From: Paludisphaera mucosa
GTDB lineage: Bacteria; Planctomycetota; Planctomycetia; Isosphaerales; Isosphaeraceae
Reading direction: 5' to 3'
DNA: 64,000 nt
NCBI RefSeq assembly: GCF_029589435.1
Contig: NZ_JARRAG010000003.1
Coordinates: forward strand, 1 to 64,000
The notes beneath the pieces are model-generated. The model was not told the origin of the DNA, did not search any database, and saw nothing but the letters and a program-made list of their open reading frames with translations. The position numbers and the translations under genes were made by a program. Position 1 is the stretch's first letter. Every line of letters begins with the position of its first letter. Shown piece after piece: positions 1 to 64,000 of the stretch.

Positions 1-703
1 CCATGTGGACGATGCGGTCGCCGTAGTGGAAGATCCGGTCGTCGTGCGTCACCACGACGACGGCGCGGCCGGGGCGGACGACCGCCTCGCGCAGCAGCTC
101 CATCACCGTGCGGCCGGTCTCGTGGTCGAGGGCCGCGGTGGGCTCGTCGCAGACCAGGAGGGCCGGCTCGTGGACGAGGGCCCGGGCGATCGCGACCCGC
201 TGCTGCTGGCCGCCGGAGAGCTGACGGGGCAGGCTCTCGGACCGTCCGGCCATCCCGAGCGCCTCCAGGACCTCGCGGCCCCGACGCACGGCCCCGGCCC
301 ACGGCCGGCCCGACAGGACCAGGGGCGTCGCCGCGTTCTCGGCGGCCGTGAGCGACGGCAGGAGGTTGTACTGCTGGAAGACGAAGCCGATGCTCTCGGC
401 GCGGAACCGGGTCTTGACGCGATCGCTCATCGACCCCAGGTCGCGGCCGAAGACCGACACCTCCCCTTCGTCGCCGTCCAGGACTCCGGCGACGACCGAC
501 AGCAGCGTCGTCTTGCCGCAGCCGGAGGGGCCCACGATCATCGACAATTGGCCGGCGTACACGTCCCAATCGACCCCTCGCAGCGCGGCGACCCGCTGGG
601 ACCCGGAGCCGAAATGCTTGGTCAGGCCGCGGACCCTCACGGCCAGGCCCGCCCCGTCGCCCGGGGGCTCGACCGCGGTCGCGGCTTCCAGGATCTGCGT
701 CAT
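1..703 (-). CDS. ABC transporter ATP-binding protein, DevA/MacB type (partial, 3' end beyond the left edge)
   Basis: This is the ATPase subunit of an FtsX/MacB-class export ABC transporter; it would power the permease encoded just upstream. The reverse strand opens with ATG at 703 (MTQILEAAT...). It shows a Walker A motif GPSGCGKTT, a Q-loop FVFQQYNLLPSL, the signature LSGGQQQRVAIARALV, Walker B LLVCDEPTAALD and the switch His in VVVTHD. The frame is still open at base 1, so only the far C-terminus is missing. It starts 32 bases after the permease stop on the same strand, consistent with one operon (TetR, permease, ATPase). A membrane-fusion partner (HlyD/DevB type), usual for DevBCA exporters, is not in view and may lie beyond the edge. 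The substrate cannot be told from sequence. Confidence 0.93.
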   Translation of the reverse strand, partial: MTQILEAATAVEPPGDGAGLAVRVRGLTKHFGSGSQRVAALRGVDWDVYAGQLSMIVGPSGCGKTTLLSVVAGVLDGDEGEVSVFGRDLGSMSDRVKTRFRAESIGFVFQQYNLLPSLTAAENAATPLVLSGRPWAGAVRRGREVLEALGMAGRSESLPRQLSGGQQQRVAIARALVHEPALLVCDEPTAALDHETGRTVMELLREAVVRPGRAVVVVTHDDRIFHYGDRIVHM

Positions 704-735
704 TCGGGGACCTCGCTCTCGAAGGGGGCCCGACC

Positions 736-1944
736 TCAGGCCCGGAAGACGACCGCCGGCTCCAGCACCATCACGCGACGGATGCACAGCAGGCTGGAGA
801 AGATGCAGATGAAGACGACCACCGCCGCGGTGGCCGGCAGGAGCGGCCACCAGACGTAGAACTGGATCTCGCCGCCCCCGGCGTTCGCCCGATCGGCCAC
901 GAAGGTCGAGACGCCGACGCCCAGGCCGTATCCGATCAGTCCCACGACGGCCGCCTGGAGGAGGATCATCCCGACGATCCGCGCGTTGGTCGCGCCCATC
1001 GCCTTGAGCGCGCCGAACTGCTTCAGGTTGTCCACCGTGAAGAGATAGAAGGTCTGCCCGGCGATCGCCGTCCCGACGAACAGGCCGAGCAGCGAGGTGA
1101 TCCCGAAGTTGATCACGATGCCCGTGTTCATGAGGAAGAAGAGGATCGTCTTGCGGGCGAACTCCTGCGAGCTGTAGGCGCCGAGGCCGGTCTTGGAGCG
1201 GATGGCGGCCGCGACGTCCTCGGCCTTCCACGAGCGGTCCGTCCGGACCAGGATGAAGCTGAGGACCTTGCGCTCCTGGGCGACGAACTGCTTGGCGCGG
1301 CCGTACGTCGTGTAGACGACCGCGTTCGAGCCGAAGGTGGGGGCGGCCTTGCAGACGCCCACGATCGTCGCGCGGTGGTCGTTCATCTCCATCTCGCGGC
1401 CGAGGAACCGGTCGTAGAAGGCGTCCCCCAGCGCCTCCAGGTCCTCCCACGGCTCGCCGGGGTAGTACTTGGGGAGCTGCATCTTGTCGATGACGATCGC
1501 GTCGGGCGTCCGCAGGTCGAGGAGGTCGCCGGCGATGACGTCTCCGGGCGTCGGCGCCCCCACCAGCGTGGTGTCGTCGAGGCCGAGGAGGACCACGGAC
1601 TCGATGATCGTGACCGGCTCGCCGCGGGCGTCGGTCGTGTTCAGCTTGGCCCGGCCCGAACCCTTGTAGAGCGGGACGGCCCACTCCACCCCCTCGACGC
1701 CGCGGACGCGGTGGAGGTTGCTCTCCATCATCGCCTTGACGTCGTCGATGTGCCGGACGTTGGGGTCCATCACCCAGAGGTCGACGCCCGAGACGCCGTT
1801 GATCTGGCCGGCGGTGCGCCGCATCAGGCCGCAGAAGATCGCCCCCTGCTGCATGATCAGCAGCGCCGCGAAGGTCAGGCCCAGGAGGATCCCGCAGAAC
1901 TTCGCCGTGTCGCCCATCAGCATCTTCAGCGCGATCCGCCACAT
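736..1944 (-). CDS. ABC transporter permease, DevC/FtsX-MacB family
   Basis: This is the membrane subunit of the exporter, 402 residues. An N-terminal membrane segment lies at about residues 15-40 (KFCGILLGLTFAALLIM). A long extracytoplasmic domain follows at about 45-265. It includes the phrase GVDLWVMDPNVRHIDDV, typical of DevC-like permeases. The C-terminal FtsX domain has three membrane segments at about 270-400, including the conserved FGALKAMGATNARI cytoplasmic loop. The start MWRIALKMLMGD is the natural N-terminus for this family. It lies between the TetR gene (85 bases upstream) and the ATPase (32 bases downstream), all on one strand. Induction through the TetR protein is inferred. 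DevC-type permeases export lipids or small compounds in cyanobacteria; the substrate here is unknown. Confidence 0.92.
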   Translation of the reverse strand: MWRIALKMLMGDTAKFCGILLGLTFAALLIMQQGAIFCGLMRRTAGQINGVSGVDLWVMDPNVRHIDDVKAMMESNLHRVRGVEGVEWAVPLYKGSGRAKLNTTDARGEPVTIIESVVLLGLDDTTLVGAPTPGDVIAGDLLDLRTPDAIVIDKMQLPKYYPGEPWEDLEALGDAFYDRFLGREMEMNDHRATIVGVCKAAPTFGSNAVVYTTYGRAKQFVAQERKVLSFILVRTDRSWKAEDVAAAIRSKTGLGAYSSQEFARKTILFFLMNTGIVINFGITSLLGLFVGTAIAGQTFYLFTVDNLKQFGALKAMGATNARIVGMILLQAAVVGLIGYGLGVGVSTFVADRANAGGGEIQFYVWWPLLPATAAVVVFICIFSSLLCIRRVMVLEPAVVFRA

Positions 1945-2029
1945 GACGCCACCTCGGCCTTTCGCGACCCGTGAACCCCGAGACCCCCGCCCGATCGACC
2001 GACCGGCGCCGCGCCGGCGGACGCATCGT

Positions 2030-2692
2030 TCACCCGCCCGGCTTCTCGACCCGCCGCCGGGCTCGCGGACGCCCGGCCCCCCTGGGCTCCGCCCCGTCGC
2101 GACCCAGGATCCCGAGGATCATCGCCCTCAGGGCGCGGTGCGCCGCCGCCCGGTCGATCGCCCCGGGGTCGACGTTCAGCTGCATGATCAGGCCGCTCAT
2201 CGCCGCGTGGACCACGGCGGCGAGCGCCCGCACCTCGCCGGGCCCGAGCCCGGCCCGCCCGGCCTCCTCGGACAGGTCCTCGGCGATGCGGCGTCGGATG
2301 TCGGCGTTCACGGCGGCCAGCCGGGTCCGGAAGTCCTCGCGATGGGACATCTGGGCCAGGAAGGTGTAGTTCAGATAGTCGAACTCGTCGTTCGCCGGCT
2401 TGCGGTTCAGCACGAAGTCGAGGACCGTCTCCAGCCGCTCCCAGCCGGACTTCGCCGCCGCCAGGTCCGCGTCGGCCCCCGCCTCCATCCGGGCGATCGT
2501 CGCGTCGAAGACGGCGAGGATGATGGCCTCCTTGGACGGGAAGTGGTACGTCAGGACCCCGCGGCTGACTTCGGCCTCCTGCTCGATCTCCGCGAGCGAG
2601 GCGCCCTGGATTCCCTTGCGGTGGATCACCCGACACGCCGCCTCCACGACCTGGGCCCGGCGGATGGACCCGACGTCGACTCGTTCGGTCAT
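2030..2692 (-). CDS. TetR/AcrR family transcriptional regulator
   Basis: This is a 220-residue DNA-binding repressor. The N-terminal helix-turn-helix is clear at about residues 12-58: RRAQVVEAACRVIHRKG, then GASLAEIEQEAEVSRGVLTYHFPSKEAIILAVF, the standard TetR_N pattern with Y-H-F-x-S-K-E. The rest is an all-helical ligand/dimer domain of ordinary length. The C-terminus is a basic Arg-rich tail. It is the first gene of a minus-strand unit followed by the permease and ATPase. A palindrome with 7-bp arms lies 18 bases upstream of its ATG, so autoregulation plus control of the exporter is the simplest model. The effector is unknown. Confidence 0.93.
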   Translation of the reverse strand: MTERVDVGSIRRAQVVEAACRVIHRKGIQGASLAEIEQEAEVSRGVLTYHFPSKEAIILAVFDATIARMEAGADADLAAAKSGWERLETVLDFVLNRKPANDEFDYLNYTFLAQMSHREDFRTRLAAVNADIRRRIAEDLSEEAGRAGLGPGEVRALAAVVHAAMSGLIMQLNVDPGAIDRAAAHRALRAMILGILGRDGAEPRGAGRPRARRRVEKPGG

Positions 2693-2709
2693 GTGTTCGC
2701 CCCCCCTCG

Positions 2710-2729
2710 TTTAGACCATTCAGTCTAAA
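2710..2729. promoter_or_regulatory. palindromic TetR-type operator
   Basis: Perfect 7-bp arms TTTAGAC and GTCTAAA are separated by six bases (CATTCA). The site sits 18 bases upstream of the TetR start codon, where a promoter or operator is expected. TTAGAC/GTCTAA-type palindromes are common operators for TetR regulators, so this is the probable binding site. The binding itself is inferred. Confidence 0.7.
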
Positions 2730-3325
2730 GATAGACCGGACGGACCAAGGATGGAAGCGGGGTTTACATACTGTTACGGAAGTGCGCACGGGGCGACCCG
2801 CCCGCCGAGGAGGGATGCGGCGGAGAGGTCCTCCTTCGAGGGAGCCGAGCGTTTTCGAGGGAGCCCAGCGTCCTCGCGCGATTCGACCTCGTCGCGCCGG
2901 GGCCGCCTGGCCCGACGCCTACGAGGAGAAGGCGCGGCCGGTCGGAGGCGATGATGACGGCGCGATCCGCACGACCGGACGCCTGGAACCATCATCCCCA
3001 AGATCGGACTCTTGGTGGTCCCGGCCCTCGGAACTGGAAAGGGGGGTGGGATCGGACGCTCGCCGCTGGGTCCGTTGACGGCTCTTCTGTTCGCGGCCGT
3101 ACGGCTTTGCCGCTCGTGGAGAATGCGCCGGAACGCTCAAGCCCTGCGAACGAGGGATTCATCAACCCTATTAATCGGACCCACGCGCCAAGGCGAAGTT
3201 CCGCCCTTTTCTCAGCGATGCGGAACCCCGCCGCCGGCCGCCTCCGATCTTGGCGTCGGCGATCTGCGAGCGCGGACGGCGACGTGACCTCGCGCCCACC
3301 GCCGCGAGGAAGCGCAGGAACGGCT
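2730..3325. other. gene-free stretch of about 600 bases
   Basis: No reading frame here has a plausible start, ribosome site and protein-like composition; the open frames are chance frames in GC-rich DNA. It separates the TetR operon promoter from the 3' end of the GGEEF fusion gene. It holds one reverse-strand copy of the dispersed TCCGAT(T)AAT motif at 3161-3182. Nothing else was recognised. Confidence 0.5.
3161..3182 (-). repeat. dispersed motif copy (TCCGATTAAT, reverse orientation)
   Basis: Reverse complement reads GGGTCCGATTAATAGGG. It is a divergent member of the TCCGATAAT family; see findings. Confidence 0.45.
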
Positions 3326-6300
3326 TTACCCTGGGACGGCGACACCGTCGGCCATGCGTACGGCGTCGCGACCGGCGGCTTTGGCCTCGTAAAGGGCCCG
3401 GTCCGCCTGGGTCAGGAGCTGCTGGGAACCCGATGGATCCAGGGTGCGGGCCCAGGCTGCGCCGACGCTGATCGTGACGCGGCAGGGGAGGCGGAGATCG
3501 TCGAGCCTCAGGCCGCCGATGCGGCGGCGGAGCCGCTCGGCGATCCGCATCAAGCCGGCGCGGTCGCATCCCGGGGCGACGACGACGAACTCCTCGCCCC
3601 CGTAGCGGGCCGCGAAGCCCGCGGCGCCGACCTCGTCGGCCAGCGCGGCCGCCACCCGTCGCAGGACCTGGTCGCCGGCGGGGTGGCCGCAGGTGTCGTT
3701 CACGCGCTTGAAGTGGTCGAGATCGGCCACAAGCAGGCCCAGGGGCCTCCCGGCGCGTCGGCAGTCGGCCCACGCGCCGTCCAACCGGGCCTGCAAGGCC
3801 GCTCGGTTGGACAGCCCGGTCAGCCCGTCGCTCGCCGCCTCGTGTTCCAGCCTCTCGACCTGGCGGCGATCCCGCATCGCCCTGCGGAGGCGGGCGCGGA
3901 ACTCCTCCGGGGTGATCGACCGCGGCAGGACGTCGGCGGCGCCGAGGTCGAGCCCCTCCGCCGCCGCCGCCGCGGCGATCTCGCCGGAGGCGGCGTCGGA
4001 GAAGACGATGATGGGCGTCGTCGCGGTCGAGGGCGACTGGCCGATCCGGAAGAGCAGGTCCGCGCCCGTCGTCGTTCCGGGTCCGTGCTCCAGCAGGATG
4101 ACGTCCGGGCCCGGGCTCGGCCACGCCTCCCAGGTCCGGCCCGTCGCCTCGTGGACCTCGACCCCGTCGGCCTCCAGCCAGCGCCGGAAGGCGAGGTCGG
4201 CCCCCCTCCGCGACGACGACCGGACGATCAGCACGCGCCGGGGCAGGAGGGGGTCGGATCGCCCGGATCGCCGCCGCTCGCCGCGGAACGAGGCGACGGG
4301 CCCGCGCGGCGCCGGCCCGCGCGAGCGGCGGTGGACGACGAGGCGGCTCGCCCCGCCGGCGAAGAGGCCGATCGCCGCCGCCAGCTCCGCGGGCCCCCCC
4401 CCGGCCATCTCCCTGGCGCCGTCGATGGCCTCGACCGCCAGGTCGTGGGGGAGCCTCGCGACGGCCTCGAGCGCGTCGAAGACGGCGGTCTCGGAGTCGG
4501 CGGTCGGCGGGACGGCTGGATCGCGTCCCCGCCGCGCCGGCGCGGCGGGGACGACGCTCGCGACCCCGGCCGCCGGCCTCGCCCGGGGCGCGTCGTCGGG
4601 CTTCGGCGCTTCGCCGGCGCGGGCCGGTTCCGTTCCCCGCCCCGCGACGTCCGACCTCGCGGCGGGGTCGAGGCCCGTCGGGGGCGCGGCGGCCAGGGCG
4701 GCCCCGAGGCCGCGGGCGACCGACACCAGGCCGGCCACGGCGGGCCCCTCCGCCCCGAAGCTGTTGAGGTGGGGGGCGCTGATCGGCCCGATCGTCGCGA
4801 TCCCGACGCCGCCGGCGGCCCGCGCGCCCCGAGGCTCGGCCGATTCGGCCGTCGCCGCGATCGCGTCGACCGGGCGTAACGACGCGTCCGCGGGGTAGGG
4901 GTTGATCGAATCGCTCAAGATGTTGCCTCGCAGTTCATAGCTCAGGGCCGAAGCCGTGCCTCCCTCGCCGGGGAGGCCCGCCACGAGGAGCGTATAGGCC
5001 CCGACGGGGAGGTGGACGACGACCCCGACGTCCTCGCCCACGCGGGCCGTCGCGCCGTAGACGACCGCGCCCGACTCGTCCACGACCTGGAGTCGGATCG
5101 AGCCCGAGCCCGGCCCCGCCCCGCGCGCCGAGAGGAGCCAGTGGACGATCTGGGTCTCGGACGCCACGTAGGTCGCCCGGACCTGGTTCCCGGCGTCTAC
5201 GTCCCCGGCCGCGACCGGCTCGAGGTCGACGCGTTCGTCGCCGAAGTAGGCGTCCAGGAGATAGGTCGACGGGACCGAGCCGCCGCCCACGCCGCCCTGC
5301 GTGAGCTGGATGTAGTAGGTCGCGCCGGCGACGGGGTTCCGGACCTGGACGATGTAGTCGTCGGGGCCGGCGTCCAGCACCTCGAAGTCGACCGCCCGAC
5401 CATCGCCGTCGTAGACCTTCAGCAAGGGCCGGGTCGCGGCGGCCATGATCTCCCGCGCCGTGACGAGCATCGTCGCCGGCGCCCGGCCGCCGAACGTGGG
5501 GACCACGACCTTGCTGACGGTGGTCGTCCTGGCGTCGTCCGTGGTCGCCATCGCGACCAGGTGGCGGCCCCGGACGTCGGGCGAGTTGGAGTAGGGCAGC
5601 AGCTCCCGGGCCGTCGCGAAGTCGGGGTTCGGGGTCGGGGTGAAGGCCCGGTACAGGACGGCCATGACCGTCGGATCGTGCCGCCACGCGGCCGACAGGA
5701 AGGCCGCGGTCAGGTGGCTCAGGGGGCGCGATCCGAGCATCGCCTGGCCCAACTCGTCCAACGCCCCCGACCCGAGGAGCTTCCGGAACTCGGCCGAGGC
5801 CCCCCTCTCGCCCGTCAGGCCCTGGAGGAACTCCCCCAGCACCTCGTCGTCGGCCCCCCATTGGTCGAAGCGCGCGAGCAGGTCGCTCGCGATCCGGCGG
5901 AGGCCGGCCGCGTCGGACGGCCCCGGATCCACATCGGGGAGCACCTTGGAGATCAGGTCGTCGAGGCTCCCGGTCTCTTGCAGACGGAACAGCAGGGGGT
6001 CCAGGCCCCCGGAGTCGATGAGGCCCAGCAGCTCGCCGCGGACTTCGGGCGAGGCCCAGAGCTCGCGGGCGAGGTCGTACAGGTCGCCCGAGGCCAGCAT
6101 GCCCTCGAACGCCTGGTCGAGGGATCCCGACGTGAGCATCTCTTTCAGGAATCCCCGGAGGTCGGTCCGGACCCACAGGTCGCGCATCAGGCCGTTGAGC
6201 GCCCCCCGCTCGTCGAGCGCCGACAGCAGGGCGGGGATCATGCCGGGCTCGAGGAGCGTATCGGGGTAGGACTGGGTGACCTGCTCGCCGAGCTTCAGGA

Positions 6301-7549
6301 AGGCGTCGTAATTGAAGGGCGCCCCCCCGAGGGAGGCCAGCGATGCGTCGACCACCCGGCCGAGGGCCTCGGTGTAGGCCGCGGGGTGTCCCTGGGGCGG
6401 GGTCCGGTAGAGGATGTCCAGCAAGGGCGCCCAGTCGGCCGTGGTGCTCGGCAGGCCGTTCTCGAAATGGGACATGAAGTACATCGACCCGAGCTCCTCG
6501 AGCTTGAGCCGATCGAGCGCCTCGAACGCCCCGGCGGCCGAGTCGACCACCAGGGCGTAGGAGCCGACGTCGAACGCGTCGCCCCGCGCCCCCCGCACCT
6601 CCACGAAGTAGTCGCGGCCGGCGGCCGGCCCGACGACGTCCACGTCGACCCAGCCGGCCTTGGGCCCGGCGGAGGCGGCGGAGCCCACGACCCGGCCCCG
6701 GTCGTCGCGGACGGTCACCTGCGAGGTCATGAGGCTGATCCACCGGGTCATCACGCGGAACTGCAGGTGCGCCGCCCCCTCGGGCGCCGTGACGCGGAAG
6801 ACGTCGACGTCGCCGGGGCCCAGGTCGGCCAGGACGGCCTCGGCCGGCCCCCAGGGGCCGACGACGATCGGGGTCGCCGTGGCGGGGGAGTCGTTGCCGG
6901 CCGGGCCCTCGTAGCGGTCGGGCGGGCGGGAGCCGTAGAGTTCCCGGAGGGCCCGGACGTCGTCCGGCTGCAGCTCGGAATTCCGGTCCCGGTAGAAGTC
7001 GAAGAGGGGCGAGCGCGGGTCCTCGCTGTCGGGGAACCCCAGGAGGTTGCCGGCCTCGTGGAGCACGACCGAGTAGAGGTCGACGGCCGGCACGCCCGGG
7101 GTCGTCCCGGCGTAGGCGCTGTTAAGGATCAGGTCGCCGGACCAGGTGCCCGCCGAGCCGTCGAAGGGGATCGAGTAGGCGACCACGTCGAGCGGCATCG
7201 GGTGGGCCGCCACGCGGACGTCGCCGAACTGGGCCGAGGTCGTCGCGAACCCCGGGCTCCCCAGCGGCTGGCCCCCGTCGGGGTTGAGCGAGAAGTTCAT
7301 GCCGGTGTGGGAGGCCCACGTCTGGAAGGCGCCCAGGATCTTGAGCTGCCAGTCGGGGCCCCAGGCCGCCGGGGCGGCCTCCTGGAGGTCGCTGGCGTAG
7401 GGACCGATCAGGGTCCCGTCGGGGACGAAGCTGATCGACATGGCCATCGGCATGGGCCAGGCGTTGCCGAACGCGGCCGGGACGTCGCGGGACTCGAGCC
7501 GATCCGCCCGGGGCCGCGAGCGGCGGCGAGCATGGCGATTCCGCTTCAT
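3326..7549 (-). CDS. fusion protein: matrixin-like region with altered zinc motif, degenerate receiver domain, and GGEEF diguanylate cyclase domain
   Basis: 1407 residues. The frame is open further upstream, but ATG 7549 is chosen because it overlaps the HD-GYP stop (ATGA) and begins MKRNRHARRRSRPRADR followed by LESRDVPA at about 18-25, the planctomycete secreted-protein start. Residues about 30-200 resemble a matrixin-type metallopeptidase, but the metal motif reads HEAGNLLGFPD (164-174), so the second zinc His is Asn. A PPC-like beta domain and a long helical repeat region follow to about 750, then beta-rich sequence to about 950 and a Pro/Ala-rich linker. A weak hydrophobic segment (AAAIGLFAGGASRLVV, about 1053-1068) precedes a receiver-like domain at about 1100-1215. 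That domain lacks the usual acidic pair (LIVRSSS), has Glu for the phospho-Asp (ILLEHGPG) and Arg for the conserved Lys (LPRSIT). A GGDEF domain with RYGGEEF (1317-1321) ends the protein; no RxxD inhibitory site is seen. Catalysis is likely only in the GGEEF part. Confidence 0.85.
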   Translation of the reverse strand: MKRNRHARRRSRPRADRLESRDVPAAFGNAWPMPMAMSISFVPDGTLIGPYASDLQEAAPAAWGPDWQLKILGAFQTWASHTGMNFSLNPDGGQPLGSPGFATTSAQFGDVRVAAHPMPLDVVAYSIPFDGSAGTWSGDLILNSAYAGTTPGVPAVDLYSVVLHEAGNLLGFPDSEDPRSPLFDFYRDRNSELQPDDVRALRELYGSRPPDRYEGPAGNDSPATATPIVVGPWGPAEAVLADLGPGDVDVFRVTAPEGAAHLQFRVMTRWISLMTSQVTVRDDRGRVVGSAASAGPKAGWVDVDVVGPAAGRDYFVEVRGARGDAFDVGSYALVVDSAAGAFEALDRLKLEELGSMYFMSHFENGLPSTTADWAPLLDILYRTPPQGHPAAYTEALGRVVDASLASLGGAPFNYDAFLKLGEQVTQSYPDTLLEPGMIPALLSALDERGALNGLMRDLWVRTDLRGFLKEMLTSGSLDQAFEGMLASGDLYDLARELWASPEVRGELLGLIDSGGLDPLLFRLQETGSLDDLISKVLPDVDPGPSDAAGLRRIASDLLARFDQWGADDEVLGEFLQGLTGERGASAEFRKLLGSGALDELGQAMLGSRPLSHLTAAFLSAAWRHDPTVMAVLYRAFTPTPNPDFATARELLPYSNSPDVRGRHLVAMATTDDARTTTVSKVVVPTFGGRAPATMLVTAREIMAAATRPLLKVYDGDGRAVDFEVLDAGPDDYIVQVRNPVAGATYYIQLTQGGVGGGSVPSTYLLDAYFGDERVDLEPVAAGDVDAGNQVRATYVASETQIVHWLLSARGAGPGSGSIRLQVVDESGAVVYGATARVGEDVGVVVHLPVGAYTLLVAGLPGEGGTASALSYELRGNILSDSINPYPADASLRPVDAIAATAESAEPRGARAAGGVGIATIGPISAPHLNSFGAEGPAVAGLVSVARGLGAALAAAPPTGLDPAARSDVAGRGTEPARAGEAPKPDDAPRARPAAGVASVVPAAPARRGRDPAVPPTADSETAVFDALEAVARLPHDLAVEAIDGAREMAGGGPAELAAAIGLFAGGASRLVVHRRSRGPAPRGPVASFRGERRRSGRSDPLLPRRVLIVRSSSRRGADLAFRRWLEADGVEVHEATGRTWEAWPSPGPDVILLEHGPGTTTGADLLFRIGQSPSTATTPIIVFSDAASGEIAAAAAAEGLDLGAADVLPRSITPEEFRARLRRAMRDRRQVERLEHEAASDGLTGLSNRAALQARLDGAWADCRRAGRPLGLLVADLDHFKRVNDTCGHPAGDQVLRRVAAALADEVGAAGFAARYGGEEFVVVAPGCDRAGLMRIAERLRRRIGGLRLDDLRLPCRVTISVGAAWARTLDPSGSQQLLTQADRALYEAKAAGRDAVRMADGVAVPG

Positions 7550-8748
7550 CGGACGCCTCCCCTCGCCGACACGACGGACGCGCCGGCCATGCCGACGCCC
7601 AGGGTGTGCTCGACCGCCGCCTCGACCGACTCGCCCAGGCCTTGCTGGAGCGTCGAGTAGAGATCGCGGCGGCATGCCATGAACGCCCGGACGACGGCCG
7701 GATCCCACTGCGTCCCCGAGCCGTCGGCCATGATCCGCTCGATCCGGGCGGCGGGGAGCCCGGGCCGATAAGGCCGGTCCGACATCATCGCGTCGCACGA
7801 GTCGGCCACCGCCAGGACCCGGGCCATCAGCGGGATCGCCTCCCCGGCGAGCTTGTCGGGATACCCCTGGCCGTCGTACCGCTCGTGGTGATTGCGGATC
7901 CCGGGCCGCAGGTGGGCGAGCTGGTGGATGCTGGAGACGAGCCGTTCCCCGATGACGGGGTGGGCCTGGACGTGCGCGAACTCCTCGGTCGTCAACGGTC
8001 CCGCCTTCTTGAGGATGTCGTCCCGGACGCCGATCTTGCCGATGTCGTGGAGCAGGCCCGCCAGGTAGAGGTCGTTGAGCAGGGGCCCGGGGAGTCCCAT
8101 CTGCACGCCGATCCGCTGGCCGATCCGCGCGACCCGCTCGCTGTGGCCGCAGGTGTGGGGGTCCTTGGCGTCGATGGCCGCCGTCAGGCAGTGGACCAGG
8201 CCGAAGAGGGACTCCCGCAACCGCTCGTACACGTGCAGGTGGTAGCGGTGGTTCAGCAGCAGCCGCCGGGCCAGGCTGACGACCTTCAGGTCGACGGGCC
8301 GGAAGGGGCGGGCCGGCTCGAACCGGATCGCGACGATCCAGCTGCCGAGCGTCCGGCTGACGCGCAGCATGGCGACGTGCGCCGGGGCCTCCGGGTCCCC
8401 CGGCGCGGGCCCCGGGATCCCCACCCCGCGGAGCAGGCGGGAATCGGCCCCGTCGAGCGGCAGCGAGCGCGCGATCCGCGCGATCCGCTCGGGCGCGGCC
8501 TCGGCCCGGCCGGCGTGCAGCGGGGGCTCGGACCCCGTCCCCGGGTGCCAGAGCACCAGGTCGGACCGGGTCCCCTCGCGCACCGCCTCCAGGCTGAGGC
8601 GGATCTGGCCGGCCGTCTCGACCTCGGCCTGGAGGGCCTGGGCGTAGCGGTCGAGTGTGTCCCAGGCCCCCTGGAGGCCGTCGCTCGGGATACTAGGCGA
8701 CGCGACGACGGTGAATCTCATGGGGTCACCCCTGACGTTTCTGAACAT
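7546..8748 (-). CDS. HD-GYP domain c-di-GMP phosphodiesterase with N-terminal GAF-like region
   Basis: 400 residues. The N-terminal half (about 40-175) looks like a GAF-type sensor: LVLWHPGTG, then VSRTLGSWIVAIRFE. The HD-GYP domain fills about 185-365. It has HSERVARIG, the HD pair in GLLHDIGKIGV (H234, D235), the HHERYDGQGYP signature at about 286-296 and ARVLAVADSCDAMMSDRPYR. Family knowledge says such domains hydrolyse c-di-GMP to pGpG and GMP. It starts 12 bases after the kinase gene stop and its own stop overlaps the next ATG by four bases, so it is the middle gene of a coupled operon. An internal ATG at 8721, preceded by AGGGG, is an equally plausible start; the upstream ATG at 8748 has AGGA in front of it. 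Confidence 0.93.
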   Translation of the reverse strand: MFRNVRGDPMRFTVVASPSIPSDGLQGAWDTLDRYAQALQAEVETAGQIRLSLEAVREGTRSDLVLWHPGTGSEPPLHAGRAEAAPERIARIARSLPLDGADSRLLRGVGIPGPAPGDPEAPAHVAMLRVSRTLGSWIVAIRFEPARPFRPVDLKVVSLARRLLLNHRYHLHVYERLRESLFGLVHCLTAAIDAKDPHTCGHSERVARIGQRIGVQMGLPGPLLNDLYLAGLLHDIGKIGVRDDILKKAGPLTTEEFAHVQAHPVIGERLVSSIHQLAHLRPGIRNHHERYDGQGYPDKLAGEAIPLMARVLAVADSCDAMMSDRPYRPGLPAARIERIMADGSGTQWDPAVVRAFMACRRDLYSTLQQGLGESVEAAVEHTLGVGMAGASVVSARGGVR

Positions 8749-8760
8749 CTTGATCCTAGG

Positions 8761-11673
8761 TCATCGTTTCCCGAGCGAGGGGGAGACGGCCGGCCCGGGG
8801 GGCGACGCCGCCCGCTGCCAGCGTGCGAACTCGGGGCGGGCGCGGATCGGGTCGAGGTCCGGGTCCACGGCGACGAGGTCCCAGCCGAACCCGCCGCGGA
8901 GGGCGCGGGAGAGGAGTCCCAGGGCGGCCGCGGCGTCGCCGGGCTCCCGTCGCGACGTCTGGGCGTAGACGCCCGCGAGCTGGTACAGCGTCGCCGGCGA
9001 GGAGTCTCGCGAGAGGGCCCCCTCGGCGTCGGCGAGGGCCTCCTCGCGCCGCCCCAGGCGGGCCAGCAGGACGCCCCTCCCGCTCCGGGCCGGCACGTAG
9101 TCGGGGAACGCCTCCAGGGCCCGCCCCAGCAGCCGGATCGCCTCCTCGGCCCGCTCCGGCGTCCGGGAGAGGACGTGGGCCGAGTTCTGCAAGGCGGCGA
9201 GCGATCGGGGGTCCAGGCGGAGCGCCTGCCGGAAGTCCTCCAGCGCCCCGTCGGGGTCCGAGTCGGCCCGGGCCAGGCCGCGGGCGATCCAGCCCGGCTC
9301 GTCGGTCGGCCGGAAAGTCATCCCCAGCTCGCGGTCGCGCCTCGCCCCCTCGGCGTCGCCGGCGTCGCCGCGGATCCGGGCCCTCATGAAGACGGCCCGG
9401 GCCGGGCCGGCCCCGCGTTCGAGGGCGAGGTCGACGTCCCGGACCGCCTCGCCGTACCGGCCCAGTTGGTGCAGCGCCAGGGCGCGGTCCAGGAGGACGT
9501 CGGGCCGCCCGGGAGCCTGCCGGAGGGCCTCGTCGAAGTCGGCCAGGGCGCGGGCGGGCTCGCGGCGGCGGAGGTGGACGAGGCCGCGGTTGAAGTGCGG
9601 CCAGGGGTCGGCCGGGCGCAGGGCGATGCAGGCCTGGTAGCAGCCCAACGCGTCGACGTCCTGTCCGAGCCGATCGTGGCAGACGCCCCGGAGGGACCAG
9701 GGCCACCAGAGCCCCGGGTCGAGCCGCGTCGCCTCGCGGAGCGGCCCCAACGCCGCCTCGAACCGGCCGCGGACGGCGTGGTCGACGGCGGCCAGATAAT
9801 GGTCGCGGGCCGTGAGCGGCGGCGCCGCGGCCGCTCGGGCCGCGAAGGCCCGGGCCTCCCCGGCGCGGCCGAGCCGGGCGAGCAGCTCGGCCCGCTGCGA
9901 CCAGAGCGCCGCCGGGACGCCGCCGTCCGGGTGGCAGGCCTCGGCCTCGCGGTTCCAGGCCAGCGCCCGGCGGACCTCGGCCTCGGCCCGTTCGTCGTCG
10001 CCGCGCTCGGCCGCCTCCAGCCAGGTCGCCTGCGCCAGCAGCCAGAAGGCCTCGCCCCGATCCTGCGTCCATCGTCCCCGCGCGTCGAGGTCGAGGTAGG
10101 AGCCCGGGTCCGCGACGTCCCGCGACGGGCCCCCTCCGCCCGGGCCGAGCCCCAGCGCCCGACGGCACGCGTCGATCCCCTCGCGTCGGCGCGAGGCGTC
10201 GACGCCGGACGAGTTCAGGGCCGACCGCGCCTCGTCGAAGTCCCGGGCGAACCGCGCCCGCGCCTCGCGAGCCCGCTCCCGCATCCCCGCCCGGTGCGCC
10301 CCCAACCCCAGGCCGCCGGCCAGGGCCACCGCCAACGTCACGGCGAGGGCCGCCAGAGTGCCCGGCGAGGTCAGCCGAGGATGGCGGCGCGCCCATTTGC
10401 CCAGCCGCTCCCGGGGCGACGCGTCGGCGGCGTACCGCAGCGGGCGGTGCTCGATCTGCCGGCGGAGGTCCTCGCGCAGCTCCCCGGCCGTCTGGTAGCG
10501 GCGGTCGGGATCCGGCTCCAGGCAGTGGCGCACGATCGACGCCACGGCCGGCGAGACGGCGTGGTTCCAGGGCCGAGGGTCCGGCGGCGGGCCCGTCCGA
10601 TCCTCGATCATGCGGGCGACCAGCTCGGGGGCCGGCATCCCCGCCCGCCCGGCGAAGGGGGGCCGGCCGGTCAGCAGCTCGTAGAGGATCACGCCGAGCG
10701 AATAGAGGTCGCTGCGCGCGTCCACCCGGCGGTCGGCCCCGCGGAAGGCGTCGAGGTGCTCCGGGCTCATGTACGGGAGCGTCCCCCCGACGGCCCGGGG
10801 ACGTCCCGTCGTCGACTCGTCCTGCGAGAGGTTGAAGTCCAGCAGCAGCGGCTGCCCCTCGTCGGTGATCAGGACGTTCGCGGGCTTCAGGTCGCGGTGC
10901 AGGATCCCTCGCTCGTGGGCGTGGCCCAGGCCGTCGGCCAGGCAGGAGAGGATCCATAGGGCCGCTTCGATGTAGCTCATGCCTTCCAGCATCCGGCGGG
11001 TGACCTGGGCCATGCCGCTCGCCGCCCGCTCCTGGGGCGGCCGGGGGGGCGGGGCCGCGGCCCCCTCCGACGCGGGCCCGGCCTCGCGCGACGTCGCCTC
11101 GGCCGCTTCGAATCGGGCCCGGCTCCGCGCCTGCAAGGTCTCCAGCAGGTCCCTCCCCGAGCCCGGCGGCTCGTCGCGCCCGGCGACGTCGGCGAGCACG
11201 TCGGCGAGCGTCGTCGGCCCGAGGTAGGGCATGCAGAACGCCTGGAGCCGCTCGGACCGGTGGACCGAGTAGATCGGCACGACGTGCGTGTGCTGGAGCC
11301 GGGCCAGGGTCCAGGTCTCGCCCTCCAGCGCGCAGGCGACCTTCAGGACGACCGGCCGGTCGGCCAGCTCCCCCTGGTTCGCCAGGAAGACCCGCGCGAA
11401 GCTGCCCCGGCCCAGCTCGGCGACCAGCCGGAAGCCCAGGAACGCCTCGCCCGCCTCCGGCATCCGGACCGGCCCGGCGATCCGGCGGTGCGGCCCGCTC
11501 CCGGCTCGTTGCGGGGGATCGGCCTGCGATCCGATCCACGAGGCCGTCTCCGTCGGCGTCCGGCGCATCGCCGGCGTGCGACGTCGCGGCCGGTCGCGCG
11601 TCGACGGCGGCGGGATCGGGCCTGCATCGCGAGCCACGCCCTCGAAGCCCGCCGGCCAACTGGGGATGTCCAT
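8761..11673 (-). CDS. Ser/Thr protein kinase with transmembrane segment and C-terminal TPR repeats
   Basis: 970 residues. After a basic, low-complexity leader, the kinase domain begins at about residue 78 with a glycine loop ELGRGSFARVF and the lysine in PVVLKVAC. The catalytic loop reads LHRDLKPANVLI. The metal-binding motif is DFN (LLLDFNLSQD) in place of DFG, a variant common in planctomycete kinases. Then come GGTLPYMSPEHL and the DLYSLGVILYELLTGRPPF stretch. A long Ala/Pro-rich insert lies at about 155-220, before the catalytic loop. A membrane segment is at about 430-455 (LAALAVTLAVALAGGLGLG). The rest is TPR-like, with repeats such as DPWPHFNRGLVHLRRREPARALADFDEAL and DVLLDRALALHQLGRYGEAV. 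The kinase probably faces the cytoplasm with the TPR part across the membrane. It is the first gene of the operon with the HD-GYP and GGEEF genes. Confidence 0.93.
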   Translation of the reverse strand: MDIPSWPAGFEGVARDAGPIPPPSTRDRPRRRTPAMRRTPTETASWIGSQADPPQRAGSGPHRRIAGPVRMPEAGEAFLGFRLVAELGRGSFARVFLANQGELADRPVVLKVACALEGETWTLARLQHTHVVPIYSVHRSERLQAFCMPYLGPTTLADVLADVAGRDEPPGSGRDLLETLQARSRARFEAAEATSREAGPASEGAAAPPPRPPQERAASGMAQVTRRMLEGMSYIEAALWILSCLADGLGHAHERGILHRDLKPANVLITDEGQPLLLDFNLSQDESTTGRPRAVGGTLPYMSPEHLDAFRGADRRVDARSDLYSLGVILYELLTGRPPFAGRAGMPAPELVARMIEDRTGPPPDPRPWNHAVSPAVASIVRHCLEPDPDRRYQTAGELREDLRRQIEHRPLRYAADASPRERLGKWARRHPRLTSPGTLAALAVTLAVALAGGLGLGAHRAGMRERAREARARFARDFDEARSALNSSGVDASRRREGIDACRRALGLGPGGGGPSRDVADPGSYLDLDARGRWTQDRGEAFWLLAQATWLEAAERGDDERAEAEVRRALAWNREAEACHPDGGVPAALWSQRAELLARLGRAGEARAFAARAAAAPPLTARDHYLAAVDHAVRGRFEAALGPLREATRLDPGLWWPWSLRGVCHDRLGQDVDALGCYQACIALRPADPWPHFNRGLVHLRRREPARALADFDEALRQAPGRPDVLLDRALALHQLGRYGEAVRDVDLALERGAGPARAVFMRARIRGDAGDAEGARRDRELGMTFRPTDEPGWIARGLARADSDPDGALEDFRQALRLDPRSLAALQNSAHVLSRTPERAEEAIRLLGRALEAFPDYVPARSGRGVLLARLGRREEALADAEGALSRDSSPATLYQLAGVYAQTSRREPGDAAAALGLLSRALRGGFGWDLVAVDPDLDPIRARPEFARWQRAASPPGPAVSPSLGKR

Positions 11674-11905
11674 GTCCGGCTCCGGAGAGGGCCCATCGAC
11701 TCGGCGGCCGCCGCACCGTCGTCGTGCGGCTCGTCATCGCATCCCGCCTCTCCCGGCGCGGTCGAGTGCGTATGTTCTTAGGATCCCTCTATCAGGAAGT
11801 CTTAGCTCACGGACGAAGCCGCCCCCCGTCCCAGTGCCGGGAAACGCGCCCGGCGAGGTCGCCGATGCACGTCGTGGCCTCCGCGAAACAGGGGTGGCGG
11901 AGATC

Positions 11906-12858
11906 CTACATTCCACCCCCGGGCGACGGCCCCCCGGCCCGGGCCGGGGGCTTCTCCGGCCCTCCGGGCGGCGGCGGCGACCATCTCGACAGGACGCCGT
12001 CCGGGTCGCCCTCGCAGGCCAGCCCTCGACCGGGCTCGTCGACGCAGGCCGACGGGTGATGGAGCACGTCGCGTTCGTAGCCCATCGCGCGATTCGTCGA
12101 CCCGTTGGGCGTGAGGCTGCTCATGTACGAGTTGCATCCCGGATAGCTCAGCCAGGCCGCCCCCCGCATGTCGGAGGCCCGCCCTTGGAGCAGCTCCGAG
12201 ACGAACGCGGCGTCGTCCAGTCCGTCCCGCACCGCCGCGAACCGGACGTCGCCGGCCTGGCCGAAGGGGACGGCCGCCAGTCGTACAGGCCGTCCCCGCG
12301 GAGGCCGGCCAGCTGGCCGTAGATGTCGTCGCCCCAGTTGACGCCGTAGTTCCCCCGCGCCTGCTCGGCCGCCGCCTCCCGGGCCCCCGGCAGCACGGCC
12401 GGCGCGACGAACGTCCGAGGGGCGTCGCCCGGGCATTGGTAAACGCCGAGCGAGGTCGACGTCACGGTCGAGTTGAGCGTCAGGCCCAGCCCCCGTCGGC
12501 CGATCGAGCCGACGTCGTAGTTGTAGGCGTCGGCGAGGGGGCCCTGTTCCAGTTAGGGCGGCAGGAGCACGGTCCAGGGCGTCGCCTGATCCTCAGGCCG
12601 CCCGGTGTCCGCGACGAGGGGCGTGCCCGGCGGGGCGCCGAGCACCACGATGCGCCCGGGCACGATCACGTCGTTGGCAGCGTGATAGCCGTGGACGGCC
12701 AGGCCGACCTGCCTCAGGTCGTTGGCGCATCGGGCCCGACGGGCGGCTTCGCGGGCCGCCTGGACGGCCGGCGGGATCAGGGCCAAGAGGATCGCGACGA
12801 TGAATACGACGACCAGCAGCTCGACGAGGGTGAACGCGCGCCGCCACTTCGCCCGCAT
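11906..12858 (-). pseudogene. decayed DUF1559 prepilin-like protein gene
   Basis: The 5' end is intact. [44 protein letters not shown] is cut here into its landmarks: the FTLVELLVV prepilin cleavage/methylation motif, then [12 protein letters not shown], diagnostic of DUF1559. An in-frame TAA at 12553-12555 interrupts the usual LLP-x-LEQGPL phrase (reads LLPP, stop, LEQGPLADAYN). The same frame continues through LGVYQCPGD and GDGLYDWRP. Near 12268-12280 the homology moves to another frame (AVPFGQAGDVRFAAVRDGLDDAAFVSELLQG, MSSLTPNGSTNRAMG), ending at 11906. So one nonsense change and one frameshift are visible, and the expected C-terminal 'HPGGVNV' phrase is not found. The functional family forms surface pseudopilin-like proteins in planctomycetes. 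This copy is probably dead, unless sequencing error explains both lesions. Confidence 0.85.
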
Positions 12859-13294
12859 GGTTGTATCCCATGGGTTCGGCGATCATTCGGCTCCTGGAGG
12901 CGCGAGACGCGGGGGAGGTTCTCGTCATCGTATTTCCGGCGTCCGCGGAGTGCGAGCGCGTCCTGAGCCGGGGGCGAAAGGAGTCGCCGACTCGGCCCTC
13001 GCGCCGGGGCCCGATAATGGGCGTAATGTTTGCAGACGTTGAAATGCGTCGATTGTTTCGACCTTCGATCCGCCCCTCGGGCGGCCCGCCTAGGCCGTTC
13101 ATCGCCAAAGCGGGCGGCGAGGAGATCAATCTCCCTGAATGAGGGAGCCTTTGATCGCCGGCAGCGTCGACCCATTGCTCCGACGGGCGGATTCGATTTG
13201 ACGAGGGAAACGTAATGGCCGCCCCCGGCCGCGTCGCATGGTCCGCGCCTTCTGACCCGCCGCGGCGACGTCCGATAATGGGGGTTGCGTCGCC
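12859..13294. other. intergenic stretch with two copies of the dispersed TCCGATAAT motif
   Basis: No credible gene. Copies of the short motif lie at 13010-13029 and 13271-13290, both in the + orientation. The first is the start of a roughly 100-base segment resembling 19378-19480 (see findings). The second is just beyond the stop of the LuxR-type gene. Confidence 0.55.
13010..13029 (+). repeat. dispersed motif copy (CCCGATAATGGGCGTAATGT)
   Basis: It matches the copy at 19378 at most positions, and similarity continues for about 100 bases. Confidence 0.6.
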
Positions 13295-14113
13295 TTAATC
13301 CATCGATCCTCCGGGGGCGTCGCCGCCGGGGAGGGGAGGGCGGCGGATGAACCGGGCGAGGAGCTCGGCCCGGCTCTCGACGCCGTAGCGGCGATATAAG
13401 GCGGTCACGTACTGATGGACGGTCGGGCGGCTCAGGCCCAACCGCGCGGCCACCTGCCGCTCGCCGTCCCCCTCCAGCAGGCAGGACAGCGTCTGCCGCA
13501 GGCGCGGCGGCAGCCGGGTCGGGCTGAGCGGGTCGTCCGGCGACGTCAGCGTCGGGCCGATCAGCCGGCCCAGCTCGGCGTGGAAGAGCCGGAGCAACGC
13601 CATCTGCCGGCCCGAGAAGTCGCGGTCGCCGGCGTCCCGGTGCAGCCCGACCAGGTCCACCCGGCCGCCGGGCAGCTCCCACACGGACACGGCGCAGTCG
13701 TCGATCCCGACGGGCTCGTGGTACTCGACGTACATCCGGCAGCGATACCAGGCGTCGTCGGCGACGTCCTGCCGGCGGGTCCGGACGAGGTGGGGTTCCG
13801 GGTCGGCCGCCTTCAGCGCCGCGAACAGGACGTCGTCGTCCGGGGCGGCCTGCCGGCAGAACGGGTCGAAGTAGCGGTCGTGCTCGTCCCGGGTCATCCC
13901 GACCTGGATGAAGTCGACCGGGACGATCGGGCCGGCCGGCCGCCGCCACCGGCACTCCATGCCCGAGACGATCCGGGCCCCGAGCAGCCTGGAGATGCCC
14001 AGGCAGGCGTGCCGCCTCCACTCCCCCGGATCATGCCCGAGGTCCCGGCACTCGCCGACCACCCGGAGGGCGCGTCGCACTTCGCCCAGCCGCGGGAGGG
14101 CCGATTCGCCCAT
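13295..14113 (-). CDS. LuxR-family transcriptional regulator (GerE-type C-terminal HTH)
   Basis: 272 residues. The C-terminal helix-turn-helix is plain at about residues 200-258: LPPRLRQTLSCLLEGDGERQVAARLGLSRPTVHQYVTALYRRYGVESRAELL. It matches the LuxR/GerE pattern with the closing 'YGVxSRAELLA' phrase. The N-terminal 190 residues have no receiver aspartate pattern and resemble a PAS/GAF-like or unclassified sensor region (RMYVEYHEPVGIDDCAVSVWELPGGRVDLVGLHRDAG). A family of planctomycete regulators has this arrangement. The gene is divergent from the PEP-CTERM pair, 104 bases apart, so it could regulate that locus; this is inferred from position only. The start ATG at 14113 is the first in the frame and gives MGESALPRLGEVRRALR. 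Confidence 0.85.
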   Translation of the reverse strand: MGESALPRLGEVRRALRVVGECRDLGHDPGEWRRHACLGISRLLGARIVSGMECRWRRPAGPIVPVDFIQVGMTRDEHDRYFDPFCRQAAPDDDVLFAALKAADPEPHLVRTRRQDVADDAWYRCRMYVEYHEPVGIDDCAVSVWELPGGRVDLVGLHRDAGDRDFSGRQMALLRLFHAELGRLIGPTLTSPDDPLSPTRLPPRLRQTLSCLLEGDGERQVAARLGLSRPTVHQYVTALYRRYGVESRAELLARFIRRPPLPGGDAPGGSMD

Positions 14114-14217
14114 GGGCGCATCCTCTGTTTAGATGAATTGTGAAGGAAGGTGCCGAGAGTATAGACGTGGATGGTCGAGGCAGCCAGCCACCACCATTCG
14201 AACTCGGAGATCGTGTC

Positions 14218-15804
14218 ATGCCGTCGCCCGCATCCCCGCCACGCCGGATGATCCCGCTCGCCGCACTCCTCGCGGCCGTCCTCGCCCCGGCCCCGGCCGC
14301 CGCGGATCATCTCATCACCTTCACCGGCGCCTTCGACGACTCCGACTACTCCTCGTCGCGGTGGGACGGCGCCGACCAATTCGAGGACGACCTGCCGCCG
14401 CTGTTCGACCTGACCCGACTGGGGGGTGGGTCGTTCCGGGCGACGTTCCGCGTCCCCGAGGTCCCGCCGGTGGACGAGTATTCCGGCGTCGCGAACTTCG
14501 AGTACCACCCGCCCGCCCCGCTCGCGCTGGTCCTGCTCGACGCGGCGGGGGGCGTGGTCCACCGGCTCGGCGGCGGGCTGTACGAGCTGGACGTGGAGAA
14601 CTTCCGAAGGCAGGGCCGGCCGGGCAGCCCGCCTCAGCGGGCGAACGACGTATCCTTCTACGCCGTCCCGGACGGGCTCGCCGGGCTGGACGCCCCGCCC
14701 GAGCTCTACGGGCCGAACCGGCTCGCCTTCGGCGAAATCGCGGCGACTTTCGCGGACGGCTCCCGCCCCCTGGGAGACGTGTCGATCCCGCTGGACGGGG
14801 CGACCTACCTCGACTTCGACGGGCGGGAGTTGAGGGTCTACCTCGCCGTGGCCAACGGCGACCCGAGCGGGGACGGCCCGAACCTCTACGTCTATACCCA
14901 GTTGGTCTACCAGATCACCGGTGCGTCGGTCGCCCCGGCGGCGGTCCCGGAACCGTCGGGCGCCGGGCTGATGTCGGCCGGCGCGGCCGGGCTGGCGTGG
15001 TACGCCCGGCGTCGGCGGGGCCGGGCCGCCCGAGCCCGGACCGAGGCGTCCGTCGTCGACCGACCCGCTCGCCCGATGCATCCCCCGACCGACCCGGCCG
15101 GAGGAAGGACCATGAACCCGCCCGCCTCGAGCCTGCTCCGCCTAGGCCTCGCGATCGCGGCGATCGCGCTGGCCTCGTCCCTCTCCCCGCCCGCGCGCGC
15201 CGCCCTCATCCTGGAGCCGGTGTTCAACCGGGTCGCCGGCTTCGGCGGGGCCGACGACAACTTCCCGCTCTACGACCCGGGCTACCTGATCGGCGGCGTC
15301 GCCTACTTCACCGCCGACGAGCCGGGGGAGATCGTCACCTACGCGTCGGGCGACCCGCGGGATCCGTTCCTCGACGAGTTCCACGTCTGGAACAACACCG
15401 GGTACGCCATCACCGGGTTCACCCTCCGGCTGATCGGCACGGCCGCCGTCACGGATGATCCGGGCGCCGTCGTCCGCGGACCGGTCGACGCGATCTGGGG
15501 CGACGCGGACGGCGACGGCCTGGTCGGCTCGTCGGACATCTTCAGCAGCATCACCGTCTCGGCCGACGGCAAGGAGATCCGCTTCGAAGGGGGGCTCATC
15601 CCGGTCGGCGGACGATTCACGGACGTCCACCTGGCCGTCAGCGACGCCCCGCCCGACTTCGCGGGCATCGATTCCTCCTTCACCGGCGTCCGCACGGTCC
15701 CCGAGCCGTCCGGTTCGATGCTCTCGGCGATGGGCCTGGTCGCGTCGGCCCTCGGCGGCGTGTGGCGCGGTCGGGCCGCCCGAGCCGGGACTCGGCGGAC
15801 GTAA
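14218..15804 (+). CDS. two PEP-CTERM exported proteins fused in one reading frame (no stop after the first)
   Basis: ATG 14218 follows CGGAGA and opens MPSPASPPRRMIPLAALLAAVLAPAPAAA, a signal peptide. The first unit, about 270 residues, ends in a PEP-CTERM tail: VPEPSG, a hydrophobic stretch (LMSAGAAGLAWYA) and RRRRGR. No stop codon follows. The frame runs through about 30 residues of linker straight into the second unit, which has its own ribosome site and signal peptide at 15112. PEP-CTERM tails direct sorting and cleavage at the cell envelope by exosortase. Either the first gene has lost its stop, or a tandem precursor is made and cut. The first unit's body (LITFTGAFDDSDYSSSRWDG) looks like a typical beta-rich exported planctomycete protein of unknown role. 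No pathway assignment is possible. Confidence 0.75.
   Translation: MPSPASPPRRMIPLAALLAAVLAPAPAAADHLITFTGAFDDSDYSSSRWDGADQFEDDLPPLFDLTRLGGGSFRATFRVPEVPPVDEYSGVANFEYHPPAPLALVLLDAAGGVVHRLGGGLYELDVENFRRQGRPGSPPQRANDVSFYAVPDGLAGLDAPPELYGPNRLAFGEIAATFADGSRPLGDVSIPLDGATYLDFDGRELRVYLAVANGDPSGDGPNLYVYTQLVYQITGASVAPAAVPEPSGAGLMSAGAAGLAWYARRRRGRAARARTEASVVDRPARPMHPPTDPAGGRTMNPPASSLLRLGLAIAAIALASSLSPPARAALILEPVFNRVAGFGGADDNFPLYDPGYLIGGVAYFTADEPGEIVTYASGDPRDPFLDEFHVWNNTGYAITGFTLRLIGTAAVTDDPGAVVRGPVDAIWGDADGDGLVGSSDIFSSITVSADGKEIRFEGGLIPVGGRFTDVHLAVSDAPPDFAGIDSSFTGVRTVPEPSGSMLSAMGLVASALGGVWRGRAARAGTRRT
15112..15804 (+). CDS. PEP-CTERM exported protein, second unit with its own start
   Basis: This is the independent reading of the downstream half of the fused frame. 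ATG 15112 is preceded by GGAGGAAGG at ideal spacing and opens a signal peptide (LGLAIAAIALASSLSPPARA). The 230-residue product carries an EF-hand/dockerin-like acidic loop DADGDGLVGSSD at about residues 130-141. It ends in a PEP-CTERM tail (VPEPSGSMLSAMGLVASALGG, then WRGRAARAG). It is probably an exported, exosortase-processed envelope protein of unknown function. The strong ribosome site supports separate translation even though no stop separates it from the upstream unit. Confidence 0.75.
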   Translation: MNPPASSLLRLGLAIAAIALASSLSPPARAALILEPVFNRVAGFGGADDNFPLYDPGYLIGGVAYFTADEPGEIVTYASGDPRDPFLDEFHVWNNTGYAITGFTLRLIGTAAVTDDPGAVVRGPVDAIWGDADGDGLVGSSDIFSSITVSADGKEIRFEGGLIPVGGRFTDVHLAVSDAPPDFAGIDSSFTGVRTVPEPSGSMLSAMGLVASALGGVWRGRAARAGTRRT

Positions 15805-16193
15805 GGGGCGGAAGATCGTCGGGAGGAACTTGACGGAGGCTCATCGACGACGTCCGATCGACTGACGGATGCGTCGATCGGGAGCGTTCGAACGTCGGCG
15901 CTTCTCCACGCCCCCGCCTGCGGCCCCTCCATCATCCCCCTGAACGCCGGTCCCGGCGAGGGTCCTCGTTTTTCGCTCCGTCGCCGTCGGATCTCCGACG
16001 ACGCGGCCGGAGTTCGAATCCTCGCCCATGGCCGGAAGGTCGATCCGAGCATCCGACCACGGCGGCTTCGCACCGGGCGCGACCCCTGGAAAGCGAGGGT
16101 CGAAGAGGCCCTCGGAGGGGAGTCCGAGCGATCGGAATCGTGCGTCCGATAATAGATCGCTTATGTCGAGAGCGGTCGCTGGGAGGACGAAGC
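15805..16193. other. intergenic stretch of about 390 bases
   Basis: No supported gene. Its 3' end holds a dispersed-motif copy at 16145-16167 and the ribosome site of the next gene. The rest shows nothing recognisable. Confidence 0.45.
16145..16167 (+). repeat. dispersed motif copy (TCCGATAAT then TTATGT)
   Basis: ATAA and TTAT halves are separated by short spacers, a weak hairpin, 27 bases upstream of the gene at 16194. Confidence 0.6.
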
Positions 16194-16577
16194 GTGGGGC
16201 CAAGGCCGCGATTCAGCTTGCGATCGATGATGATCGTCGTGGCCGCCGTGGCGGTCTGGATGGGGCTGGTCGTCGGATGGCCGGAGCCGACGATCCTCGC
16301 CACGGTCATCCTGGGGGGCCCCGTGACGGGCGTGCTGGCCTGCGGGCGCGATCGCGACCTCCGCGTCGCGGGGATCATCGCGGGCGGCGTCGTCGGCTTC
16401 GTCTCCATCGCGGGCTTCCTGGGCTCGATCCTGGGCCGGGGCGGGCCCGCGTGGAAGCAAGCCGCATCCATATCGCTCGTCGCCTATTCTCTCGGGTTGA
16501 TCGCCGTCTACGGGGTCTTCGGAGCGATGCGGGGGGCCCGAGAAGCAAGCCGTCGGCGAGACGACGCCGAGCCTTGA
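16194..16577 (+). CDS. small membrane protein of the planctomycete 'RFSLRxxM' type
   Basis: 127 residues from GTG 16194, chosen because GGGAGGAC lies six bases upstream and the product then begins MGPRPRFSLRSMMIVVAAVAVW. That is the usual start of a large planctomycete family of small membrane proteins. Four hydrophobic segments are visible: IVVAAVAVWMGLVVGW, ATVILGGPVTGVLAC, VAGIIAGGVVGFVSIAGFLGSIL and SISLVAYSLGLIAVYGVFGAM. Its function is unknown. A dispersed hairpin motif lies 27 bases upstream of the start and another 30 bases after the stop. Confidence 0.75.
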   Translation: MGPRPRFSLRSMMIVVAAVAVWMGLVVGWPEPTILATVILGGPVTGVLACGRDRDLRVAGIIAGGVVGFVSIAGFLGSILGRGGPAWKQAASISLVAYSLGLIAVYGVFGAMRGAREASRRRDDAEP

Positions 16578-16606
16578 ATAATCTGGAATATCGTCGGTCC
16601 CTTGGG

Positions 16607-16627
16607 TCCGATAAGCGGTCTTTATGT
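16607..16627 (+). repeat. dispersed motif copy (TCCGATAAGC then TTATGT)
   Basis: It has the same layout as 16145-16167. Between the small membrane protein gene and the NTF2-like gene. Confidence 0.6.
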
Positions 16628-16731
16628 TTCGCCCGGTTTTTTGGGGTCTGAGGACGGCTCTGGACTCCGCACGTGTGGGCGGGGATGATTCGGGGTCCCA
16701 CGTCAAACCCCGCGAAAATAGAAAGGCAGCC

Positions 16732-17295
16732 ATGAAGACGACTGGCGCGACCCCCGCATTGCTTCTGACGCTTCTCGTGACGGCCCTCGCCCCGGCATCA
16801 GGCGTTGCGGCGCAGACGCCCAACGAGGGCTCGCCGCAGCCCGGGGCGAAGGGCCTTTCGAAGGACGACGACCAGGCCGTCCGCAAGGTGGTCGCGGGGT
16901 TCACGGAGGCGTGGAACGCCCACGACATGGAGGCCCTCGCCAAGCTCTTCCGCGATGATGCGGAGTGGGTCAACATCGTCGGCATGCACTGGCACGGCCG
17001 CGATGAAATCATGGCCGCTACCACCGCATTTCATCAGACCATCTTCAAGGACAACAGCCACCAACTGGATGCCGTCGAGACTCGGTACATCGCCCCCAGC
17101 GTGGCCGTCGTTGTGGCGACAGAGACGGCGGATAGCTTCACGACACCCGATGGCGAAGTCCGGCCCAAGGCCCGAGACCGGCTCACCTATGTGCTCGTGA
17201 AGGGGCCGGAGGGCTGGAAGATTGCCCACGGCCACAACGTCGTGGTGGACGAGGACGCCGCGAAGAACGACCCGGTCAAGAACCCCCGCAAGTAG
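16732..17295 (+). CDS. exported SnoaL/NTF2-like protein (SgcJ/EcaC or DUF4440 type)
   Basis: 187 residues. ATG 16732 opens a clear signal peptide (TPALLLTLLVTALAPASGVAAQ). The mature part is one NTF2-like cone domain: DDQAVRKVVAGFTEAWNAHDMEALAKLFRDDAEWVNIVG, then HWHGRDEIMAATTAFH, and a C-terminal strand LTYVLVKGPEGWKIAHGHN. This matches the SgcJ/EcaC family, whose members rarely have a proven reaction. The export signal suggests a periplasmic role. The gene stands alone; a dispersed motif copy lies about 105 bases upstream (16607-16627) and a CCGGAGATAA-type repeat about 85 bases downstream. The frame is open upstream of 16732, but that part reads as non-coding. Confidence 0.87.
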   Translation: MKTTGATPALLLTLLVTALAPASGVAAQTPNEGSPQPGAKGLSKDDDQAVRKVVAGFTEAWNAHDMEALAKLFRDDAEWVNIVGMHWHGRDEIMAATTAFHQTIFKDNSHQLDAVETRYIAPSVAVVVATETADSFTTPDGEVRPKARDRLTYVLVKGPEGWKIAHGHNVVVDEDAAKNDPVKNPRK

Positions 17296-17378
17296 GAGGA
17301 CACCTGACCGGCCCCCATCCCGACCGCCGCGAGCCCACCCATCGGCTTCGCTCGGAGAAGGCCTTTTGCTCCCGGTTC

Positions 17379-17399
17379 TGCCGGAGATAAGTCCTATTC
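17379..17399 (+). repeat. TGCCGGAGATAA-type short repeat
   Basis: TGCCGGAGATAAGTCC is one of three copies of a short conserved sequence; the others are at 18538-18559 and 35710-35732. It lies between the NTF2-like gene and the convergent LRR gene. Its role is unknown. Confidence 0.55.
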
Positions 17400-17486
17400 G
17401 CCGTCCGCGGCGTACGTCGCAGAACGCGAATTTATGTTGCATATCGGCACGTGAGGCCGAGGGCCCTCCTATCACTCGCCGCCGGC

Positions 17487-18419
17487 TCATCGGAGGGTCG
17501 TGACCTTCGGCATCCGTTCTCGGAACCGCTTCTTCCCTTCCTCGGTGACGCGGCTCCCGGCGACGAACACCGTCGTGAGGTCGGGCAGCCCCACCAGCTC
17601 CATCAGGCCCGAATCGCTCACATCGGTGTACTGCAGGCCCAGGGTCTCGAGGCCCTTCAGCCCCCGCAGGTGGGCCAGCCCCGCGTCGCCCCATTTCTCG
17701 GCGCCCATGTCGACGAGCAGATCCTTGACCTGAGTCATGCCGCTCAGGTGGGCGAGGCCCCGGTCGGTGAAGCGGCTCCCCTGGAGGGATACGACCTCCA
17801 GCCGGGGCAGGACGCTCACATGCCTCAGGCTCTCGTCCCCGAGCTTGGCATTGAGGATGTGGAGCTTCTTGAGCTTCGAGAGGCCGACCAGCTTCGCCAC
17901 CCCGGCGTCGGTCACGACCGGGTCCCAGTTGAAGAACGTCTCGATGGAGAGCGACTCAAGCTCCCCGAGGTCGCCGATGGCCGCCATGACCCGGTCCGTC
18001 GCCTGGGTCCCCATGAGCGAGAGTTCCTTCAGCCTCGGGAGCTTGCCCAGGGCCGATGCCAGGTCGACGGGAGCCCCGTCGACCTTGGCCGGCATGCCGT
18101 CCGGCCCGACCTTGACGAGCCCGACCCGGACGACCTGCTGGAAGAACTCGTCATCGATGGCCCGCCGGAGCCAGCCGGGGGCGTCGGGCGACCGGCCGTT
18201 TCGCCGCCCCTGGGCGTCGAACTCCCAATCGTAGGCGACCTCGCCGCCCAAGGCCTTGATGGTCGCGACGGCTTCACGCTGCTGCCGGGCCAGGTTGACA
18301 CGCCACCCCAGCCAGAGTCCGAGGCCGAGGATTACGACCATCAGGACGCGGAGGCTGAGCCCCCTCCGGCGGCGGTGAGGGGCCTTCGTGTCGGCGTCCG
18401 GCGGCGGTGTGGCGTCCAT
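17487..18419 (-). CDS. leucine-rich-repeat membrane protein
   Basis: 310 residues from ATG 18419 (MDATPPPDADTKAPHRRRRG), with GGGAG eight bases upstream. A single membrane anchor follows at about 24-45 (LRVLMVVILGLGLWLGW). The C-terminal half contains LRR units of about 24 residues: LPRLKELSLMGTQATDRVMAAIGDL, LSKLKKLHILNAKLGDESLRHV, LPRLEVVSLQGSRFTDRGLAHLSGM and LKGLETLGLQYTDVSDSGLMELVGL. This family is abundant in planctomycetes, has no assigned reaction and probably mediates protein contacts outside the inner membrane. The frame extends upstream to 18569, but that part is the translated TGCCGGAGATAA repeat and is excluded. Confidence 0.87.
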   Translation of the reverse strand: MDATPPPDADTKAPHRRRRGLSLRVLMVVILGLGLWLGWRVNLARQQREAVATIKALGGEVAYDWEFDAQGRRNGRSPDAPGWLRRAIDDEFFQQVVRVGLVKVGPDGMPAKVDGAPVDLASALGKLPRLKELSLMGTQATDRVMAAIGDLGELESLSIETFFNWDPVVTDAGVAKLVGLSKLKKLHILNAKLGDESLRHVSVLPRLEVVSLQGSRFTDRGLAHLSGMTQVKDLLVDMGAEKWGDAGLAHLRGLKGLETLGLQYTDVSDSGLMELVGLPDLTTVFVAGSRVTEEGKKRFRERMPKVTTLR

Positions 18420-18537
18420 CCTCGCAACTCCCACGGACCCGCACCATCCCCCCGCTTGCCCGGGGCCAGGGACGGGTACGGGTCCCGCCATTCTCGCCGG
18501 GCAGGGCCCCGAAGTCACGTCCCGGACTGCCGCGTTT

Positions 18538-18622
18538 TGCCGGAGATAATTCCCTTTCCCTTGGCCCACCAGGTCGAGGAATGCCCTTCGGCCACTGTCT
18601 CAAAAACGCTCGTTTTTGAGAC
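18538..18622 (+). repeat. composite short repeat: TGCCGGAGATAATTCC block plus GTCTCAAAAACG palindrome
   Basis: TGCCGGAGATAATTCC at 18538 is followed by an inverted repeat at 18597-18622, with 12-bp arms GTCTCAAAAACG and CGTTTTTGAGAC and a two-base loop. The same two blocks recur near 35579-35732. The palindrome could act as a terminator or REP-like element between the two minus-strand genes. Confidence 0.7.
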
Positions 18623-18649
18623 TCACCAACTCGGCTTCTTAAGTCCGGG

Positions 18650-18862
18650 TTAGGCGGGGCCCTCGACCGAACGGCGTGGGAAGAACTCGCCACGCAGCTG
18701 GTACCACGTCAGGAGCACCGGCAACGCCGTTGCGGCGAGCCAGGGGTCATCCGTCGCGAGCTCTTTGATGGCGGCCCAGGCGGTGACCGCCACCATCAGG
18801 AACCAGAACGCCATCATGAACCACGCCGGGATGGTCCGGCCAGCATTCGATGGAACCACCAT
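18650..18862 (-). CDS. small two-segment membrane protein, unknown function
   Basis: 70 residues from ATG 18862, with GGAGGG seven bases upstream, which argues for a real gene despite its size. There are two hydrophobic segments: AWFMMAFWFLMVAVTAWAA and WLAATALPVLLTWYQL. The tail is polar. No family is recognised. It is bounded on both sides by GTCTCAAAAACG palindromes (18597-18622 and 19002-19035). Confidence 0.6.
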   Translation of the reverse strand: MVVPSNAGRTIPAWFMMAFWFLMVAVTAWAAIKELATDDPWLAATALPVLLTWYQLRGEFFPRRSVEGPA

Positions 18863-19001
18863 CCTCCGACCCTCCGCCTAAAGCAAAAGCTCAGTAAACC
18901 GGCCCGCCGAGTGGAACCTTCATGATATCGGAAAACCGCCGACGATTACGCCCCTTGCGGGGACTTTTTCCTGACAGTCTTGCCGTCCCGGCGACCGGCC
19001 A

Positions 19002-19035
19002 GGCTGTCTCAAAAACGCCCGTTTTCGAGACAGCC
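19002..19035. repeat. GTCTCAAAAACG palindrome, long-arm copy
   Basis: This is an inverted repeat with 16-base arms (GGCTGTCTCAAAAACG against CGTTTTCGAGACAGCC) and one mismatch. It is one of four copies in the window. Confidence 0.75.
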
Positions 19036-19232
19036 AAATCGAGCCCGCCGAGCAGGCAGAGTCTTGATGGAACTCGCTCCATTTCCCGTCGCAGAATCAT
19101 GGTCCGAGAATTCGCCCGGATGGACGAGTTGCGACACGCGGCCGGGACGCGAGTCTCCAAGGCCCAGTCCGAACCGACCATCGCCCCGAAGAGTCGCTGA
19201 TGGTCCCCACCTCAAGACCGTCCCCGCCCCGG

Positions 19233-19263
19233 TCCGATTACCGGACATAACGCCCTTTATGTC
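19233..19263 (+). repeat. dispersed motif copy with inverted repeat GACATAA/TTATGTC
   Basis: TCCGATTACCGG is followed by GACATAA, six bases (CGCCCT) and TTATGTC. It is closest to the copy at 37221-37250. Confidence 0.65.
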
Positions 19264-19377
19264 TTGTAACGGTTACGCGTCATCGAGCGTGGACGCGGGC
19301 TGGACGGCCACTTCCGGACGCCTCGACGGTCGGCGAAAAGCCACGCGGAAGGGTGGAAGTGGGAGCGGGCTTCAGCG

Positions 19378-19398
19378 TCCGATAATGGCGCTTATGTT
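19378..19398 (+). repeat. dispersed motif copy (TCCGATAATGGCGCTTATGTT)
   Basis: This is the start of the segment that resembles 13010-13110; it lies just beyond the SMI1/KNR4 gene stop. Confidence 0.65.
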
Positions 19399-19528
19399 CG
19401 AAGATGTGAAAAAATTTCGCCATGTCCGATTATTCCGCCCTCCATCGGCGGCCCCCGCCGTGATGGTCGAGGGTTCCGCCGAGCAAGCGGCTTCTAAATT
19501 TCGCGCGTCCCGGTCGCCGGTCCTCGTG

Positions 19529-19993
19529 TCAGGATTCGTTCCGGCGATGCTCTTCATTCCACGCCTCGACGTCACGCAGGAGCTCGCCCGCGAACTCTTC
19601 AAGCGAGCCGAAATGCTGCTCGAAACCGCCCAGGTCGTGGTCGTAGAACCAGACCTCGGACCCCGAGCCGCCGAGGTCTATGCACCAGTAGTTGCCGCAC
19701 TCGTCGTCGCCGATGACGAAATAGCGACCAGGCCAGGGGCCGTCGTCGTCGGTCCAGGGAGTGCCCGGCCGCCGGACATCCTCGTTCAGCTCGACCAGCC
19801 GGTCGGCGTCGTTGACCAGTTGACGCTCGGAAGGCGACTCCTGCTTCCAACCGAGGTCCGTCTTCGCAGATTCCAAGTCCGGCGGGTAGCCAAGCAGGAG
19901 TCTGCGGTAATCTGCAGGCAGATCGACTCCCAACCGCTCCTCGATCTCCGAAAGCTCCGCTTCGGTCATCTCGTCGCCCTCACCCAAGGACAT
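19529..19993 (-). CDS. SMI1/KNR4 (SUKH) family protein
   Basis: 154 residues from ATG 19993 (MSLGEGDEMTEAELSEIEERLG). SUKH landmarks are visible: the opening ERLGVDLPADYRRLLLGYP, then GRYFVIGDDECGNYWCIDLGGSGSEVWFYDHDLGG in the middle (a SUKH-1 core), and an acidic C-terminal helix FGSLEEFAGELLRDVEAW. SUKH proteins are frequent immunity proteins for secreted nuclease or deaminase toxins, but no toxin gene is next to it. Its role as an orphan immunity protein is only a possibility. A forward dispersed motif (19378) lies beyond its stop and a reverse copy (20221-20245) lies beyond its start. Confidence 0.88.
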   Translation of the reverse strand: MSLGEGDEMTEAELSEIEERLGVDLPADYRRLLLGYPPDLESAKTDLGWKQESPSERQLVNDADRLVELNEDVRRPGTPWTDDDGPWPGRYFVIGDDECGNYWCIDLGGSGSEVWFYDHDLGGFEQHFGSLEEFAGELLRDVEAWNEEHRRNES

Positions 19994-20220
19994 TCTCAGT
20001 CGCACGAGCCACGAACCGGCTCGCCGATTCGATGCAACCTGTTCGGCCGCAGAAACCTGTCGTCACCAAACGTCTCGGACCCTTCTCTGGCTAGTATGGA
20101 CCCGAAATGGCTCGGACCAGGGCCGCTTCTCCTCAGCCGACAGTCGGGGGACATGATTTTCCTTGAAGGTCGACCGTGACGGCCACTAAACCACACTCTG
20201 AGCGTGCACGAAATATGAAA

Positions 20221-20245
20221 TAGTATAATCCCCATTATCGGACCC
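20221..20245 (-). repeat. dispersed motif copy, reverse orientation
   Basis: The reverse strand reads TCCGATAATGGGGATTATAC. With the forward copy at 19378 it brackets the SMI1/KNR4 gene. Confidence 0.6.
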
Positions 20246-20387
20246 AGTTTCGAGGGCCCGAATCCGCGCCCTGTCCGAGGCTGAAAGCCCAACTGCTCGA
20301 GCGTCGGATCTTGGCTATCATGTTCGCGGGCGCGAAAGTGAGCTGATCGCGAGGGCTGTGCCGGGGCGACGCAGCGACGAGCGGTCG

Positions 20388-21566
20388 TCAGGCGGCCTCG
20401 GAGTCGACGGGGGCGGTGGGGAGCCAGACGACGAACTCGCAGCCCTGGCGGCCGCCGCCGCTGCGGGCCTCGACCTTGCCGCCGTGCAGCTCCACGAGCC
20501 GCTTGACCAGCCAGAGGCCGACGCCCAGGCCGCTGGCGATCCCCCCCTCGTCGTCGCGCTTCACCTGGGTGAAGATGTCGAAGACGGCCTCCAGCATGTC
20601 CTCGGGGATCCCCGGCCCGTCGTCGATCACCCGGAAGACGACGCCCTCGCCCTCGCCGTCGCGCTCGACGTCGAGGCGGATGTGCCCCCCCGCCTTGGTG
20701 TACTTGGCGGCGTTGTGCAGCAGGTTGTAGAGGACCTGCGACACCCGCTCGGAGTCGGCCTGCAAAATCAGGGGCTCGGCGGGGAGCGTGACGGCCAGCT
20801 CGTGGCGGGCCTTGGCGATGAACGAGCGGACGTTCTCGGTGGCCGTCGTCACCATCCGGTCCACCGGGACCGACTCGTACTTGAGCTTGATCAGGCCGCG
20901 CGAGAGTCGCGCCACGACCATGAGGTCGTCGATCAGCCGGACGATGTGCTTGACCTGGCGCTCGATCATGGCGCGGCTGGTCTCGACCACGGAGGGGTCG
21001 TCGCCGGCCAGCCGCATGATCTCCAGGGCGTTGCGGATGGGGACCAGCGGGTTGCGCAGCTCGTGGGCCAGCAGCGAGAGGTACTCGTTCTTGCGGCGGT
21101 CGACGTCGCGGAGGGCCTCGTTGGCGCGGGCCAGCTCGGCGGTGCGCGCCTGGACCCGGCGCTCCAGCTCCTCGGCGTGCTCCTTCTCCTGGAGGCTGTA
21201 GCGGATGGAACGCTCCAAAAGGGTCGCGTTGAGCCGCCACTTCTCCAGGAAGTCGGCGGCGCCGGCGCGCATGGCGTCGAGGTCGATGGCGCGCTCGTCG
21301 AGGCCGGTCAGCAGGATCATCGGCGCGGCCGCGCCCCGGGCCACGGCCTCGCGGATGACGCCCAGTCCGTCGCGCGGGCCCAGGCCGTAGTCGACCAGGT
21401 AGAGGTCGTGGCGGCCCTCGCAGATGACGTCGACGGCGCGGTCGGCGTCGGCCAGCCATTCGAGTTCGAACCGGCTGTCGGCGATCTCCGCCAGCAGGTC
21501 GCGCGCGAGGATGTAGTCCTCCTCGTCGTCGTCGATCAGCATCAGCCGTATCGGCCTGTCAGGCAT
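20388..21566 (-). CDS. hybrid signalling protein: N-terminal receiver plus histidine kinase
   Basis: 392 residues. The N-terminal receiver has the acidic triplet IDDDEED, the phospho-acceptor Asp59 in YLVDYGLG, the Thr in ILLTG and the Lys in FLEKW. A coiled segment (QEKEHAEELERRVQARTAELARANEAL, about 126-152) links it to a HisKA domain with H168 in LLAHELRNPLVPI. A HATPase_c domain follows: N-box LYNLLHNAAKYT, G1 VIDDGPGIPE and G2 GLGVGLWLVKRL. This receiver-first kinase (RcsC-reversed type) is common in planctomycetes. It lies 90 bases downstream of the PAS kinase on the same strand, so they are probably co-transcribed. The upstream signal and output partner are unknown. Confidence 0.93.
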   Translation of the reverse strand: MPDRPIRLMLIDDDEEDYILARDLLAEIADSRFELEWLADADRAVDVICEGRHDLYLVDYGLGPRDGLGVIREAVARGAAAPMILLTGLDERAIDLDAMRAGAADFLEKWRLNATLLERSIRYSLQEKEHAEELERRVQARTAELARANEALRDVDRRKNEYLSLLAHELRNPLVPIRNALEIMRLAGDDPSVVETSRAMIERQVKHIVRLIDDLMVVARLSRGLIKLKYESVPVDRMVTTATENVRSFIAKARHELAVTLPAEPLILQADSERVSQVLYNLLHNAAKYTKAGGHIRLDVERDGEGEGVVFRVIDDGPGIPEDMLEAVFDIFTQVKRDDEGGIASGLGVGLWLVKRLVELHGGKVEARSGGGRQGCEFVVWLPTAPVDSEAA

Positions 21567-21656
21567 CCGAGCCTCCCTCCGATCCTTGGGGGTCGCGACG
21601 CGGCGGGGGCGGCCCGGCGGCGTCGATCGAGATCGGGCTCGGCGTCGGCGGGTCGA

Positions 21657-22793
21657 TCATGGCCGGGCCGTCCCCGACTCCGAGACGTGGGCCGGCAGGG
21701 CGACCCGGAACGTGGTCCCCGCGCCGGGGGCGCTGGTCGCGGCGATCGTGCCCGCGTGGCGGTCGACGATCCGCCGGCAGATCGCCAGGCCCATCCCCGC
21801 GCCTTCATAAGCGTTGCGGCCGTGGAGCCGCTGGAAGGGCTCGAAGATCCGCTCGTGGTGCTCGGCGTCGAAGCCCACCCCCTGGTCGGCCACCTCCAGC
21901 TCCCAGGCCGCGGCGACCTGGCGGGCGGCCACGCGGACCGAGGGGGGCTCGCCGGGGCGGTGGAACTTCAGGGCGTTGCCGATCAGGTTCTGGAAGAGCT
22001 GACGCATCTGCACGGGGTCGGCCTGGATGGTCGGCAGGGGGCCGACCTCGACCCGGCCGCCGCTCTCGCGGATCGCGACTTCCAGGTCGGAGACCACCTC
22101 GGCGGCGACGGCGGCGAGGTCGACGGCCGCGAACGACCGGGCCTCGAGGCCGACCCGCGCGAGGTCCAGCAGGTCGACGATCAGGCCCCGCATCCGGCCG
22201 GCGGCCCGGACGATCCGCCGCAGGTCCTCGCGGCCCCGGTCGTCGAGCATGGGCCCGCAGCGGTCCGCGAGCCGGTCGCCGAAGGCCTGCACCTTGCGCA
22301 GGGGCTCCTGCAGGTCGTGCGAGGCGGTCGCCGCGAACCGCTCCAGGTCGTCGTTGCTGCGCCTCAGCTCGGCGGTCCGCTCGCGGACCAGGCGGTCGAC
22401 GGCCCCGGCCTGGGCGGCCTTCAGGTCGTCGACGTCGGTGCAGGAGCCGACCCACGACGCCACCGCGCCGTCGGCGTCGCGGCGGGGGAGCGCGCGGACC
22501 AGGAACCAGCGGTGGCGGCCGTCGCCGGCCCGCAGGCGGCACTCGGCCTCGACGGGGGCGCCCGCGGCCAGGGCGTCGCGCCAGGCGCGGCCGAGGCGCT
22601 CGCGGTCGTCGGGGTGGACGCGGTCGGCCCAGCCCTCGGCGAGGTCGGCGTCGGCCGGCAGGCCGGTGTACTCGTTCCAGCGGCGGCTGCAGTAGGCGGG
22701 ACGGCCGTCGGCGAGGGCCTCGAACACGATGTGCGGCAGCGCCTCGGCCAGGGCGTAGGCGGGGTCGGCGTCGGTCTGGATCTCGGTCTTCAT
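21657..22793 (-). CDS. PAS-domain sensor histidine kinase
   Basis: 378 residues, with no membrane segment, so cytoplasmic. A PAS domain lies at about 15-125: ALPHIVFEALADGRPAYCSRRWNEYTGL, with PAC region GDGRHRWFLVRALPRRDADG and VGSCTDVDDLK. The HisKA phospho-His is H159 in ATASHDLQEPLRKVQAFGDRL, the bacteriophytochrome-like HisKA class. The HATPase_c domain has FQNLIGNALKFH, ADQGVGFD and GAGMGLAICRRIVDRH. It is the upstream gene of a two-kinase unit and is divergent from the NtrC-type regulator (about 210 bases apart). Phosphotransfer to the following receiver-kinase or to that regulator is plausible but unproven. Confidence 0.93.
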   Translation of the reverse strand: MKTEIQTDADPAYALAEALPHIVFEALADGRPAYCSRRWNEYTGLPADADLAEGWADRVHPDDRERLGRAWRDALAAGAPVEAECRLRAGDGRHRWFLVRALPRRDADGAVASWVGSCTDVDDLKAAQAGAVDRLVRERTAELRRSNDDLERFAATASHDLQEPLRKVQAFGDRLADRCGPMLDDRGREDLRRIVRAAGRMRGLIVDLLDLARVGLEARSFAAVDLAAVAAEVVSDLEVAIRESGGRVEVGPLPTIQADPVQMRQLFQNLIGNALKFHRPGEPPSVRVAARQVAAAWELEVADQGVGFDAEHHERIFEPFQRLHGRNAYEGAGMGLAICRRIVDRHAGTIAATSAPGAGTTFRVALPAHVSESGTARP

Positions 22794-23003
22794 CGCCGTC
22801 CCGTCCGTCGTCTTCCTGAAAGGTCGCGGGCCGTGAGACGCGAGGTCCCCGCGGGGCCTCGGAAACTATCGGACTAGCAAACCTTATTCCGCGGCCCGTG
22901 TCACGGGGGACGCAAAGTGCGTAGGCGGGGCCTGACGCCCCCGGGACGCCTGTGATAAGATGAGGCGAGTCGCGCGGACGGCCGCAGCAGACGCCCCCAG
23001 GCG

Positions 23004-24539
<1,536 letters not shown>

Positions 24540-24569
24540 GGCGGGCGAGGTAAGCCGTCGAAGGGTTCT

Positions 24570-24590
24570 CCTTCTCCCGCCGGGAGAAGG
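24570..24590. terminator. hairpin downstream of the NtrC-type gene
   Basis: Ten-base arms CCTTCTCCCG and CGGGAGAAGG around one central base, 31 bases after the stop codon. A sequence with the same GGGAGAAGG half recurs after the gene ending at 32729. It is likely a terminator or terminator-like repeat; no U-tract is present. Confidence 0.55.
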
Positions 24591-24787
24591 GGTGTGAGGA
24601 TCGCCGCGCGCCCGCGCGTGGGCAGACGCGTGCGCAGGGGCGGGAAACCCCGGCGCGGGGGCTCGCGGCACGAATCTGCAAGGCCGGCGCAGCGCTTGCT
24701 TAGGGAAAAGGATCGCGAGGGCGCGGGGCGGAGATCGTCCCGCCGCGCCGACCCTCGAGGCCCCCGACGCCCGCGAGCCCGACCGCC

Positions 24788-26674
24788 ATGAACCTCGACG
24801 TCGCCACGACGCGCCTCCTGCGCACCCTCCTCATCGGCGGGACGATCATCATCGTGATGTCCGTCGCCGCCGCGGTCCTCAAGCCGGTCGCGCTGGCGAT
24901 CATGGTGACCTTCCTGCTGGCCCCGATCGTGGCCCGCCTGGAACGCTACAAGATCCCCCGGGTCGCGAGCGTGGCGCTGGTCCTGATCGTCATGGTCGCG
25001 GTGACCGGGGCCACGGCCTACGTCGTCGGCGGCCAGTTCGCCAGCCTGGCGAAGCAGCTGCCGACCTACCAGAAGAACATCGAGAACAAGCTCTCGATGC
25101 TGCGGCCGGGCGAGGAATCGTCGGTCGACAAGATCATGAAGTCCATCTCGGCCCTGGGGGACTCGCTGGCGTCGGAGGAGGCCAAGACCGACGACCGGAT
25201 CGCCCAGCCCGTGCGGATCGTCGGCGGCAACGACCTCTGGGAGCGGGTGCACACCTATCTCGGGCCGTTCGAGTCGGTCGTCGCCCTGGGGGGCATCGTG
25301 CTGCTGCTCGTGGTCTTCCTGCTGTTCGAGCGCGAAGACCTGAGCAACCGGATCATCCAGCTCGTCGGCCGGGGGCAGCTCGGCGTGACCACCAAGACGT
25401 TGGCCGAGATCGGCAAGTCGCTCAGCAGCTACCTGACCACCCTGGCCCTGGTGAACGCCGGCTTCGGCGCGGCGATCGGCCTGGGCGCCTGGGCGATCGG
25501 CCTGCCGTCGCCGGCCCTGTGGGGGTTCCTGGCGGCGCTCCTTCGGTTCATCCCCTACCTGGGGACCCTCCTGTCGTTCAGCTTCCCGTTCCTGATCTCG
25601 ATCGCCCACTACCCGGGCTGGACCCAGCCGGTGCTCGTCTTCGCGCTCTTCGCCGCCGCCGAGGCGGTCGTCAACAGCGTCGAGCCCCTGCTCTACGGCA
25701 AGAGCACGGGCATCTCGCCGATCGGCCTGCTGGTCGCGGCGATGTTCTGGGCCTGGCTCTGGGGCCCGCTGGGGCTGCTGCTGGCCAACGCCATGACCGT
25801 CTGCCTGGCGGTCGCCGGCCGGCTGATCCCGGGCCTGGAGGTGCTGGGCACCCTGCTCCGCCACGACGTCTCGGTGAGCGACGACCAGCGCTGGTATCAG
25901 CGGGTCCTGAGCCACGACCTCGACGGCTCGCTGACCCTGCTGGACGACGCCCTCAAGGCCGGCTCGTTCGAGGAGGTCTGCGACCACATCCTGATCCCGA
26001 CCCTCTCCCGCGCCGAACACGACCGCAGCCGCGAGAACGTCGACAACAAGGACGTCGCCTTCATCTGGCGGGTCGTCCGCGACTGGCTCGACGACGTGGC
26101 CGAGCGCGACGACCTGGTGCTGACCCTCCCGCCGACCGGCGTGCAGGCGACGGCCGCCGCTTCGAAGGTCGTGATCGACCCCCTGCCGACCCTGGGCCCG
26201 CTGGCGACCGAGCTGCGGCCGATGGTCGGCGTGGCGACCGGCGGCGGGGCCGACACCCTGGTCCTGCGGATGCTCAACCTGCTGCTGCGGCCCTCGGGCG
26301 TCCGCCTGACGATCCTCACCGCCGGCGGCACCTCGCTGAACGTCACGGACAAGATCGCCCGGCTCGACCCGGCCCTGGTCCTGATCTCGCACCTCCCCCC
26401 CGTCGGCCTGACCCGCGCCCGCTACCTGACGAAGCGGATGCGCGCCCGGGCCCCGGAGACGCCCGTGGTCTTCGGCTACTGGGACGCCAAGTCCGAGATG
26501 ACCCAGGTGATCGAGCGGCTCCGGCCGGCCTCGGCCAGCCGCGTCGTCGTCTCGCTGGGGGCGGCCCGCGACCTGATCCTCAACCGCGCCCCGGCCGCCG
26601 CGACCCCGGCCGCCCCCCTGCCCTCGCCCTCGACGACGGCGGCCCCGGCGCTCGTCCCGGCGGGCCGGAGCTGA
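24788..26674 (+). CDS. AI-2E transporter family membrane protein with large cytoplasmic C-terminal extension
   Basis: 628 residues. The N-terminal about 360 residues have the family layout. A hydrophobic pair comes first (TLLIGGTIIIVMSVAAAVL and ALAIMVTFLLAPIVARLE). A soluble loop follows (about 80-165), then a bundle with FLLFEREDLSNRIIQLVG, IGLPSPALWGFLAALLRFIPYLG (the conserved R-x-IPYLG-x motif) and GISPIGLLVAAMFWAWLWGPLG. The remaining about 260 residues are soluble. They include a Rossmann-like stretch resembling a B12-binding fold (LNLLLRPSGVRLTILTAGG, PALVLISHLPPVG, VVFGYWD) without a visible cobalamin His. Members transport diverse small molecules or ions. It is the first gene of a five-gene unit. 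Confidence 0.9.
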   Translation: MNLDVATTRLLRTLLIGGTIIIVMSVAAAVLKPVALAIMVTFLLAPIVARLERYKIPRVASVALVLIVMVAVTGATAYVVGGQFASLAKQLPTYQKNIENKLSMLRPGEESSVDKIMKSISALGDSLASEEAKTDDRIAQPVRIVGGNDLWERVHTYLGPFESVVALGGIVLLLVVFLLFEREDLSNRIIQLVGRGQLGVTTKTLAEIGKSLSSYLTTLALVNAGFGAAIGLGAWAIGLPSPALWGFLAALLRFIPYLGTLLSFSFPFLISIAHYPGWTQPVLVFALFAAAEAVVNSVEPLLYGKSTGISPIGLLVAAMFWAWLWGPLGLLLANAMTVCLAVAGRLIPGLEVLGTLLRHDVSVSDDQRWYQRVLSHDLDGSLTLLDDALKAGSFEEVCDHILIPTLSRAEHDRSRENVDNKDVAFIWRVVRDWLDDVAERDDLVLTLPPTGVQATAAASKVVIDPLPTLGPLATELRPMVGVATGGGADTLVLRMLNLLLRPSGVRLTILTAGGTSLNVTDKIARLDPALVLISHLPPVGLTRARYLTKRMRARAPETPVVFGYWDAKSEMTQVIERLRPASASRVVVSLGAARDLILNRAPAAATPAAPLPSPSTTAAPALVPAGRS

Positions 26675-26771
26675 ATGGCACGGGATCTGCATTAACGATC
26701 GACATCGAGCGAGCCTCCGCCGCGAGGCGGCCCCCGAGCCTCGCCGCGCACGACCTTGTGGAGTCCCGATC

Positions 26772-27248
26772 ATGAGCGCCGGTTCGACCGATCCGATCCC
26801 TGTCGTCACGCCCGAGGATCTGACCGCCGCCGACTTGATGAGCCCCGTCGGCCGGACCTGCTCGCCGTTCAGCACGATCACCGAGGCCGTGATGATCTTC
26901 CGCGAGCAGGACAGCGACGCGGTCGCGGTGGTCGACGCCGGCAAGCCCGTGGGCGTCGTGGTCGACCGCGACGTCGCGCTCGCTGTGGCCGACTCGCCCG
27001 ACCTGGCCGCCCGCCCGGTCTCCGAGGTCATGGTCAAGGACTTCCCCACCATCCCGGTCGACGCCCACGTCGACCAGGTCTTGCAGACGATGTCCGCCGC
27101 CGGCGCGCGGCTGGCGCTCGCCGTGGACGCCGAGGGCAACCTGGCGGGCTTGATCTTCTGGGCCGAGCTGGCCCGCCGACTGCCGCTGGACGAGACTCAG
27201 GCCCCGGGCCAGGACGATGACGTACCCGCCGAGGTGACCAAGCCGTGA
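26772..27248 (+). CDS. CBS-pair domain protein
   Basis: 158 residues with two CBS motifs and nothing else: TAADLMSPVGRTCSPFSTITEAVMIFREQDSDAVAVVDAGKPVGVVVDRDVA (about 18-70) and VSEVMVKDFPTIPVDAHVDQVLQTMSAAGARLALAVDAEGNLAGLIFW (about 82-130). CBS pairs usually bind adenine nucleotides and sense energy state. Its stop overlaps the next GTG start (GTGA), so the two are translationally coupled. The neighbours suggest a regulatory role in envelope or stress adaptation, which is inferred. Confidence 0.93.
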   Translation: MSAGSTDPIPVVTPEDLTAADLMSPVGRTCSPFSTITEAVMIFREQDSDAVAVVDAGKPVGVVVDRDVALAVADSPDLAARPVSEVMVKDFPTIPVDAHVDQVLQTMSAAGARLALAVDAEGNLAGLIFWAELARRLPLDETQAPGQDDDVPAEVTKP

Positions 27249-27775
27249 CCGACGTCGACGAAATCCGCCGCCAGATGGCGCTCATCCGCCACGAGATGCA
27301 CCACGACGTCTCCAACGTCGTCAGCGACGTCGGCGACGCCATGGACTGGCGATCCGTGATCCGCAACCACCCTTACGTCGCGCTCGGCGTCGGTCTCGCC
27401 GTGGGGTACTTCGTGGTCCCCCGCCGCAAGACCTCGGCCCAGCGCGTGCAGCAGGTCCTGGCCGAGGCGTCGCCGCAGGCGCTCGCCGGCCTGATCCCGC
27501 CGACGGCCGCCTTCACGGCCCCGGCCCCGGCCAAGCCCGCGAAGCCGCCCCGTTCCCTCGCCCGCCGCATGGTGGGCTGGGGCGTCGGCCTGCTCTGGCC
27601 TCTCGTCGGCCAGTCGGTCCAGGCCTACGCCGCGATGTGGCTGGAGAACCAGCTCAAGCAGCAGCTCAACTTGAACCTCAAGCCTCCCGGCGAATACGTG
27701 CCGCCGTCCTCCTCGGGGAGGCCGGGCGAGCCGTACGACGGCGAGACCGCGCGACGGGCCGCCCGCCGCGTCTGA
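27245..27775 (+). CDS. membrane-associated protein resembling DUF3618 proteins
   Basis: 176 residues from GTG 27245. The opening TDVDEIRRQMALIRHEMHHDVSNVVSDVGDAMDWRSVIRNHPYVALGVGLAVGYFVVPRRK resembles DUF3618-type proteins: an amphipathic helix, then 'HPYVALGVGLAVGYF', one membrane-spanning or glycine-zipper segment, and basic residues. A second hydrophobic stretch is at about 108-130 (WGVGLLWPLVGQSVQAYAAMW). The C-terminal tail is disordered and charged. It is part of the coupled operon with CBS, YqjD-like and YqjE-like proteins. Its function is unknown. Confidence 0.8.
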   Translation: MTDVDEIRRQMALIRHEMHHDVSNVVSDVGDAMDWRSVIRNHPYVALGVGLAVGYFVVPRRKTSAQRVQQVLAEASPQALAGLIPPTAAFTAPAPAKPAKPPRSLARRMVGWGVGLLWPLVGQSVQAYAAMWLENQLKQQLNLNLKPPGEYVPPSSSGRPGEPYDGETARRAARRV

Positions 27776-27814
27776 GACCGCCGCCACCCCTTGACGACGC
27801 AAAGGAGCATTCCC

Positions 27815-28084
27815 ATGGGTTCCCAGAGTTTCGGCGGATGGGCCGACAGCGCCCGGCAACCGGTCGACACCGCCCGACAGGCCCTCGGCGAGGCCGGCGA
27901 GGCCGCCCGCCGCGGCTACGACGACGCCTCCCGCCAGGCCCGCCAGGCGTATGAGCAGATGGAGGACGCCATCGGCCCGTACCGCCAGTCGCTCGAAGAC
28001 GCCATCGTCTCCAATCCCGTGAAGGCCGTCGGCGTTTCCCTGGCCGTGGGGGTCCTCCTGGGATGGCTCATCAAGCGGTCCTGA
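27815..28084 (+). CDS. small YqjD/ElaB (DUF883)-like membrane protein
   Basis: 89 residues from ATG 27815, preferred over the upstream ATG because AAAGGAG lies seven bases before it. The long amphipathic N-terminal part (SARQPVDTARQALGEAGEAARRGYDDASRQARQAYEQMEDAI) and a C-terminal glycine-rich anchor (NPVKAVGVSLAVGVLLGWLIKRS) match the YqjD/ElaB pattern. In enterobacteria those proteins bind ribosomes to the inner membrane in stationary phase. Whether this one does so is unknown. It overlaps the next gene by 22 bases. Confidence 0.83.
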   Translation: MGSQSFGGWADSARQPVDTARQALGEAGEAARRGYDDASRQARQAYEQMEDAIGPYRQSLEDAIVSNPVKAVGVSLAVGVLLGWLIKRS

Positions 28085-28512
28085 ACGACGGCCCCCGCCC
28101 TGCGGCGTCGAACGGCCGGCCGAACGGGCTGATCGAGAACGTCAGCTCGTTCGGCAACGACCTGGCGACGCTCGCGACGCTGCAGTCCAAGCTCGTCGCC
28201 GCCGACGCCAGGGAGAGCCTCGCCAAGTCCGCCCCGGCCCTCGCCGGGCTGGCCCTGGCGATCCTCCTGGCCTTCGCCGGCTCCGTGGCGATCCTGGGCG
28301 GGCTCGGCCTCTGGCTCGCCGAAGCCTTCGCCCTCAAGCCCGCCGTCGCCCTCATGCTCACGGGCCTGGGCGCGCTCGTCGTGGTCGCCCTGCTGGCGGC
28401 GGTGTGCGTCAAGCTCCTCGGCTCCAGCTTCACCACCTTCCGCCGATCCGCCGAGGAGCTCGAACGCAACCTCGCCTGGATCAAGACCACCCTGACCTAC
28501 AGCGGACGCTGA
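28063..28512 (+). CDS. phage-holin superfamily / YqjE-like membrane protein
   Basis: 149 residues. The N-terminus is polar (GLIENVSSFGNDLATLATLQSKLVAADARESLAKSA, the usual amphipathic lead-in). Two membrane segments follow (LAGLALAILLAFAGSVAILGGLGLWLA and AVALMLTGLGALVVVALLAAVCVKLLG), then a polar helix FRRSAEELERNLAWIKTTL. This fits the YqjE / holin-X type often found next to YqjD-like proteins. The start ATG 28063 lies inside the preceding gene, so the two are probably coupled. It ends the five-gene unit. Confidence 0.83.
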   Translation: MAHQAVLNDGPRPAASNGRPNGLIENVSSFGNDLATLATLQSKLVAADARESLAKSAPALAGLALAILLAFAGSVAILGGLGLWLAEAFALKPAVALMLTGLGALVVVALLAAVCVKLLGSSFTTFRRSAEELERNLAWIKTTLTYSGR

Positions 28513-28628
28513 TTTCCCATAGATCGAGCGACCTCACGCCGCGAGCCGCGCGACCCCACCCGGGATCACGCGACCTCGCGGCGTCGGTCGTTGCCATCGC
28601 AACGGCGCGGGCGATCCAATGACGTGGA

Positions 28629-29243
28629 TCAGACGGCGGCTTTCACGATCCGCCGGCGCAGCAGGAACAGGGGGACGCCGCCCAGGCCGAGCAAGACGAC
28701 GCTGGTCGGCTCGGGGATGGCGGCCGCCGTGGGCAAGAACACGGCGTCGATCTGGGTGTTGGTCCCGCCCGGTGCGGCGGGAAACGAGTTCTGCGACGCG
28801 TACTGTCCCAGTCGGGTGGTGTAGTTGCCGTTGAGCGTGATCGTCACGACGAACGTGGCGTCGGTCCTGATGGTGGTGCCGGTGTAGGTGAAGCTGATGT
28901 TGGCGATCGCGGCCGAGTCGACCGGGGTGATCGTCCCGCTGCCGGGCACGGGCGTGACGCCGACGTTCTGGATCGTGACTGTGAAGTCGGCGGGCGCCAC
29001 GACCACACTACTGGGATCGTTGACGCCGGCGTCGAAATCGTAAAGGGTCACCATGCTGCCCGCGACGAGCTGCTCCGACCCGCCGTTGCTCGAGAACAGC
29101 AGGCTGTAGGTGAAGACGGACGAGCTTCCGCCGGGAGCCGGGCTGGTCAGAACCGGTACGAACGACGCACGAGCGTCCTGGACGCCCAGCGTCCCGAAGG
29201 CGGCGACCCCCAGGACGAAGGCCCGAATTATGAACTTCTTCAC
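28629..29243 (-). CDS. PEP-CTERM exported protein
   Basis: 204 residues from GTG 29243. That start is chosen because AGGAG lies seven bases upstream and gives a textbook signal peptide MKKFIIRAFVLGVAAFGTLG...ARA; the frame extends upstream but without a ribosome site. The mature part is beta-rich (FTVTIQNVGVTPVPGSG, ISFTYTGTTIRTDATFVVTITLNGNY). The tail is a classic PEP-CTERM: AAIPEPTSVVLLGLGGVPLFLLRRR. It is sorted and cleaved by an exosortase elsewhere in the genome. About 60-140 bases upstream is AT-rich compared with its surroundings and probably holds the promoter. Confidence 0.88.
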   Translation of the reverse strand: MKKFIIRAFVLGVAAFGTLGVQDARASFVPVLTSPAPGGSSSVFTYSLLFSSNGGSEQLVAGSMVTLYDFDAGVNDPSSVVVAPADFTVTIQNVGVTPVPGSGTITPVDSAAIANISFTYTGTTIRTDATFVVTITLNGNYTTRLGQYASQNSFPAAPGGTNTQIDAVFLPTAAAIPEPTSVVLLGLGGVPLFLLRRRIVKAAV

Positions 29244-29449
29244 ATCAAAGCTCCTGATTTGAATCATCGCTAGGCTCCCCACGACGGGTCCCGCGATCCT
29301 ACGTGTTTCCTCGCCAATAATCTGTAAAATTTCGCTCAAATAAGTCCTAATGCTATAAAATAATTAACTAAACCGACCGCCCCTTTACAAGGCTACCTCC
29401 AAGTGAGACGAGTTTCGTCCTGAGCGTCATGCGTGAAGGTGTCTACAAC

Positions 29450-30986
29450 GAATGGCACTTAGATTTTGCTAGCTCGTTTGAGCATATGGAGTTTGATCTC
29501 CCTTCGCGGCCGCTTCAATTCCTCATACCCTCTCGGCCCCTTCCTGGTCATGCGGGGCTCGAACCGGTCGGGCCGGTCGGCCACGCGATGCACGGCGATG
29601 GCCCCGAGCAGTTGCTCGTAGAGTTCCTCTTGGTCGTCCGCACCGCTGTGCGCCCGGTAGGCGATCAGCGGCCGGAACGCTTCGAGAACCTGGAGCGTCG
29701 CTTTGAAGCTGATCGAGCGAGGTTCCACATTTTCGATGGTCGCCGCCTGTGCCATCACCGTGCGGATCAGGTTGTACGCCAGGACGTGGGCCCAGATCTC
29801 CTTGCGCACCAGCTCCGGCGTCTTGCACCGCAAAACATCCATCTGCAAGGTGATTTTGATCGAACGCAAATCCAACTCGTTGTTCCACCTGGCCCGGTAG
29901 AGCGAAGCCAGCTCCTCCGCACTCGCCAGCCCGGGGTCCAGGATGGTCGTCACGACGACGACCGACCGCGTCCGGAACCCGGGCTGCACTACGCGGAAGC
30001 GAACCTCGCGGACGGTGATCGCCTCGGGCAGCGCGTTGTACGTCGCCCGGTCCACCGAGCGGATCGACGACGGCTTCTTCCACACGACCACGTGATCGTC
30101 CTTGCCCAGGCGGGTCCCCTTGCGGAAGTCGGCCCGGCGGTGCGCCGACAGGCGGCTGACGGTGTCGACCCCGCGTTGCTTGAGCAGGTACATTCCGACC
30201 CAGCCCGACATCAGGCGGTCGCCCAGCAGCACGTCGCCGGGGCGGAGCACGTCCCACAGCTGGCGCAGCAGGCTGACCTCGCCCTGGCCCTTGCCGGCGT
30301 AGCGGCAGACGCCCAGGTCGAGGATCGCGCCGCAGGACAGCGAGATGATCGCCCCGATCCGGGCGGGGGCGAAGCTCGTCCCGGGCACTTGGTTGTAGGC
30401 CAGAGGGTATTCCCGGCGGTTCTCCGGGGTGTCGGGCATGGAGACCGTCGAGCCGTCGAACAGGCAGACGCGGCGGCCCTTCCAAAGCCACTGCGGGTCG
30501 ACTCGCGCGTCCAGGTTCCGCCCCACGAGGCGGGCCACGGCGGCGAAGAACCGCTCGGGCAGGCGCTTCCGCGCCTGGCAATACGCCCCCGTCTCGGAGC
30601 TGCACGGCTCGAGCCCCTGTGAGACCCGGTGGGCGATCAGCCGCGCGACGGCGGCGCGGCAGGACTGGTCGGCGTTGAGCACCTGTCCGATGAACACCCA
30701 GAGGGTTACCAACGGGGCGTAGATGCGGTCATTCCAGGTCGCCTCGATCTCACGGAGGGCCTCCTCGAGGCCGCTGGCGGATAGGACGTCGGCGAAGGGG
30801 AGTCCGCCTTCCTGGACGAACTGTTGGCGGAGGAGGTCGATCTGATGCCGAAGACGTCCCTGCGCGTAGTTGAACATCAATCTGGCTCCGAGCCGGTGAG
30901 GGTTGTACGCCCTCATCAGAGCCAGAATGCCCGTGGCTTCCTATCCTGCGGCGGGGGAACCGTTTGTGAAAATCTAAGTGCCATTC
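29450..30986 (-). mobile_element. IS4-family insertion sequence, complete, with 11-bp target duplication
   Basis: 1537 bases. Terminal inverted repeats are 18 bases perfect: GAATGGCACTTAGATTTT at 29450-29467, and its reverse complement at 30969-30986. The flanks carry identical direct repeats GTGTCTACAAC at 29439-29449 and 30987-30997, an 11-base target duplication that fits IS4/IS231-like elements. One transposase gene fills the element, and its stop codon lies inside the left repeat. The intact ends and duplication suggest a recent insertion. It sits in the space between the PEP-CTERM gene and the gene starting at 31068. Confidence 0.95.
29459..30916 (-). CDS. IS4-family transposase
   Basis: 485 residues. 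The DDE catalytic pieces are recognisable: first Asp in RRVCLFDGSTVSMPDTPEN, second Asp in GDVLLGDRLMSGW, and the Glu in the IS4 signature YRARWNNELDLRSIK (Y-x2-R-x3-E-x6-K pattern). The N-terminal region (LRREIEATWNDRIY-like and LTLWVFIGQVL) and the C-terminal AYNLIRTVMAQAA stretch are as in full-length family members, and no frameshift is seen. It catalyses cut-and-paste transposition. The stop codon overlaps the terminal repeat. Confidence 0.95.
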   Translation of the reverse strand: MRAYNPHRLGARLMFNYAQGRLRHQIDLLRQQFVQEGGLPFADVLSASGLEEALREIEATWNDRIYAPLVTLWVFIGQVLNADQSCRAAVARLIAHRVSQGLEPCSSETGAYCQARKRLPERFFAAVARLVGRNLDARVDPQWLWKGRRVCLFDGSTVSMPDTPENRREYPLAYNQVPGTSFAPARIGAIISLSCGAILDLGVCRYAGKGQGEVSLLRQLWDVLRPGDVLLGDRLMSGWVGMYLLKQRGVDTVSRLSAHRRADFRKGTRLGKDDHVVVWKKPSSIRSVDRATYNALPEAITVREVRFRVVQPGFRTRSVVVVTTILDPGLASAEELASLYRARWNNELDLRSIKITLQMDVLRCKTPELVRKEIWAHVLAYNLIRTVMAQAATIENVEPRSISFKATLQVLEAFRPLIAYRAHSGADDQEELYEQLLGAIAVHRVADRPDRFEPRMTRKGPRGYEELKRPRREIKLHMLKRASKI

Positions 30987-31067
30987 GTGTCTACAACCCG
31001 CCTGGGCTCGATAATGTTCAGGAGCGTTCGCAACGCGACTTGGACCCCGGATCGGAGGAGGCATCCC

Positions 31068-32729
31068 ATGCGAGGCGTGTTCGTCACGTTCGTCGGGCTG
31101 ATCGTCGGCATGTCCGCGCGGTCGCAGGAGCCGCCCGCCTATCAGCTTTGGGCATTCGGCGACGCGCCGCATCCCGCATTCAAGGATCTCCTCCTCGAGA
31201 TGCCGGCCGTCCAGGAGGAATTGGAGCTTACTCCCGCGCAGAAGCGGGCGCTGGAGGAAACGCGGACTCGCCTCATGGCGAAGGCGAGGCAGGCGATCCG
31301 CGGGACGACCGACCGGCAGAAGATGCAGGCGGCCCGCGAGGCCGTCCTCAAGGAGTTGATGCCCGCCCTCCTGGCGAAACTGGAGCCGGGGCAGCGCGAG
31401 CGGCTGGATCAGATCCAGCTCCAATCCCAGGGGCCGTTCGCTTTCGGCGGGTCCAGGAACCTCCGGCTGGACCTGGGCGGCCCGAGCGTGGCGGCGCGGC
31501 TCAAGCTCGGCGACGACCAGATCGAGCGAGTGAAGGCGATCGACGGCGAAGGCGAGTCGGAGATCGCCAGGGCGGCCGCCGTCCCGATCGTTCTCGATCC
31601 CAAGGCGGGCGCGCCGACTCTCGAATCGATCCGCAAGCTGGTCGAGGCTTCCGAATTCCAGGCGGTCAAACGGAAGGCCCGGGCCGACGCCCGCAAGGCC
31701 TGGGCCTCGGCGATCGAGAGGATCGAGCAGGTGCTGACCGAGGACCAGCGCAAGGCCTACCGCGAGATGCTCGGCGCGGCTTTCGACCTCTCCAAGATGC
31801 GATCCTCCGACGACGAGGCGGAGGAGGACGTCCAGATGGTGGCGGCCGTCCTGAATATCGGCGGCGGGGGCGGCCAGCGCGCCGACCCGGACTTCGACGC
31901 GAAGGTCGCCCGCCCCGCATACACCACGACGCACCCGCGGGTCCTGTTCGACGAGGCCCACGACAACTTCCACACGGCCGACGGGCGTTACAGGCCGTTC
32001 GCCCAGCTGATCGCGAGCGACGGCTACGCCGTCATCCCGAACAAGGAGAAGTTCAGCCAAGGGCTGCTGGCGAAGGGGGACGTCCTGATCATCGCCAACG
32101 CGCTCGGGGCCGCGGGGATGGGCGCGCCCGGCGCTTCGGACTCGGCGTTCACCGCGGCCGAGTGCGACGCCGTGCGCGACTGGGTCCGCGCCGGCGGCTC
32201 GCTGCTGCTCGTCACCGACCACGCCCCGTTCGGCTCGGCGGCCGAGTCGCTGGCCGGGCGGTTCGGGGTCGATATGAGCAAGGGCTACACGTCCGACCCG
32301 CGGAACTCCGAGGGGGGCGAGACGAGCCTGGTCTTCACCCGCGAGAACCACCTCCTGGGCGACCACCCCATCACGAGCGGCCGCGACGACTCCGAGCGGA
32401 TCAGGCGCATCCAGACGTTCACCGGCCAGTCCCTCAAGGGCCCCGCCGGCGGCGTCGCCATCCTCAAGCTCGGCGAGACGGCGACCGACGAGGGCCCCGA
32501 CGGCAAGCCGGCCTCGGCCGCCGGACGGGCGCAGGGGATGGCGTTCGCCTTCGGCGAGGGCCGCGTGGTCGTCATGGGCGAGGCCGCCGAGCTGTCGGCC
32601 CAGCTCGTCGGCGCCGAGAAGTTCGGCATGAACGTCCCCGGCCTCGACAACCGCCAGATGGCCCTCAACATCATGCACTGGCTCTCCGGCCTGCTCGAAC
32701 CACGCGCCGCGGCCCGGAAGGCCGAGTAG
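31068..32729 (+). CDS. exported two-part protein: LTxxQ-like helical region plus DUF4350/ThuA-like domain
   Basis: 553 residues from ATG 31068, preceded by GGAGGAG. A signal peptide (MRGVFVTFVGLIVGMSARSQ) is followed by a helical region at about 35-260. It has planctomycete-style phrases: VQEELELTPAQKRALEETRTRLM, LEPGQRERLDQIQLQSQGP and LTEDQRKAYREMLGAAF. These look like repeats of a heavy-metal-resistance or LTxxQ-type fold. The C-terminal domain (about 295-540) begins HPRVLFDEAHDNFHTADGRYRPFAQLIASDGY. It contains LLAKGDVLIIANALG, VRDWVRAGGSLLLVTDH and FAFGEGRVVVMGEAAEL, the pattern of a GATase-like/DUF4350 domain. Function is unknown. The IS element is inserted about 80 bases upstream and may have altered its promoter. 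Confidence 0.8.
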   Translation: MRGVFVTFVGLIVGMSARSQEPPAYQLWAFGDAPHPAFKDLLLEMPAVQEELELTPAQKRALEETRTRLMAKARQAIRGTTDRQKMQAAREAVLKELMPALLAKLEPGQRERLDQIQLQSQGPFAFGGSRNLRLDLGGPSVAARLKLGDDQIERVKAIDGEGESEIARAAAVPIVLDPKAGAPTLESIRKLVEASEFQAVKRKARADARKAWASAIERIEQVLTEDQRKAYREMLGAAFDLSKMRSSDDEAEEDVQMVAAVLNIGGGGGQRADPDFDAKVARPAYTTTHPRVLFDEAHDNFHTADGRYRPFAQLIASDGYAVIPNKEKFSQGLLAKGDVLIIANALGAAGMGAPGASDSAFTAAECDAVRDWVRAGGSLLLVTDHAPFGSAAESLAGRFGVDMSKGYTSDPRNSEGGETSLVFTRENHLLGDHPITSGRDDSERIRRIQTFTGQSLKGPAGGVAILKLGETATDEGPDGKPASAAGRAQGMAFAFGEGRVVVMGEAAELSAQLVGAEKFGMNVPGLDNRQMALNIMHWLSGLLEPRAAARKAE

Positions 32730-33141
32730 GCAAACCCCGCCCTTCCCCCCCGGGAGAAGGTGGCCGGCACGGCCGGATGAGGGTCATGGCGCTTCGAGAA
32801 AGCCTCAGCGCCCCCTTGCTCTTCCCGAACTCCCTCGGCCCGCAGCCCCTCCGAGTCGCCCCGCGACGACGAGCGCCAGGAGGCCGACGAGCCCGACCCT
32901 GGCGACGGCGATCTCTCGCCGGCCCTCCGGGACCCGCGTCGCGGCGGACCTGCGCGAGAGGGCCCCTCCCGCAGGATCGACGGACGTCGGCTCGACCGGC
33001 ATTCTACACGCCGCGCGGCCCCGCCCGTCACCCTTGCGAGCCCCGCCGCGCAGCGGCTAGCATCGTTCCGAAGCGACGGCGCGTGAACGTCCGATGCATC
33101 CAGGACGCTTGAGCGGGCGGGCCGCTTCAGGAGGATTCACC
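32730..33141. other. intergenic stretch of about 410 bases
   Basis: No supported gene. Right after the preceding stop is a GGGAGAAGG...GGCCGGCACGGCCGG stretch (about 32752-32780) that resembles a widely scattered terminator-like repeat. The remainder shows nothing recognisable until the AGGAGG before 33142. Confidence 0.45.
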
Positions 33142-34107
33142 GTGCGCGGGACCTCGTTCGTCATCGGCGGTCTGCTCGCGATCGTCGCCGGATCGCCCGC
33201 GACGGGTCGGGTCGACGAGGCTCCGACGGCCGAGCAGCGGGCCGATGCGCTCCGTCGCCACGGGCTCGACCCGGCGTCGCCGCTCGATGCGCGAGTCGGA
33301 GAGACGCCCGCGACGGTCCTGGCGATGTTCCGGGAACTCGGCGGCCCCGCGCCGACCGCGCACGCCCTGACCGACGCGGAGCGTCGCAAGCTGTCGGCGG
33401 CGTTCGCGGCCCTGCCCCCCCTGCACCGGCGGATCCTGGGCGAGCGGCTGCGTTCCGTGAGCTTCCTCGACGGCATGCCCAACACCGCGCTCACCTCGAC
33501 GGTGAACCCGGACGAGCCTTACCGCCTGTGCGACCTCACGATCCGGGCCGGCGTCCTCGGCGAGGACGTCTCCACGTGGCTCACCCAGAAGGAGCGGACC
33601 TGCTTCGACGCCGCCGGCTCGCCCCTGAGCGTGACCGTCGAGGCCGGGACGCTCGACGCGATCGTCTACGTCCTCCTCCACGAGGGGACGCACGTCGTCG
33701 ACTCCACCCTCGGCCTCACGCCCTCCCCGCGCCCCGGCGCCCCGCCCGCCACCCCGTTCACCGAGGGCGTCTGGAGCGACCGCCTGACCCCCCGCCCCGC
33801 CTATCGCGACCCGCTGCTGCAACGCATCGCGTTCCGCCGCGAAGGCGAGATGCTCCCCGTCGACCAGGCCGAAGCCGTCTACGCCGCCCTGCTCCGGACG
33901 CCCTTCGCGTCGCTCTACGGCAGCAGCAACTGGCACGACGACCTCGCCGAATCCCTCGCCCTCCACCACCTGACCCAGGTCCTCGCCCAGCCCTACCGCA
34001 TCGTGATCCGCAAGGAAGGCCGGGAGATCCTCGCCTACGAGCCCATGAAGTCGGACCTCGTCCGCAAGCGGGCCGACCAGCTCGGGCGGTTCTACGAGGG
34101 GGGTTGA
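33142..34107 (+). CDS. putative exported protein with HExxH motif
   Basis: 321 residues from GTG 33142, chosen for the AGGAGG seven bases upstream. It starts with an export-signal-like segment (TSFVIGGLLAIVAGSPATG). The centre has LDAIVYVLLHEGTHVVDSTLG, an HExxH zinc-peptidase motif (HEGTH). A third ligand could be the Glu in WHDDLAESLALHHL about 85 residues later, which would suit a gluzincin layout. The rest matches no family I recognise. It lacks the length of a typical M48 or M1 protease. It may be an uncharacterised metallopeptidase family; activity is inferred from the motif only. Confidence 0.72.
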   Translation: MRGTSFVIGGLLAIVAGSPATGRVDEAPTAEQRADALRRHGLDPASPLDARVGETPATVLAMFRELGGPAPTAHALTDAERRKLSAAFAALPPLHRRILGERLRSVSFLDGMPNTALTSTVNPDEPYRLCDLTIRAGVLGEDVSTWLTQKERTCFDAAGSPLSVTVEAGTLDAIVYVLLHEGTHVVDSTLGLTPSPRPGAPPATPFTEGVWSDRLTPRPAYRDPLLQRIAFRREGEMLPVDQAEAVYAALLRTPFASLYGSSNWHDDLAESLALHHLTQVLAQPYRIVIRKEGREILAYEPMKSDLVRKRADQLGRFYEGG

Positions 34108-34283
34108 TCCGGCGTCATCCCGTCGCCGCGCCGGACGCTGTTTCCCCACGAGCCGAACGGCGGCTTATCGCACGCCCACGGGCCGATCCTGCCCGCCATC
34201 GTCGGCGACGCGAGTGAACGGGCGGGTAAGCGGTATCTGGAGTTCTTCGCCGCCACTATGGCCGCCGTCTCCACGCAGCATCG

Positions 34284-34303
34284 CGTAACGCCCTTTATGT
34301 TCC
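34284..34303 (+). repeat. dispersed motif copy (CGTAACGCCCTTTATGT)
   Basis: It matches the right half of the copies at 19233-19263 and 37221-37250 (AACGCCCTTTATGT). It lies 68 bases upstream of the tautomerase gene. Confidence 0.55.
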
Positions 34304-34371
34304 ATTGAACTCGACGGCCACTGCTATACTCGAAGGCAGCCCGGACAGACCCTATCCAAGGACGCCAATTC

Positions 34372-34746
34372 ATGCCGTTTGCACGCATCGACCTGGTTGA
34401 AGGGAAACCTGCCGATTATCGAGCCACCGTGGCCGATGTCGTGTACGAGGGAATCGTCGGGACTCTGAAGGCACCGGAGGGCGACCGATTCATCGTCATC
34501 GGCGAGCACGCACCGGAGAACTTCGTCTTCGACCCGCACTTTCTCGGCGTCGAGCGAACGCCGGACCTCATCTACATCCAGGTGACCAGCACCGTCGGAA
34601 ATACGAAAGAACAGAAGCTTGCTTTCTTCCGGCACACGGCCGACGAACTGAACCGACGGCTCGGCGTGCGACGTGAGGATGTTTTCATCAGCTTGGTGTT
34701 CGTCGGACGCGAGGATTGGTCGTTCGGCAATGGCGAACCTTGGTGA
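34372..34746 (+). CDS. tautomerase family protein
   Basis: 124 residues. Pro2 follows the initiator Met (MPFARIDLVEG), the catalytic base in the tautomerase superfamily after Met removal. The body fits the Tautomerase_2 / 4-oxalocrotonate-like pattern: a beta-alpha-beta unit with FVFDPHFLGVERTPDLIYIQVTSTVGNT, and KLAFFRHTADELNRRLGVRREDVFISLVFVGREDWSFGNGEP. That closing phrase recurs in this group. It is cytoplasmic and likely acts on a small keto-enol substrate that cannot be named. It stands alone between repeats and has lower GC than the flanking genes, hinting at transfer. Confidence 0.9.
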   Translation: MPFARIDLVEGKPADYRATVADVVYEGIVGTLKAPEGDRFIVIGEHAPENFVFDPHFLGVERTPDLIYIQVTSTVGNTKEQKLAFFRHTADELNRRLGVRREDVFISLVFVGREDWSFGNGEPW

Positions 34747-34803
34747 CCGACGGTTCCTCAACCCCCAATCCGGCTCGCCCTGGCAGCCCGTCTTCAGTCG
34801 CCC

Positions 34804-34871
34804 GAGTTTGTGCAGGATGACCCCTTCATCCTGCCCTATAGGCTGTCTCAAAAACGCTCGTTTTTGACACA
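34804..34871 (+). repeat. double hairpin repeat (GCAGGATGA hairpin plus GTCTCAAAAACG palindrome)
   Basis: GAGTTTGTGCAGGA leads into a hairpin with arms GCAGGATGA and TCATCCTGC (34812-34834, loop CCCCT). Nine bases later is a copy of the palindrome (34844-34871), arms TGTCTCAAAAACG and CGTTTTTGACACA with one mismatch. A related GAGTTTGTGCAGGA hairpin is at 35751-35781. Confidence 0.75.
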
Positions 34872-35022
34872 GACCATCTCGGCATCGCGTGGTCCTGTCG
34901 CCCATCCGTGGCGTCGCAGGGGCCGCCGGGCGTGCCAAATACGGTGCCGCACGAATCCGCCATATTCACAGCAGAGAATGGGCCCCCCGCAGGGGGCACC
35001 GGGCATGCGGGCAGGTCAGACC

Positions 35023-35382
35023 CTAACTGCCCCACCCACCCCAACGTTGAATGGCTTGCGACAGGACGAGGAAAATCGCCACGAGGTTCGCTATGTGCAC
35101 CACCACGGTCACCCATAGCCGTCTCGGAGCGGAGTTATCCTGGGACAGATTCCAGGAGGCCCCGAGAAGGTAGTGGCTCAAAATGGTGGTCGCAAGAGAG
35201 CCGAGCGCAATGGCAATCGGGCCCATCATCAAAATCTGGACCAAGAAGCGAAGCTGGTAGAAGTCGGTTCTTATCCATCCCACGGCAAGCCCGGTGAAGA
35301 AAGTTGCGAGTGTGACTAAAGGGGGGATGACCAGTGTGATGGTCAACCGCCAGAACCATCCCGTAAAGGTGCAGTTTATCAC
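35023..35382 (-). CDS. small three-segment membrane protein, unknown function
   Basis: 119 residues from GTG 35382, chosen because GGGGAG lies five bases upstream. ATG 35406 (MDFIRGD) in the same frame has no ribosome site. Three hydrophobic segments: LTITLVIPPLVTLATFFTGLAVGW, FLVQILMMGPIAIALGSLATTIL and LWVTVVVHIANLVAIFLVLSQAI. No family is recognised. GC is lower than in the flanking core genes. It is bounded by GTCTCAAAAACG palindromes at 34844-34871 and 35579-35604. Confidence 0.6.
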   Translation of the reverse strand: MINCTFTGWFWRLTITLVIPPLVTLATFFTGLAVGWIRTDFYQLRFLVQILMMGPIAIALGSLATTILSHYLLGASWNLSQDNSAPRRLWVTVVVHIANLVAIFLVLSQAIQRWGGWGS

Positions 35383-35578
35383 GGTGTCTCCCCTGATAAA
35401 ATCCATGAAATTACAGATGTGGATGTATTGATTGTGACTTAAATCCGAGGCCAACAGACCAGACCGCCGAGGCAGCCCGATGATGCCCGAAATTCGGCGT
35501 GGTGAACCGCACTGACGTTACGAGCATACCCCAACTTGCACGGGGCCAATGCCGCCTCTCGCGACGGCCGGCTAGACC

Positions 35579-35604
35579 GTCTCAAAAACGCCCGTTATTG
35601 AGAC
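35579..35604. repeat. GTCTCAAAAACG palindrome, fourth copy
   Basis: Arms GTCTCAAAAACG and CGTTATTGAGAC, one mismatch, two-base loop. The composition is the same as at 18597-18622. Confidence 0.7.
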
Positions 35605-35709
35605 TTGGCCGGCTGGCCAGGCCGCAGGCCCCGAACGCTCGCCCGACATCCCGTCTCGAAATCAAAGTCCCGAAACCGGCCGACCGCGTCGGGTTTCGGG
35701 ACGCTCGTT

Positions 35710-35781
35710 TGCCGGAGATAATTCCCTCTTCCGCCGGCCGAGCAGTCCGGGAGTTTGTGCAGGACAACCCCTTTTTCCTGC
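35710..35781 (+). repeat. TGCCGGAGATAATTCC block plus GAGTTTGTGCAGGA hairpin
   Basis: The block at 35710-35732 matches 18538-18559 closely. The hairpin at 35751-35781 has arms GCAGGA and TCCTGC and matches 34804-34834 in its leader. Confidence 0.6.
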
Positions 35782-35826
35782 ATGACTGGCCGTCTCGGAG
35801 AATGCGTTTTCAGAGTCCGAATCGAG

Positions 35827-36450
35827 TCATTCGTCCAGGACTACGAGACGCCGAAACGTGAGGTTCAACCTCTCTCCCACGGGCTTCGCCGTCTTCGGAA
35901 TCTGGTGCAGCCAGTTCGCCTGCGTCCCGCCCCGCATGACGAGGAGGCTGCCGTGCGTCAGTTCGACGTTCGCCTTCAGCTCCTTCCGACGCTTGTGCTT
36001 GAGCTGGAAGTTCCGCGTCCCGCCGAAGCTGACCGAGGCGATGACGGGGTCCTCGCCGAACTCGGGCTCGTCGTCCGCGTGCCAGCCCATGCCGTCCCGG
36101 CCGTCTCGATAGCGGTTGAGGAGGACGCCGTTGAAGGCCACGCCGGAAGCGGATTCCACGGCGTCCTTGACCTCGACGAGGGCCGTCGTCCAGGGCAGGG
36201 GCTCGTTCACGATGCCCGAGTAGACGTAGCGAGCCCCTGCGTCGCCGTACCATGCCGTGAGGCGGGGCAACGGCTTCAGCTCGCCGAACATCTTCATCGA
36301 GTCCTGCCGCCATCGCGTCGTCTCGACGAGCTGCTGGAGGAGCCGGTCGGCCTGGGCTGTGGAGAAGAAGGACGGGTAGAGGACGACATCGGCCTCGGGG
36401 ACGTCGAGCGTCAGGGACGGGCGAGCGGAGTGGGTCGTGGATTCAGGCAT
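35827..36450 (-). CDS. alkB: AlkB-family 2-oxoglutarate/Fe(II)-dependent dioxygenase
   Basis: 207 residues, the size of the AlkB-homologue 2/3-like bacterial group. Iron ligands are visible as H-x-D in MGWHADDEPEFGEDPVIASVSFGGTRNFQLKHK and the distal His in WLHQIPKT. The 2-oxoglutarate Arg lies in GERLNLTFRRL (R-x5-R pattern). A nucleotide-recognition part (YVYSGIVNEPLPWT, GVLLNRYRDGRDGMGWH) is present. It removes alkyl groups from DNA or RNA bases by oxidation. Its ATG lies three bases after the VapC stop, and its GGAGGTAGGGA ribosome site overlaps the vapC end. It is therefore probably read from the toxin-antitoxin promoter, an unusual partnership. Confidence 0.94.
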   Translation of the reverse strand: MPESTTHSARPSLTLDVPEADVVLYPSFFSTAQADRLLQQLVETTRWRQDSMKMFGELKPLPRLTAWYGDAGARYVYSGIVNEPLPWTTALVEVKDAVESASGVAFNGVLLNRYRDGRDGMGWHADDEPEFGEDPVIASVSFGGTRNFQLKHKRRKELKANVELTHGSLLVMRGGTQANWLHQIPKTAKPVGERLNLTFRRLVVLDE

Positions 36451-36453
36451 TCC

Positions 36454-36894
36454 CTACCTCCGTACAAGACCCAAGCCGTCCTGCCACGGGTTGACGATGC
36501 GGGCACCGCTCGCTTTGAAATCGCCCTCGTTCCTGGTCATGACGTGCAGGCCGTGGCGAAGGGCGGTGGCCGCGATGAGCCCGTCGGCCGCATGCACGAC
36601 GAGCCCCTTCTTCTGGGCGCGTGCCGTCAGCTCGCCCCAAATCCTGCCGGTTTCGACGTCGATGGGAAGGATGCGTTCGGAGAACTGACCCTCCAGGGCG
36701 GCGAGCCACCCGGTCAGCTCATTTCGCTTCTTCCCGGCCGCGAGCAGGCCGATGCCTTTGACGATTTCGCCCACCGAGACGACGCTCAGGAAAAGCCTCT
36801 CGTCGAGAATCGCCGAGACGGCCGCGACCACCGCCGCATGGGGCTTGGGCTTCCGCAACTCGGCCATGGTGCAGGTATCGAGGAGCACCTTCAC
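36454..36894 (-). CDS. vapC: PIN-domain toxin, VapC type
   Basis: 146 residues from GTG 36894, which overlaps the antitoxin stop (GTGA). The PIN acidic residues are in place: VKVLLDTCTMAEL (first Asp), SVVSVGEIVKGI (Glu), HAADGLIAATALRHG (Asp) and VMTRNEGDF (final Asp). PIN toxins are Mg-dependent RNases, often cutting tRNA or rRNA. It is coupled to the Phd/YefM-type antitoxin upstream and followed after three bases by alkB. The target is unknown. Confidence 0.93.
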   Translation of the reverse strand: MKVLLDTCTMAELRKPKPHAAVVAAVSAILDERLFLSVVSVGEIVKGIGLLAAGKKRNELTGWLAALEGQFSERILPIDVETGRIWGELTARAQKKGLVVHAADGLIAATALRHGLHVMTRNEGDFKASGARIVNPWQDGLGLVRR

Positions 36895-37130
36895 AGCTCG
36901 ACGTCTCGCATGGGGCTCTTGTCGCGTTCCAGGCCGAGCCCCTCGAGGGACGGCCCGCCCATGAGGAAGGCTTTGAAGCTCTGACGCCGCCCGGTCAGCT
37001 CCGCGTACGTCTCGGCCGAGATGACGACCACGGCGTCTTTCCGCCGGGTGATGGTCTGCGGGCCTTCGGAGAGGGCGAGGTTCACGACCTCTGACAAGCG
37101 GTTCTTCGCGTCGGCGAGATTCCAGGTCAT
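36891..37130 (-). CDS. Phd/YefM-type antitoxin
   Basis: 79 residues. Opening MTWNLADAKNRLSEVVNLALSEGPQTITRRKDAVVVISAETYAELTG is the Phd/YefM DNA-binding fold. The tail (SFKAFLMGGPSLEGLGLERDKSPMRDVEL) is the likely toxin-binding part. GGAGG is close upstream, and a 15-base palindrome 20 bases before the ATG is its probable operator. The pairing of a Phd-type antitoxin with a PIN toxin is common. Confidence 0.93.
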   Translation of the reverse strand: MTWNLADAKNRLSEVVNLALSEGPQTITRRKDAVVVISAETYAELTGRRQSFKAFLMGGPSLEGLGLERDKSPMRDVEL

Positions 37131-37149
37131 CGAACACCTCCATTAAATC

Positions 37150-37164
37150 TAGCTAGTCTAGCTA
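37150..37164. promoter_or_regulatory. perfect palindrome, probable toxin-antitoxin operator
   Basis: TAGCTAG, one base, CTAGCTA, 19 bases upstream of the antitoxin start, in a short AT-rich window of a GC-rich region. The position suits autorepression by the antitoxin/toxin complex. Confidence 0.7.
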
Positions 37165-37220
37165 TATTGTCATGGCAACGTGATTTTGGCAAGCACTGAA
37201 TGAGCCCCCTGCCCCCCGCC

Positions 37221-37250
37221 CGATCACCGGACGTGACGCCCTTTATGTCC
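37221..37250 (+). repeat. dispersed motif copy (CGATCACCGGACGTGACGCCCTTTATGT)
   Basis: This is the same element as 19233-19263, with a weak inverted repeat GGAC...GTCC around ACGCCCTTT. It lies about 115 bases upstream of the ParD-like gene. Confidence 0.6.
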
Positions 37251-37364
37251 AGTACTTGTAGCCATAATCCCGCCACCTCGTCGAAAGCTTCCGAAGATGA
37301 GATAAAGGGGATTATTTCCACCTAAAATGCTCGAAACTCCATCCATTCTTGTTTTGACCATGGA

Positions 37365-37604
37365 TTGACAAGAATTGCCATGACGTGTGGGACGAGGGAG
37401 GATGAAGGCGGATACAGCATCGTGAGCGAATATATCCGTGAGTTGATCCGTGCCGACCAGGAGGGGGAGGCGGAAGAGCGCATCGACGCCCCCCTGCTGG
37501 AAGGGCTGGATTCCGGTCGGCCCATCGCCGTCACCGCCGAGTATTGGGAGCAGAAGAAGCGGCGGCTCGTCGAGCGGGTGAATCGAACCGCCCGCCCCCA
37601 ATGA
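37365..37604 (+). CDS. ParD-like antitoxin, probably N-terminally degenerate
   Basis: 79 residues from TTG 37365 (or ATG 37380). The ParD/CC2985-like helix GGYSIVSEYIRELIRADQEGEAEERIDAPLLEGLDSG is clear, and its C-terminal tail is typical (ITAEYWEQKKRRLVERV-like). The usual N-terminal beta strand and first helix residues (MNISLP...-type) are missing; instead the frame reads MTCGTRED. Either the start is divergent or the front was lost. The stop overlaps the ParE start (ATGA). DNA binding through the N-terminal strand is therefore doubtful. Confidence 0.75.
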   Translation: MTRIAMTCGTREDEGGYSIVSEYIRELIRADQEGEAEERIDAPLLEGLDSGRPIAVTAEYWEQKKRRLVERVNRTARPQ

Positions 37605-37917
37605 CGCGAAGCCATCGCGTCGCCCCGGCCGCCGACCGCGACATCGACGACCAGGCGGCGTATCTGATGGAGGAAGCGGACATCGACCTGGCCCTGCGTT
37701 TCCTCGCGGCCGCCGACGTCGCGTTCGCCCGGATCGCCCCGATGCCGGGCATGGGCCGGAGATGGGAATCGGTCGACCCACGCCCGGCCGACCTGCGGAT
37801 CTGGCGGATCAAAGGATTCCGCAATCATCCGGCCTTCATCGTGTCGCCGACGACGTCGTCGAGATCGTCCGCGTGCTGCACGCCGCCCGCGGCCTGGGCG
37901 CGTTGCTCGAATCCTGA
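37601..37917 (+). pseudogene. ParE-like toxin with frameshift
   Basis: Starts MTRSHRVAPAADRDIDDQAAYLMEEADIDLALRFLAAADVAFARIAPMPGMG, the ParE/RelE-like fold. Around 37841-37848 the homology jumps frame: the usual phrase (FIVYRPADDVVEIVRVLHAARGLGALL) is split, with FIV in the start frame and ADDVVEIVRVLHAARGLGALLES, stop at 37917, in the other. About seven bases appear to be missing. In its own frame the protein runs on to 37942 with unrelated residues. It is probably inactive. It overlaps the ParD gene by four bases. Confidence 0.8.
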
Positions 37918-38075
37918 ACCCTCGAGCCCGATTGACGCCTGAGGAAGCCGGCCCTCGGCCTCCGTCGATGGGTTCGTTGGCGCGATTCCCGGCCCGGGGC
38001 GCTCCGAATTCGCGCAACTCGATCCATGTTCTTCGGTAGAGGCTTCCATCGACGCCCACCGAGGAGACGCTCCGC

Positions 38076-39497
38076 ATGGCCACCGAGGCCCAGATCCAGG
38101 CCAATCGCGCCAACGCCAAGAAATCGACCGGGCCTCGCACCGACGCCGGCAAGGCCCGGTCGCGGCTCAACGCCCTGAAGCACGGGTTCCGCGCCCGCAG
38201 GGTCGACCCGGTCCTGCCGCAGGAGGATGCGGGGGAGCTGCAGGCGCGGATCCAGGAATGGCTCGACGACTACAAGCCGACCAACGCCGTCGAGCGCGAC
38301 CTGGTCGTCCGGGGGGCGAAGATCGCCTGGTCGCTCGACCGCGCCGAGCGGCACGAGACCGCCCTGCTCTCGCGACGCGTGCGCCAGGCGCTGCTGCACT
38401 CGCGGGCGAGGGGCACGGCGAAGGCCTGCGGGCTGGGCCGCAAGCTGCTCTACCTGACCGGCAAGCGGCTGCTGCCGGGCTCGGGGCCGGACTGGGCCGA
38501 CGACCCCGCCGCGTTCGTCGCCGCGCTCGAGGAGACGCCCGAGGGCGCGCGCTGGCTGCTCGACCGCTGGGTCGAGGTCCGCTGCCTGATCATCTCGGAC
38601 GAGCTGTGGACGTACCAGGACCAGTTCAAGTTCGTCCGGCTCCTGGGCAAACAGCCGTTCGACGCGATCGACGACGCCGAGCTGAACGAGATCTTCCTGG
38701 CCTGGGAAGTCATCGAAGAAGGCTGGGGCGTGCGGTTCTGGAAGAAGGTGCAGGAGACGACCCCCTACGAGGATCCCGCCTTCAGCGCCTGGCGGCTCTG
38801 GCGCGAGCTGGTCACCCGGCCGGCCGACGCCGACGCGGCCGTCGCGCTGCTGCGCGGCGTCGCCCAGCGCGAGATCGACCGCCTCGAAGCGCTGATCGTC
38901 GACCTCGACGTCGTGGAGGGCGAGGACGCGACCGAGGCGGCCGAGCAGGCCTCGTTCTCGGCCGGCGACGGCTCCGAGCGGCTGCGGCGGTACCAGGCGG
39001 TCCGGGGCCGCGAGCTGATCAAGACCATCGAGACCCTGAGCAAGCTCCGCAAGGAGTCCGCCAAGCCCGAGCCGAAGTCGAAGGCGAAGCCGACGCCGGC
39101 CCCCAAGCCGAGCCCGATCCCGAAGCCGGCCCCGGCGGCGGCGGCGAAAAAAACGACGACGACCGAACCCAAGCCAGCAGCGGCCGAACCCGTTTCGGTG
39201 AATCGTGTTATGATCGCCTCACCGGTCCCCGCGATCCCCGAAGGAAGCCGAATCGAAGCCAGGCGACGGCCGGTCGCGCCGGCCCCGATGGTCGAGCCGG
39301 AACACACGGCCGCGGACTTCGCCGCGATCCGGCTGCGGGTGGTGAGGGAGCAGCAAAAGACAGGCCCGAGGGAACGCGGCGGGCGTCCCTCGGGCCTGTG
39401 GGATCAGGGGGTCGGATCGGACGAGGCGGCGGTCAGACCGGCCGCTTCCGCGACGTCCCCAGGCGGCTCTCGTCGAGCGACTGGATCGCCCGGCTGA
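38076..39497 (+). CDS. conserved planctomycete hypothetical protein (QANRANAKKSTGP family)
   Basis: 473 residues. It begins ATEAQIQANRANAKKSTGPRTDAGKARSRLNALKHG, an N-terminus shared by many uncharacterised planctomycete and other bacterial proteins. The middle is helical (about 60-320). A low-complexity Pro/Lys/Ala segment follows (about 325-375), then a short basic tail. The last 35 residues are translated from a perfect terminator-type inverted repeat and from the antisense of the convergent giant gene, so the natural stop may have been lost. Ribosome site GAGGAG before the ATG. Function is unknown; a nucleic-acid role is only a guess from the basic character. Confidence 0.8.
   Translation: MATEAQIQANRANAKKSTGPRTDAGKARSRLNALKHGFRARRVDPVLPQEDAGELQARIQEWLDDYKPTNAVERDLVVRGAKIAWSLDRAERHETALLSRRVRQALLHSRARGTAKACGLGRKLLYLTGKRLLPGSGPDWADDPAAFVAALEETPEGARWLLDRWVEVRCLIISDELWTYQDQFKFVRLLGKQPFDAIDDAELNEIFLAWEVIEEGWGVRFWKKVQETTPYEDPAFSAWRLWRELVTRPADADAAVALLRGVAQREIDRLEALIVDLDVVEGEDATEAAEQASFSAGDGSERLRRYQAVRGRELIKTIETLSKLRKESAKPEPKSKAKPTPAPKPSPIPKPAPAAAAKKTTTTEPKPAAAEPVSVNRVMIASPVPAIPEGSRIEARRRPVAPAPMVEPEHTAADFAAIRLRVVREQQKTGPRERGGRPSGLWDQGVGSDEAAVRPAASATSPGGSRRATGSPG
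39360..39399. terminator. bidirectional terminator hairpin inside the overlap of two convergent genes
   Basis: 14-base perfect arms ACAGGCCCGAGGGA (39360-39373) and TCCCTCGGGCCTGT (39386-39399) with a 12-base loop. It lies within the reading frame of the 38076 gene and just 3' of the giant gene stop (39433). Confidence 0.7.
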
Positions 39498-42400
39498 AGG
39501 CGTCGGAGGTCAGCGGGGCGGCCGTGACGGCCGCGGGGTTGACGGCGACGACCGTCTGGGCGACGGCCTGCGGGCCGGCCGAGGCCGCCGCGGGGGTCGC
39601 CTTGGCCCGGATCGCGGCCCCGGTCGCCCGGGCGAACCGGCCCCGGACGGGCGTGCGGACCTTGGCGGCGGGGGCGAGCTGGAAGGTCGCGGCGGCGATG
39701 GGGGTCGACGAGCCGTCGGCCCCGGCCGCCCGGGCGGTCAGCGTGTAGGAGCCGTTGCGGGCCCCCGCCGGGAGCTGGAAGGCGTAGCGGCCGGCCGCGT
39801 CGGCCACGGCCGTGCCGACCTTCTTCGACCCCATCACGCCGGTCCCGCCGAGGTACAGGTCGACCTTCGTCCCCGGGGCGGCCGCCCCGTCGAACCAGGG
39901 CTGGCGGGCCCCCGAGGCGTTCGAGCCGGACAGCGAGAGCGACGGCAGCGTCGAGACCGTCTCCTGGTTGACCGGGGTCGCGGCCGAGGTCGCGGCGCGG
40001 GCGACGGTCGCCGCGGGGGCGGTCGTCGCGGCGCCGGTCGTGGTCGTGGTCGACGTCGTGGTGGTCGTCGTCGAGCCGGCGACGTCGGACCGGGCGGGCC
40101 CGGCCGTGGCCGAGGCCGAGGCGAAGCCCCTCGTCTGGGCCGAGGGGAGCGCCCCGGCGATCAGGCTGGAGGTGGTCAGCGTCCGGTAGGCCAGCGGGGC
40201 GCCGACCGGGACGACGGGGGCCCCGACGGCCCCGGGGAAGCTGGTGACCTCGGCGTCGGCCCCGTTGGGCAGGGTCTGCACCATCTTCACCAGGAACTGG
40301 CCCGTGGTCGGGCGGTAGACGGCGGGCAGGTCCCAGCCCACGCCGGCGTAGTCGGCGGGCACCGGGATGTCGCCGCCCTGGAAGACGACCTGGGTCGGGA
40401 ACTGCGATCCGGCCGGCCGGGCGATCGTGAAGACGCCCAGGGTCGGGTCGAAGACCGCGGGGATCGTCTTGTACGCCAGCCCGTTGTCGTGGAAGTACAG
40501 GTTGTCGTACTTGCCGGGGACCGGGATCTGGTTGGCGGGGAGCGTGGCGACGACGTCGAAGGTCCCGCCGGCCAGCGAGTAGGTCAGGAACTGGCCGGTG
40601 CTGGGGCGGTAGACGGTGGGCTGGTCGTAGCCAAGCCCGAGGAAGTCGCCGACCAGGGGGACGTCGCCGGCGACCCCGAAGCCGAACGAGCGGATCGAGC
40701 CCGACGGGGTGGTCAGGGTCCAGACGCCGGTCGTGCCGTTGACCAGGTCGTAGACGCCGTACTGGGTCGCCCCGGGGCCGTCGAAGTTGCCCACGATCGG
40801 CACGCTGGAGCCGCCCGTCCCGAACTTGAAGGTCAGGCCCCCCTGGGTCGACCGCCAGACGACCCAGCTGGCGTCCGCCGAGCGGAAGGCGGCCAGGTCG
40901 TTCTTGCCGTCGGCGTCGAAGTCGCCGGCCAGCGGGATGTCGCCCGCGGAGCCGACGCTGGCCCCGTTGGGGAACCAGATGGGGACGAACGACGGCGGCG
41001 TGTAGTGGGTGAACCACTGGCCGAAGCCGACGCCGTCGTTGCGCAGGTAGAGCATGCTCTGCGACTGCGAGAGGCTCGAGGAGCCCCCCAGGTCGAGGGC
41101 GCTGCCGCTGTAGTCCAGCCCGGTCGTCACGATGGTCATCGCCAGCGTGGGGCTGCTGCCGGGCGCGACGTTGCCGGCGGGGTCGACGGCGGTCGCGGTC
41201 AGCCCGATCAGGCCGTTGTTCAGCGCCAGGGGGAGCTGCACCGCGAAGTTGCCCGAGGCGTCGGCCGTGGTCTGGGCCAGGATCGGCCCGGCGGGGTTGG
41301 TGAGCGGGGCCTGGTAGATCCGGATGATCGACCCCGCGTTCGTCGCCCCGACGGTCCCGTTGAAGACCGGCTTGCGGACGTTGGTGATGTTGTCGCCGAC
41401 GATCCCCGAGTCGTAGTTCGGGTTCAACGTCAGGCTCGGGGCCGCCGTGGGACCCTGGGTCTTGACGCGGACCGTCACCTGCGGGCTGGGATGCGCCGCC
41501 AGGCCGGCCGCGTTGGAGGCGACGGCCACGACGGTGTAGGTCCCGTCGCCCAGCGTGGGCAGGAGGAGCGTGAACCCGCCCGAGGCGTCGGCGATGGTGG
41601 TGACCGGCGGCGAGAACGGGGCGAACGTGCCGCCGGCGCCCAGCAGGTACAGCTCGACCGCGGCCCCGGCGGTGGTGGTCCCGACGAACCCGGGGTTGGG
41701 GTGGTTGGTGTAGTTCTGCGCCGGCACCAGGCCGGTGTTGTCGGAGGCCCGCAGGGCCAGCGAGGGGTCGGCGGGGACCGTCGAGTTCCCCAGGTCGTCG
41801 GCGTCGACCGTGATGCTCAGGGTGATCGGGTTGCCGACCGCCCCGGCGTCGTCGGTCGCGTAGATCTTGAGGACCTTCAGGCCGTTGCTGGGGAGCAGGC
41901 CCGCTCCGACCTGGATCGTGAAGTTGCCGAAGCTGTCGGTCCAGTTGGCCGGGACGTTGGTGCCCGGCGGGTTGGTGGTCGGGTCGGTGCCCGGGCGGGC
42001 GATGTCGAAGCCGCCGATGATCTTGCCGTCGGTCTGGTCGTAGATGGTGATCCGGGTCGCGTTGTTGAACCCGGACGTCATGCTCAGGCCCGAGACGCGG
42101 AACTGGGAGGTCGTGACGATCGGCGTGCCGTCGGGGGCCGTGCCGTTGGTGTCGGCCGCGGCGACCCGCACCGTCCCGGGGATCGTCAGCGGGGCCATCT
42201 TGATGCTGAACATGCCCCGGCCCCAGGTCGAGGCCAGCAGCAGGTCGGGGTCGCCCTGGGCCGTCGCCGAGTAGGGGTCGAGCGGGCCCAGCAGGTTGGG
42301 GACGCCGGTGGCGGGGTTGATCGCCCCCAGCGACAGGTCGAGGTCGGTGGCCTCGGTCCGGGGCAGGTAGCCCCCCAGGATGGGGGCGCCGTCGACGTCC

Positions 42401-45400
42401 TGGTTGGGGTACAGGCTCCAGGTCACGCCGTTGTCGAGCGAGCGGAAGACGCCCGTGTCGCCCGAGACGTAGAGGACCGGGTGCAGGCCCGCGCCGACCG
42501 GGTCGGCCGTCGCGTTGGGGATCGAGTACCGCCAGTCGACGACCATCGCCGAGAGCGACAGCGACTGGCTGAGCTTGATGCCGTTGGGGTCGGTGTTCTG
42601 GTTGTAGTTCTGCCCGAAGATCGTGTACGACAGGTTGCGGAGGTTGCCCGTGACGTTGACCCACGAGGCCCCGGCCGCGACCGAGTCCCTGATGAAGAAG
42701 ACGCCCGTCGAGGTGACGGCGTAGGCGGCGTGGCTGCCCCGGACCGGGCTGGGGATGATCCGCAGCACGGACGAGCCGTCGAGGCCCGTCGAGGCCTCCT
42801 GCCACGAGTTCTGGGTGCCGCCGCCGCCGGTCCTCGTGAGGAAGACCCGGCCGGTGTTGGTGCCGACGTACATGAAGTTGCCGAGGTTGCCGATGCCGCC
42901 GGGCGCGGCCGGGTCGGGGGCGCCGTAGGCCAGGGCCTGGCTGTACCCCGTCGGGCTGCCGAAGACCGTCGGGGCCCCGATCTCGAACCAGGTGCCGCCC
43001 TGGTTCGTGGTCGAGAAGATCCGCCCGGTCGACGAGCTGATCATGATCTGCTGGCCGGACAGCGAGTTGACCGCGAAGGTCGCCCCGGGGCCGGGGCCCC
43101 ACTGGGGGTCGGGGACGTCCGAGCTGCCGCTGCTCGACTGGATCAGGCCGAACGTCCGGCCGATGTGGTTGACCCGGTAGAAGGTCGTCCCCTGGTTGAC
43201 CGACATCGAGCCCGGGGCGAACGCCTGGTAGACCGTCCCGAAGCCCTGGGGGTCGACGGCGACGCCGCCCGAGCTGGTCCCCTCGAAGGTCGGGAACCAG
43301 AGCAGGTCGCCGTTGTTCAGGATGTTCCCGTCCGAGAACTGGCCCTGGTCGTTGCTGCTGCCGTAGAAGAGGGCCTGGTCGCGGCTGACGGCCGCGCCCA
43401 CGTTGTTGGGCTGGACGGCGCCGTAGTAGAACTGGGTGATCTGGAGGTTGCCGTTGCGGTCGCCGCCGGGGGTCGGCGTGGTCCCCACGCTGGTCCCGAT
43501 CAGCTGCTTGCCGTCGTCGTCGAGCACCGACCAGACGCCCCGGTTGGTGCCGTAGACCAGCCGGGTGAGGCCGGACGTCGGGTCGATCATCGTGATCAGC
43601 CGGTGGTAGTCCGGCGCGGTCCCGCCCCCGCTGATGGGGGCGTCGAACGGGATCCACTCGGTCCCGAAGCCGTTGTTCGTGAACTGGACCAGGTTGCGGA
43701 CGAACCGGGTGGCGTCGGCGTTGAACGGGTTGCCGGGGTCGCGGATGTAGTTCAGGAAGTCGCCCTGGGTCGCGAAGCCGTCGAGGATGTTGCCGATCGT
43801 GACCGGGCCGGTCGAGCTCCAGTCGGTCAGGCCGTCCTTCGAGACCGACGAGAAGAGGGTCAGGTTGTAGGCGTCCCAGATCTTGGTGGCGTCGACCCGG
43901 ATCATGCCGGTGCCGGTGGCGGGGGCGTGGAAGCCGCCCAGGTAGACGACGTTGGGGTTCGTCGGGTCGACGGCCAGCGACAGGGCGAAGTTGCCGTCGC
44001 CGTTGGTGACCGTGTAGTCGTTGAGGGTGACGTCGTTGCTGGGGATCGAGGGGGTGAAGTTGCCGAGCGGGGGCTCGGTCGGGATCCGGACCTGCACCCA
44101 GTTCGCGCCGAAGTCCTTGGTCATGAACAGGCCGAAGAGGCTGCCGTCGGTGTTGGCGACCGCGGCGTACAGCCAGCCGGCGTAGAGCTGGTCGGCGAGC
44201 GGGACGCCGGTGAGGTCGGGCTTGACCAGGGCGATCCGGCCGTGGGCCCCGTTGGGGTTCACGCCGGGGTTGGCGACGGCCACGCTCCTGCGGTCGAACG
44301 TGTCGACGACCAGCGGGTTGCCCACGCCGCCGGCGAGGATGTTCCAGACCTGGCCGCGGTTGGGGCTGATGTAGACGCCGTCGCCCCGGAAGGCCGCGTA
44401 GAGGACCTGCAGGTTGGGGTCGGTGCCGCCGCCGGTGTCGCTCGTGGGGTCGAGCACGACGTCGGTGGCGTTGCCGGCCTTCATGAGCTGCCAGTGGTCG
44501 CCGGTGTCGAGGCTGCGCCAGAGGCCGCCGTTGGTCCCGCTCACCGCGGCGTAGATGATGACCTGGTTCTGGAGCGTGGCCTTGGGGTCGACCACGACCT
44601 TGAAGGTCGTCGTCCCCACGAAGATCCGGTCGCGGGCCGTCGAGGCGATCGGCAGCGGGGCGCCGGCGGCGTCGACGTTGGTGGAGCTGTCATAGAGCCG
44701 CCAGGTGGCCCCGCCGTCCTTGGAGATCAGGAAGCCGACGCCCTGGCTGCCCGAGTCGCCCTCGCCGGTGGAGGCGATCACGATCGACTGGTTGGGGTCG
44801 TTGTTGCGGGCGAAGACGGCGATCCCGCCGATGTTCAGGCCGTTGCTGGGGCCGAAGTCGGTCAGGGGGATGTAGGTCGGGCCCTGGGGGTCGGTGGTGA
44901 GGAAGTTGGTCGTCTTCCAGACGCCGCCGCTGGCCCCGCCGATGAAGAAGGTGTTGCCGGTGGGGTCCGACGTGTCCTGCGCCATGGCGCCGATGCGGCC
45001 GCTCGAGCCCGAGACCGGGGCCGGGCCGACCGAGGTCCAGGTGTTCCGCGAGAGGGCGTTGGAGGCGTCGGTCTGGAAGATCCGGAAGCTGCCGCCGGTG
45101 CGGTCGGCGACCGGCTCGCCCAGGCCCGAGGTCGGCAGCGGCTTCTCGAAGAGGAGCGACCAGCTGTTGAGCGTGGCCGCGGCCCCGCCGGTGCTGGTGA
45201 TCGTCAGCTGCCACGTCCCGCCCGACGGCGCGTCGAGGAAGCCGTTCGTCGGGTTGAGCAGCGACCGCAGGGGGTTGAACGACGCGCCCGAGTACGGCGG
45301 CGAGCTCTGGCTGATGGGCGTCGGGGCCGCGTCGTCGAAGATGGCGTCGACGAACCCGCCGCCGTTGGGGCCCTGCACCAGGTTGGCGAAGAGCGTGACC

Positions 45401-48400
45401 GTCTTCGTCCCGTTGGTCAGCGTGGCCGTCAGCGGGGCCACGTTGGCCGTCGCCAGGCTGAGCCGCAGCCGCAGGCCCGTGATCCCCGAGGTGGCGCTCA
45501 CGGCCTGGATCGGGAAGCTGTCGGTGACGTTGATCGTCGAGGTGATCCGGTTGTTGATCAGGGGCTGGTTGACCGTCCCGCTGTTGAACGTGACCGAAGT
45601 CGTGGGGACGTTCGCCGCCTCGCCGCGGAGCACGTCGAGCCCGGCGTTGAGGTTGGTGTCGATCGCCTGGTTGTAGCGGTCGAGGATCGCCGAGGCGAGC
45701 TGGACCGTGTAGGTGCCGCTCAGGCTCTGCTTGGGGAAGTCGACCGCGAATTCCCGGGCGTAGAGCCCCGACGGGTTGACGGCCCGCACCGAGATCACCG
45801 GCGTGACGTTCAGCGACCAGTCGTTGAGCACGCCGACCGCGCCGGTCCGGACGTTCGTGACCGTGAGCGTCCACTGCCCCTGGATCGACTGGCCGTCGAA
45901 GACCGCCATGCCGCCGGCCCCGGCCGGGCGGAACGTCCCGGTGTAGGGGGCGACGCCCGCGCCGATCGTCGTGGCGGCGGCGTCGGAGAAGGTCGTGTTG
46001 ACGAAGTTCGCCCCGGCGGCGTTGCCGCCGGCCCCGGTGAACAGGTTCAGCTTGGTGCCGGCCGGCGAGGTCAGGTCGAGCGTCAGGTTGGAGTCGAGCG
46101 CGAAGGTGAGGTTGAGCGTCAGCGTGACGTCGGCCGCCGTGAACGTGCCGTCGTAGCTGGGCACGGTCAGCGAGGACGACAGGATGCCCGGCGTGGTCGC
46201 CGAGGTGGGCGCGGGGATCGCCTGGCCCACCTTGTCGGAGGCGAAGTACTGCGGGCCCATCAGCGACCCGGTCGGCCCCATGATCTGGAGCACGTCGGCC
46301 GCCGTGACGCTGCCCACCTGGATGTCGCGGTCGAACCGCACGTTGAGCGAGCTGGTCGTGCCGTCGAGCAGCAGGTTGTCGCTCCCGGTGCTCCCGGGGG
46401 CCGAGGTGGCGATCACGTGGGCGCCGGGGACGATCAGCGGCAGGGTCGTGGTGTCGAACGGCGGCTGGAGGATCTCCCGCGCCGTGGGCCCCCAGGTCTG
46501 GAACCGGAGGGACGGCGTGGGCGTGGCGTAGGCGTCGCCGGGCGTGGTGCCGGTGTAGCCGGAGCCGATCGGGTCCTCGCCGGCGACGCCGTTGGCGTTC
46601 TCGTCCATCGCGTTGCCGCGGCGGGTCCCGCCGCTGGTGACGACGCGGACCTGGTCGGTGATCGCGGGCCCGAGCAGGTAGCTGTAGGTGCCGACGAGGT
46701 TGGTGAAGTCCCCCGGCGAGCCCCCGTTCCAGGGGTCGAAGGTGACCGTGAACTGGGTGTAGCCGAACCGCCCGACCCGGCTGCCCTGGACCGGGACGAC
46801 CGACAGGACCGGGAGCCGGGTGGCGGCGACGCCCACGGCGGTCCCCCGGAAGAAGACGAAGACGTCGTCGGTCGTGAAGGTCGCGTCGCCCGCATTGCGG
46901 ACCTGGTCGGGGTCGATCGGGCGGTCGAACGTCAGCACGAACGCGTTGGCCACGGGGCTGCCGTCGGCCGCCCTCAGCGTGTTGACGGCGTCGCCGGGCA
47001 GCCCGACCACGCCCTGGGTGCTGCCGATGACGCGCGGGCCGGCGGCGATCGTCATCCGCTGGACGAAGGCCTGGAAGGTGTCGCCGCGGATGGCCTGGGT
47101 CGAGTCGAGGTGGGACTCGTTCTGGTTGCCCGCCCAGGCGAAGTACACCTGGCCCGAGCCGACCGTCAGGCCCATCTGCGAGCCGAAGCCGAAGGCCGAC
47201 GCCGCCGGGTCGACGTTGTTGAAGTTGTCGCCGGCCGGGTTGAGGATCACCTCCAATTCGGTGATGGCGTCGGTCGAGGACTGGGTCGGGGTGGCGTAGG
47301 ACTGGGCGCTGAACGAGCCGCCGCCGTCGATGCTGGCCGTCGCGTAGACCGCCGAGCGGGCCCGCGCCGAGTCGTCGCGGCCGTCCCGCCACGACAGGAC
47401 GAGGGTGCCGGTCGTCTGGTCGACCGCGGCCTGGGGCAGGAACTGGGCCCGGCCCACGATCTGGCCCTGGCTGGTGAGCTGGTTGGCGCCGCTGAAGCCG
47501 TCGACCGAGCCCTGGTCGTCGTTGACGAGGCCCTGGTTGACCCAGGTCACGCCGCCGTCGTCCGAGGTCGCGAGGAAGATGTCGGTGTTGTCCAGCGGGT
47601 TGATGACGCCGTTGGTGCGGATGTCGCGGTAGCCGACGAAGGTGACGTAGATCCGCCCCTGGAAGGGGCTGAAGTCGCCCAGCGTGTTGTCGATCGCGGC
47701 GTCGACCGCGGGGCCGATGCCCTGGGGCCCGGCGGCGGCCGAGGCGCGGGTGTACGCGCCGCTCTGGCTGCCCCGCACGAGCGTCGTGGCGACCTGCTCG
47801 GACTGGCCGTTGACGTCCGCGCCCGAGGTGACGCTCAGGCCCAGGTCGAGGAGCCGGGGGCCCGGGTTGGTGCCGTTGTTGCGGAAGGCCGTGAAGGTCA
47901 GCGTCCAGGCGCCGTTGATCTGGCCGGCGGTCAGCCCCAGGCTGTTGAGGTATTCCAGGCTGCGCAGGGCGGGGTCGGCCCCGAACGGCAGGCCCAGGTC
48001 GATCGACTCGGTCCGGTAGGTGCTGGTGTAGCCGGCCGCCGCGCCGCTGCGGTCGTTGATGCTCCGCGCGGCGTCGTCGTCGAACGTGCCGCCGATCAGG
48101 CCGTAGGGGAAGGCCGGGTTGCCGGTCATGCCGACGATCCCCAGGTTGGCCCCCGTGACGCCGCGGACCTGCCCGGTGGGCGTCACGCCCGCGGCGTCCT
48201 GCGCGTTGGAGAAGATGAGGATCTTGATCGGCTGGCCGGTCGCCGGGTCGATGGCGGTCGCCGGCCCGGTCAGGACCGCCTGAAGCCAGGTCATGTCGGT
48301 CTGCTGGACCGTCATGTTGAGGGTCAGCTTCGACAGGCTGTTGAACCGCGCGGGGTCGACCTGGACGTTGATGCCGAACGAGCTGTTCTGGGTCGTGTAG

Positions 48401-49554
48401 GGTCCGCTCGCCGTGGTGATCGCCTGGTTGATGTCCCCCGTCGCGCCGTTGAAGGCGTAGGCGAAGCCGCTGGAGAGCTGGTTCGCCTGGATCGCGTCGC
48501 TCGTGGTGTCGCCGAAGTCGGTGCCGAAGCGGCCGAAGTTGTCCCAGACGACCGCGGCCCCGCCGCCGGCGTTCGCCCCGACGGCCCCGGGGATCGTGGG
48601 ATCCGCGGCCTTGCCCTGGCCGACGACGATCTTGGGCGTGGCGTTGGCGAAGAGGCTGTTCGGCCCGGTCCATCGGCCCCAGGCGTTGAAGCTGCTCTCG
48701 CCGCCGGTCACGTTGACCTTCGAGGCCCCGCTGAACGTGGCGCCGCCGTCGGACGAGACGATCACCTGGATCGAGTTGGGGTTCCAGGTGCTCCCCGGCC
48801 GCAGGAAGAGGTCGCCGGTGGGCGCGGCCTCGTTGGTGCTCCAGCCGATCCAGACGTTGCCCGCGGTGGGGTCGGTCTGCACGAAGCCGTTGGTCGGGTC
48901 GACGAACTGCGCCTGGTTGTCGTCGACCGTCAGCGTCGGGTTGAAAACCGCGTCCGTGACGTACTGGCGGACGACCTGGTCGGAGACCAAGGAGGGGCTG
49001 GATCCGGAGAAGTTGAACTTCCTCAACAGCAGGGCGCCCGACGTGTTGGCCCCGTTGCTCTGCTGGGTCAGCACGTACAGGTTGTGAGCGTTGTCGAAGG
49101 CGATCTGCGGGTTGTTCGTCTGGGTGTAGAACGTGAACCCGTTGGGGCCGGGCGCGATCCCGGCGTCGACCTGCAGGGGGGTCGCGATCGACGTGCCGAG
49201 CGTGGCGAAGTTCGTCCAGGAGAGTCCGCCGTCGCTCGAAAAGGCGCCCTGGACCAGGGTCACGTTGCCCGGGGCCAGGCTGGGGTCGTTGCGCACCCAG
49301 ATCGAGGCCAGGTGATTGGGGTCGTAGCGGTCCACCACCACCAGCGGGCTGCTCACGTTGCCGCCGGTCGTCGAGATCCCCGCCACGTCGCCGGCGACCT
49401 GGGGCGCGGGCAGCACCGCCATCAGCGTCCGAGGCTCGAGGAACTCCAGGACGCCGTGACGGAGATGCGCCTTACGGGCCTTCTGGAGCCGGGCGTCCAG
49501 GCGAAGGCGGCTGCGAAGACCACGAGGGGGGACGTCCGAAGCACCCGTGCGCAT
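39433..49554 (-). CDS. giant multidomain exported protein (P-domains, BNR/sortilin-like region, Ig-like and FG-GAP-like repeats)
   Basis: 3373 residues from ATG 49554, preceded by GGAGA; the frame also opens from TTG 49602. The N-terminus carries the planctomycete export-type motif LEFLEPRTLMAV at about 40. The order of parts follows. First comes a BNR/sialidase-like region (about 60-300, with SSDGGLSW and DDGGVTW repeats). Next are regions resembling proprotein convertase P domains (about 1125-1255 and 1330-1475: TLNLTFALDSNLTLDLTSPAGT, GTWQLTITSTGG). A second sortilin/BNR-like beta-propeller region lies at about 1500-2430 (GGASGGVWKTTN, SKDGGATWRLY). Ig-like Bap-type repeats follow (about 2600-2812), then an FG-GAP-like repeat block (about 2860-3080: AGDFDADGKNDLAAFRS). 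A Thr-rich linker and a last Ig-like domain end the protein. It is probably a surface adhesin or matrix protein. No anchor motif is seen at the C-terminus. Confidence 0.9.
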   Translation of the reverse strand: MRTGASDVPPRGLRSRLRLDARLQKARKAHLRHGVLEFLEPRTLMAVLPAPQVAGDVAGISTTGGNVSSPLVVVDRYDPNHLASIWVRNDPSLAPGNVTLVQGAFSSDGGLSWTNFATLGTSIATPLQVDAGIAPGPNGFTFYTQTNNPQIAFDNAHNLYVLTQQSNGANTSGALLLRKFNFSGSSPSLVSDQVVRQYVTDAVFNPTLTVDDNQAQFVDPTNGFVQTDPTAGNVWIGWSTNEAAPTGDLFLRPGSTWNPNSIQVIVSSDGGATFSGASKVNVTGGESSFNAWGRWTGPNSLFANATPKIVVGQGKAADPTIPGAVGANAGGGAAVVWDNFGRFGTDFGDTTSDAIQANQLSSGFAYAFNGATGDINQAITTASGPYTTQNSSFGINVQVDPARFNSLSKLTLNMTVQQTDMTWLQAVLTGPATAIDPATGQPIKILIFSNAQDAAGVTPTGQVRGVTGANLGIVGMTGNPAFPYGLIGGTFDDDAARSINDRSGAAAGYTSTYRTESIDLGLPFGADPALRSLEYLNSLGLTAGQINGAWTLTFTAFRNNGTNPGPRLLDLGLSVTSGADVNGQSEQVATTLVRGSQSGAYTRASAAAGPQGIGPAVDAAIDNTLGDFSPFQGRIYVTFVGYRDIRTNGVINPLDNTDIFLATSDDGGVTWVNQGLVNDDQGSVDGFSGANQLTSQGQIVGRAQFLPQAAVDQTTGTLVLSWRDGRDDSARARSAVYATASIDGGGSFSAQSYATPTQSSTDAITELEVILNPAGDNFNNVDPAASAFGFGSQMGLTVGSGQVYFAWAGNQNESHLDSTQAIRGDTFQAFVQRMTIAAGPRVIGSTQGVVGLPGDAVNTLRAADGSPVANAFVLTFDRPIDPDQVRNAGDATFTTDDVFVFFRGTAVGVAATRLPVLSVVPVQGSRVGRFGYTQFTVTFDPWNGGSPGDFTNLVGTYSYLLGPAITDQVRVVTSGGTRRGNAMDENANGVAGEDPIGSGYTGTTPGDAYATPTPSLRFQTWGPTAREILQPPFDTTTLPLIVPGAHVIATSAPGSTGSDNLLLDGTTSSLNVRFDRDIQVGSVTAADVLQIMGPTGSLMGPQYFASDKVGQAIPAPTSATTPGILSSSLTVPSYDGTFTAADVTLTLNLTFALDSNLTLDLTSPAGTKLNLFTGAGGNAAGANFVNTTFSDAAATTIGAGVAPYTGTFRPAGAGGMAVFDGQSIQGQWTLTVTNVRTGAVGVLNDWSLNVTPVISVRAVNPSGLYAREFAVDFPKQSLSGTYTVQLASAILDRYNQAIDTNLNAGLDVLRGEAANVPTTSVTFNSGTVNQPLINNRITSTINVTDSFPIQAVSATSGITGLRLRLSLATANVAPLTATLTNGTKTVTLFANLVQGPNGGGFVDAIFDDAAPTPISQSSPPYSGASFNPLRSLLNPTNGFLDAPSGGTWQLTITSTGGAAATLNSWSLLFEKPLPTSGLGEPVADRTGGSFRIFQTDASNALSRNTWTSVGPAPVSGSSGRIGAMAQDTSDPTGNTFFIGGASGGVWKTTNFLTTDPQGPTYIPLTDFGPSNGLNIGGIAVFARNNDPNQSIVIASTGEGDSGSQGVGFLISKDGGATWRLYDSSTNVDAAGAPLPIASTARDRIFVGTTTFKVVVDPKATLQNQVIIYAAVSGTNGGLWRSLDTGDHWQLMKAGNATDVVLDPTSDTGGGTDPNLQVLYAAFRGDGVYISPNRGQVWNILAGGVGNPLVVDTFDRRSVAVANPGVNPNGAHGRIALVKPDLTGVPLADQLYAGWLYAAVANTDGSLFGLFMTKDFGANWVQVRIPTEPPLGNFTPSIPSNDVTLNDYTVTNGDGNFALSLAVDPTNPNVVYLGGFHAPATGTGMIRVDATKIWDAYNLTLFSSVSKDGLTDWSSTGPVTIGNILDGFATQGDFLNYIRDPGNPFNADATRFVRNLVQFTNNGFGTEWIPFDAPISGGGTAPDYHRLITMIDPTSGLTRLVYGTNRGVWSVLDDDGKQLIGTSVGTTPTPGGDRNGNLQITQFYYGAVQPNNVGAAVSRDQALFYGSSNDQGQFSDGNILNNGDLLWFPTFEGTSSGGVAVDPQGFGTVYQAFAPGSMSVNQGTTFYRVNHIGRTFGLIQSSSGSSDVPDPQWGPGPGATFAVNSLSGQQIMISSSTGRIFSTTNQGGTWFEIGAPTVFGSPTGYSQALAYGAPDPAAPGGIGNLGNFMYVGTNTGRVFLTRTGGGGTQNSWQEASTGLDGSSVLRIIPSPVRGSHAAYAVTSTGVFFIRDSVAAGASWVNVTGNLRNLSYTIFGQNYNQNTDPNGIKLSQSLSLSAMVVDWRYSIPNATADPVGAGLHPVLYVSGDTGVFRSLDNGVTWSLYPNQDVDGAPILGGYLPRTEATDLDLSLGAINPATGVPNLLGPLDPYSATAQGDPDLLLASTWGRGMFSIKMAPLTIPGTVRVAAADTNGTAPDGTPIVTTSQFRVSGLSMTSGFNNATRITIYDQTDGKIIGGFDIARPGTDPTTNPPGTNVPANWTDSFGNFTIQVGAGLLPSNGLKVLKIYATDDAGAVGNPITLSITVDADDLGNSTVPADPSLALRASDNTGLVPAQNYTNHPNPGFVGTTTAGAAVELYLLGAGGTFAPFSPPVTTIADASGGFTLLLPTLGDGTYTVVAVASNAAGLAAHPSPQVTVRVKTQGPTAAPSLTLNPNYDSGIVGDNITNVRKPVFNGTVGATNAGSIIRIYQAPLTNPAGPILAQTTADASGNFAVQLPLALNNGLIGLTATAVDPAGNVAPGSSPTLAMTIVTTGLDYSGSALDLGGSSSLSQSQSMLYLRNDGVGFGQWFTHYTPPSFVPIWFPNGASVGSAGDIPLAGDFDADGKNDLAAFRSADASWVVWRSTQGGLTFKFGTGGSSVPIVGNFDGPGATQYGVYDLVNGTTGVWTLTTPSGSIRSFGFGVAGDVPLVGDFLGLGYDQPTVYRPSTGQFLTYSLAGGTFDVVATLPANQIPVPGKYDNLYFHDNGLAYKTIPAVFDPTLGVFTIARPAGSQFPTQVVFQGGDIPVPADYAGVGWDLPAVYRPTTGQFLVKMVQTLPNGADAEVTSFPGAVGAPVVPVGAPLAYRTLTTSSLIAGALPSAQTRGFASASATAGPARSDVAGSTTTTTTSTTTTTGAATTAPAATVARAATSAATPVNQETVSTLPSLSLSGSNASGARQPWFDGAAAPGTKVDLYLGGTGVMGSKKVGTAVADAAGRYAFQLPAGARNGSYTLTARAAGADGSSTPIAAATFQLAPAAKVRTPVRGRFARATGAAIRAKATPAAASAGPQAVAQTVVAVNPAAVTAAPLTSDAFSRAIQSLDESRLGTSRKRPV

Positions 49555-50040
49555 GACCAAGTCTCCAAATCTCACGTTGAGGATTCGCCCTTCGCTCGGC
49601 AACGGCTATGGCGACGGTAGGGATTGCCCGGCTCATTCCGAATGACTCATGGAGCGAATCTGAGGTGGATCGAGAAAACATGCCGGCTCAACCGACCAGT
49701 GTCAAATTCCCAAACGACCCCTTTTTCCGCCCGCCCACCCCTATCCCTCCGAGATCGCCCGACCCCTTCGGTCGGTTCGGAATCGGGCATGCTTGTCATC
49801 ATCCATGGTGCACATCATCCAAGTCAAGATTCCGGTCCCGAACTTTCCGATTTTCGTCCCCTCCCCTGCCCTCCCCGCTTCTCGCAGCCAGACCCCATCG
49901 ATCCCGGAGACAGCCCATCGCCCCCCCTGCCCCGCGCCACGGCCGGCGTCGCCGGGGCCGCTGAAGGTCGAGGCGCGGCCGTCCTTCCTCCTTATTGAGG
50001 GAGCTTGCGGCGGCGCGGCCGACGGTCGACCCGCCCCGAC
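49555..50040. other. intergenic, nothing recognised
   Basis: This stretch upstream of the giant gene holds only chance frames. It is ordinary GC-rich sequence before the CCAAGG-rich segment. Confidence 0.4.
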
Positions 50041-51260
50041 CGTCAGAGCGACTTGATATCAAGATTCCTCGATGACCTTGGCCATCGAGGCGCCAAGGTT
50101 TCAAGGCGCCAATTCGGTCGAGGTCGCGATTCTTCCAAGACGCCCAGCTCCCTGCACACCTTGACGCCCAGCCGCCCGGGATCCTTGGGACCAATCCGGT
50201 CGATCGGCCCATTTCGCTCGATGCCGATACGCCAGGGCGCATCGAGCGACCATTCACCAAGGGACCAAGGCGCCAAGCTGACGCCGGTCCCTTGATCCCC
50301 AGCCGCCTGGCGACCTGGCGAAATGGGTGTCGAGGAACCGATCGACCCAGGTCGCGACATGGCTTGACCCCTGGATGCCAAGGTCCCCAGGTCGACCAGG
50401 CGCCTTGGCTCCTCGGCGCCGGTGGCCCTGGGTCGTCTGGAATGGAACGCCCCGGCGCGGCCTGGACGTCGCGTCGTCGCCCGGGCCCGAGACCCGGACG
50501 ACGCCCCAGGCTTCTCGGTCTCAAGGCTTCAAGCCGCCGAGGCCCGCCAGCGGCCAAGCGTCAGGGGGCGCCTTGGCACATTGAAACCAAGGCGCCCCAC
50601 GACCTGGGCCCCCTGACGTCAAGGCTTCCCAGACGCCAAGGTGGACCTGGCGCCTCGCTCGCGGGGTCTTCTTGATACCAAGGCGATGATGCCGCCTCGG
50701 TCCCGAGAGCGCCTTGGGAACAAGCCGTCTACAGACCGATAAACCTGGCGAGCTTGCAAGCCTGGCCGTCAAGGAGCCAAGCGACCAAGGCGACGAGGAG
50801 CTGACGGCGACTGGGTTTCGAGCCTCCCTCGAAACCATGGCTCCAAGGGACGTCGACGGCCTCGACGCCCTGGTTCCAAGGTCCTGCCAGGGCCACGTCG
50901 CCAGGGTCGCCAGGAACCAAGCGGACGAGGGTTCAAGTTCGTGAGGGGGCCTCGGTCTCTTGGAGGCTGGGTTCCGCCTCGAGCTTGACGACTCGGATGC
51001 TGGGCGACGGGGTTCCAACGTCGTCGAGTCGCCTCGGCGCATCGGGGCCAAGCCACCCTGGCGACTGGGGACCTGGGTCGGGCAGGGGCCAAGGCGTCAG
51101 GTTCCCAAGGAAACGAGAAGTCGACATTCCCAGCGGCCGATATACCAAGACGTCGAGTCGCCGAGGCTTCGATTCTCCAAGGGATCGAGGCGTCCAGGCG
51201 GCTGGGGATATAGAATCCCAGCGACCCAGGGACCAAGGTTGCAAGGCGTCGCCGTTAAAG
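50041..51260. repeat. CCAAGG/CCTTGG-rich degenerate repeat segment, candidate centromere (par site)
   Basis: I count 19 hexamers of the form CCAAGG or CCTTGG between 50076 and 51238. ACCAAGGCG occurs four times in direct orientation (50264, 50586, 50677, 50784). Many near-variants (TCAAGGC, GCCAAGC, CTTGACG) fill the gaps. Six-frame reading gives no protein-like frame, only a recurring P-x-x-L-G pattern that reflects the DNA repeat. It lies directly upstream of parA. Iterated sites next to a ParA/RHH locus are typical partition sites, so this is the best candidate. The repeats are too degenerate to fix a unit length by eye. Confidence 0.65.
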
Positions 51261-51325
51261 CCAGGGAAGACACCGCTTTGGCGACGTCGTCGCCCGGCCG
51301 GTCCGGGGGCAGGGGAGGGGGGATC

Positions 51326-52159
51326 ATGAGGAGCGTCGCGGTCACCAACGCCAAGGGCGGGGTCGGCAAGAGCACGACGGCCATCAACATGGCCGCGGCG
51401 CTCGTCGAGTTCGATCGCCGCGTCCTGCTGGTCGACGCGGATCCCTCGGGGAACGCGGCGCTCGGGTTCTTCCCCCGAGGGGCCCCGGAGGTCGGCCTGG
51501 CCGACGCGCTGCTCGAGGGCTCGGGCCTCGCCGACGTCGCGGTCGCCACCGAGTACCCCGGCCTGGACGTGGTGGCCCCGGGCCAGCGCCTGGGCAACTG
51601 CTCGGATCAGATGGGGGGCGTCCAGGGGCTGGGGCAGGGGCGCGAGTTCCGGATCCGCCGGCTGCTCAAGGGCCTGGCCGGCTACGACGTCGTCATCTTC
51701 GACACCAGCCCGGTGCTCACGCCGTTGAACGTCGCCATCCTTTATGCGGTATCCGAGATCTTGATCCCCATCGACCCCTGCGTCGCCGCCCTCGCGGGCG
51801 TGCGGGCGCTCGAGGACCTGGTGCGGACGGTCGGCGAGTTCCGCCTGGAGTTCACCGACGCCGGGCCGCTGGCGATCACCGGGGTGCTGATCACGAGGGT
51901 CGATCGCACGCTGGTCTCGAAGCAGATCGAGGCCGAGGTCCGCAACTACTTCGGGCCGATCGTGCACGACCTGGTCGTGCCGGCGTCGGTCAAGTTCCGC
52001 GAGGCCTACGCGCGGGGCGTCCCGCTGATCCATTACGACCGCCTGGGCGCGGCGGCCACCGCCTATCGCGCGGCGGCCTCGGCGTTCCTCGAAGGCCGGG
52101 CCGACACGGCCGCCGATCGCGACGAAGGCCGCGAGCCCGAGTACCGGGAAGCCTCCTGA
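51326..52159 (+). CDS. parA: ParA-family partition ATPase
   Basis: 277 residues from ATG 51326, with GGAGGGG upstream; the frame extends upstream without a ribosome site. The deviant Walker A is KGGVGKST (MRSVAVTNAKGGVGKSTTAINMA). Walker A' LLVDADPSGNAALGFF, Walker B YDVVIFDTSP and the later P-x-D-x motif (LIPIDPCVAALAGVRALEDLV) follow. No N-terminal HTH is present, so it is a type Ib-like or Soj-like ParA. It drives DNA segregation on the nucleoid with a partner protein; here the RHH protein 129 bases downstream is the likely partner. It sits between a repeat-rich segment and the RHH gene, a standard partition layout. Confidence 0.95.
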   Translation: MRSVAVTNAKGGVGKSTTAINMAAALVEFDRRVLLVDADPSGNAALGFFPRGAPEVGLADALLEGSGLADVAVATEYPGLDVVAPGQRLGNCSDQMGGVQGLGQGREFRIRRLLKGLAGYDVVIFDTSPVLTPLNVAILYAVSEILIPIDPCVAALAGVRALEDLVRTVGEFRLEFTDAGPLAITGVLITRVDRTLVSKQIEAEVRNYFGPIVHDLVVPASVKFREAYARGVPLIHYDRLGAAATAYRAAASAFLEGRADTAADRDEGREPEYREAS

Positions 52160-52287
52160 CCGCCGGCCGCGGCGCGCGGCCGGTACCGATGTATGGACCG
52201 TAGTTGTCCGCGGCGCGACCGCGGAGGCCCGAGAGATTCCAGGCGACCCCGGCGCTCGACGGACCCGACGGGGGAGGGAGGTGGAGC

Positions 52288-52758
52288 ATGAGCAGCCCGA
52301 CGCGACGCGGCGGCATCCCCGGACCGGAGAACCGGACCGGGCTGACCCGCCCCAGCATGACCGAGGCCGAGTTCGAACGCCGGATCGGCGGCCCCGCCGC
52401 GGGGGCCGAACCCCCGACGTCGGCGTCGGCCGCGGCCGAGCCGATGGACGCCGACCCTGCGGGCGATCTGGAGCCGGTGGGCCGTCCCGCCCCGGCGTCC
52501 TCGACGGCGCGGGCGCGCGCCAGCCGGGCGAAGCCGGTGAAGCCCCGGCGGGTCCAGCGGATGTTCGCCATCGAGGAAGACGTCGACAAGAAGCTCTGGC
52601 TGTACGCGATCCACATGGGCAAGGACCGCTCGGAGGTCGTCAACGACCTGCTGCGCCCGCTCGTCGCGTCGATGGTCCTGTACGACTCGCGCGACCGCCG
52701 ATCGGGGCGGAGCGTCGAGGCGGTCGCCGACCGCGAGCTGGAAGGCGACGCCGCCTGA
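52288..52758 (+). CDS. ribbon-helix-helix-like protein, probable partition partner of ParA
   Basis: 156 residues from ATG 52288, preceded by GGAGGGAGGTGGAGC. The N-terminal 100 residues are low-complexity and disordered. The C-terminal part (about 90-140) is conserved-looking: RVQRMFAIEEDVDKKLWLYAIHMGKDRSEVVNDLLRPLVASMVLYDSRDR. That is one strand and two helices with the G-K-D-R-S-E-V turn, as in CopG/RHH-type DNA-binding proteins. In small plasmid systems such proteins bind the centromere and repress par transcription. The family is assigned by motif and location, not by a full match. Confidence 0.75.
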   Translation: MSSPTRRGGIPGPENRTGLTRPSMTEAEFERRIGGPAAGAEPPTSASAAAEPMDADPAGDLEPVGRPAPASSTARARASRAKPVKPRRVQRMFAIEEDVDKKLWLYAIHMGKDRSEVVNDLLRPLVASMVLYDSRDRRSGRSVEAVADRELEGDAA

Positions 52759-53100
52759 GGCCCGCTCTGCGCCCCGGAAGGGCAGGGGGGTCGCTCCGCG
52801 ACGGCGGCTCCCCCATCGCCGCCCGCGTCGTCGCCGAGCCCCCCGGCGGGATCATCCGCCGCAACCCTCCCTTTCGTTGCAACTTCGACATCCCCCTTCC
52901 TCGTCCCACGGCACCCCCATCTCCGGCCCGCATTCTCGACGGGCCCGCCGCCGGATCACCCGGCGGGGCAGGGGGGAGCGAACGACCTCCGATCCATGAT
53001 CGGCCCTGCGGTCGGCCGGCAGGCGCGTCTCGACCGCCTCGGGCCTGTGCGCGTTTTCGCGGTTCCGCGGGAATTCGTATGAGCGGACTTCGAGGACGTA
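52759..53100. other. intergenic stretch of about 340 bases
   Basis: No supported gene and no repeat recognised. It probably contains the promoter of the ECF-WD40 gene. Confidence 0.4.
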
Positions 53101-55908
53101 GTGAAGACTGAGAGGGCGATGACGTCGGTGGGGCGGGCGACGACGAAGGAGTCCGGGACGATGAAGGCTGGCAGCCGCGACCTCCTCATGCTCCTCGGCG
53201 CGGGGACGCTGGGGGAGCTTTCGGACGGGCGTCTCCTGGAGCGGTTCGCCTGCCATCGTGAGGAGGCGGCGTTCGAGGCGCTCGTCGGGCGGCACGGCCC
53301 GATGGTCTGGGGCGTCTGCCGCCGCACCCTCCGCGACGCCCACGACGCCGAGGACGCCTTCCAGGCGACCTTCCTCGTCCTGGCCCGCAAGGCCGCCGCG
53401 ATCGCCCATCGGGAGCGGGTCGCCGGCTGGCTCTACGCCGTGGCGTACAAGACCGCCCGGAGGGCCGAGGCGACGGCCTGTCGGCGGCGGGCCCGGGAAC
53501 GCCAGGTGGCGGTGATGCCCGAGCGCGAGTCCAGGACGGACGAGGGTCGGGACGAGCTGGGGCCCGTGCTGGACCGCGAGCTGAGCCGCCTGCCCGAGAA
53601 GTACCGGATGCCGATCATCCTCTGCGACCTGGAGGGCAAGGCCCATCACGAGGCGGCGCGCCTCCTCGGCTGGCCCGTCGGCACGGTCTCGGGACGGCTG
53701 TCGAGGGCCAGGGCGATCCTGGCAGGGCGGCTCGCCCGGCGGGGCGTCGCCCTGTCGGCGGGGACCCTGGCCGCGTCGCTCGCGGATGACGCCGCGGCGG
53801 CGGGCCTCGCGACCTCGTTCGCGGCCCGGTCGGCGGCGGGTCCGGCCTCGCCGAGCGTCGCCGCCCTCGCGGCGGGGGTGCTGAGGGCCATGCTGGTGAG
53901 CAAGCTCAGGGCGGTCGTCGCCGCGGCCTCGATCCTGGGGTTCGTCGCCGGGGCGACCGTCCTCGTCCATCGCTCGGCTGCGGGCGACGCCGCGTTCCCT
54001 GCGATCGGCCCGCCCCCAGCCCGGCGGCCGGACGGGACTGGAGGAGCAACCCCCGTGCAACCCGCCCCCGTCGCGGCGCCCGCCCCCGACGACCCGCTCC
54101 CCGCCGGCGCGACGCTGCGATTCGGCTCGCCTCGGTTCCGCCACACGACGACGATCGCGAGCTTCGCGGCGTCGCCCGACGGCAAGACGGCGGTGGCCGC
54201 CAGCGGGACTCTCGCCCACGGCACGGTCCGCGCCTACGACCTGACGACGGGTCGGGTGCGATCGGCCTTCGACCGGAGCGTGACCGACGTCGAAGCGGTC
54301 GCGTTCTCGCCCGACGGGAAGACGCTCGCGGCCACGACCGCCGCGGTCGCGATCGGCCCATCGGTCTCTTTCTATGACATGGCCGACGGCAAGGAGTCGG
54401 CCCGCATCCCGTACCCCGCCGCCCTCTCCGGATCCTCCCGCGACCTGCTTGTCTTCGCCCCGGACGGGAACCACGTGGTGGTCAAGGCGGACGACGGCAA
54501 GGCGCTCCACCTGATCGACCTCGCCAGGCGCGAGGTGGTCCGCACGTTCCCGGCCCCCGGCGCGGTGTTCGCGGCGGCCCTCTCCCCGGACGGCGGGCAC
54601 CTCGTCGCGGGCGGGTTCGATTACGAGAAGGGCGACCCGTTCATCCGCCGATGGGAGGTGGCCACGGGCCGGGAACTCGCCCCGCTCCCGCTGCCTAAGG
54701 GTCAGGGGACCGTCCGCTGCGTCGCGTACTCGCCCGACGGCGCGACCGTCGCCTTCGGCGTCGAGGCGAGGAACGGCTTCGTGAAACGCATCGCGGCGGC
54801 CACCGGCGAGGAGCGGCCGGACGTCCCGTTCCCCGGCGCGTCCAGCGTCCGTTCGCTGGCCTTCTCCCCGGACGGCAAGACGCTCGCCGCGTCGGGCGGG
54901 TCGTCCACCCGGCTGTTCGACGCCGCCACCGGCGAGGAGCGGCTGGCGATCGATCGCGGGGCGATCGGCCTGCGCTTCGCACCGGACGGGACGACGCTCG
55001 CGGGGGCGGTCGCCGGCGCGATCGGGCGCTGGGACGTCGCCACGGGCCGGTCGCTCGTCCCGGAGGGCGGCGACGGCCCGGTCGCCCAGATCGCGGTGAC
55101 GGCCGACGGCCTGCGGGTGGTCTCGCGAGGGGAGGAGGGCGACGGGCACGTCTGGGACGCCCGGACCGGAGAGCGTCAGCATCGGCTGGTGATGAGCTGG
55201 CGGCGCGGCTTCGCCCTCAGCCCGGACGGGCGATTCCTGGTGTGGCCGATGACCGACGAGACGGTCGTATTCCACGACGCCGGCCGGACGAACGGCGCGC
55301 GCGCCGGCAGTCGGCTGCGGATGCTGGACGTGGCCGCCGGCACGCTCGTCGATCGATTCGGCGGCTTCGAAGGCGAAGCCCAGGACCTGTTCTTCACCGC
55401 CGACGGCAAGGCGCTGGTGACGGCCGATCGGTATCGCCGGGACGCGGGCGTGCGCATCTGGGACGTGGCGACGGGTCGGGTCGTGCGGTCGTTCCCCGCG
55501 GCGGGGGAGCCGGGGGCGCGGGTCTGGCGTTCCCGCCCGTCGCCCGACGGCAAGGTCCTGGCGGTGGCTTACCAGATGCCGGCGGGGGGCCTCGAAATGC
55601 GCCAGGCCGTGAAGCTCTGGGAGGTCGCGAGCGGCCGGGAGCTTCCCGGCGAGCCGGGCCGCTGGTTCGACGACGACGAGACGGCGTATGCCCCGGACGG
55701 GAAGACGGCCGCGACCACGACCGCCGACGGCGCGATCCAGCTCCGAGACGCGGCGACGTGGCGGGTGCTCGGGGAGATCCGGGGCCCGCGCGAACGTGCG
55801 ACCGCCCTGGCCGTCGGCCCCGACGGGCGGCTGTTCTCCGGGACCCGGGACGCGACCGTCTTGGCCTGGGACCCGCGGTCCGTCAGGCCTCCCGACGGCC
55901 CGGATTGA
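53101..55908 (+). CDS. ECF sigma factor fused to membrane-anchored WD40 repeats
   Basis: Up to 935 residues from GTG 53101; ATG 53119 and ATG 53161 (MKAGSRDLLM) are alternative starts. The sigma-70 region 2 motif is FEALVGRHGPMVWGVCRRTLRDAHDAEDAFQATFLVLARKAAAI. Region 4 is LSRLPEKYRMPIILCDLEGKAHHEAARLLGWPVGTVSGRLSRARAILAGRL. A membrane segment is at about 275-295 (AVVAAASILGFVAGATVLV). The remainder holds about ten WD40-type blades (FSPDGKTLAATT, LSPDGGHLVAGG, WDVATGRVVRSF). This architecture is characteristic of planctomycete ECF factors. It may tether transcription control to an extracytoplasmic propeller. It lies between parA/RHH and repA and ends 25 bases from the convergent repA stop. 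Confidence 0.92.
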   Translation: MKTERAMTSVGRATTKESGTMKAGSRDLLMLLGAGTLGELSDGRLLERFACHREEAAFEALVGRHGPMVWGVCRRTLRDAHDAEDAFQATFLVLARKAAAIAHRERVAGWLYAVAYKTARRAEATACRRRARERQVAVMPERESRTDEGRDELGPVLDRELSRLPEKYRMPIILCDLEGKAHHEAARLLGWPVGTVSGRLSRARAILAGRLARRGVALSAGTLAASLADDAAAAGLATSFAARSAAGPASPSVAALAAGVLRAMLVSKLRAVVAAASILGFVAGATVLVHRSAAGDAAFPAIGPPPARRPDGTGGATPVQPAPVAAPAPDDPLPAGATLRFGSPRFRHTTTIASFAASPDGKTAVAASGTLAHGTVRAYDLTTGRVRSAFDRSVTDVEAVAFSPDGKTLAATTAAVAIGPSVSFYDMADGKESARIPYPAALSGSSRDLLVFAPDGNHVVVKADDGKALHLIDLARREVVRTFPAPGAVFAAALSPDGGHLVAGGFDYEKGDPFIRRWEVATGRELAPLPLPKGQGTVRCVAYSPDGATVAFGVEARNGFVKRIAAATGEERPDVPFPGASSVRSLAFSPDGKTLAASGGSSTRLFDAATGEERLAIDRGAIGLRFAPDGTTLAGAVAGAIGRWDVATGRSLVPEGGDGPVAQIAVTADGLRVVSRGEEGDGHVWDARTGERQHRLVMSWRRGFALSPDGRFLVWPMTDETVVFHDAGRTNGARAGSRLRMLDVAAGTLVDRFGGFEGEAQDLFFTADGKALVTADRYRRDAGVRIWDVATGRVVRSFPAAGEPGARVWRSRPSPDGKVLAVAYQMPAGGLEMRQAVKLWEVASGRELPGEPGRWFDDDETAYAPDGKTAATTTADGAIQLRDAATWRVLGEIRGPRERATALAVGPDGRLFSGTRDATVLAWDPRSVRPPDGPD

Positions 55909-55933
55909 CCGCCGGGCGTCCGCGTCGCGCGGC

Positions 55934-57457
55934 CTAGGAGGCGAGGTCGGGCTCGGCGGGGAAGAGCAGGGACTGGCTCGACCCGAGCTTGCCGTCGCGG
56001 AGGCGGGCCTCCAGCGCCGCCAGGCAGAGGGGCTCGAGCATCTTCTTCCAGCGGCTCAGGCCGGGGTTCTCGGCCTTCACGGTCGCCAGGATCGCGTCGC
56101 GCTGGTCGGCCGGCAGCCGGTCCCAAGCGGCCTTGAGGTTCTCCTGGTGGCGGACGCCGGCCTCGGCCTCGGCGCGGGTGGCGGCGGCCTTGCGCTCGTC
56201 GTCCTCGCGCCTGGCCTCGGCGGCCTGGCGGGCGGCCCCGGTGGCGGCGGCCGAGCGGAAGTCGTTGGGCTCCTGGTAGTCGGAGCGGATCGACGCCACG
56301 AGGTAGCCGGCGGCGTTCTTGCCCACCCGCTTGTCCTCGTTGCGGATCAGCCAGTCGAAGACCTCGATCTTGGTGAGGATCCGCTCGGGCGGGTGCTGGG
56401 CCACCAGCTCCTGCGCGGCCTTGGCCGTGACCCCCCGGCTGCGCAGCGCGTCGACCAGCTCGGACGGCTCGCGGTCGAGTTCCTCGTCGGCCCCGGGCAG
56501 GCCGCCGCGACGGCCCCGGATCAGGATGATCCGCCAGGTCCCGCGCTTGACGTACGAGTAGCGTTCCTCGGGCGTGAGGACCTCCAAAAAGCCGAGCTGC
56601 TCCAGCTCTTCGAGGGCCGGCTTGAGCCGCCGCTTCAGCTCGGTCGGGGCGTAGGACCGGCTCAGGCCGATGTGCTCGCAGGCGAGCGTCCTCAGGTCGA
56701 AGTCGAGCCGGGTGCGGCGGTAGAACCGCTTGTCCAGGAACCGGTACATCCGCTTGGTCGTCGGCAGCCGGAGCTTCAGGTACAGCTCCAGGTCGAGCTG
56801 CTTGAGGTTGCCGCTCTGGAAGCTCTGGAACATGACCTCGTTCCACTTGAAGCTCGACAGGGGCAGGGGGGGCTTCTCCGCCCGCGCGCCCCCCTTGCCG
56901 ACCTTCGCCCGCGCCGAGGACTTCCGCCAGCGCTCGCGGTCGTAGAGGGTGACGTTGTCCAGGACGTGGAACTGCTCGTCGACCCAGCTCTTGGCCGTGT
57001 TGTCCCACCAGGCGTTCTCGTACATCAGGACGACGCCGACCCAGCGGTGCAGCGCCTCCTCGATGCGGCGGTAGCTCTGGCCGCTCTGGGGCCAGCCCAG
57101 CAGCTCGATCAGCTCGTACCGCGAGAACGGCACCCGGGCGTCGGTGAAGTTGCTGCGACGCTTGGTGACCTGGATCAGGCCGACGAGGACCTCGTCGTCG
57201 AGCGAGGTCGGCAGGCCGTGCTTGTGCGTCCCCATGATCGTCAGCCGGCGGATGATCGGCGGGCTGTCGCGCAGCTCCAGGCGATCCTCGAAGACCAGGG
57301 TCGTCTGGCCGTCGGGGACCCGGTCGGTCAGGGCCGCGATCGGGAATTCGGCGAGGTTCAGCTCGTCCTTCCAGCCGGCGTCGCCCGACGTCGTCGCCTC
57401 CTCGGCCGGGGGCTCCGCGGCGTCCGCGTCCTCGAACGAGAGTTCCAGCTCTTTCAT
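55934..57457 (-). CDS. repA: plasmid replication initiator protein, RepA/RPA family
   Basis: 507 residues from ATG 57457, chosen for GGGAG seven bases upstream; ATG 57496 and GTG 57544 are in the same frame. It matches the 'replication initiator protein A' pattern: FPIAALTDRVPDGQTTLVFEDRLELRDSPPIIRRLTIMGTHKHGLPTSLDDEVLVGLI, with VPFSRYELIELLGWPQSGQSYRRIEEALHRWVGVVLMYENAWWDN and LDLELYLKLRLPTTKRMYRFLDKRFYRRTRLDFDLR. Two winged-helix domains are implied. The tail is charged (QAAEARREDDERKAAATRAEAE). It binds iterons to open a plasmid origin. Iterons lie just upstream on the same replicon, strong support. Confidence 0.93.
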   Translation of the reverse strand: MKELELSFEDADAAEPPAEEATTSGDAGWKDELNLAEFPIAALTDRVPDGQTTLVFEDRLELRDSPPIIRRLTIMGTHKHGLPTSLDDEVLVGLIQVTKRRSNFTDARVPFSRYELIELLGWPQSGQSYRRIEEALHRWVGVVLMYENAWWDNTAKSWVDEQFHVLDNVTLYDRERWRKSSARAKVGKGGARAEKPPLPLSSFKWNEVMFQSFQSGNLKQLDLELYLKLRLPTTKRMYRFLDKRFYRRTRLDFDLRTLACEHIGLSRSYAPTELKRRLKPALEELEQLGFLEVLTPEERYSYVKRGTWRIILIRGRRGGLPGADEELDREPSELVDALRSRGVTAKAAQELVAQHPPERILTKIEVFDWLIRNEDKRVGKNAAGYLVASIRSDYQEPNDFRSAAATGAARQAAEARREDDERKAAATRAEAEAGVRHQENLKAAWDRLPADQRDAILATVKAENPGLSRWKKMLEPLCLAALEARLRDGKLGSSQSLLFPAEPDLAS

Positions 57458-57542
57458 CCCGATGCTCCCGGCGTTCGGCCCCAGAGGCTCTGGCATCGAG
57501 ATCCGTCCCGGTCCCCGTCTTCCTGGTCGAAAATCGAGAAGC

Positions 57543-57574
57543 ACAACATCAAGCCGGCTTCGCCGTGGTGTTGT
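57543..57574. promoter_or_regulatory. inverted repeat upstream of repA, possible operator
   Basis: Arms ACAACATCA (57543-57551) and TGGTGTTGT (57566-57574), eight of nine bases paired. Upstream of the repA start, suitable for autorepression by RepA dimers. A more AT-rich stretch follows up to about 57655 and could serve as the DNA-unwinding element. Confidence 0.5.
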
Positions 57575-57653
57575 CTTTTAGTCTCTACAAGAGTCTAGAA
57601 ACAAATTCTCTGCGCTGCAAGACCTTGTCAATCAATAACTTACAGAGGCTAAC

Positions 57654-58175
57654 TATGTCCGGTTAATCGGTAGGGGTATGTCCGGTGCATCGTGAGTGCA
57701 CGCCCCAAGTATGTCCGGTGCATCGTGGCGAGTATGTCTGGGTAATCGCTAAAACGGCCCCCTTCCATGCTCGGTCTATCGGTATGGGCGCGAGTCCACT
57801 AGGGTCCGGATATCGGTAGTGTTCGGATGGTCGCGACCGGCCCCGTCTCCGAAGTATGCGCCATGAATCGGCATGTCCCCCTGGACACTGCGGATTGGGG
57901 CGCGCGTAGGGCCGGGCCGCGCGGCGGAGACGGGGGTCGGCCGGCCGCACGCCGGGTCTCGTGGGGGGCGCCGGGGCGGCCGAGGGCGGCCACCCGGTCG
58001 ACCATGCTCGGTTAATCGTCGTGGACGCCTGGACCCGCCGCCGGCCGCGACCGCCGCCGTGCGACGAAGTATGTCCGGTTAATCGCTACCGTCCCGGAGG
58101 GTCGGGCGGACTCGGGGGGATGAGACGACGCCGTCGGCGATCCGGCGACGACCCCGAACCATGTCCGGTTAATCG
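57654..58175 (+). repeat. iteron array: probable plasmid replication origin
   Basis: 16-base direct repeats with consensus TATGTCCGGTTAATCG occur in the + orientation at 57654, 57677, 57710, 57733, 57766, 58003, 58070 and 58160. Variants change internal bases (e.g. TATGTCCGGTGCATCG, CATGCTCGGTCTATCG). Degenerate copies appear near 57802 and 57855. Some are spaced 23 or 33 bases apart (about two or three helical turns). They lie upstream of repA and next to an AT-rich run (57540-57655), the layout of an iteron-controlled origin. No DnaA box was recognised with confidence. Confidence 0.9.
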
Positions 58176-58443
58176 TGGGTGCAGACCCTCGATCGACGTC
58201 GTCGGCCTCGGTTCCCCGATTGCATGTAAGATTGTCGAATTGGTCCGTCTTATTTTGAATGGGACGACGTATGGACTAAGGTGGAACTTGAGGGTCCGCG
58301 CGTCGTTGTCGGACGACCGGACGCCTTGATAGACTGGTGACGGCGGCCTCTGCGGCGTTCGGGCCGCCTTCGCCACGTCGCCCGTCCGCTTCCGCCCGCA
58401 GACCGTCGCACCCCGCGCCACGCACCACTTGAGAGGCTGCTTC

Positions 58444-61400
58444 ATGGGACCGAAGACATTGAGGCGACTGGCCTTCGCGGCCGTGGTCCTCGTCTTGGGC
58501 GTCGTTTCCGTCTTCCTGCTCCAGCGCTATCAGGTCTCCCGGATGGGGCGGAGCAACCTCGCCCGGGCGGTCCAGGCCGAGAAGGCCGGCGACCTGGCGA
58601 AGGCGGAGGAGCTGTACCTGCAGCACGTCCTGGTCTTCCCCCAGGATCAGGAGTCCCAGCTCAGCTACGCGCGGGTGCTGCTGGAGCGGTCGAAGACGCC
58701 GGCCCGGATCGGCCAGGTGGTGCAGATCTACCGCGAGATCCTCAGCCGCAGCCCCGGGCGCGACGACGTCCGCCGTCTCTTCACCGAGAAGATCGTGGAG
58801 TACGGCGGCAACAACAAGGACGACTGGAACGCCGCGCGGTCGAACCTGACGCTGCTGCTGCGGAAGACCCCCGACGACGGCGACCTCGCCTACCTGATGG
58901 GCCGCGTCCAGGTGAAGGACGGCGACCCCAAGGCCGCGCTGGCGTCGTTCCAGGCCGCCGTCACCCATCACGCTCGCAGCCGGATCGACGCCCGCCAGCA
59001 GATGGCGGCGCTGTATCGCGGCGAGGCGCTGAACCAGCCCGAAGAGGCCGATCGCGTCATCGACGAGATGGTCAAGGAGGAGCCCGGCGACTACCGCGTG
59101 CACCTGGAGCGGGGCCGATACCGCAAGAAGTATGGCAAGGACCTCGCGGCCGTCGCCGCCGACTTCCAGGAGGCCTCGCGGCTGGCGCCCCAGGAGCCCG
59201 GGCCCTATATCGAGCTCTCGCAGCTGGCGCTCGAGCGGACGCCCCCGGACGCGGCGGAGGCCGCGCGGATCGTCAAGCAGGGGCTCGCCGCCGCCCCCAA
59301 GTCGGGCCTGCTCTATCGCCAGGCCGCCTTCCAGGAGTTCCGCGCGGGCGACGTGGGCGCCGGCCTCAAGATCATCCGCCAGGGGCTCGAGGCGCTCCCC
59401 GACGACGCCGAGCTGCGGGTGACCCTGGCCGAGGTGCTGGCACGCCAGGGCGCGACGGCCGAGCTCCGAGACCAGTCTCAGGAGCTCGCCCGCATCGGCA
59501 TCGGCCTGTACCCGGACTACTTCGCGGCCTGCGCCTACGTGAACGCGCGGGACTGGGCGTCGGCCAAGCGGATCCTGCTCGAGCGGCTCGCTCCGCAGGA
59601 CCTCTCCTTCAACCTGCCGTTCCGATCCAAGGTCAGCTACCTGCTGGCGCAATGCTACGGCAACCTGGGCGACGACGACCGCCGCCGGACGGCCCTCGCC
59701 AGCGCGGTCCGCGACGACCCCGACAACGTCCAGGCCCGGGTCGCCTGGATCGCCGAGATCGCCGGGCAGGGCCAGGCCGACAAGGCGCTCGACGAGTACC
59801 GCGAGATGGCGGTCAAGGTCGGCACGGCCCGGCCCCAGCTGGCGAGCCTCCTGATCGACCGCTACAAGCAGCAGCCCGACCCCGCCAAACGCGACTGGAA
59901 GGGGGTCGAGGCGCTGATCGACCAGATCGCGAAGGACGACCCGACGTCCTCGCAGGCCCCCTACCTGCGCGCCCAGATGCTGACGGCCCGGGGCCTGTCG
60001 GACGACGCGGCCGCGCTGCTGGCCGCCGCCCGGGCCAAGGCCCCCCGCGACCCGGCGGCCTTCACGCTCTGGATCGCCTCGGCCGACATCAAGGCGGCCA
60101 AGCGCGACTGGCCCGCCGCCTTCGCGCTCCTCGACGAGGCGCGAGACGTGCTGAAGGTCGACTCCCTGGAGCTGCGCCTGGCCCGCGTGAAATACCTGAC
60201 GGCCCGGGGCGGCCCGGACGTCGCGGCCTCCCTGGTCGCGCTGACCCGGGGGGTCGAGGGCCTTCCGATCCAGCAGCGGATCGCCCTGCTGGAGACGGTC
60301 GGCGACGAGCTGCTGCGACTGGGCGACACGGCCCAGGCGTCGGCGATCTGGGCCCGGTACGCCGAGATCGCGCCCAACGACCTCCGCCCCCGCAGCAACG
60401 CGCTGTCGCTCGCCCTGCAGACCAAGGCCGACCTGACCCCCGAAGAGGCCGCCCGCGCCCGCGCCGACATCGAGAAGGCCCTGGCCGAGGTCCGCCGCGT
60501 CGAGGGGGCCGAGGGGCCGGTGGGCCGCCACGGCGAGATCAAGCTCCTCCTCTGGCGCGCCAGGGTCTCCAAGGACGCCGCCGAGAAGCTGCGGCTCCAC
60601 GCCGAGACCCGCACGCTCCTGGCCGAGCTGCGCAGCCGACGCCCGGACTGGTACGTCGTCCCCCTGACGACCGCCGAGCTCGAGGAGCAGGAGCTCGCCG
60701 AGGCCAAGGGCGAGGACCGGCGACGGCGGGTGGGCCGGCTGGCCGACCTCTACGCCCAGATCATCGAGATGGGCCAGACCAACATCGCCGTCGTGAGGCG
60801 CGCCACCGAGCTCCTCATGGAGGCGGACCGGACCGCCGAGATCGCCCCGCTCTGGGCGAAGGTCCCCGTGCTGAACAACGACTCGCGATCCTCCGTCGAT
60901 TTCGAGCGGTCCATCCTCGACAACGTCATCGCCAAGAAGGAATACGCGAACGCCGAGAAGATCGTGCGGCAGCGGGTCGCCGCCCGCCCCGACGACTTCC
61001 CCGAGCGGCTCCTGCTCGTCCAGCTCCTGCTCACGCAGAAGAAGGCCGACGAGGCGGAGTCCGAGCTCCGCCAGGCCGTGGCCGCCGCCCCGGCCGACCC
61101 CAGCCGGCGGATCTCGCTGGTCCAGTACCTGGTCGCCGGCGGCCAGATCGACAAGGCCGAGCAGGCCGCGGCCCAGGTCGAGCGCGCGGTCGCCCCCGAC
61201 CGCGTCCCGCCGACCATGGCGGCGTGCTCCGACCTGCTCGTCCAGGGCTGCCAGGCGACGGCCCGCGAGGCCCAGAAGGTCAAGTGGCTGGCGGCGGCGA
61301 AGGGCTGGTACGCCAAGGCCCAGGCCGCCAAGCCCGGGGATTTCGCGATCAAGCGCACCTACGTCGAGCACCTGCTCCGCACCAGCCAGGTCGACGAGGT

Positions 61401-62856
61401 CGAGAAGGAGCTGACGGCCATCCTGAAGGCCGCGGCCGACCCGGCGAAGGCCGTGAACCCCGCCGACGTCGCCTGGGCCAAGCGCACCCTCGCCCTGACC
61501 TACGTCGCCCGCTCCGAGCTGACGGGCGACTACCAGCAGGCGCTCAAGGCCCGCAACCTGTACGCCCCGCCGGGCCAGGCCGACGTCAAGCTCCCCGAGG
61601 AGGCCGAGGACCTCCGCGTCCTGTCGCGGGTCTACGCCGCCCAGAAGATCATCCCCTACCGCATCAAGGCCGTCGCCATCCTCGAGAAGCTCGAGGCCCA
61701 GCGCCAGGCGAACGACGAGGACCGCTTCCTGCTGGCGCGGATCTACCGGGCCGAGGGCCGCTGGGACCGGGCCCACAAGCTGTTCGGCGAGATCGTGACG
61801 GAGAGCCGGAACCCGTCCACGTCGCAGGAGCTCAACCAGCGGGTCGGCCGCCTGGCCTACTACGCCTCGGACCTGATCGCCCACGTCCAGGGCGACGATA
61901 ACCGAGAGGACGCCGACGAGGCCCAGACGCTCGTCGACCGCCTGCGGAAGCTCCAGCCCGACGCCTTCAACGTCCTGGCCCTGCAGGCCCGCCTCGACAA
62001 GGCGAACGGCAAGATCGACGAGGCGACGAGGCGCATCAAGGAGATCGCCGACCGGCCCCAGCTCGCCCCCGCGCTCGCCCGCGCCATCGGCGCGCTGGCC
62101 GAGAACCTGGGCCTGCTCGACATGGCCGAGGGGGTCTTCAAGCGCAACGCCGTCTCCTCGGCGCGGCTCCCGGACCAGCTCGAATACGCGGCCTTCCTGG
62201 GGCGTCGCGGCCGCGTCAAGGAGGCGCTCGACGTCTGCGAGCCGCTCTGGAAGGCGAGCCCGAACCCCGAGCCGGTCGCCCCCACGGTGATCAGCGTCCT
62301 GCTCTCGTCGCACGAGTACAAGGACGCCGTCCAGATCGCCCGCGTCAGCGGCTGGATCGAGCGCAGCCTCGAGCAGAAGCCCAACTCGCCCCTGCTGATC
62401 ATCGCCCTGGGCACCATCCGCGACCGCGAGCAGCGCTACAGCGAGGCCGTCGAGCTCTACCGCCGGGCCGTGGGCCAGAGCGGCGGCGAGGTCATCCCGC
62501 TGAACAACCTCGCCTGGCTGCTGACCCTGCAGGGCGAGAAGGGGGCGGGCCCCCTCGAGATGATCAACAAGGCGATCGCCCTGCGGGGGCCGATCCCCGA
62601 GTTCCTCGACACCCGGGCCGTCGTCTACCTGACCAACGGCGAGGCCCGCCGCGCCGTCGAGGACCTGGAGAACGCCGTCGCCATCGACCCCTCGGCCTCG
62701 CGCCACTTCCACCTGGCGCGCGCCTACCTGGCGGCCGGCGACCTCGAGGCGGCCCGGCGGAACATGGTCATCGCCCGCGAGAAGGGCCTGGGCGACGCCG
62801 ACGTCCACCCCCTCGAGCGGGACGCCCTCGCCCAGGTCGAGAAGGCCCTGAAATGA
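58444..62856 (+). CDS. giant membrane-anchored TPR-repeat protein
   Basis: 1470 residues from ATG 58444 (MGPKTLRRLAFAAVVLVLGVVSVFLLQRYQV). One N-terminal anchor precedes a wholly helical body. TPR units recur along its length, e.g. RAVQAEKAGDLAKAEELYLQHVLVFPQD, DLAYLMGRVQVKDGDPKAALASFQAAVT, RFLLARIYRAEGRWDRAHKLFGEIV and LIIALGTIRDREQRYSEAVELYRRAVGQSGGEV. It is probably a scaffold, possibly for polysaccharide or secretion machinery, since the next gene is in nucleotide-sugar synthesis (inferred). It is convergent with rfbA across a hairpin terminator. Confidence 0.92.
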   Translation: MGPKTLRRLAFAAVVLVLGVVSVFLLQRYQVSRMGRSNLARAVQAEKAGDLAKAEELYLQHVLVFPQDQESQLSYARVLLERSKTPARIGQVVQIYREILSRSPGRDDVRRLFTEKIVEYGGNNKDDWNAARSNLTLLLRKTPDDGDLAYLMGRVQVKDGDPKAALASFQAAVTHHARSRIDARQQMAALYRGEALNQPEEADRVIDEMVKEEPGDYRVHLERGRYRKKYGKDLAAVAADFQEASRLAPQEPGPYIELSQLALERTPPDAAEAARIVKQGLAAAPKSGLLYRQAAFQEFRAGDVGAGLKIIRQGLEALPDDAELRVTLAEVLARQGATAELRDQSQELARIGIGLYPDYFAACAYVNARDWASAKRILLERLAPQDLSFNLPFRSKVSYLLAQCYGNLGDDDRRRTALASAVRDDPDNVQARVAWIAEIAGQGQADKALDEYREMAVKVGTARPQLASLLIDRYKQQPDPAKRDWKGVEALIDQIAKDDPTSSQAPYLRAQMLTARGLSDDAAALLAAARAKAPRDPAAFTLWIASADIKAAKRDWPAAFALLDEARDVLKVDSLELRLARVKYLTARGGPDVAASLVALTRGVEGLPIQQRIALLETVGDELLRLGDTAQASAIWARYAEIAPNDLRPRSNALSLALQTKADLTPEEAARARADIEKALAEVRRVEGAEGPVGRHGEIKLLLWRARVSKDAAEKLRLHAETRTLLAELRSRRPDWYVVPLTTAELEEQELAEAKGEDRRRRVGRLADLYAQIIEMGQTNIAVVRRATELLMEADRTAEIAPLWAKVPVLNNDSRSSVDFERSILDNVIAKKEYANAEKIVRQRVAARPDDFPERLLLVQLLLTQKKADEAESELRQAVAAAPADPSRRISLVQYLVAGGQIDKAEQAAAQVERAVAPDRVPPTMAACSDLLVQGCQATAREAQKVKWLAAAKGWYAKAQAAKPGDFAIKRTYVEHLLRTSQVDEVEKELTAILKAAADPAKAVNPADVAWAKRTLALTYVARSELTGDYQQALKARNLYAPPGQADVKLPEEAEDLRVLSRVYAAQKIIPYRIKAVAILEKLEAQRQANDEDRFLLARIYRAEGRWDRAHKLFGEIVTESRNPSTSQELNQRVGRLAYYASDLIAHVQGDDNREDADEAQTLVDRLRKLQPDAFNVLALQARLDKANGKIDEATRRIKEIADRPQLAPALARAIGALAENLGLLDMAEGVFKRNAVSSARLPDQLEYAAFLGRRGRVKEALDVCEPLWKASPNPEPVAPTVISVLLSSHEYKDAVQIARVSGWIERSLEQKPNSPLLIIALGTIRDREQRYSEAVELYRRAVGQSGGEVIPLNNLAWLLTLQGEKGAGPLEMINKAIALRGPIPEFLDTRAVVYLTNGEARRAVEDLENAVAIDPSASRHFHLARAYLAAGDLEAARRNMVIAREKGLGDADVHPLERDALAQVEKALK

Positions 62857-62864
62857 GCCGCCGG

Positions 62865-62894
62865 GCCGCCGGGGGCGACCTCGCCCCCGGCGGC
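62865..62894. terminator. bidirectional terminator hairpin
   Basis: 14-base perfect arms GCCGCCGGGGGCGA (62865-62878) and TCGCCCCCGGCGGC (62881-62894) with a two-base loop, between the convergent TPR and rfbA genes. Confidence 0.75.
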
Positions 62895-62902
62895 CGCCCC
62901 GG

Positions 62903-63796
62903 TCACTCGCGGCCGGCGGGCGTCGGCTCGTCGTCGATCAATTCCCGCAGGTAGCGGCCGTAGTCGTTGGGGAGCTTGTCGGCGATCCGCACCACCTGGT
63001 CGGCCGTGACGAAGCCCTGGCGGTAGGCCACCTCCTCGATGCAGGCGATCTTGAAGCCCTGCCGCGCCTCGATCGTCTCGACGTAGCTGGCCGCCTGCAT
63101 CAGCGACTCGATCGTGCCGGTGTCGAGCCAGGCGAAGCCCCGGCTGAACAGCTCGACCCGCAGCTCGCCCCGCTCCAGGTAGATCCGGTTGACGTCCGTG
63201 ATCTCCAGCTCGCCCCGCGGCGACGGCTTCAGCCCCGCGGCGATCTCGACGACCCGGTTGTCGTAGAAGTACAGGCCGGTGACCGCGAAGTGCGACTTCG
63301 GCCGGGCCGGCTTCTCCTCGATCGAAAGGGCCTTGCCGTGAGCGTCGAACTCCACGACGCCGTACCGCTCGGGGTCCTTCACCGGGTAGGCGAAGACCGT
63401 GGCCCCGGAGCCGAAGCCGCCGGCCCGGTCGAGCATCCCCTGGAAGCCCTGGCCGTGGAAGATGTTGTCCCCCAGGATCAGGGCCGCGTCGCCGTCGCCG
63501 ATGAACTCGCGGCCGATCAGGAAGGCCTGCGCCAGCCCGCCGGGCTCGGGCTGCACGGCGTACTCGATCGACAGGCCCACCTGCGAGCCATCGCCCAGGA
63601 CGCGGCGGAAGCCGCCGATGTCGTCGGGCGTGGAGATGAGCAGGATCTCGCGGATCCCCGCCAGCATCAGCGTCGACAGGGGGTAGTAGATCATCGGCTT
63701 GTCGTAGATCGGCAGGAGCTGTTTGCTGACCGCCCGCGTGATCGGATAGAGTCGGGACCCGGCCCCTCCCGCGAGGATGATGCCTTTGCGAGTCAT
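62903..63796 (-). CDS. rfbA: glucose-1-phosphate thymidylyltransferase (RmlA)
   Basis: 297 residues, the usual length. It joins dTTP and glucose-1-phosphate to make dTDP-glucose, the first step to dTDP-rhamnose, in the cytoplasm. Nucleotidyltransferase signature: [45 protein letters not shown]. Metal Asp in [14 protein letters not shown], sugar contacts in [36 protein letters not shown], and the C-terminal [11 protein letters not shown]-like phrase ([26 protein letters not shown]). Ribosome site AAGGA is upstream. No rmlB/C/D gene lies next to it in the window; they may be past the edge. Confidence 0.96.
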
Positions 63797-64000
63797 GCCC
63801 TGGAGATCCTTTGCTGTAAGCCCGGACGCCCCGTCCCGGGAGGGGGACGGCCGACGCGACGCGGGGCCGGCCCCCGACGTCGACTCCCCGGTAGACTAAC
63901 GCCTCGGACACCGGAACTCAAACCGGCGGCGGCCCCCCGCGGGCCCGCCGCGATCGCGCCTTTGTCGACGGCGGCCCGGGCGGGTAGACTGGAACCGAGG
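63797..64000. other. promoter-side sequence of rfbA, no gene seen
   Basis: No open frame of interest. It contains the rfbA leader. Two GTAGACT words (near 63890 and 63980) may be -10-like, but this is weak. Confidence 0.35.

Follow-up and report, generated by a model that had tools for sequence, protein, structure and literature searches.

Do three adjoining genes of the planctomycete Paludisphaera mucosa, encoding a Ser/Thr kinase, an HD-GYP phosphodiesterase and an unusual GGDEF protein, form one unit for the control of cyclic di-GMP (c-di-GMP), or do they simply share an operon? The window (the whole stretch of 64,000 nucleotides that was analysed) is part of contig C3 (180,582 bases) of a genome of 8.21 Mb in nine contigs. 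The three genes all lie on the minus strand (Table 1). According to the ORF list and a direct reading of the letters, a 12-base gap separates the kinase gene from the HD-GYP gene, which overlaps the third gene by ATGA, as the first-pass annotation had described. Its naming of a TPR-bearing Ser/Thr kinase, an HD-GYP protein with both signature motifs and a 1407-residue protein ending in GGEEF is likewise confirmed by Pfam and by the motifs. To these we add a matrixin domain, a receiver-like domain and a transmembrane (TM) segment of the kinase, all absent from that annotation. For the third gene, which we call the fusion, a longer 1490-aa frame (from GTG 7798) is less likely than the start at ATG 7549, because homology and the ATGA overlap both begin there. 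No FHA domain or other phospho-reader was found in the operon, and neither a GGDEF-matrixin fusion nor this trio appears in the titles and abstract beginnings among the literature matches listed. Plasmid records gave one 98-base DNA match and kinase relatives below 60% identity; a plasmid location of the window is not claimed, because contigs C2, C4, C5 and C6 have PF02195 matches and C3 has none.

Table 1. Genes and protein features of the operon, with window positions
Feature	Residues	Window position	Strand	Basis
Hanks-type Ser/Thr kinase with TPR repeats	970 aa	8761..11673	-	Pfam; tree clade I
Kinase domain	about 80-395	10489..11436	-	Pfam Pkinase
Single TM between kinase domain and TPR part	440-458	10300..10356	-	KD 2.09
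TPR region	about 560-890	9004..9996	-	Pfam
HD-GYP c-di-GMP phosphodiesterase, N-terminal GAF-like domain	400 aa	7546..8748	-	Pfam; AF2 model
HD-GYP domain	188-352	7693..8187	-	Pfam HD_5 E 2.4e-33; HSERV, HDIGK, HHERYDGQGYP present
Fusion protein: pseudo-matrixin, beta domain, helical region, beta region, marginal TM, pseudo-REC, GGDEF	1407 aa	3326..7549	-	
Matrixin domain	73-206	6932..7333	-	Pfam PF00413 E 1.4e-7, above cut-off
HEAGN (second zinc-binding His of HExxH replaced by Asn)		7046..7060	-	motif read
PPC-like beta-sandwich	211-345	6515..6919	-	AF2 strands, best local pLDDT of a poor model
All-helical region	346-700	5450..6514	-	low-confidence model
Marginal TM, then basic tail	1054-1072	4334..4390	-	KD 1.47, crude dG +3.3
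Pseudo-receiver, DVILLE	1104-1221	3887..4240	-	Pfam Response_reg 1121-1221, below cut-off
GGDEF domain	1238-1395	3365..3838	-	Pfam E 9.7e-40, positions 1-160 of 161

The kinase has the catalytic Lys, the HRD Asp and the DFG Asp of Hanks-type enzymes (VVLKV from residue 108, HRDLKPAN from 259), the DFG Gly being changed (DFN at 279-281). Its TM has the lowest crude insertion energy (dG about 0) among all segments scanned in the three proteins, and from this segment the TPR part is predicted to lie outside the cytoplasm. The kinase tree, which leaves out L112 (a fragment of less than 300 aa) and the kinase of Tautonia sociabilis (kinase domain missing), places the window kinase in a clade of 11 (support 98/97) with L021, L022, L084-L089, L093 and L063.

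The HD-GYP protein has the complete HD and HHExxDGxGYP signatures (HDIGK at residue 234, HHERYDGQGYP at 287). The best PDB match of its AF2 model (pLDDT 73) is 4mcw (381 columns), which we take to be the GAF-HD-GYP protein PmGH and which is also found, with 5z7c, among the solved relatives of the protein. The two share a GAF-like plus HD-GYP layout, although the TM-score is only 0.46 and the window protein stands in a row with a kinase and a cyclase. Pfam gave no match for the GAF-like part.

Like the solved matrixins karilysin and macrophage metalloelastase, which profile A1 finds, the fusion matches PF00413. Unlike them, it has HEAGN for HExxH and departs from the M10 zinc site HExxHxxGxxH/D, and its matrixin domain is therefore predicted to be unable to cut, a fold relative that has probably lost protease activity. 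HEAGN is common to the fusions of the window, the congener G003 (L161) and T. sociabilis (L023), and HExxH is kept in seven of the eight unfused matrixin relatives examined (the exception is L088). A matrixin search at E 1e-25 in 392 genomes drawn from the phylum (no more than five candidates scored per genome) had G000 and G039 as its only matches; G003 and G051, where a match was expected, presumably fell outside the draw.

Behind the matrixin domain, the names PPC1-like and PPC2-like are our own labels for segments of the fusion: Pfam PPC has no match in the window protein, and its sole match, below cut-off, is in the homologue L021. The helical region is present in the three fusions (window, G003 and T. 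sociabilis), with no match in unfused relatives. The AF2 model of the ectodomain is too poor (pLDDT 40.9) for a structure search. Among eight N-termini, no signal-peptide family of NCBIfam matched at E 5 except for one chance match, and LEPR-XLL, presumably the name of the candidate N-terminal export motif, is not claimed; the two papers listed for this name concern other proteins.

The TM candidate of the fusion ranks third by Kyte-Doolittle hydropathy within the window protein, two other stretches being higher. A hydrophobic segment with a basic tail stands at the same place in G003, where three other stretches score higher by the same measure; none was seen in the T. sociabilis fusion frame, and the unfused matrixin proteins L086 and L089 also end in a C-terminal hydrophobic segment. 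On the crude scale none of these segments is strong: their dG values range from +2.4 to +3.6, while that of the kinase TM is about 0. The arrangement proposed in the first-pass annotation, with an extracytoplasmic sensor and an intracellular cyclase, would depend on this one marginal segment, which is not the most hydrophobic stretch of the protein.

The C-terminus has the receiver-GGDEF layout of PleD (1w25), its best solved relative by score, and of 6zxb, 6zxc and 6zxm, which span both domains. It differs from these in that its receiver is without the acceptor Asp, the I-site is lost and both domains stand behind some 1050 residues of envelope type and a marginal TM. The phospho-acceptor Asp is replaced by Glu (DVILLE), and RSS stands where an Asp pair is usual. 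Among 12 standalone REC-GGDEF relatives, the acceptor position holds Asp in five (L166, L168, L169, L172, L173), and it is already Glu (two) or Gln (five) in L162-L165, L174, L175 and L178. GGEEF is intact at residue 1317 within a full GGDEF domain. The RxxD inhibitory site, which is not required for cyclase activity, reads GAAG in the window and DGLG in G003, and is kept in 12/12 aligned standalone relatives.

A search of relatives for the three-gene neighbourhood, whose conservation the first-pass annotation had made a condition of its reading, found the exact trio intact nowhere else. T. sociabilis (L023, L092; G051 contig C104) has the same gene order with all three genes broken: the kinase domain gives no match, splits affect both the TPR part and the HD-GYP, and the fusion has a frame change within its helical region and, by eye, no GG[D/E]EF in its three frames. 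Low coverage (6.5) of this draft contig may explain part of the breaks. A neighbouring HEAT-repeat gene on the contig is open over 729 aa while all three genes of the trio are broken. G003 encodes the whole fusion in one frame (L161, 8106-12323), with 51% identity over 1381 aligned codons, and just before it stands a 99-base stretch 76.8% identical to the window kinase gene (window 11144-11242, E 2e-14). This remnant implies that the ancestor had such a kinase next to the fusion and that G003 has since lost it by deletion, and the gene order in the window and T. sociabilis places an ancestral HD-GYP there as well. Since the G003 fusion has neither a kinase nor an HD-GYP beside it, the fusion can do without them in cis. 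Across five congeners, the kinase had no match at E 1e-100 (19 candidates scored per genome, as in the whole kinase search), and a search with the REC-GGDEF end at E 1e-30 found the G003 fusion, one GGDEF-only match in G001 and nothing in the other three. The trio is thus old but being lost, and a strictly conserved three-gene system is rejected.

More interesting than the trio as a conserved system are the family-wide linkage of kinase and HD-GYP and the alternation of sigma factor and c-di-GMP genes beside the kinase. In 45 genomes of the family, 52 HD-GYP places were found at E 1e-70, each contig place being counted once and L025-L031 being judged the same contigs as places already counted. 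A P0003-like kinase/TPR match lies within 4 kb of 43 of these 52 P0002-type places, and five of the nine places without one have less than 2 kb of contig upstream. The same holds for 1/9 other HD-GYPs of the family, three of which (L182, L184, L186) have less than 2 kb on one side, and for 0/6 in other families (Fisher p 6e-5 for 43/52 vs 1/9, with shared descent ignored). GGDEF matches within 4 kb are found at 6/52 places (1/9 and 1/6 in the two controls), and the cyclase is therefore not a regular neighbour. The "self-contained switch" of the first-pass annotation stands insofar as opposing c-di-GMP enzymes share an operon with a kinase and the kinase/HD-GYP part of it recurs; it does not stand as a conserved trio or for the cyclase as a standard component.

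Several arrangements of the linked genes occur. Kinase and HD-GYP are divergent in 20 rows of the kinase tree, including the second copy in the window genome itself (L102), and co-directional in L099 and L100. Co-directional kinases are also found with FHA-GGDEF genes (L097, where Pfam confirms both domains, L098, L101 and L112) or with FHA-GGDEF and HD-GYP (L096), and divergent ones with a GGDEF fused to or just before the HD-GYP (L117, L118, L122, L124); L127 has no GGDEF match, though labelled GGDEF-HD-GYP in the trees. At seven loci a kinase is followed by a matrixin, with no c-di-GMP genes; L021 has a kinase, an HD-GYP and an unfused matrixin, and L022 a kinase and an HD-GYP. The HD-GYPs of the window, L021, L022 and T. 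sociabilis group in a single clade (97/91). Its sister is a set of ten rows, the GGDEF-HD-GYP loci among them, and all fourteen together have support 100/100. Tree discordance does not, in our view, prove that kinase and HD-GYP were paired repeatedly, as the first, unrooted kinase tree fits one ancient pairing. When the tree is rooted on four other kinases (a weak root, with one outgroup row misplaced), the kinases of GGDEF-HD-GYP loci fall outside the other clades, which tentatively favours more than one pairing.

An ECF sigma gene precedes the kinase on the same strand at six of the seven kinase-matrixin loci (L084, L085, L086, L088, L089, L093); the seventh, L087, begins inside the kinase, and L063 was left out of this count. 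No HD-GYP or GGDEF was found in the retrieved stretches of L084-L089 and L093, and no sigma match at the four loci with HD-GYP (window, L021, L022, T. sociabilis) or in the first 24 kb of the window. The alternation gives a Fisher p of 0.005, with few independent events. Kinase L091, outside the clade, also has an ECF sigma gene before it on the same strand; there and at the six sigma loci a large surface-type protein gene adjoins the TPR kinase. According to a review, Ser/Thr kinases are one of five ways of ECF sigma factor control (PMC8103513). PknS-EcfK is reported to be likewise a Hanks kinase with a sigma factor output (PMC13147305), and a sigma gene precedes the kinase in six close relatives of the window kinase; the window differs in having c-di-GMP enzymes and no sigma match at its near end. 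Replacement of sigma by c-di-GMP is the likelier direction of exchange, and the best reading of the window locus is a kinase/envelope-protein unit with c-di-GMP turnover as its output in place of a sigma factor. We would go further only with some reserve, at a little short of even odds: the Hanks kinase and envelope protein may be a portable sensor module with an exchangeable output, an ECF sigma factor in most close relatives and c-di-GMP turnover here, the cyclase having finally been fused onto a non-cutting pseudo-protease envelope protein.

Our main reading, to which we assign a probability of about 0.5, is that the three genes constitute one c-di-GMP control unit, with shared envelope sensing and phosphorylation of one or both enzymes by the kinase. 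The envelope part of the fusion and the TPR part of the kinase would sense the same envelope state, perhaps by mutual contact, and the ectodomain would set cyclase dimerisation via the TM and the non-phosphorylatable receiver. We propose that the cyclase escapes product feedback because it has no I-site. The HD-GYP would supply the off-step, and the kinase would set the balance by phosphorylating one or both c-di-GMP enzymes, by analogy with related kinases presumed to act on the ECF sigma factors in front of them. Gene order, domains, motifs and conservation of the three genes are read from the sequence; the membrane topology, the envelope sensing, the control of the cyclase through its dimer and the kinase action on the enzymes are inferred. 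A precedent for such gating is DgcB of Bdellovibrio, an FHA-GGDEF cyclase controlled through phospho-Thr (PMC6733907), and FHA-GGDEF genes adjoin kinases related to that of the window. The kinase of DgcB is reportedly not identified, whereas the window operon encodes a kinase but no FHA. L096, L097, L098, L101 and L112 are candidate pairs of kinase and phospho-gated cyclase of the DgcB type.

An unlikely but serious alternative is that the fusion is an independent transmembrane diguanylate cyclase, which shares an operon with the kinase and the HD-GYP but has no direct functional contact with either. G003 fits this well, having lost both neighbours while its fusion stays open and constrained, as do the standalone REC-GGDEF relatives, which have no fixed kinase or HD-GYP neighbour, and the rarity of GGDEF near the HD-GYPs of the family. 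What speaks for the control unit is that the remnant in G003 testifies to kinase and fusion having once been adjacent, that T. sociabilis has the same three-gene order and that related kinases stand beside FHA-GGDEF genes.

It is quite improbable that the true partner of the kinase is the envelope protein or the HD-GYP, and that the GGDEF, a chance acquisition from a standalone REC-GGDEF gene, is drifting. The degenerate receiver and lost I-site would be expected of such a domain, no GG[D/E]EF was seen in T. sociabilis, and unfused kinase-matrixin pairs (7 loci plus L021) are commoner than the fusion. However, GGEEF is intact in both the window and G003, and the GGDEF domain is the most constrained segment between them, with a dN/dS, from a simple pairwise count in GC-rich DNA, of 0.36 vs 0.50-0.88 for the seven others (matrixin 0.53, PPC1-like 0.50, helical 0.88, PPC2-like 0.83, linker 0.79, TM and tail 0.53, receiver 0.65).

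That an assembly error or a missed frameshift joined two genes, which the first-pass annotation had named as a danger to its reading, is scarcely credible and finds support only in the existence of unfused relatives of both halves, whereas GC is highest at codon position 3 in 14/14 bins of 100 codons, the end-to-end G003 homologue has the same junction in frame and under constraint, and in T. sociabilis a single frame holds both the receiver and the end of the helical region; the fusion is genuine.

At this locus an unusual fusion cyclase thus stands in an operon with a kinase and an HD-GYP; we regard it as a variant of known signalling through c-di-GMP and Hanks kinases and not as wholly new. 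For most of the very many Ser/Thr kinases of planctomycetes no target is known, and the recurrent pairing with HD-GYP, FHA-GGDEF and GGDEF-HD-GYP proteins names candidate kinase-substrate pairs. These pairings bear on a question left open in the DgcB paper (PMC6733907), namely which kinase gates a phospho-controlled cyclase. If the alternation of outputs holds with more genomes, it would mean that one signalling chassis has been rewired from transcription to a second messenger.

Elsewhere in the window, a 935-aa frame (53101-55908, plus strand) joins a sigma factor, with sigma-70 regions 2 and 4, to a beta-propeller of WD40 repeats that comes after it. An open frame of 3389 codons with a coding-like GC pattern (39433-49602, minus strand) is a giant gene, and positions 20388-24539 hold two minus-strand histidine-kinase genes, of which one includes a receiver, together with a divergent response regulator gene of the sigma-54 type.
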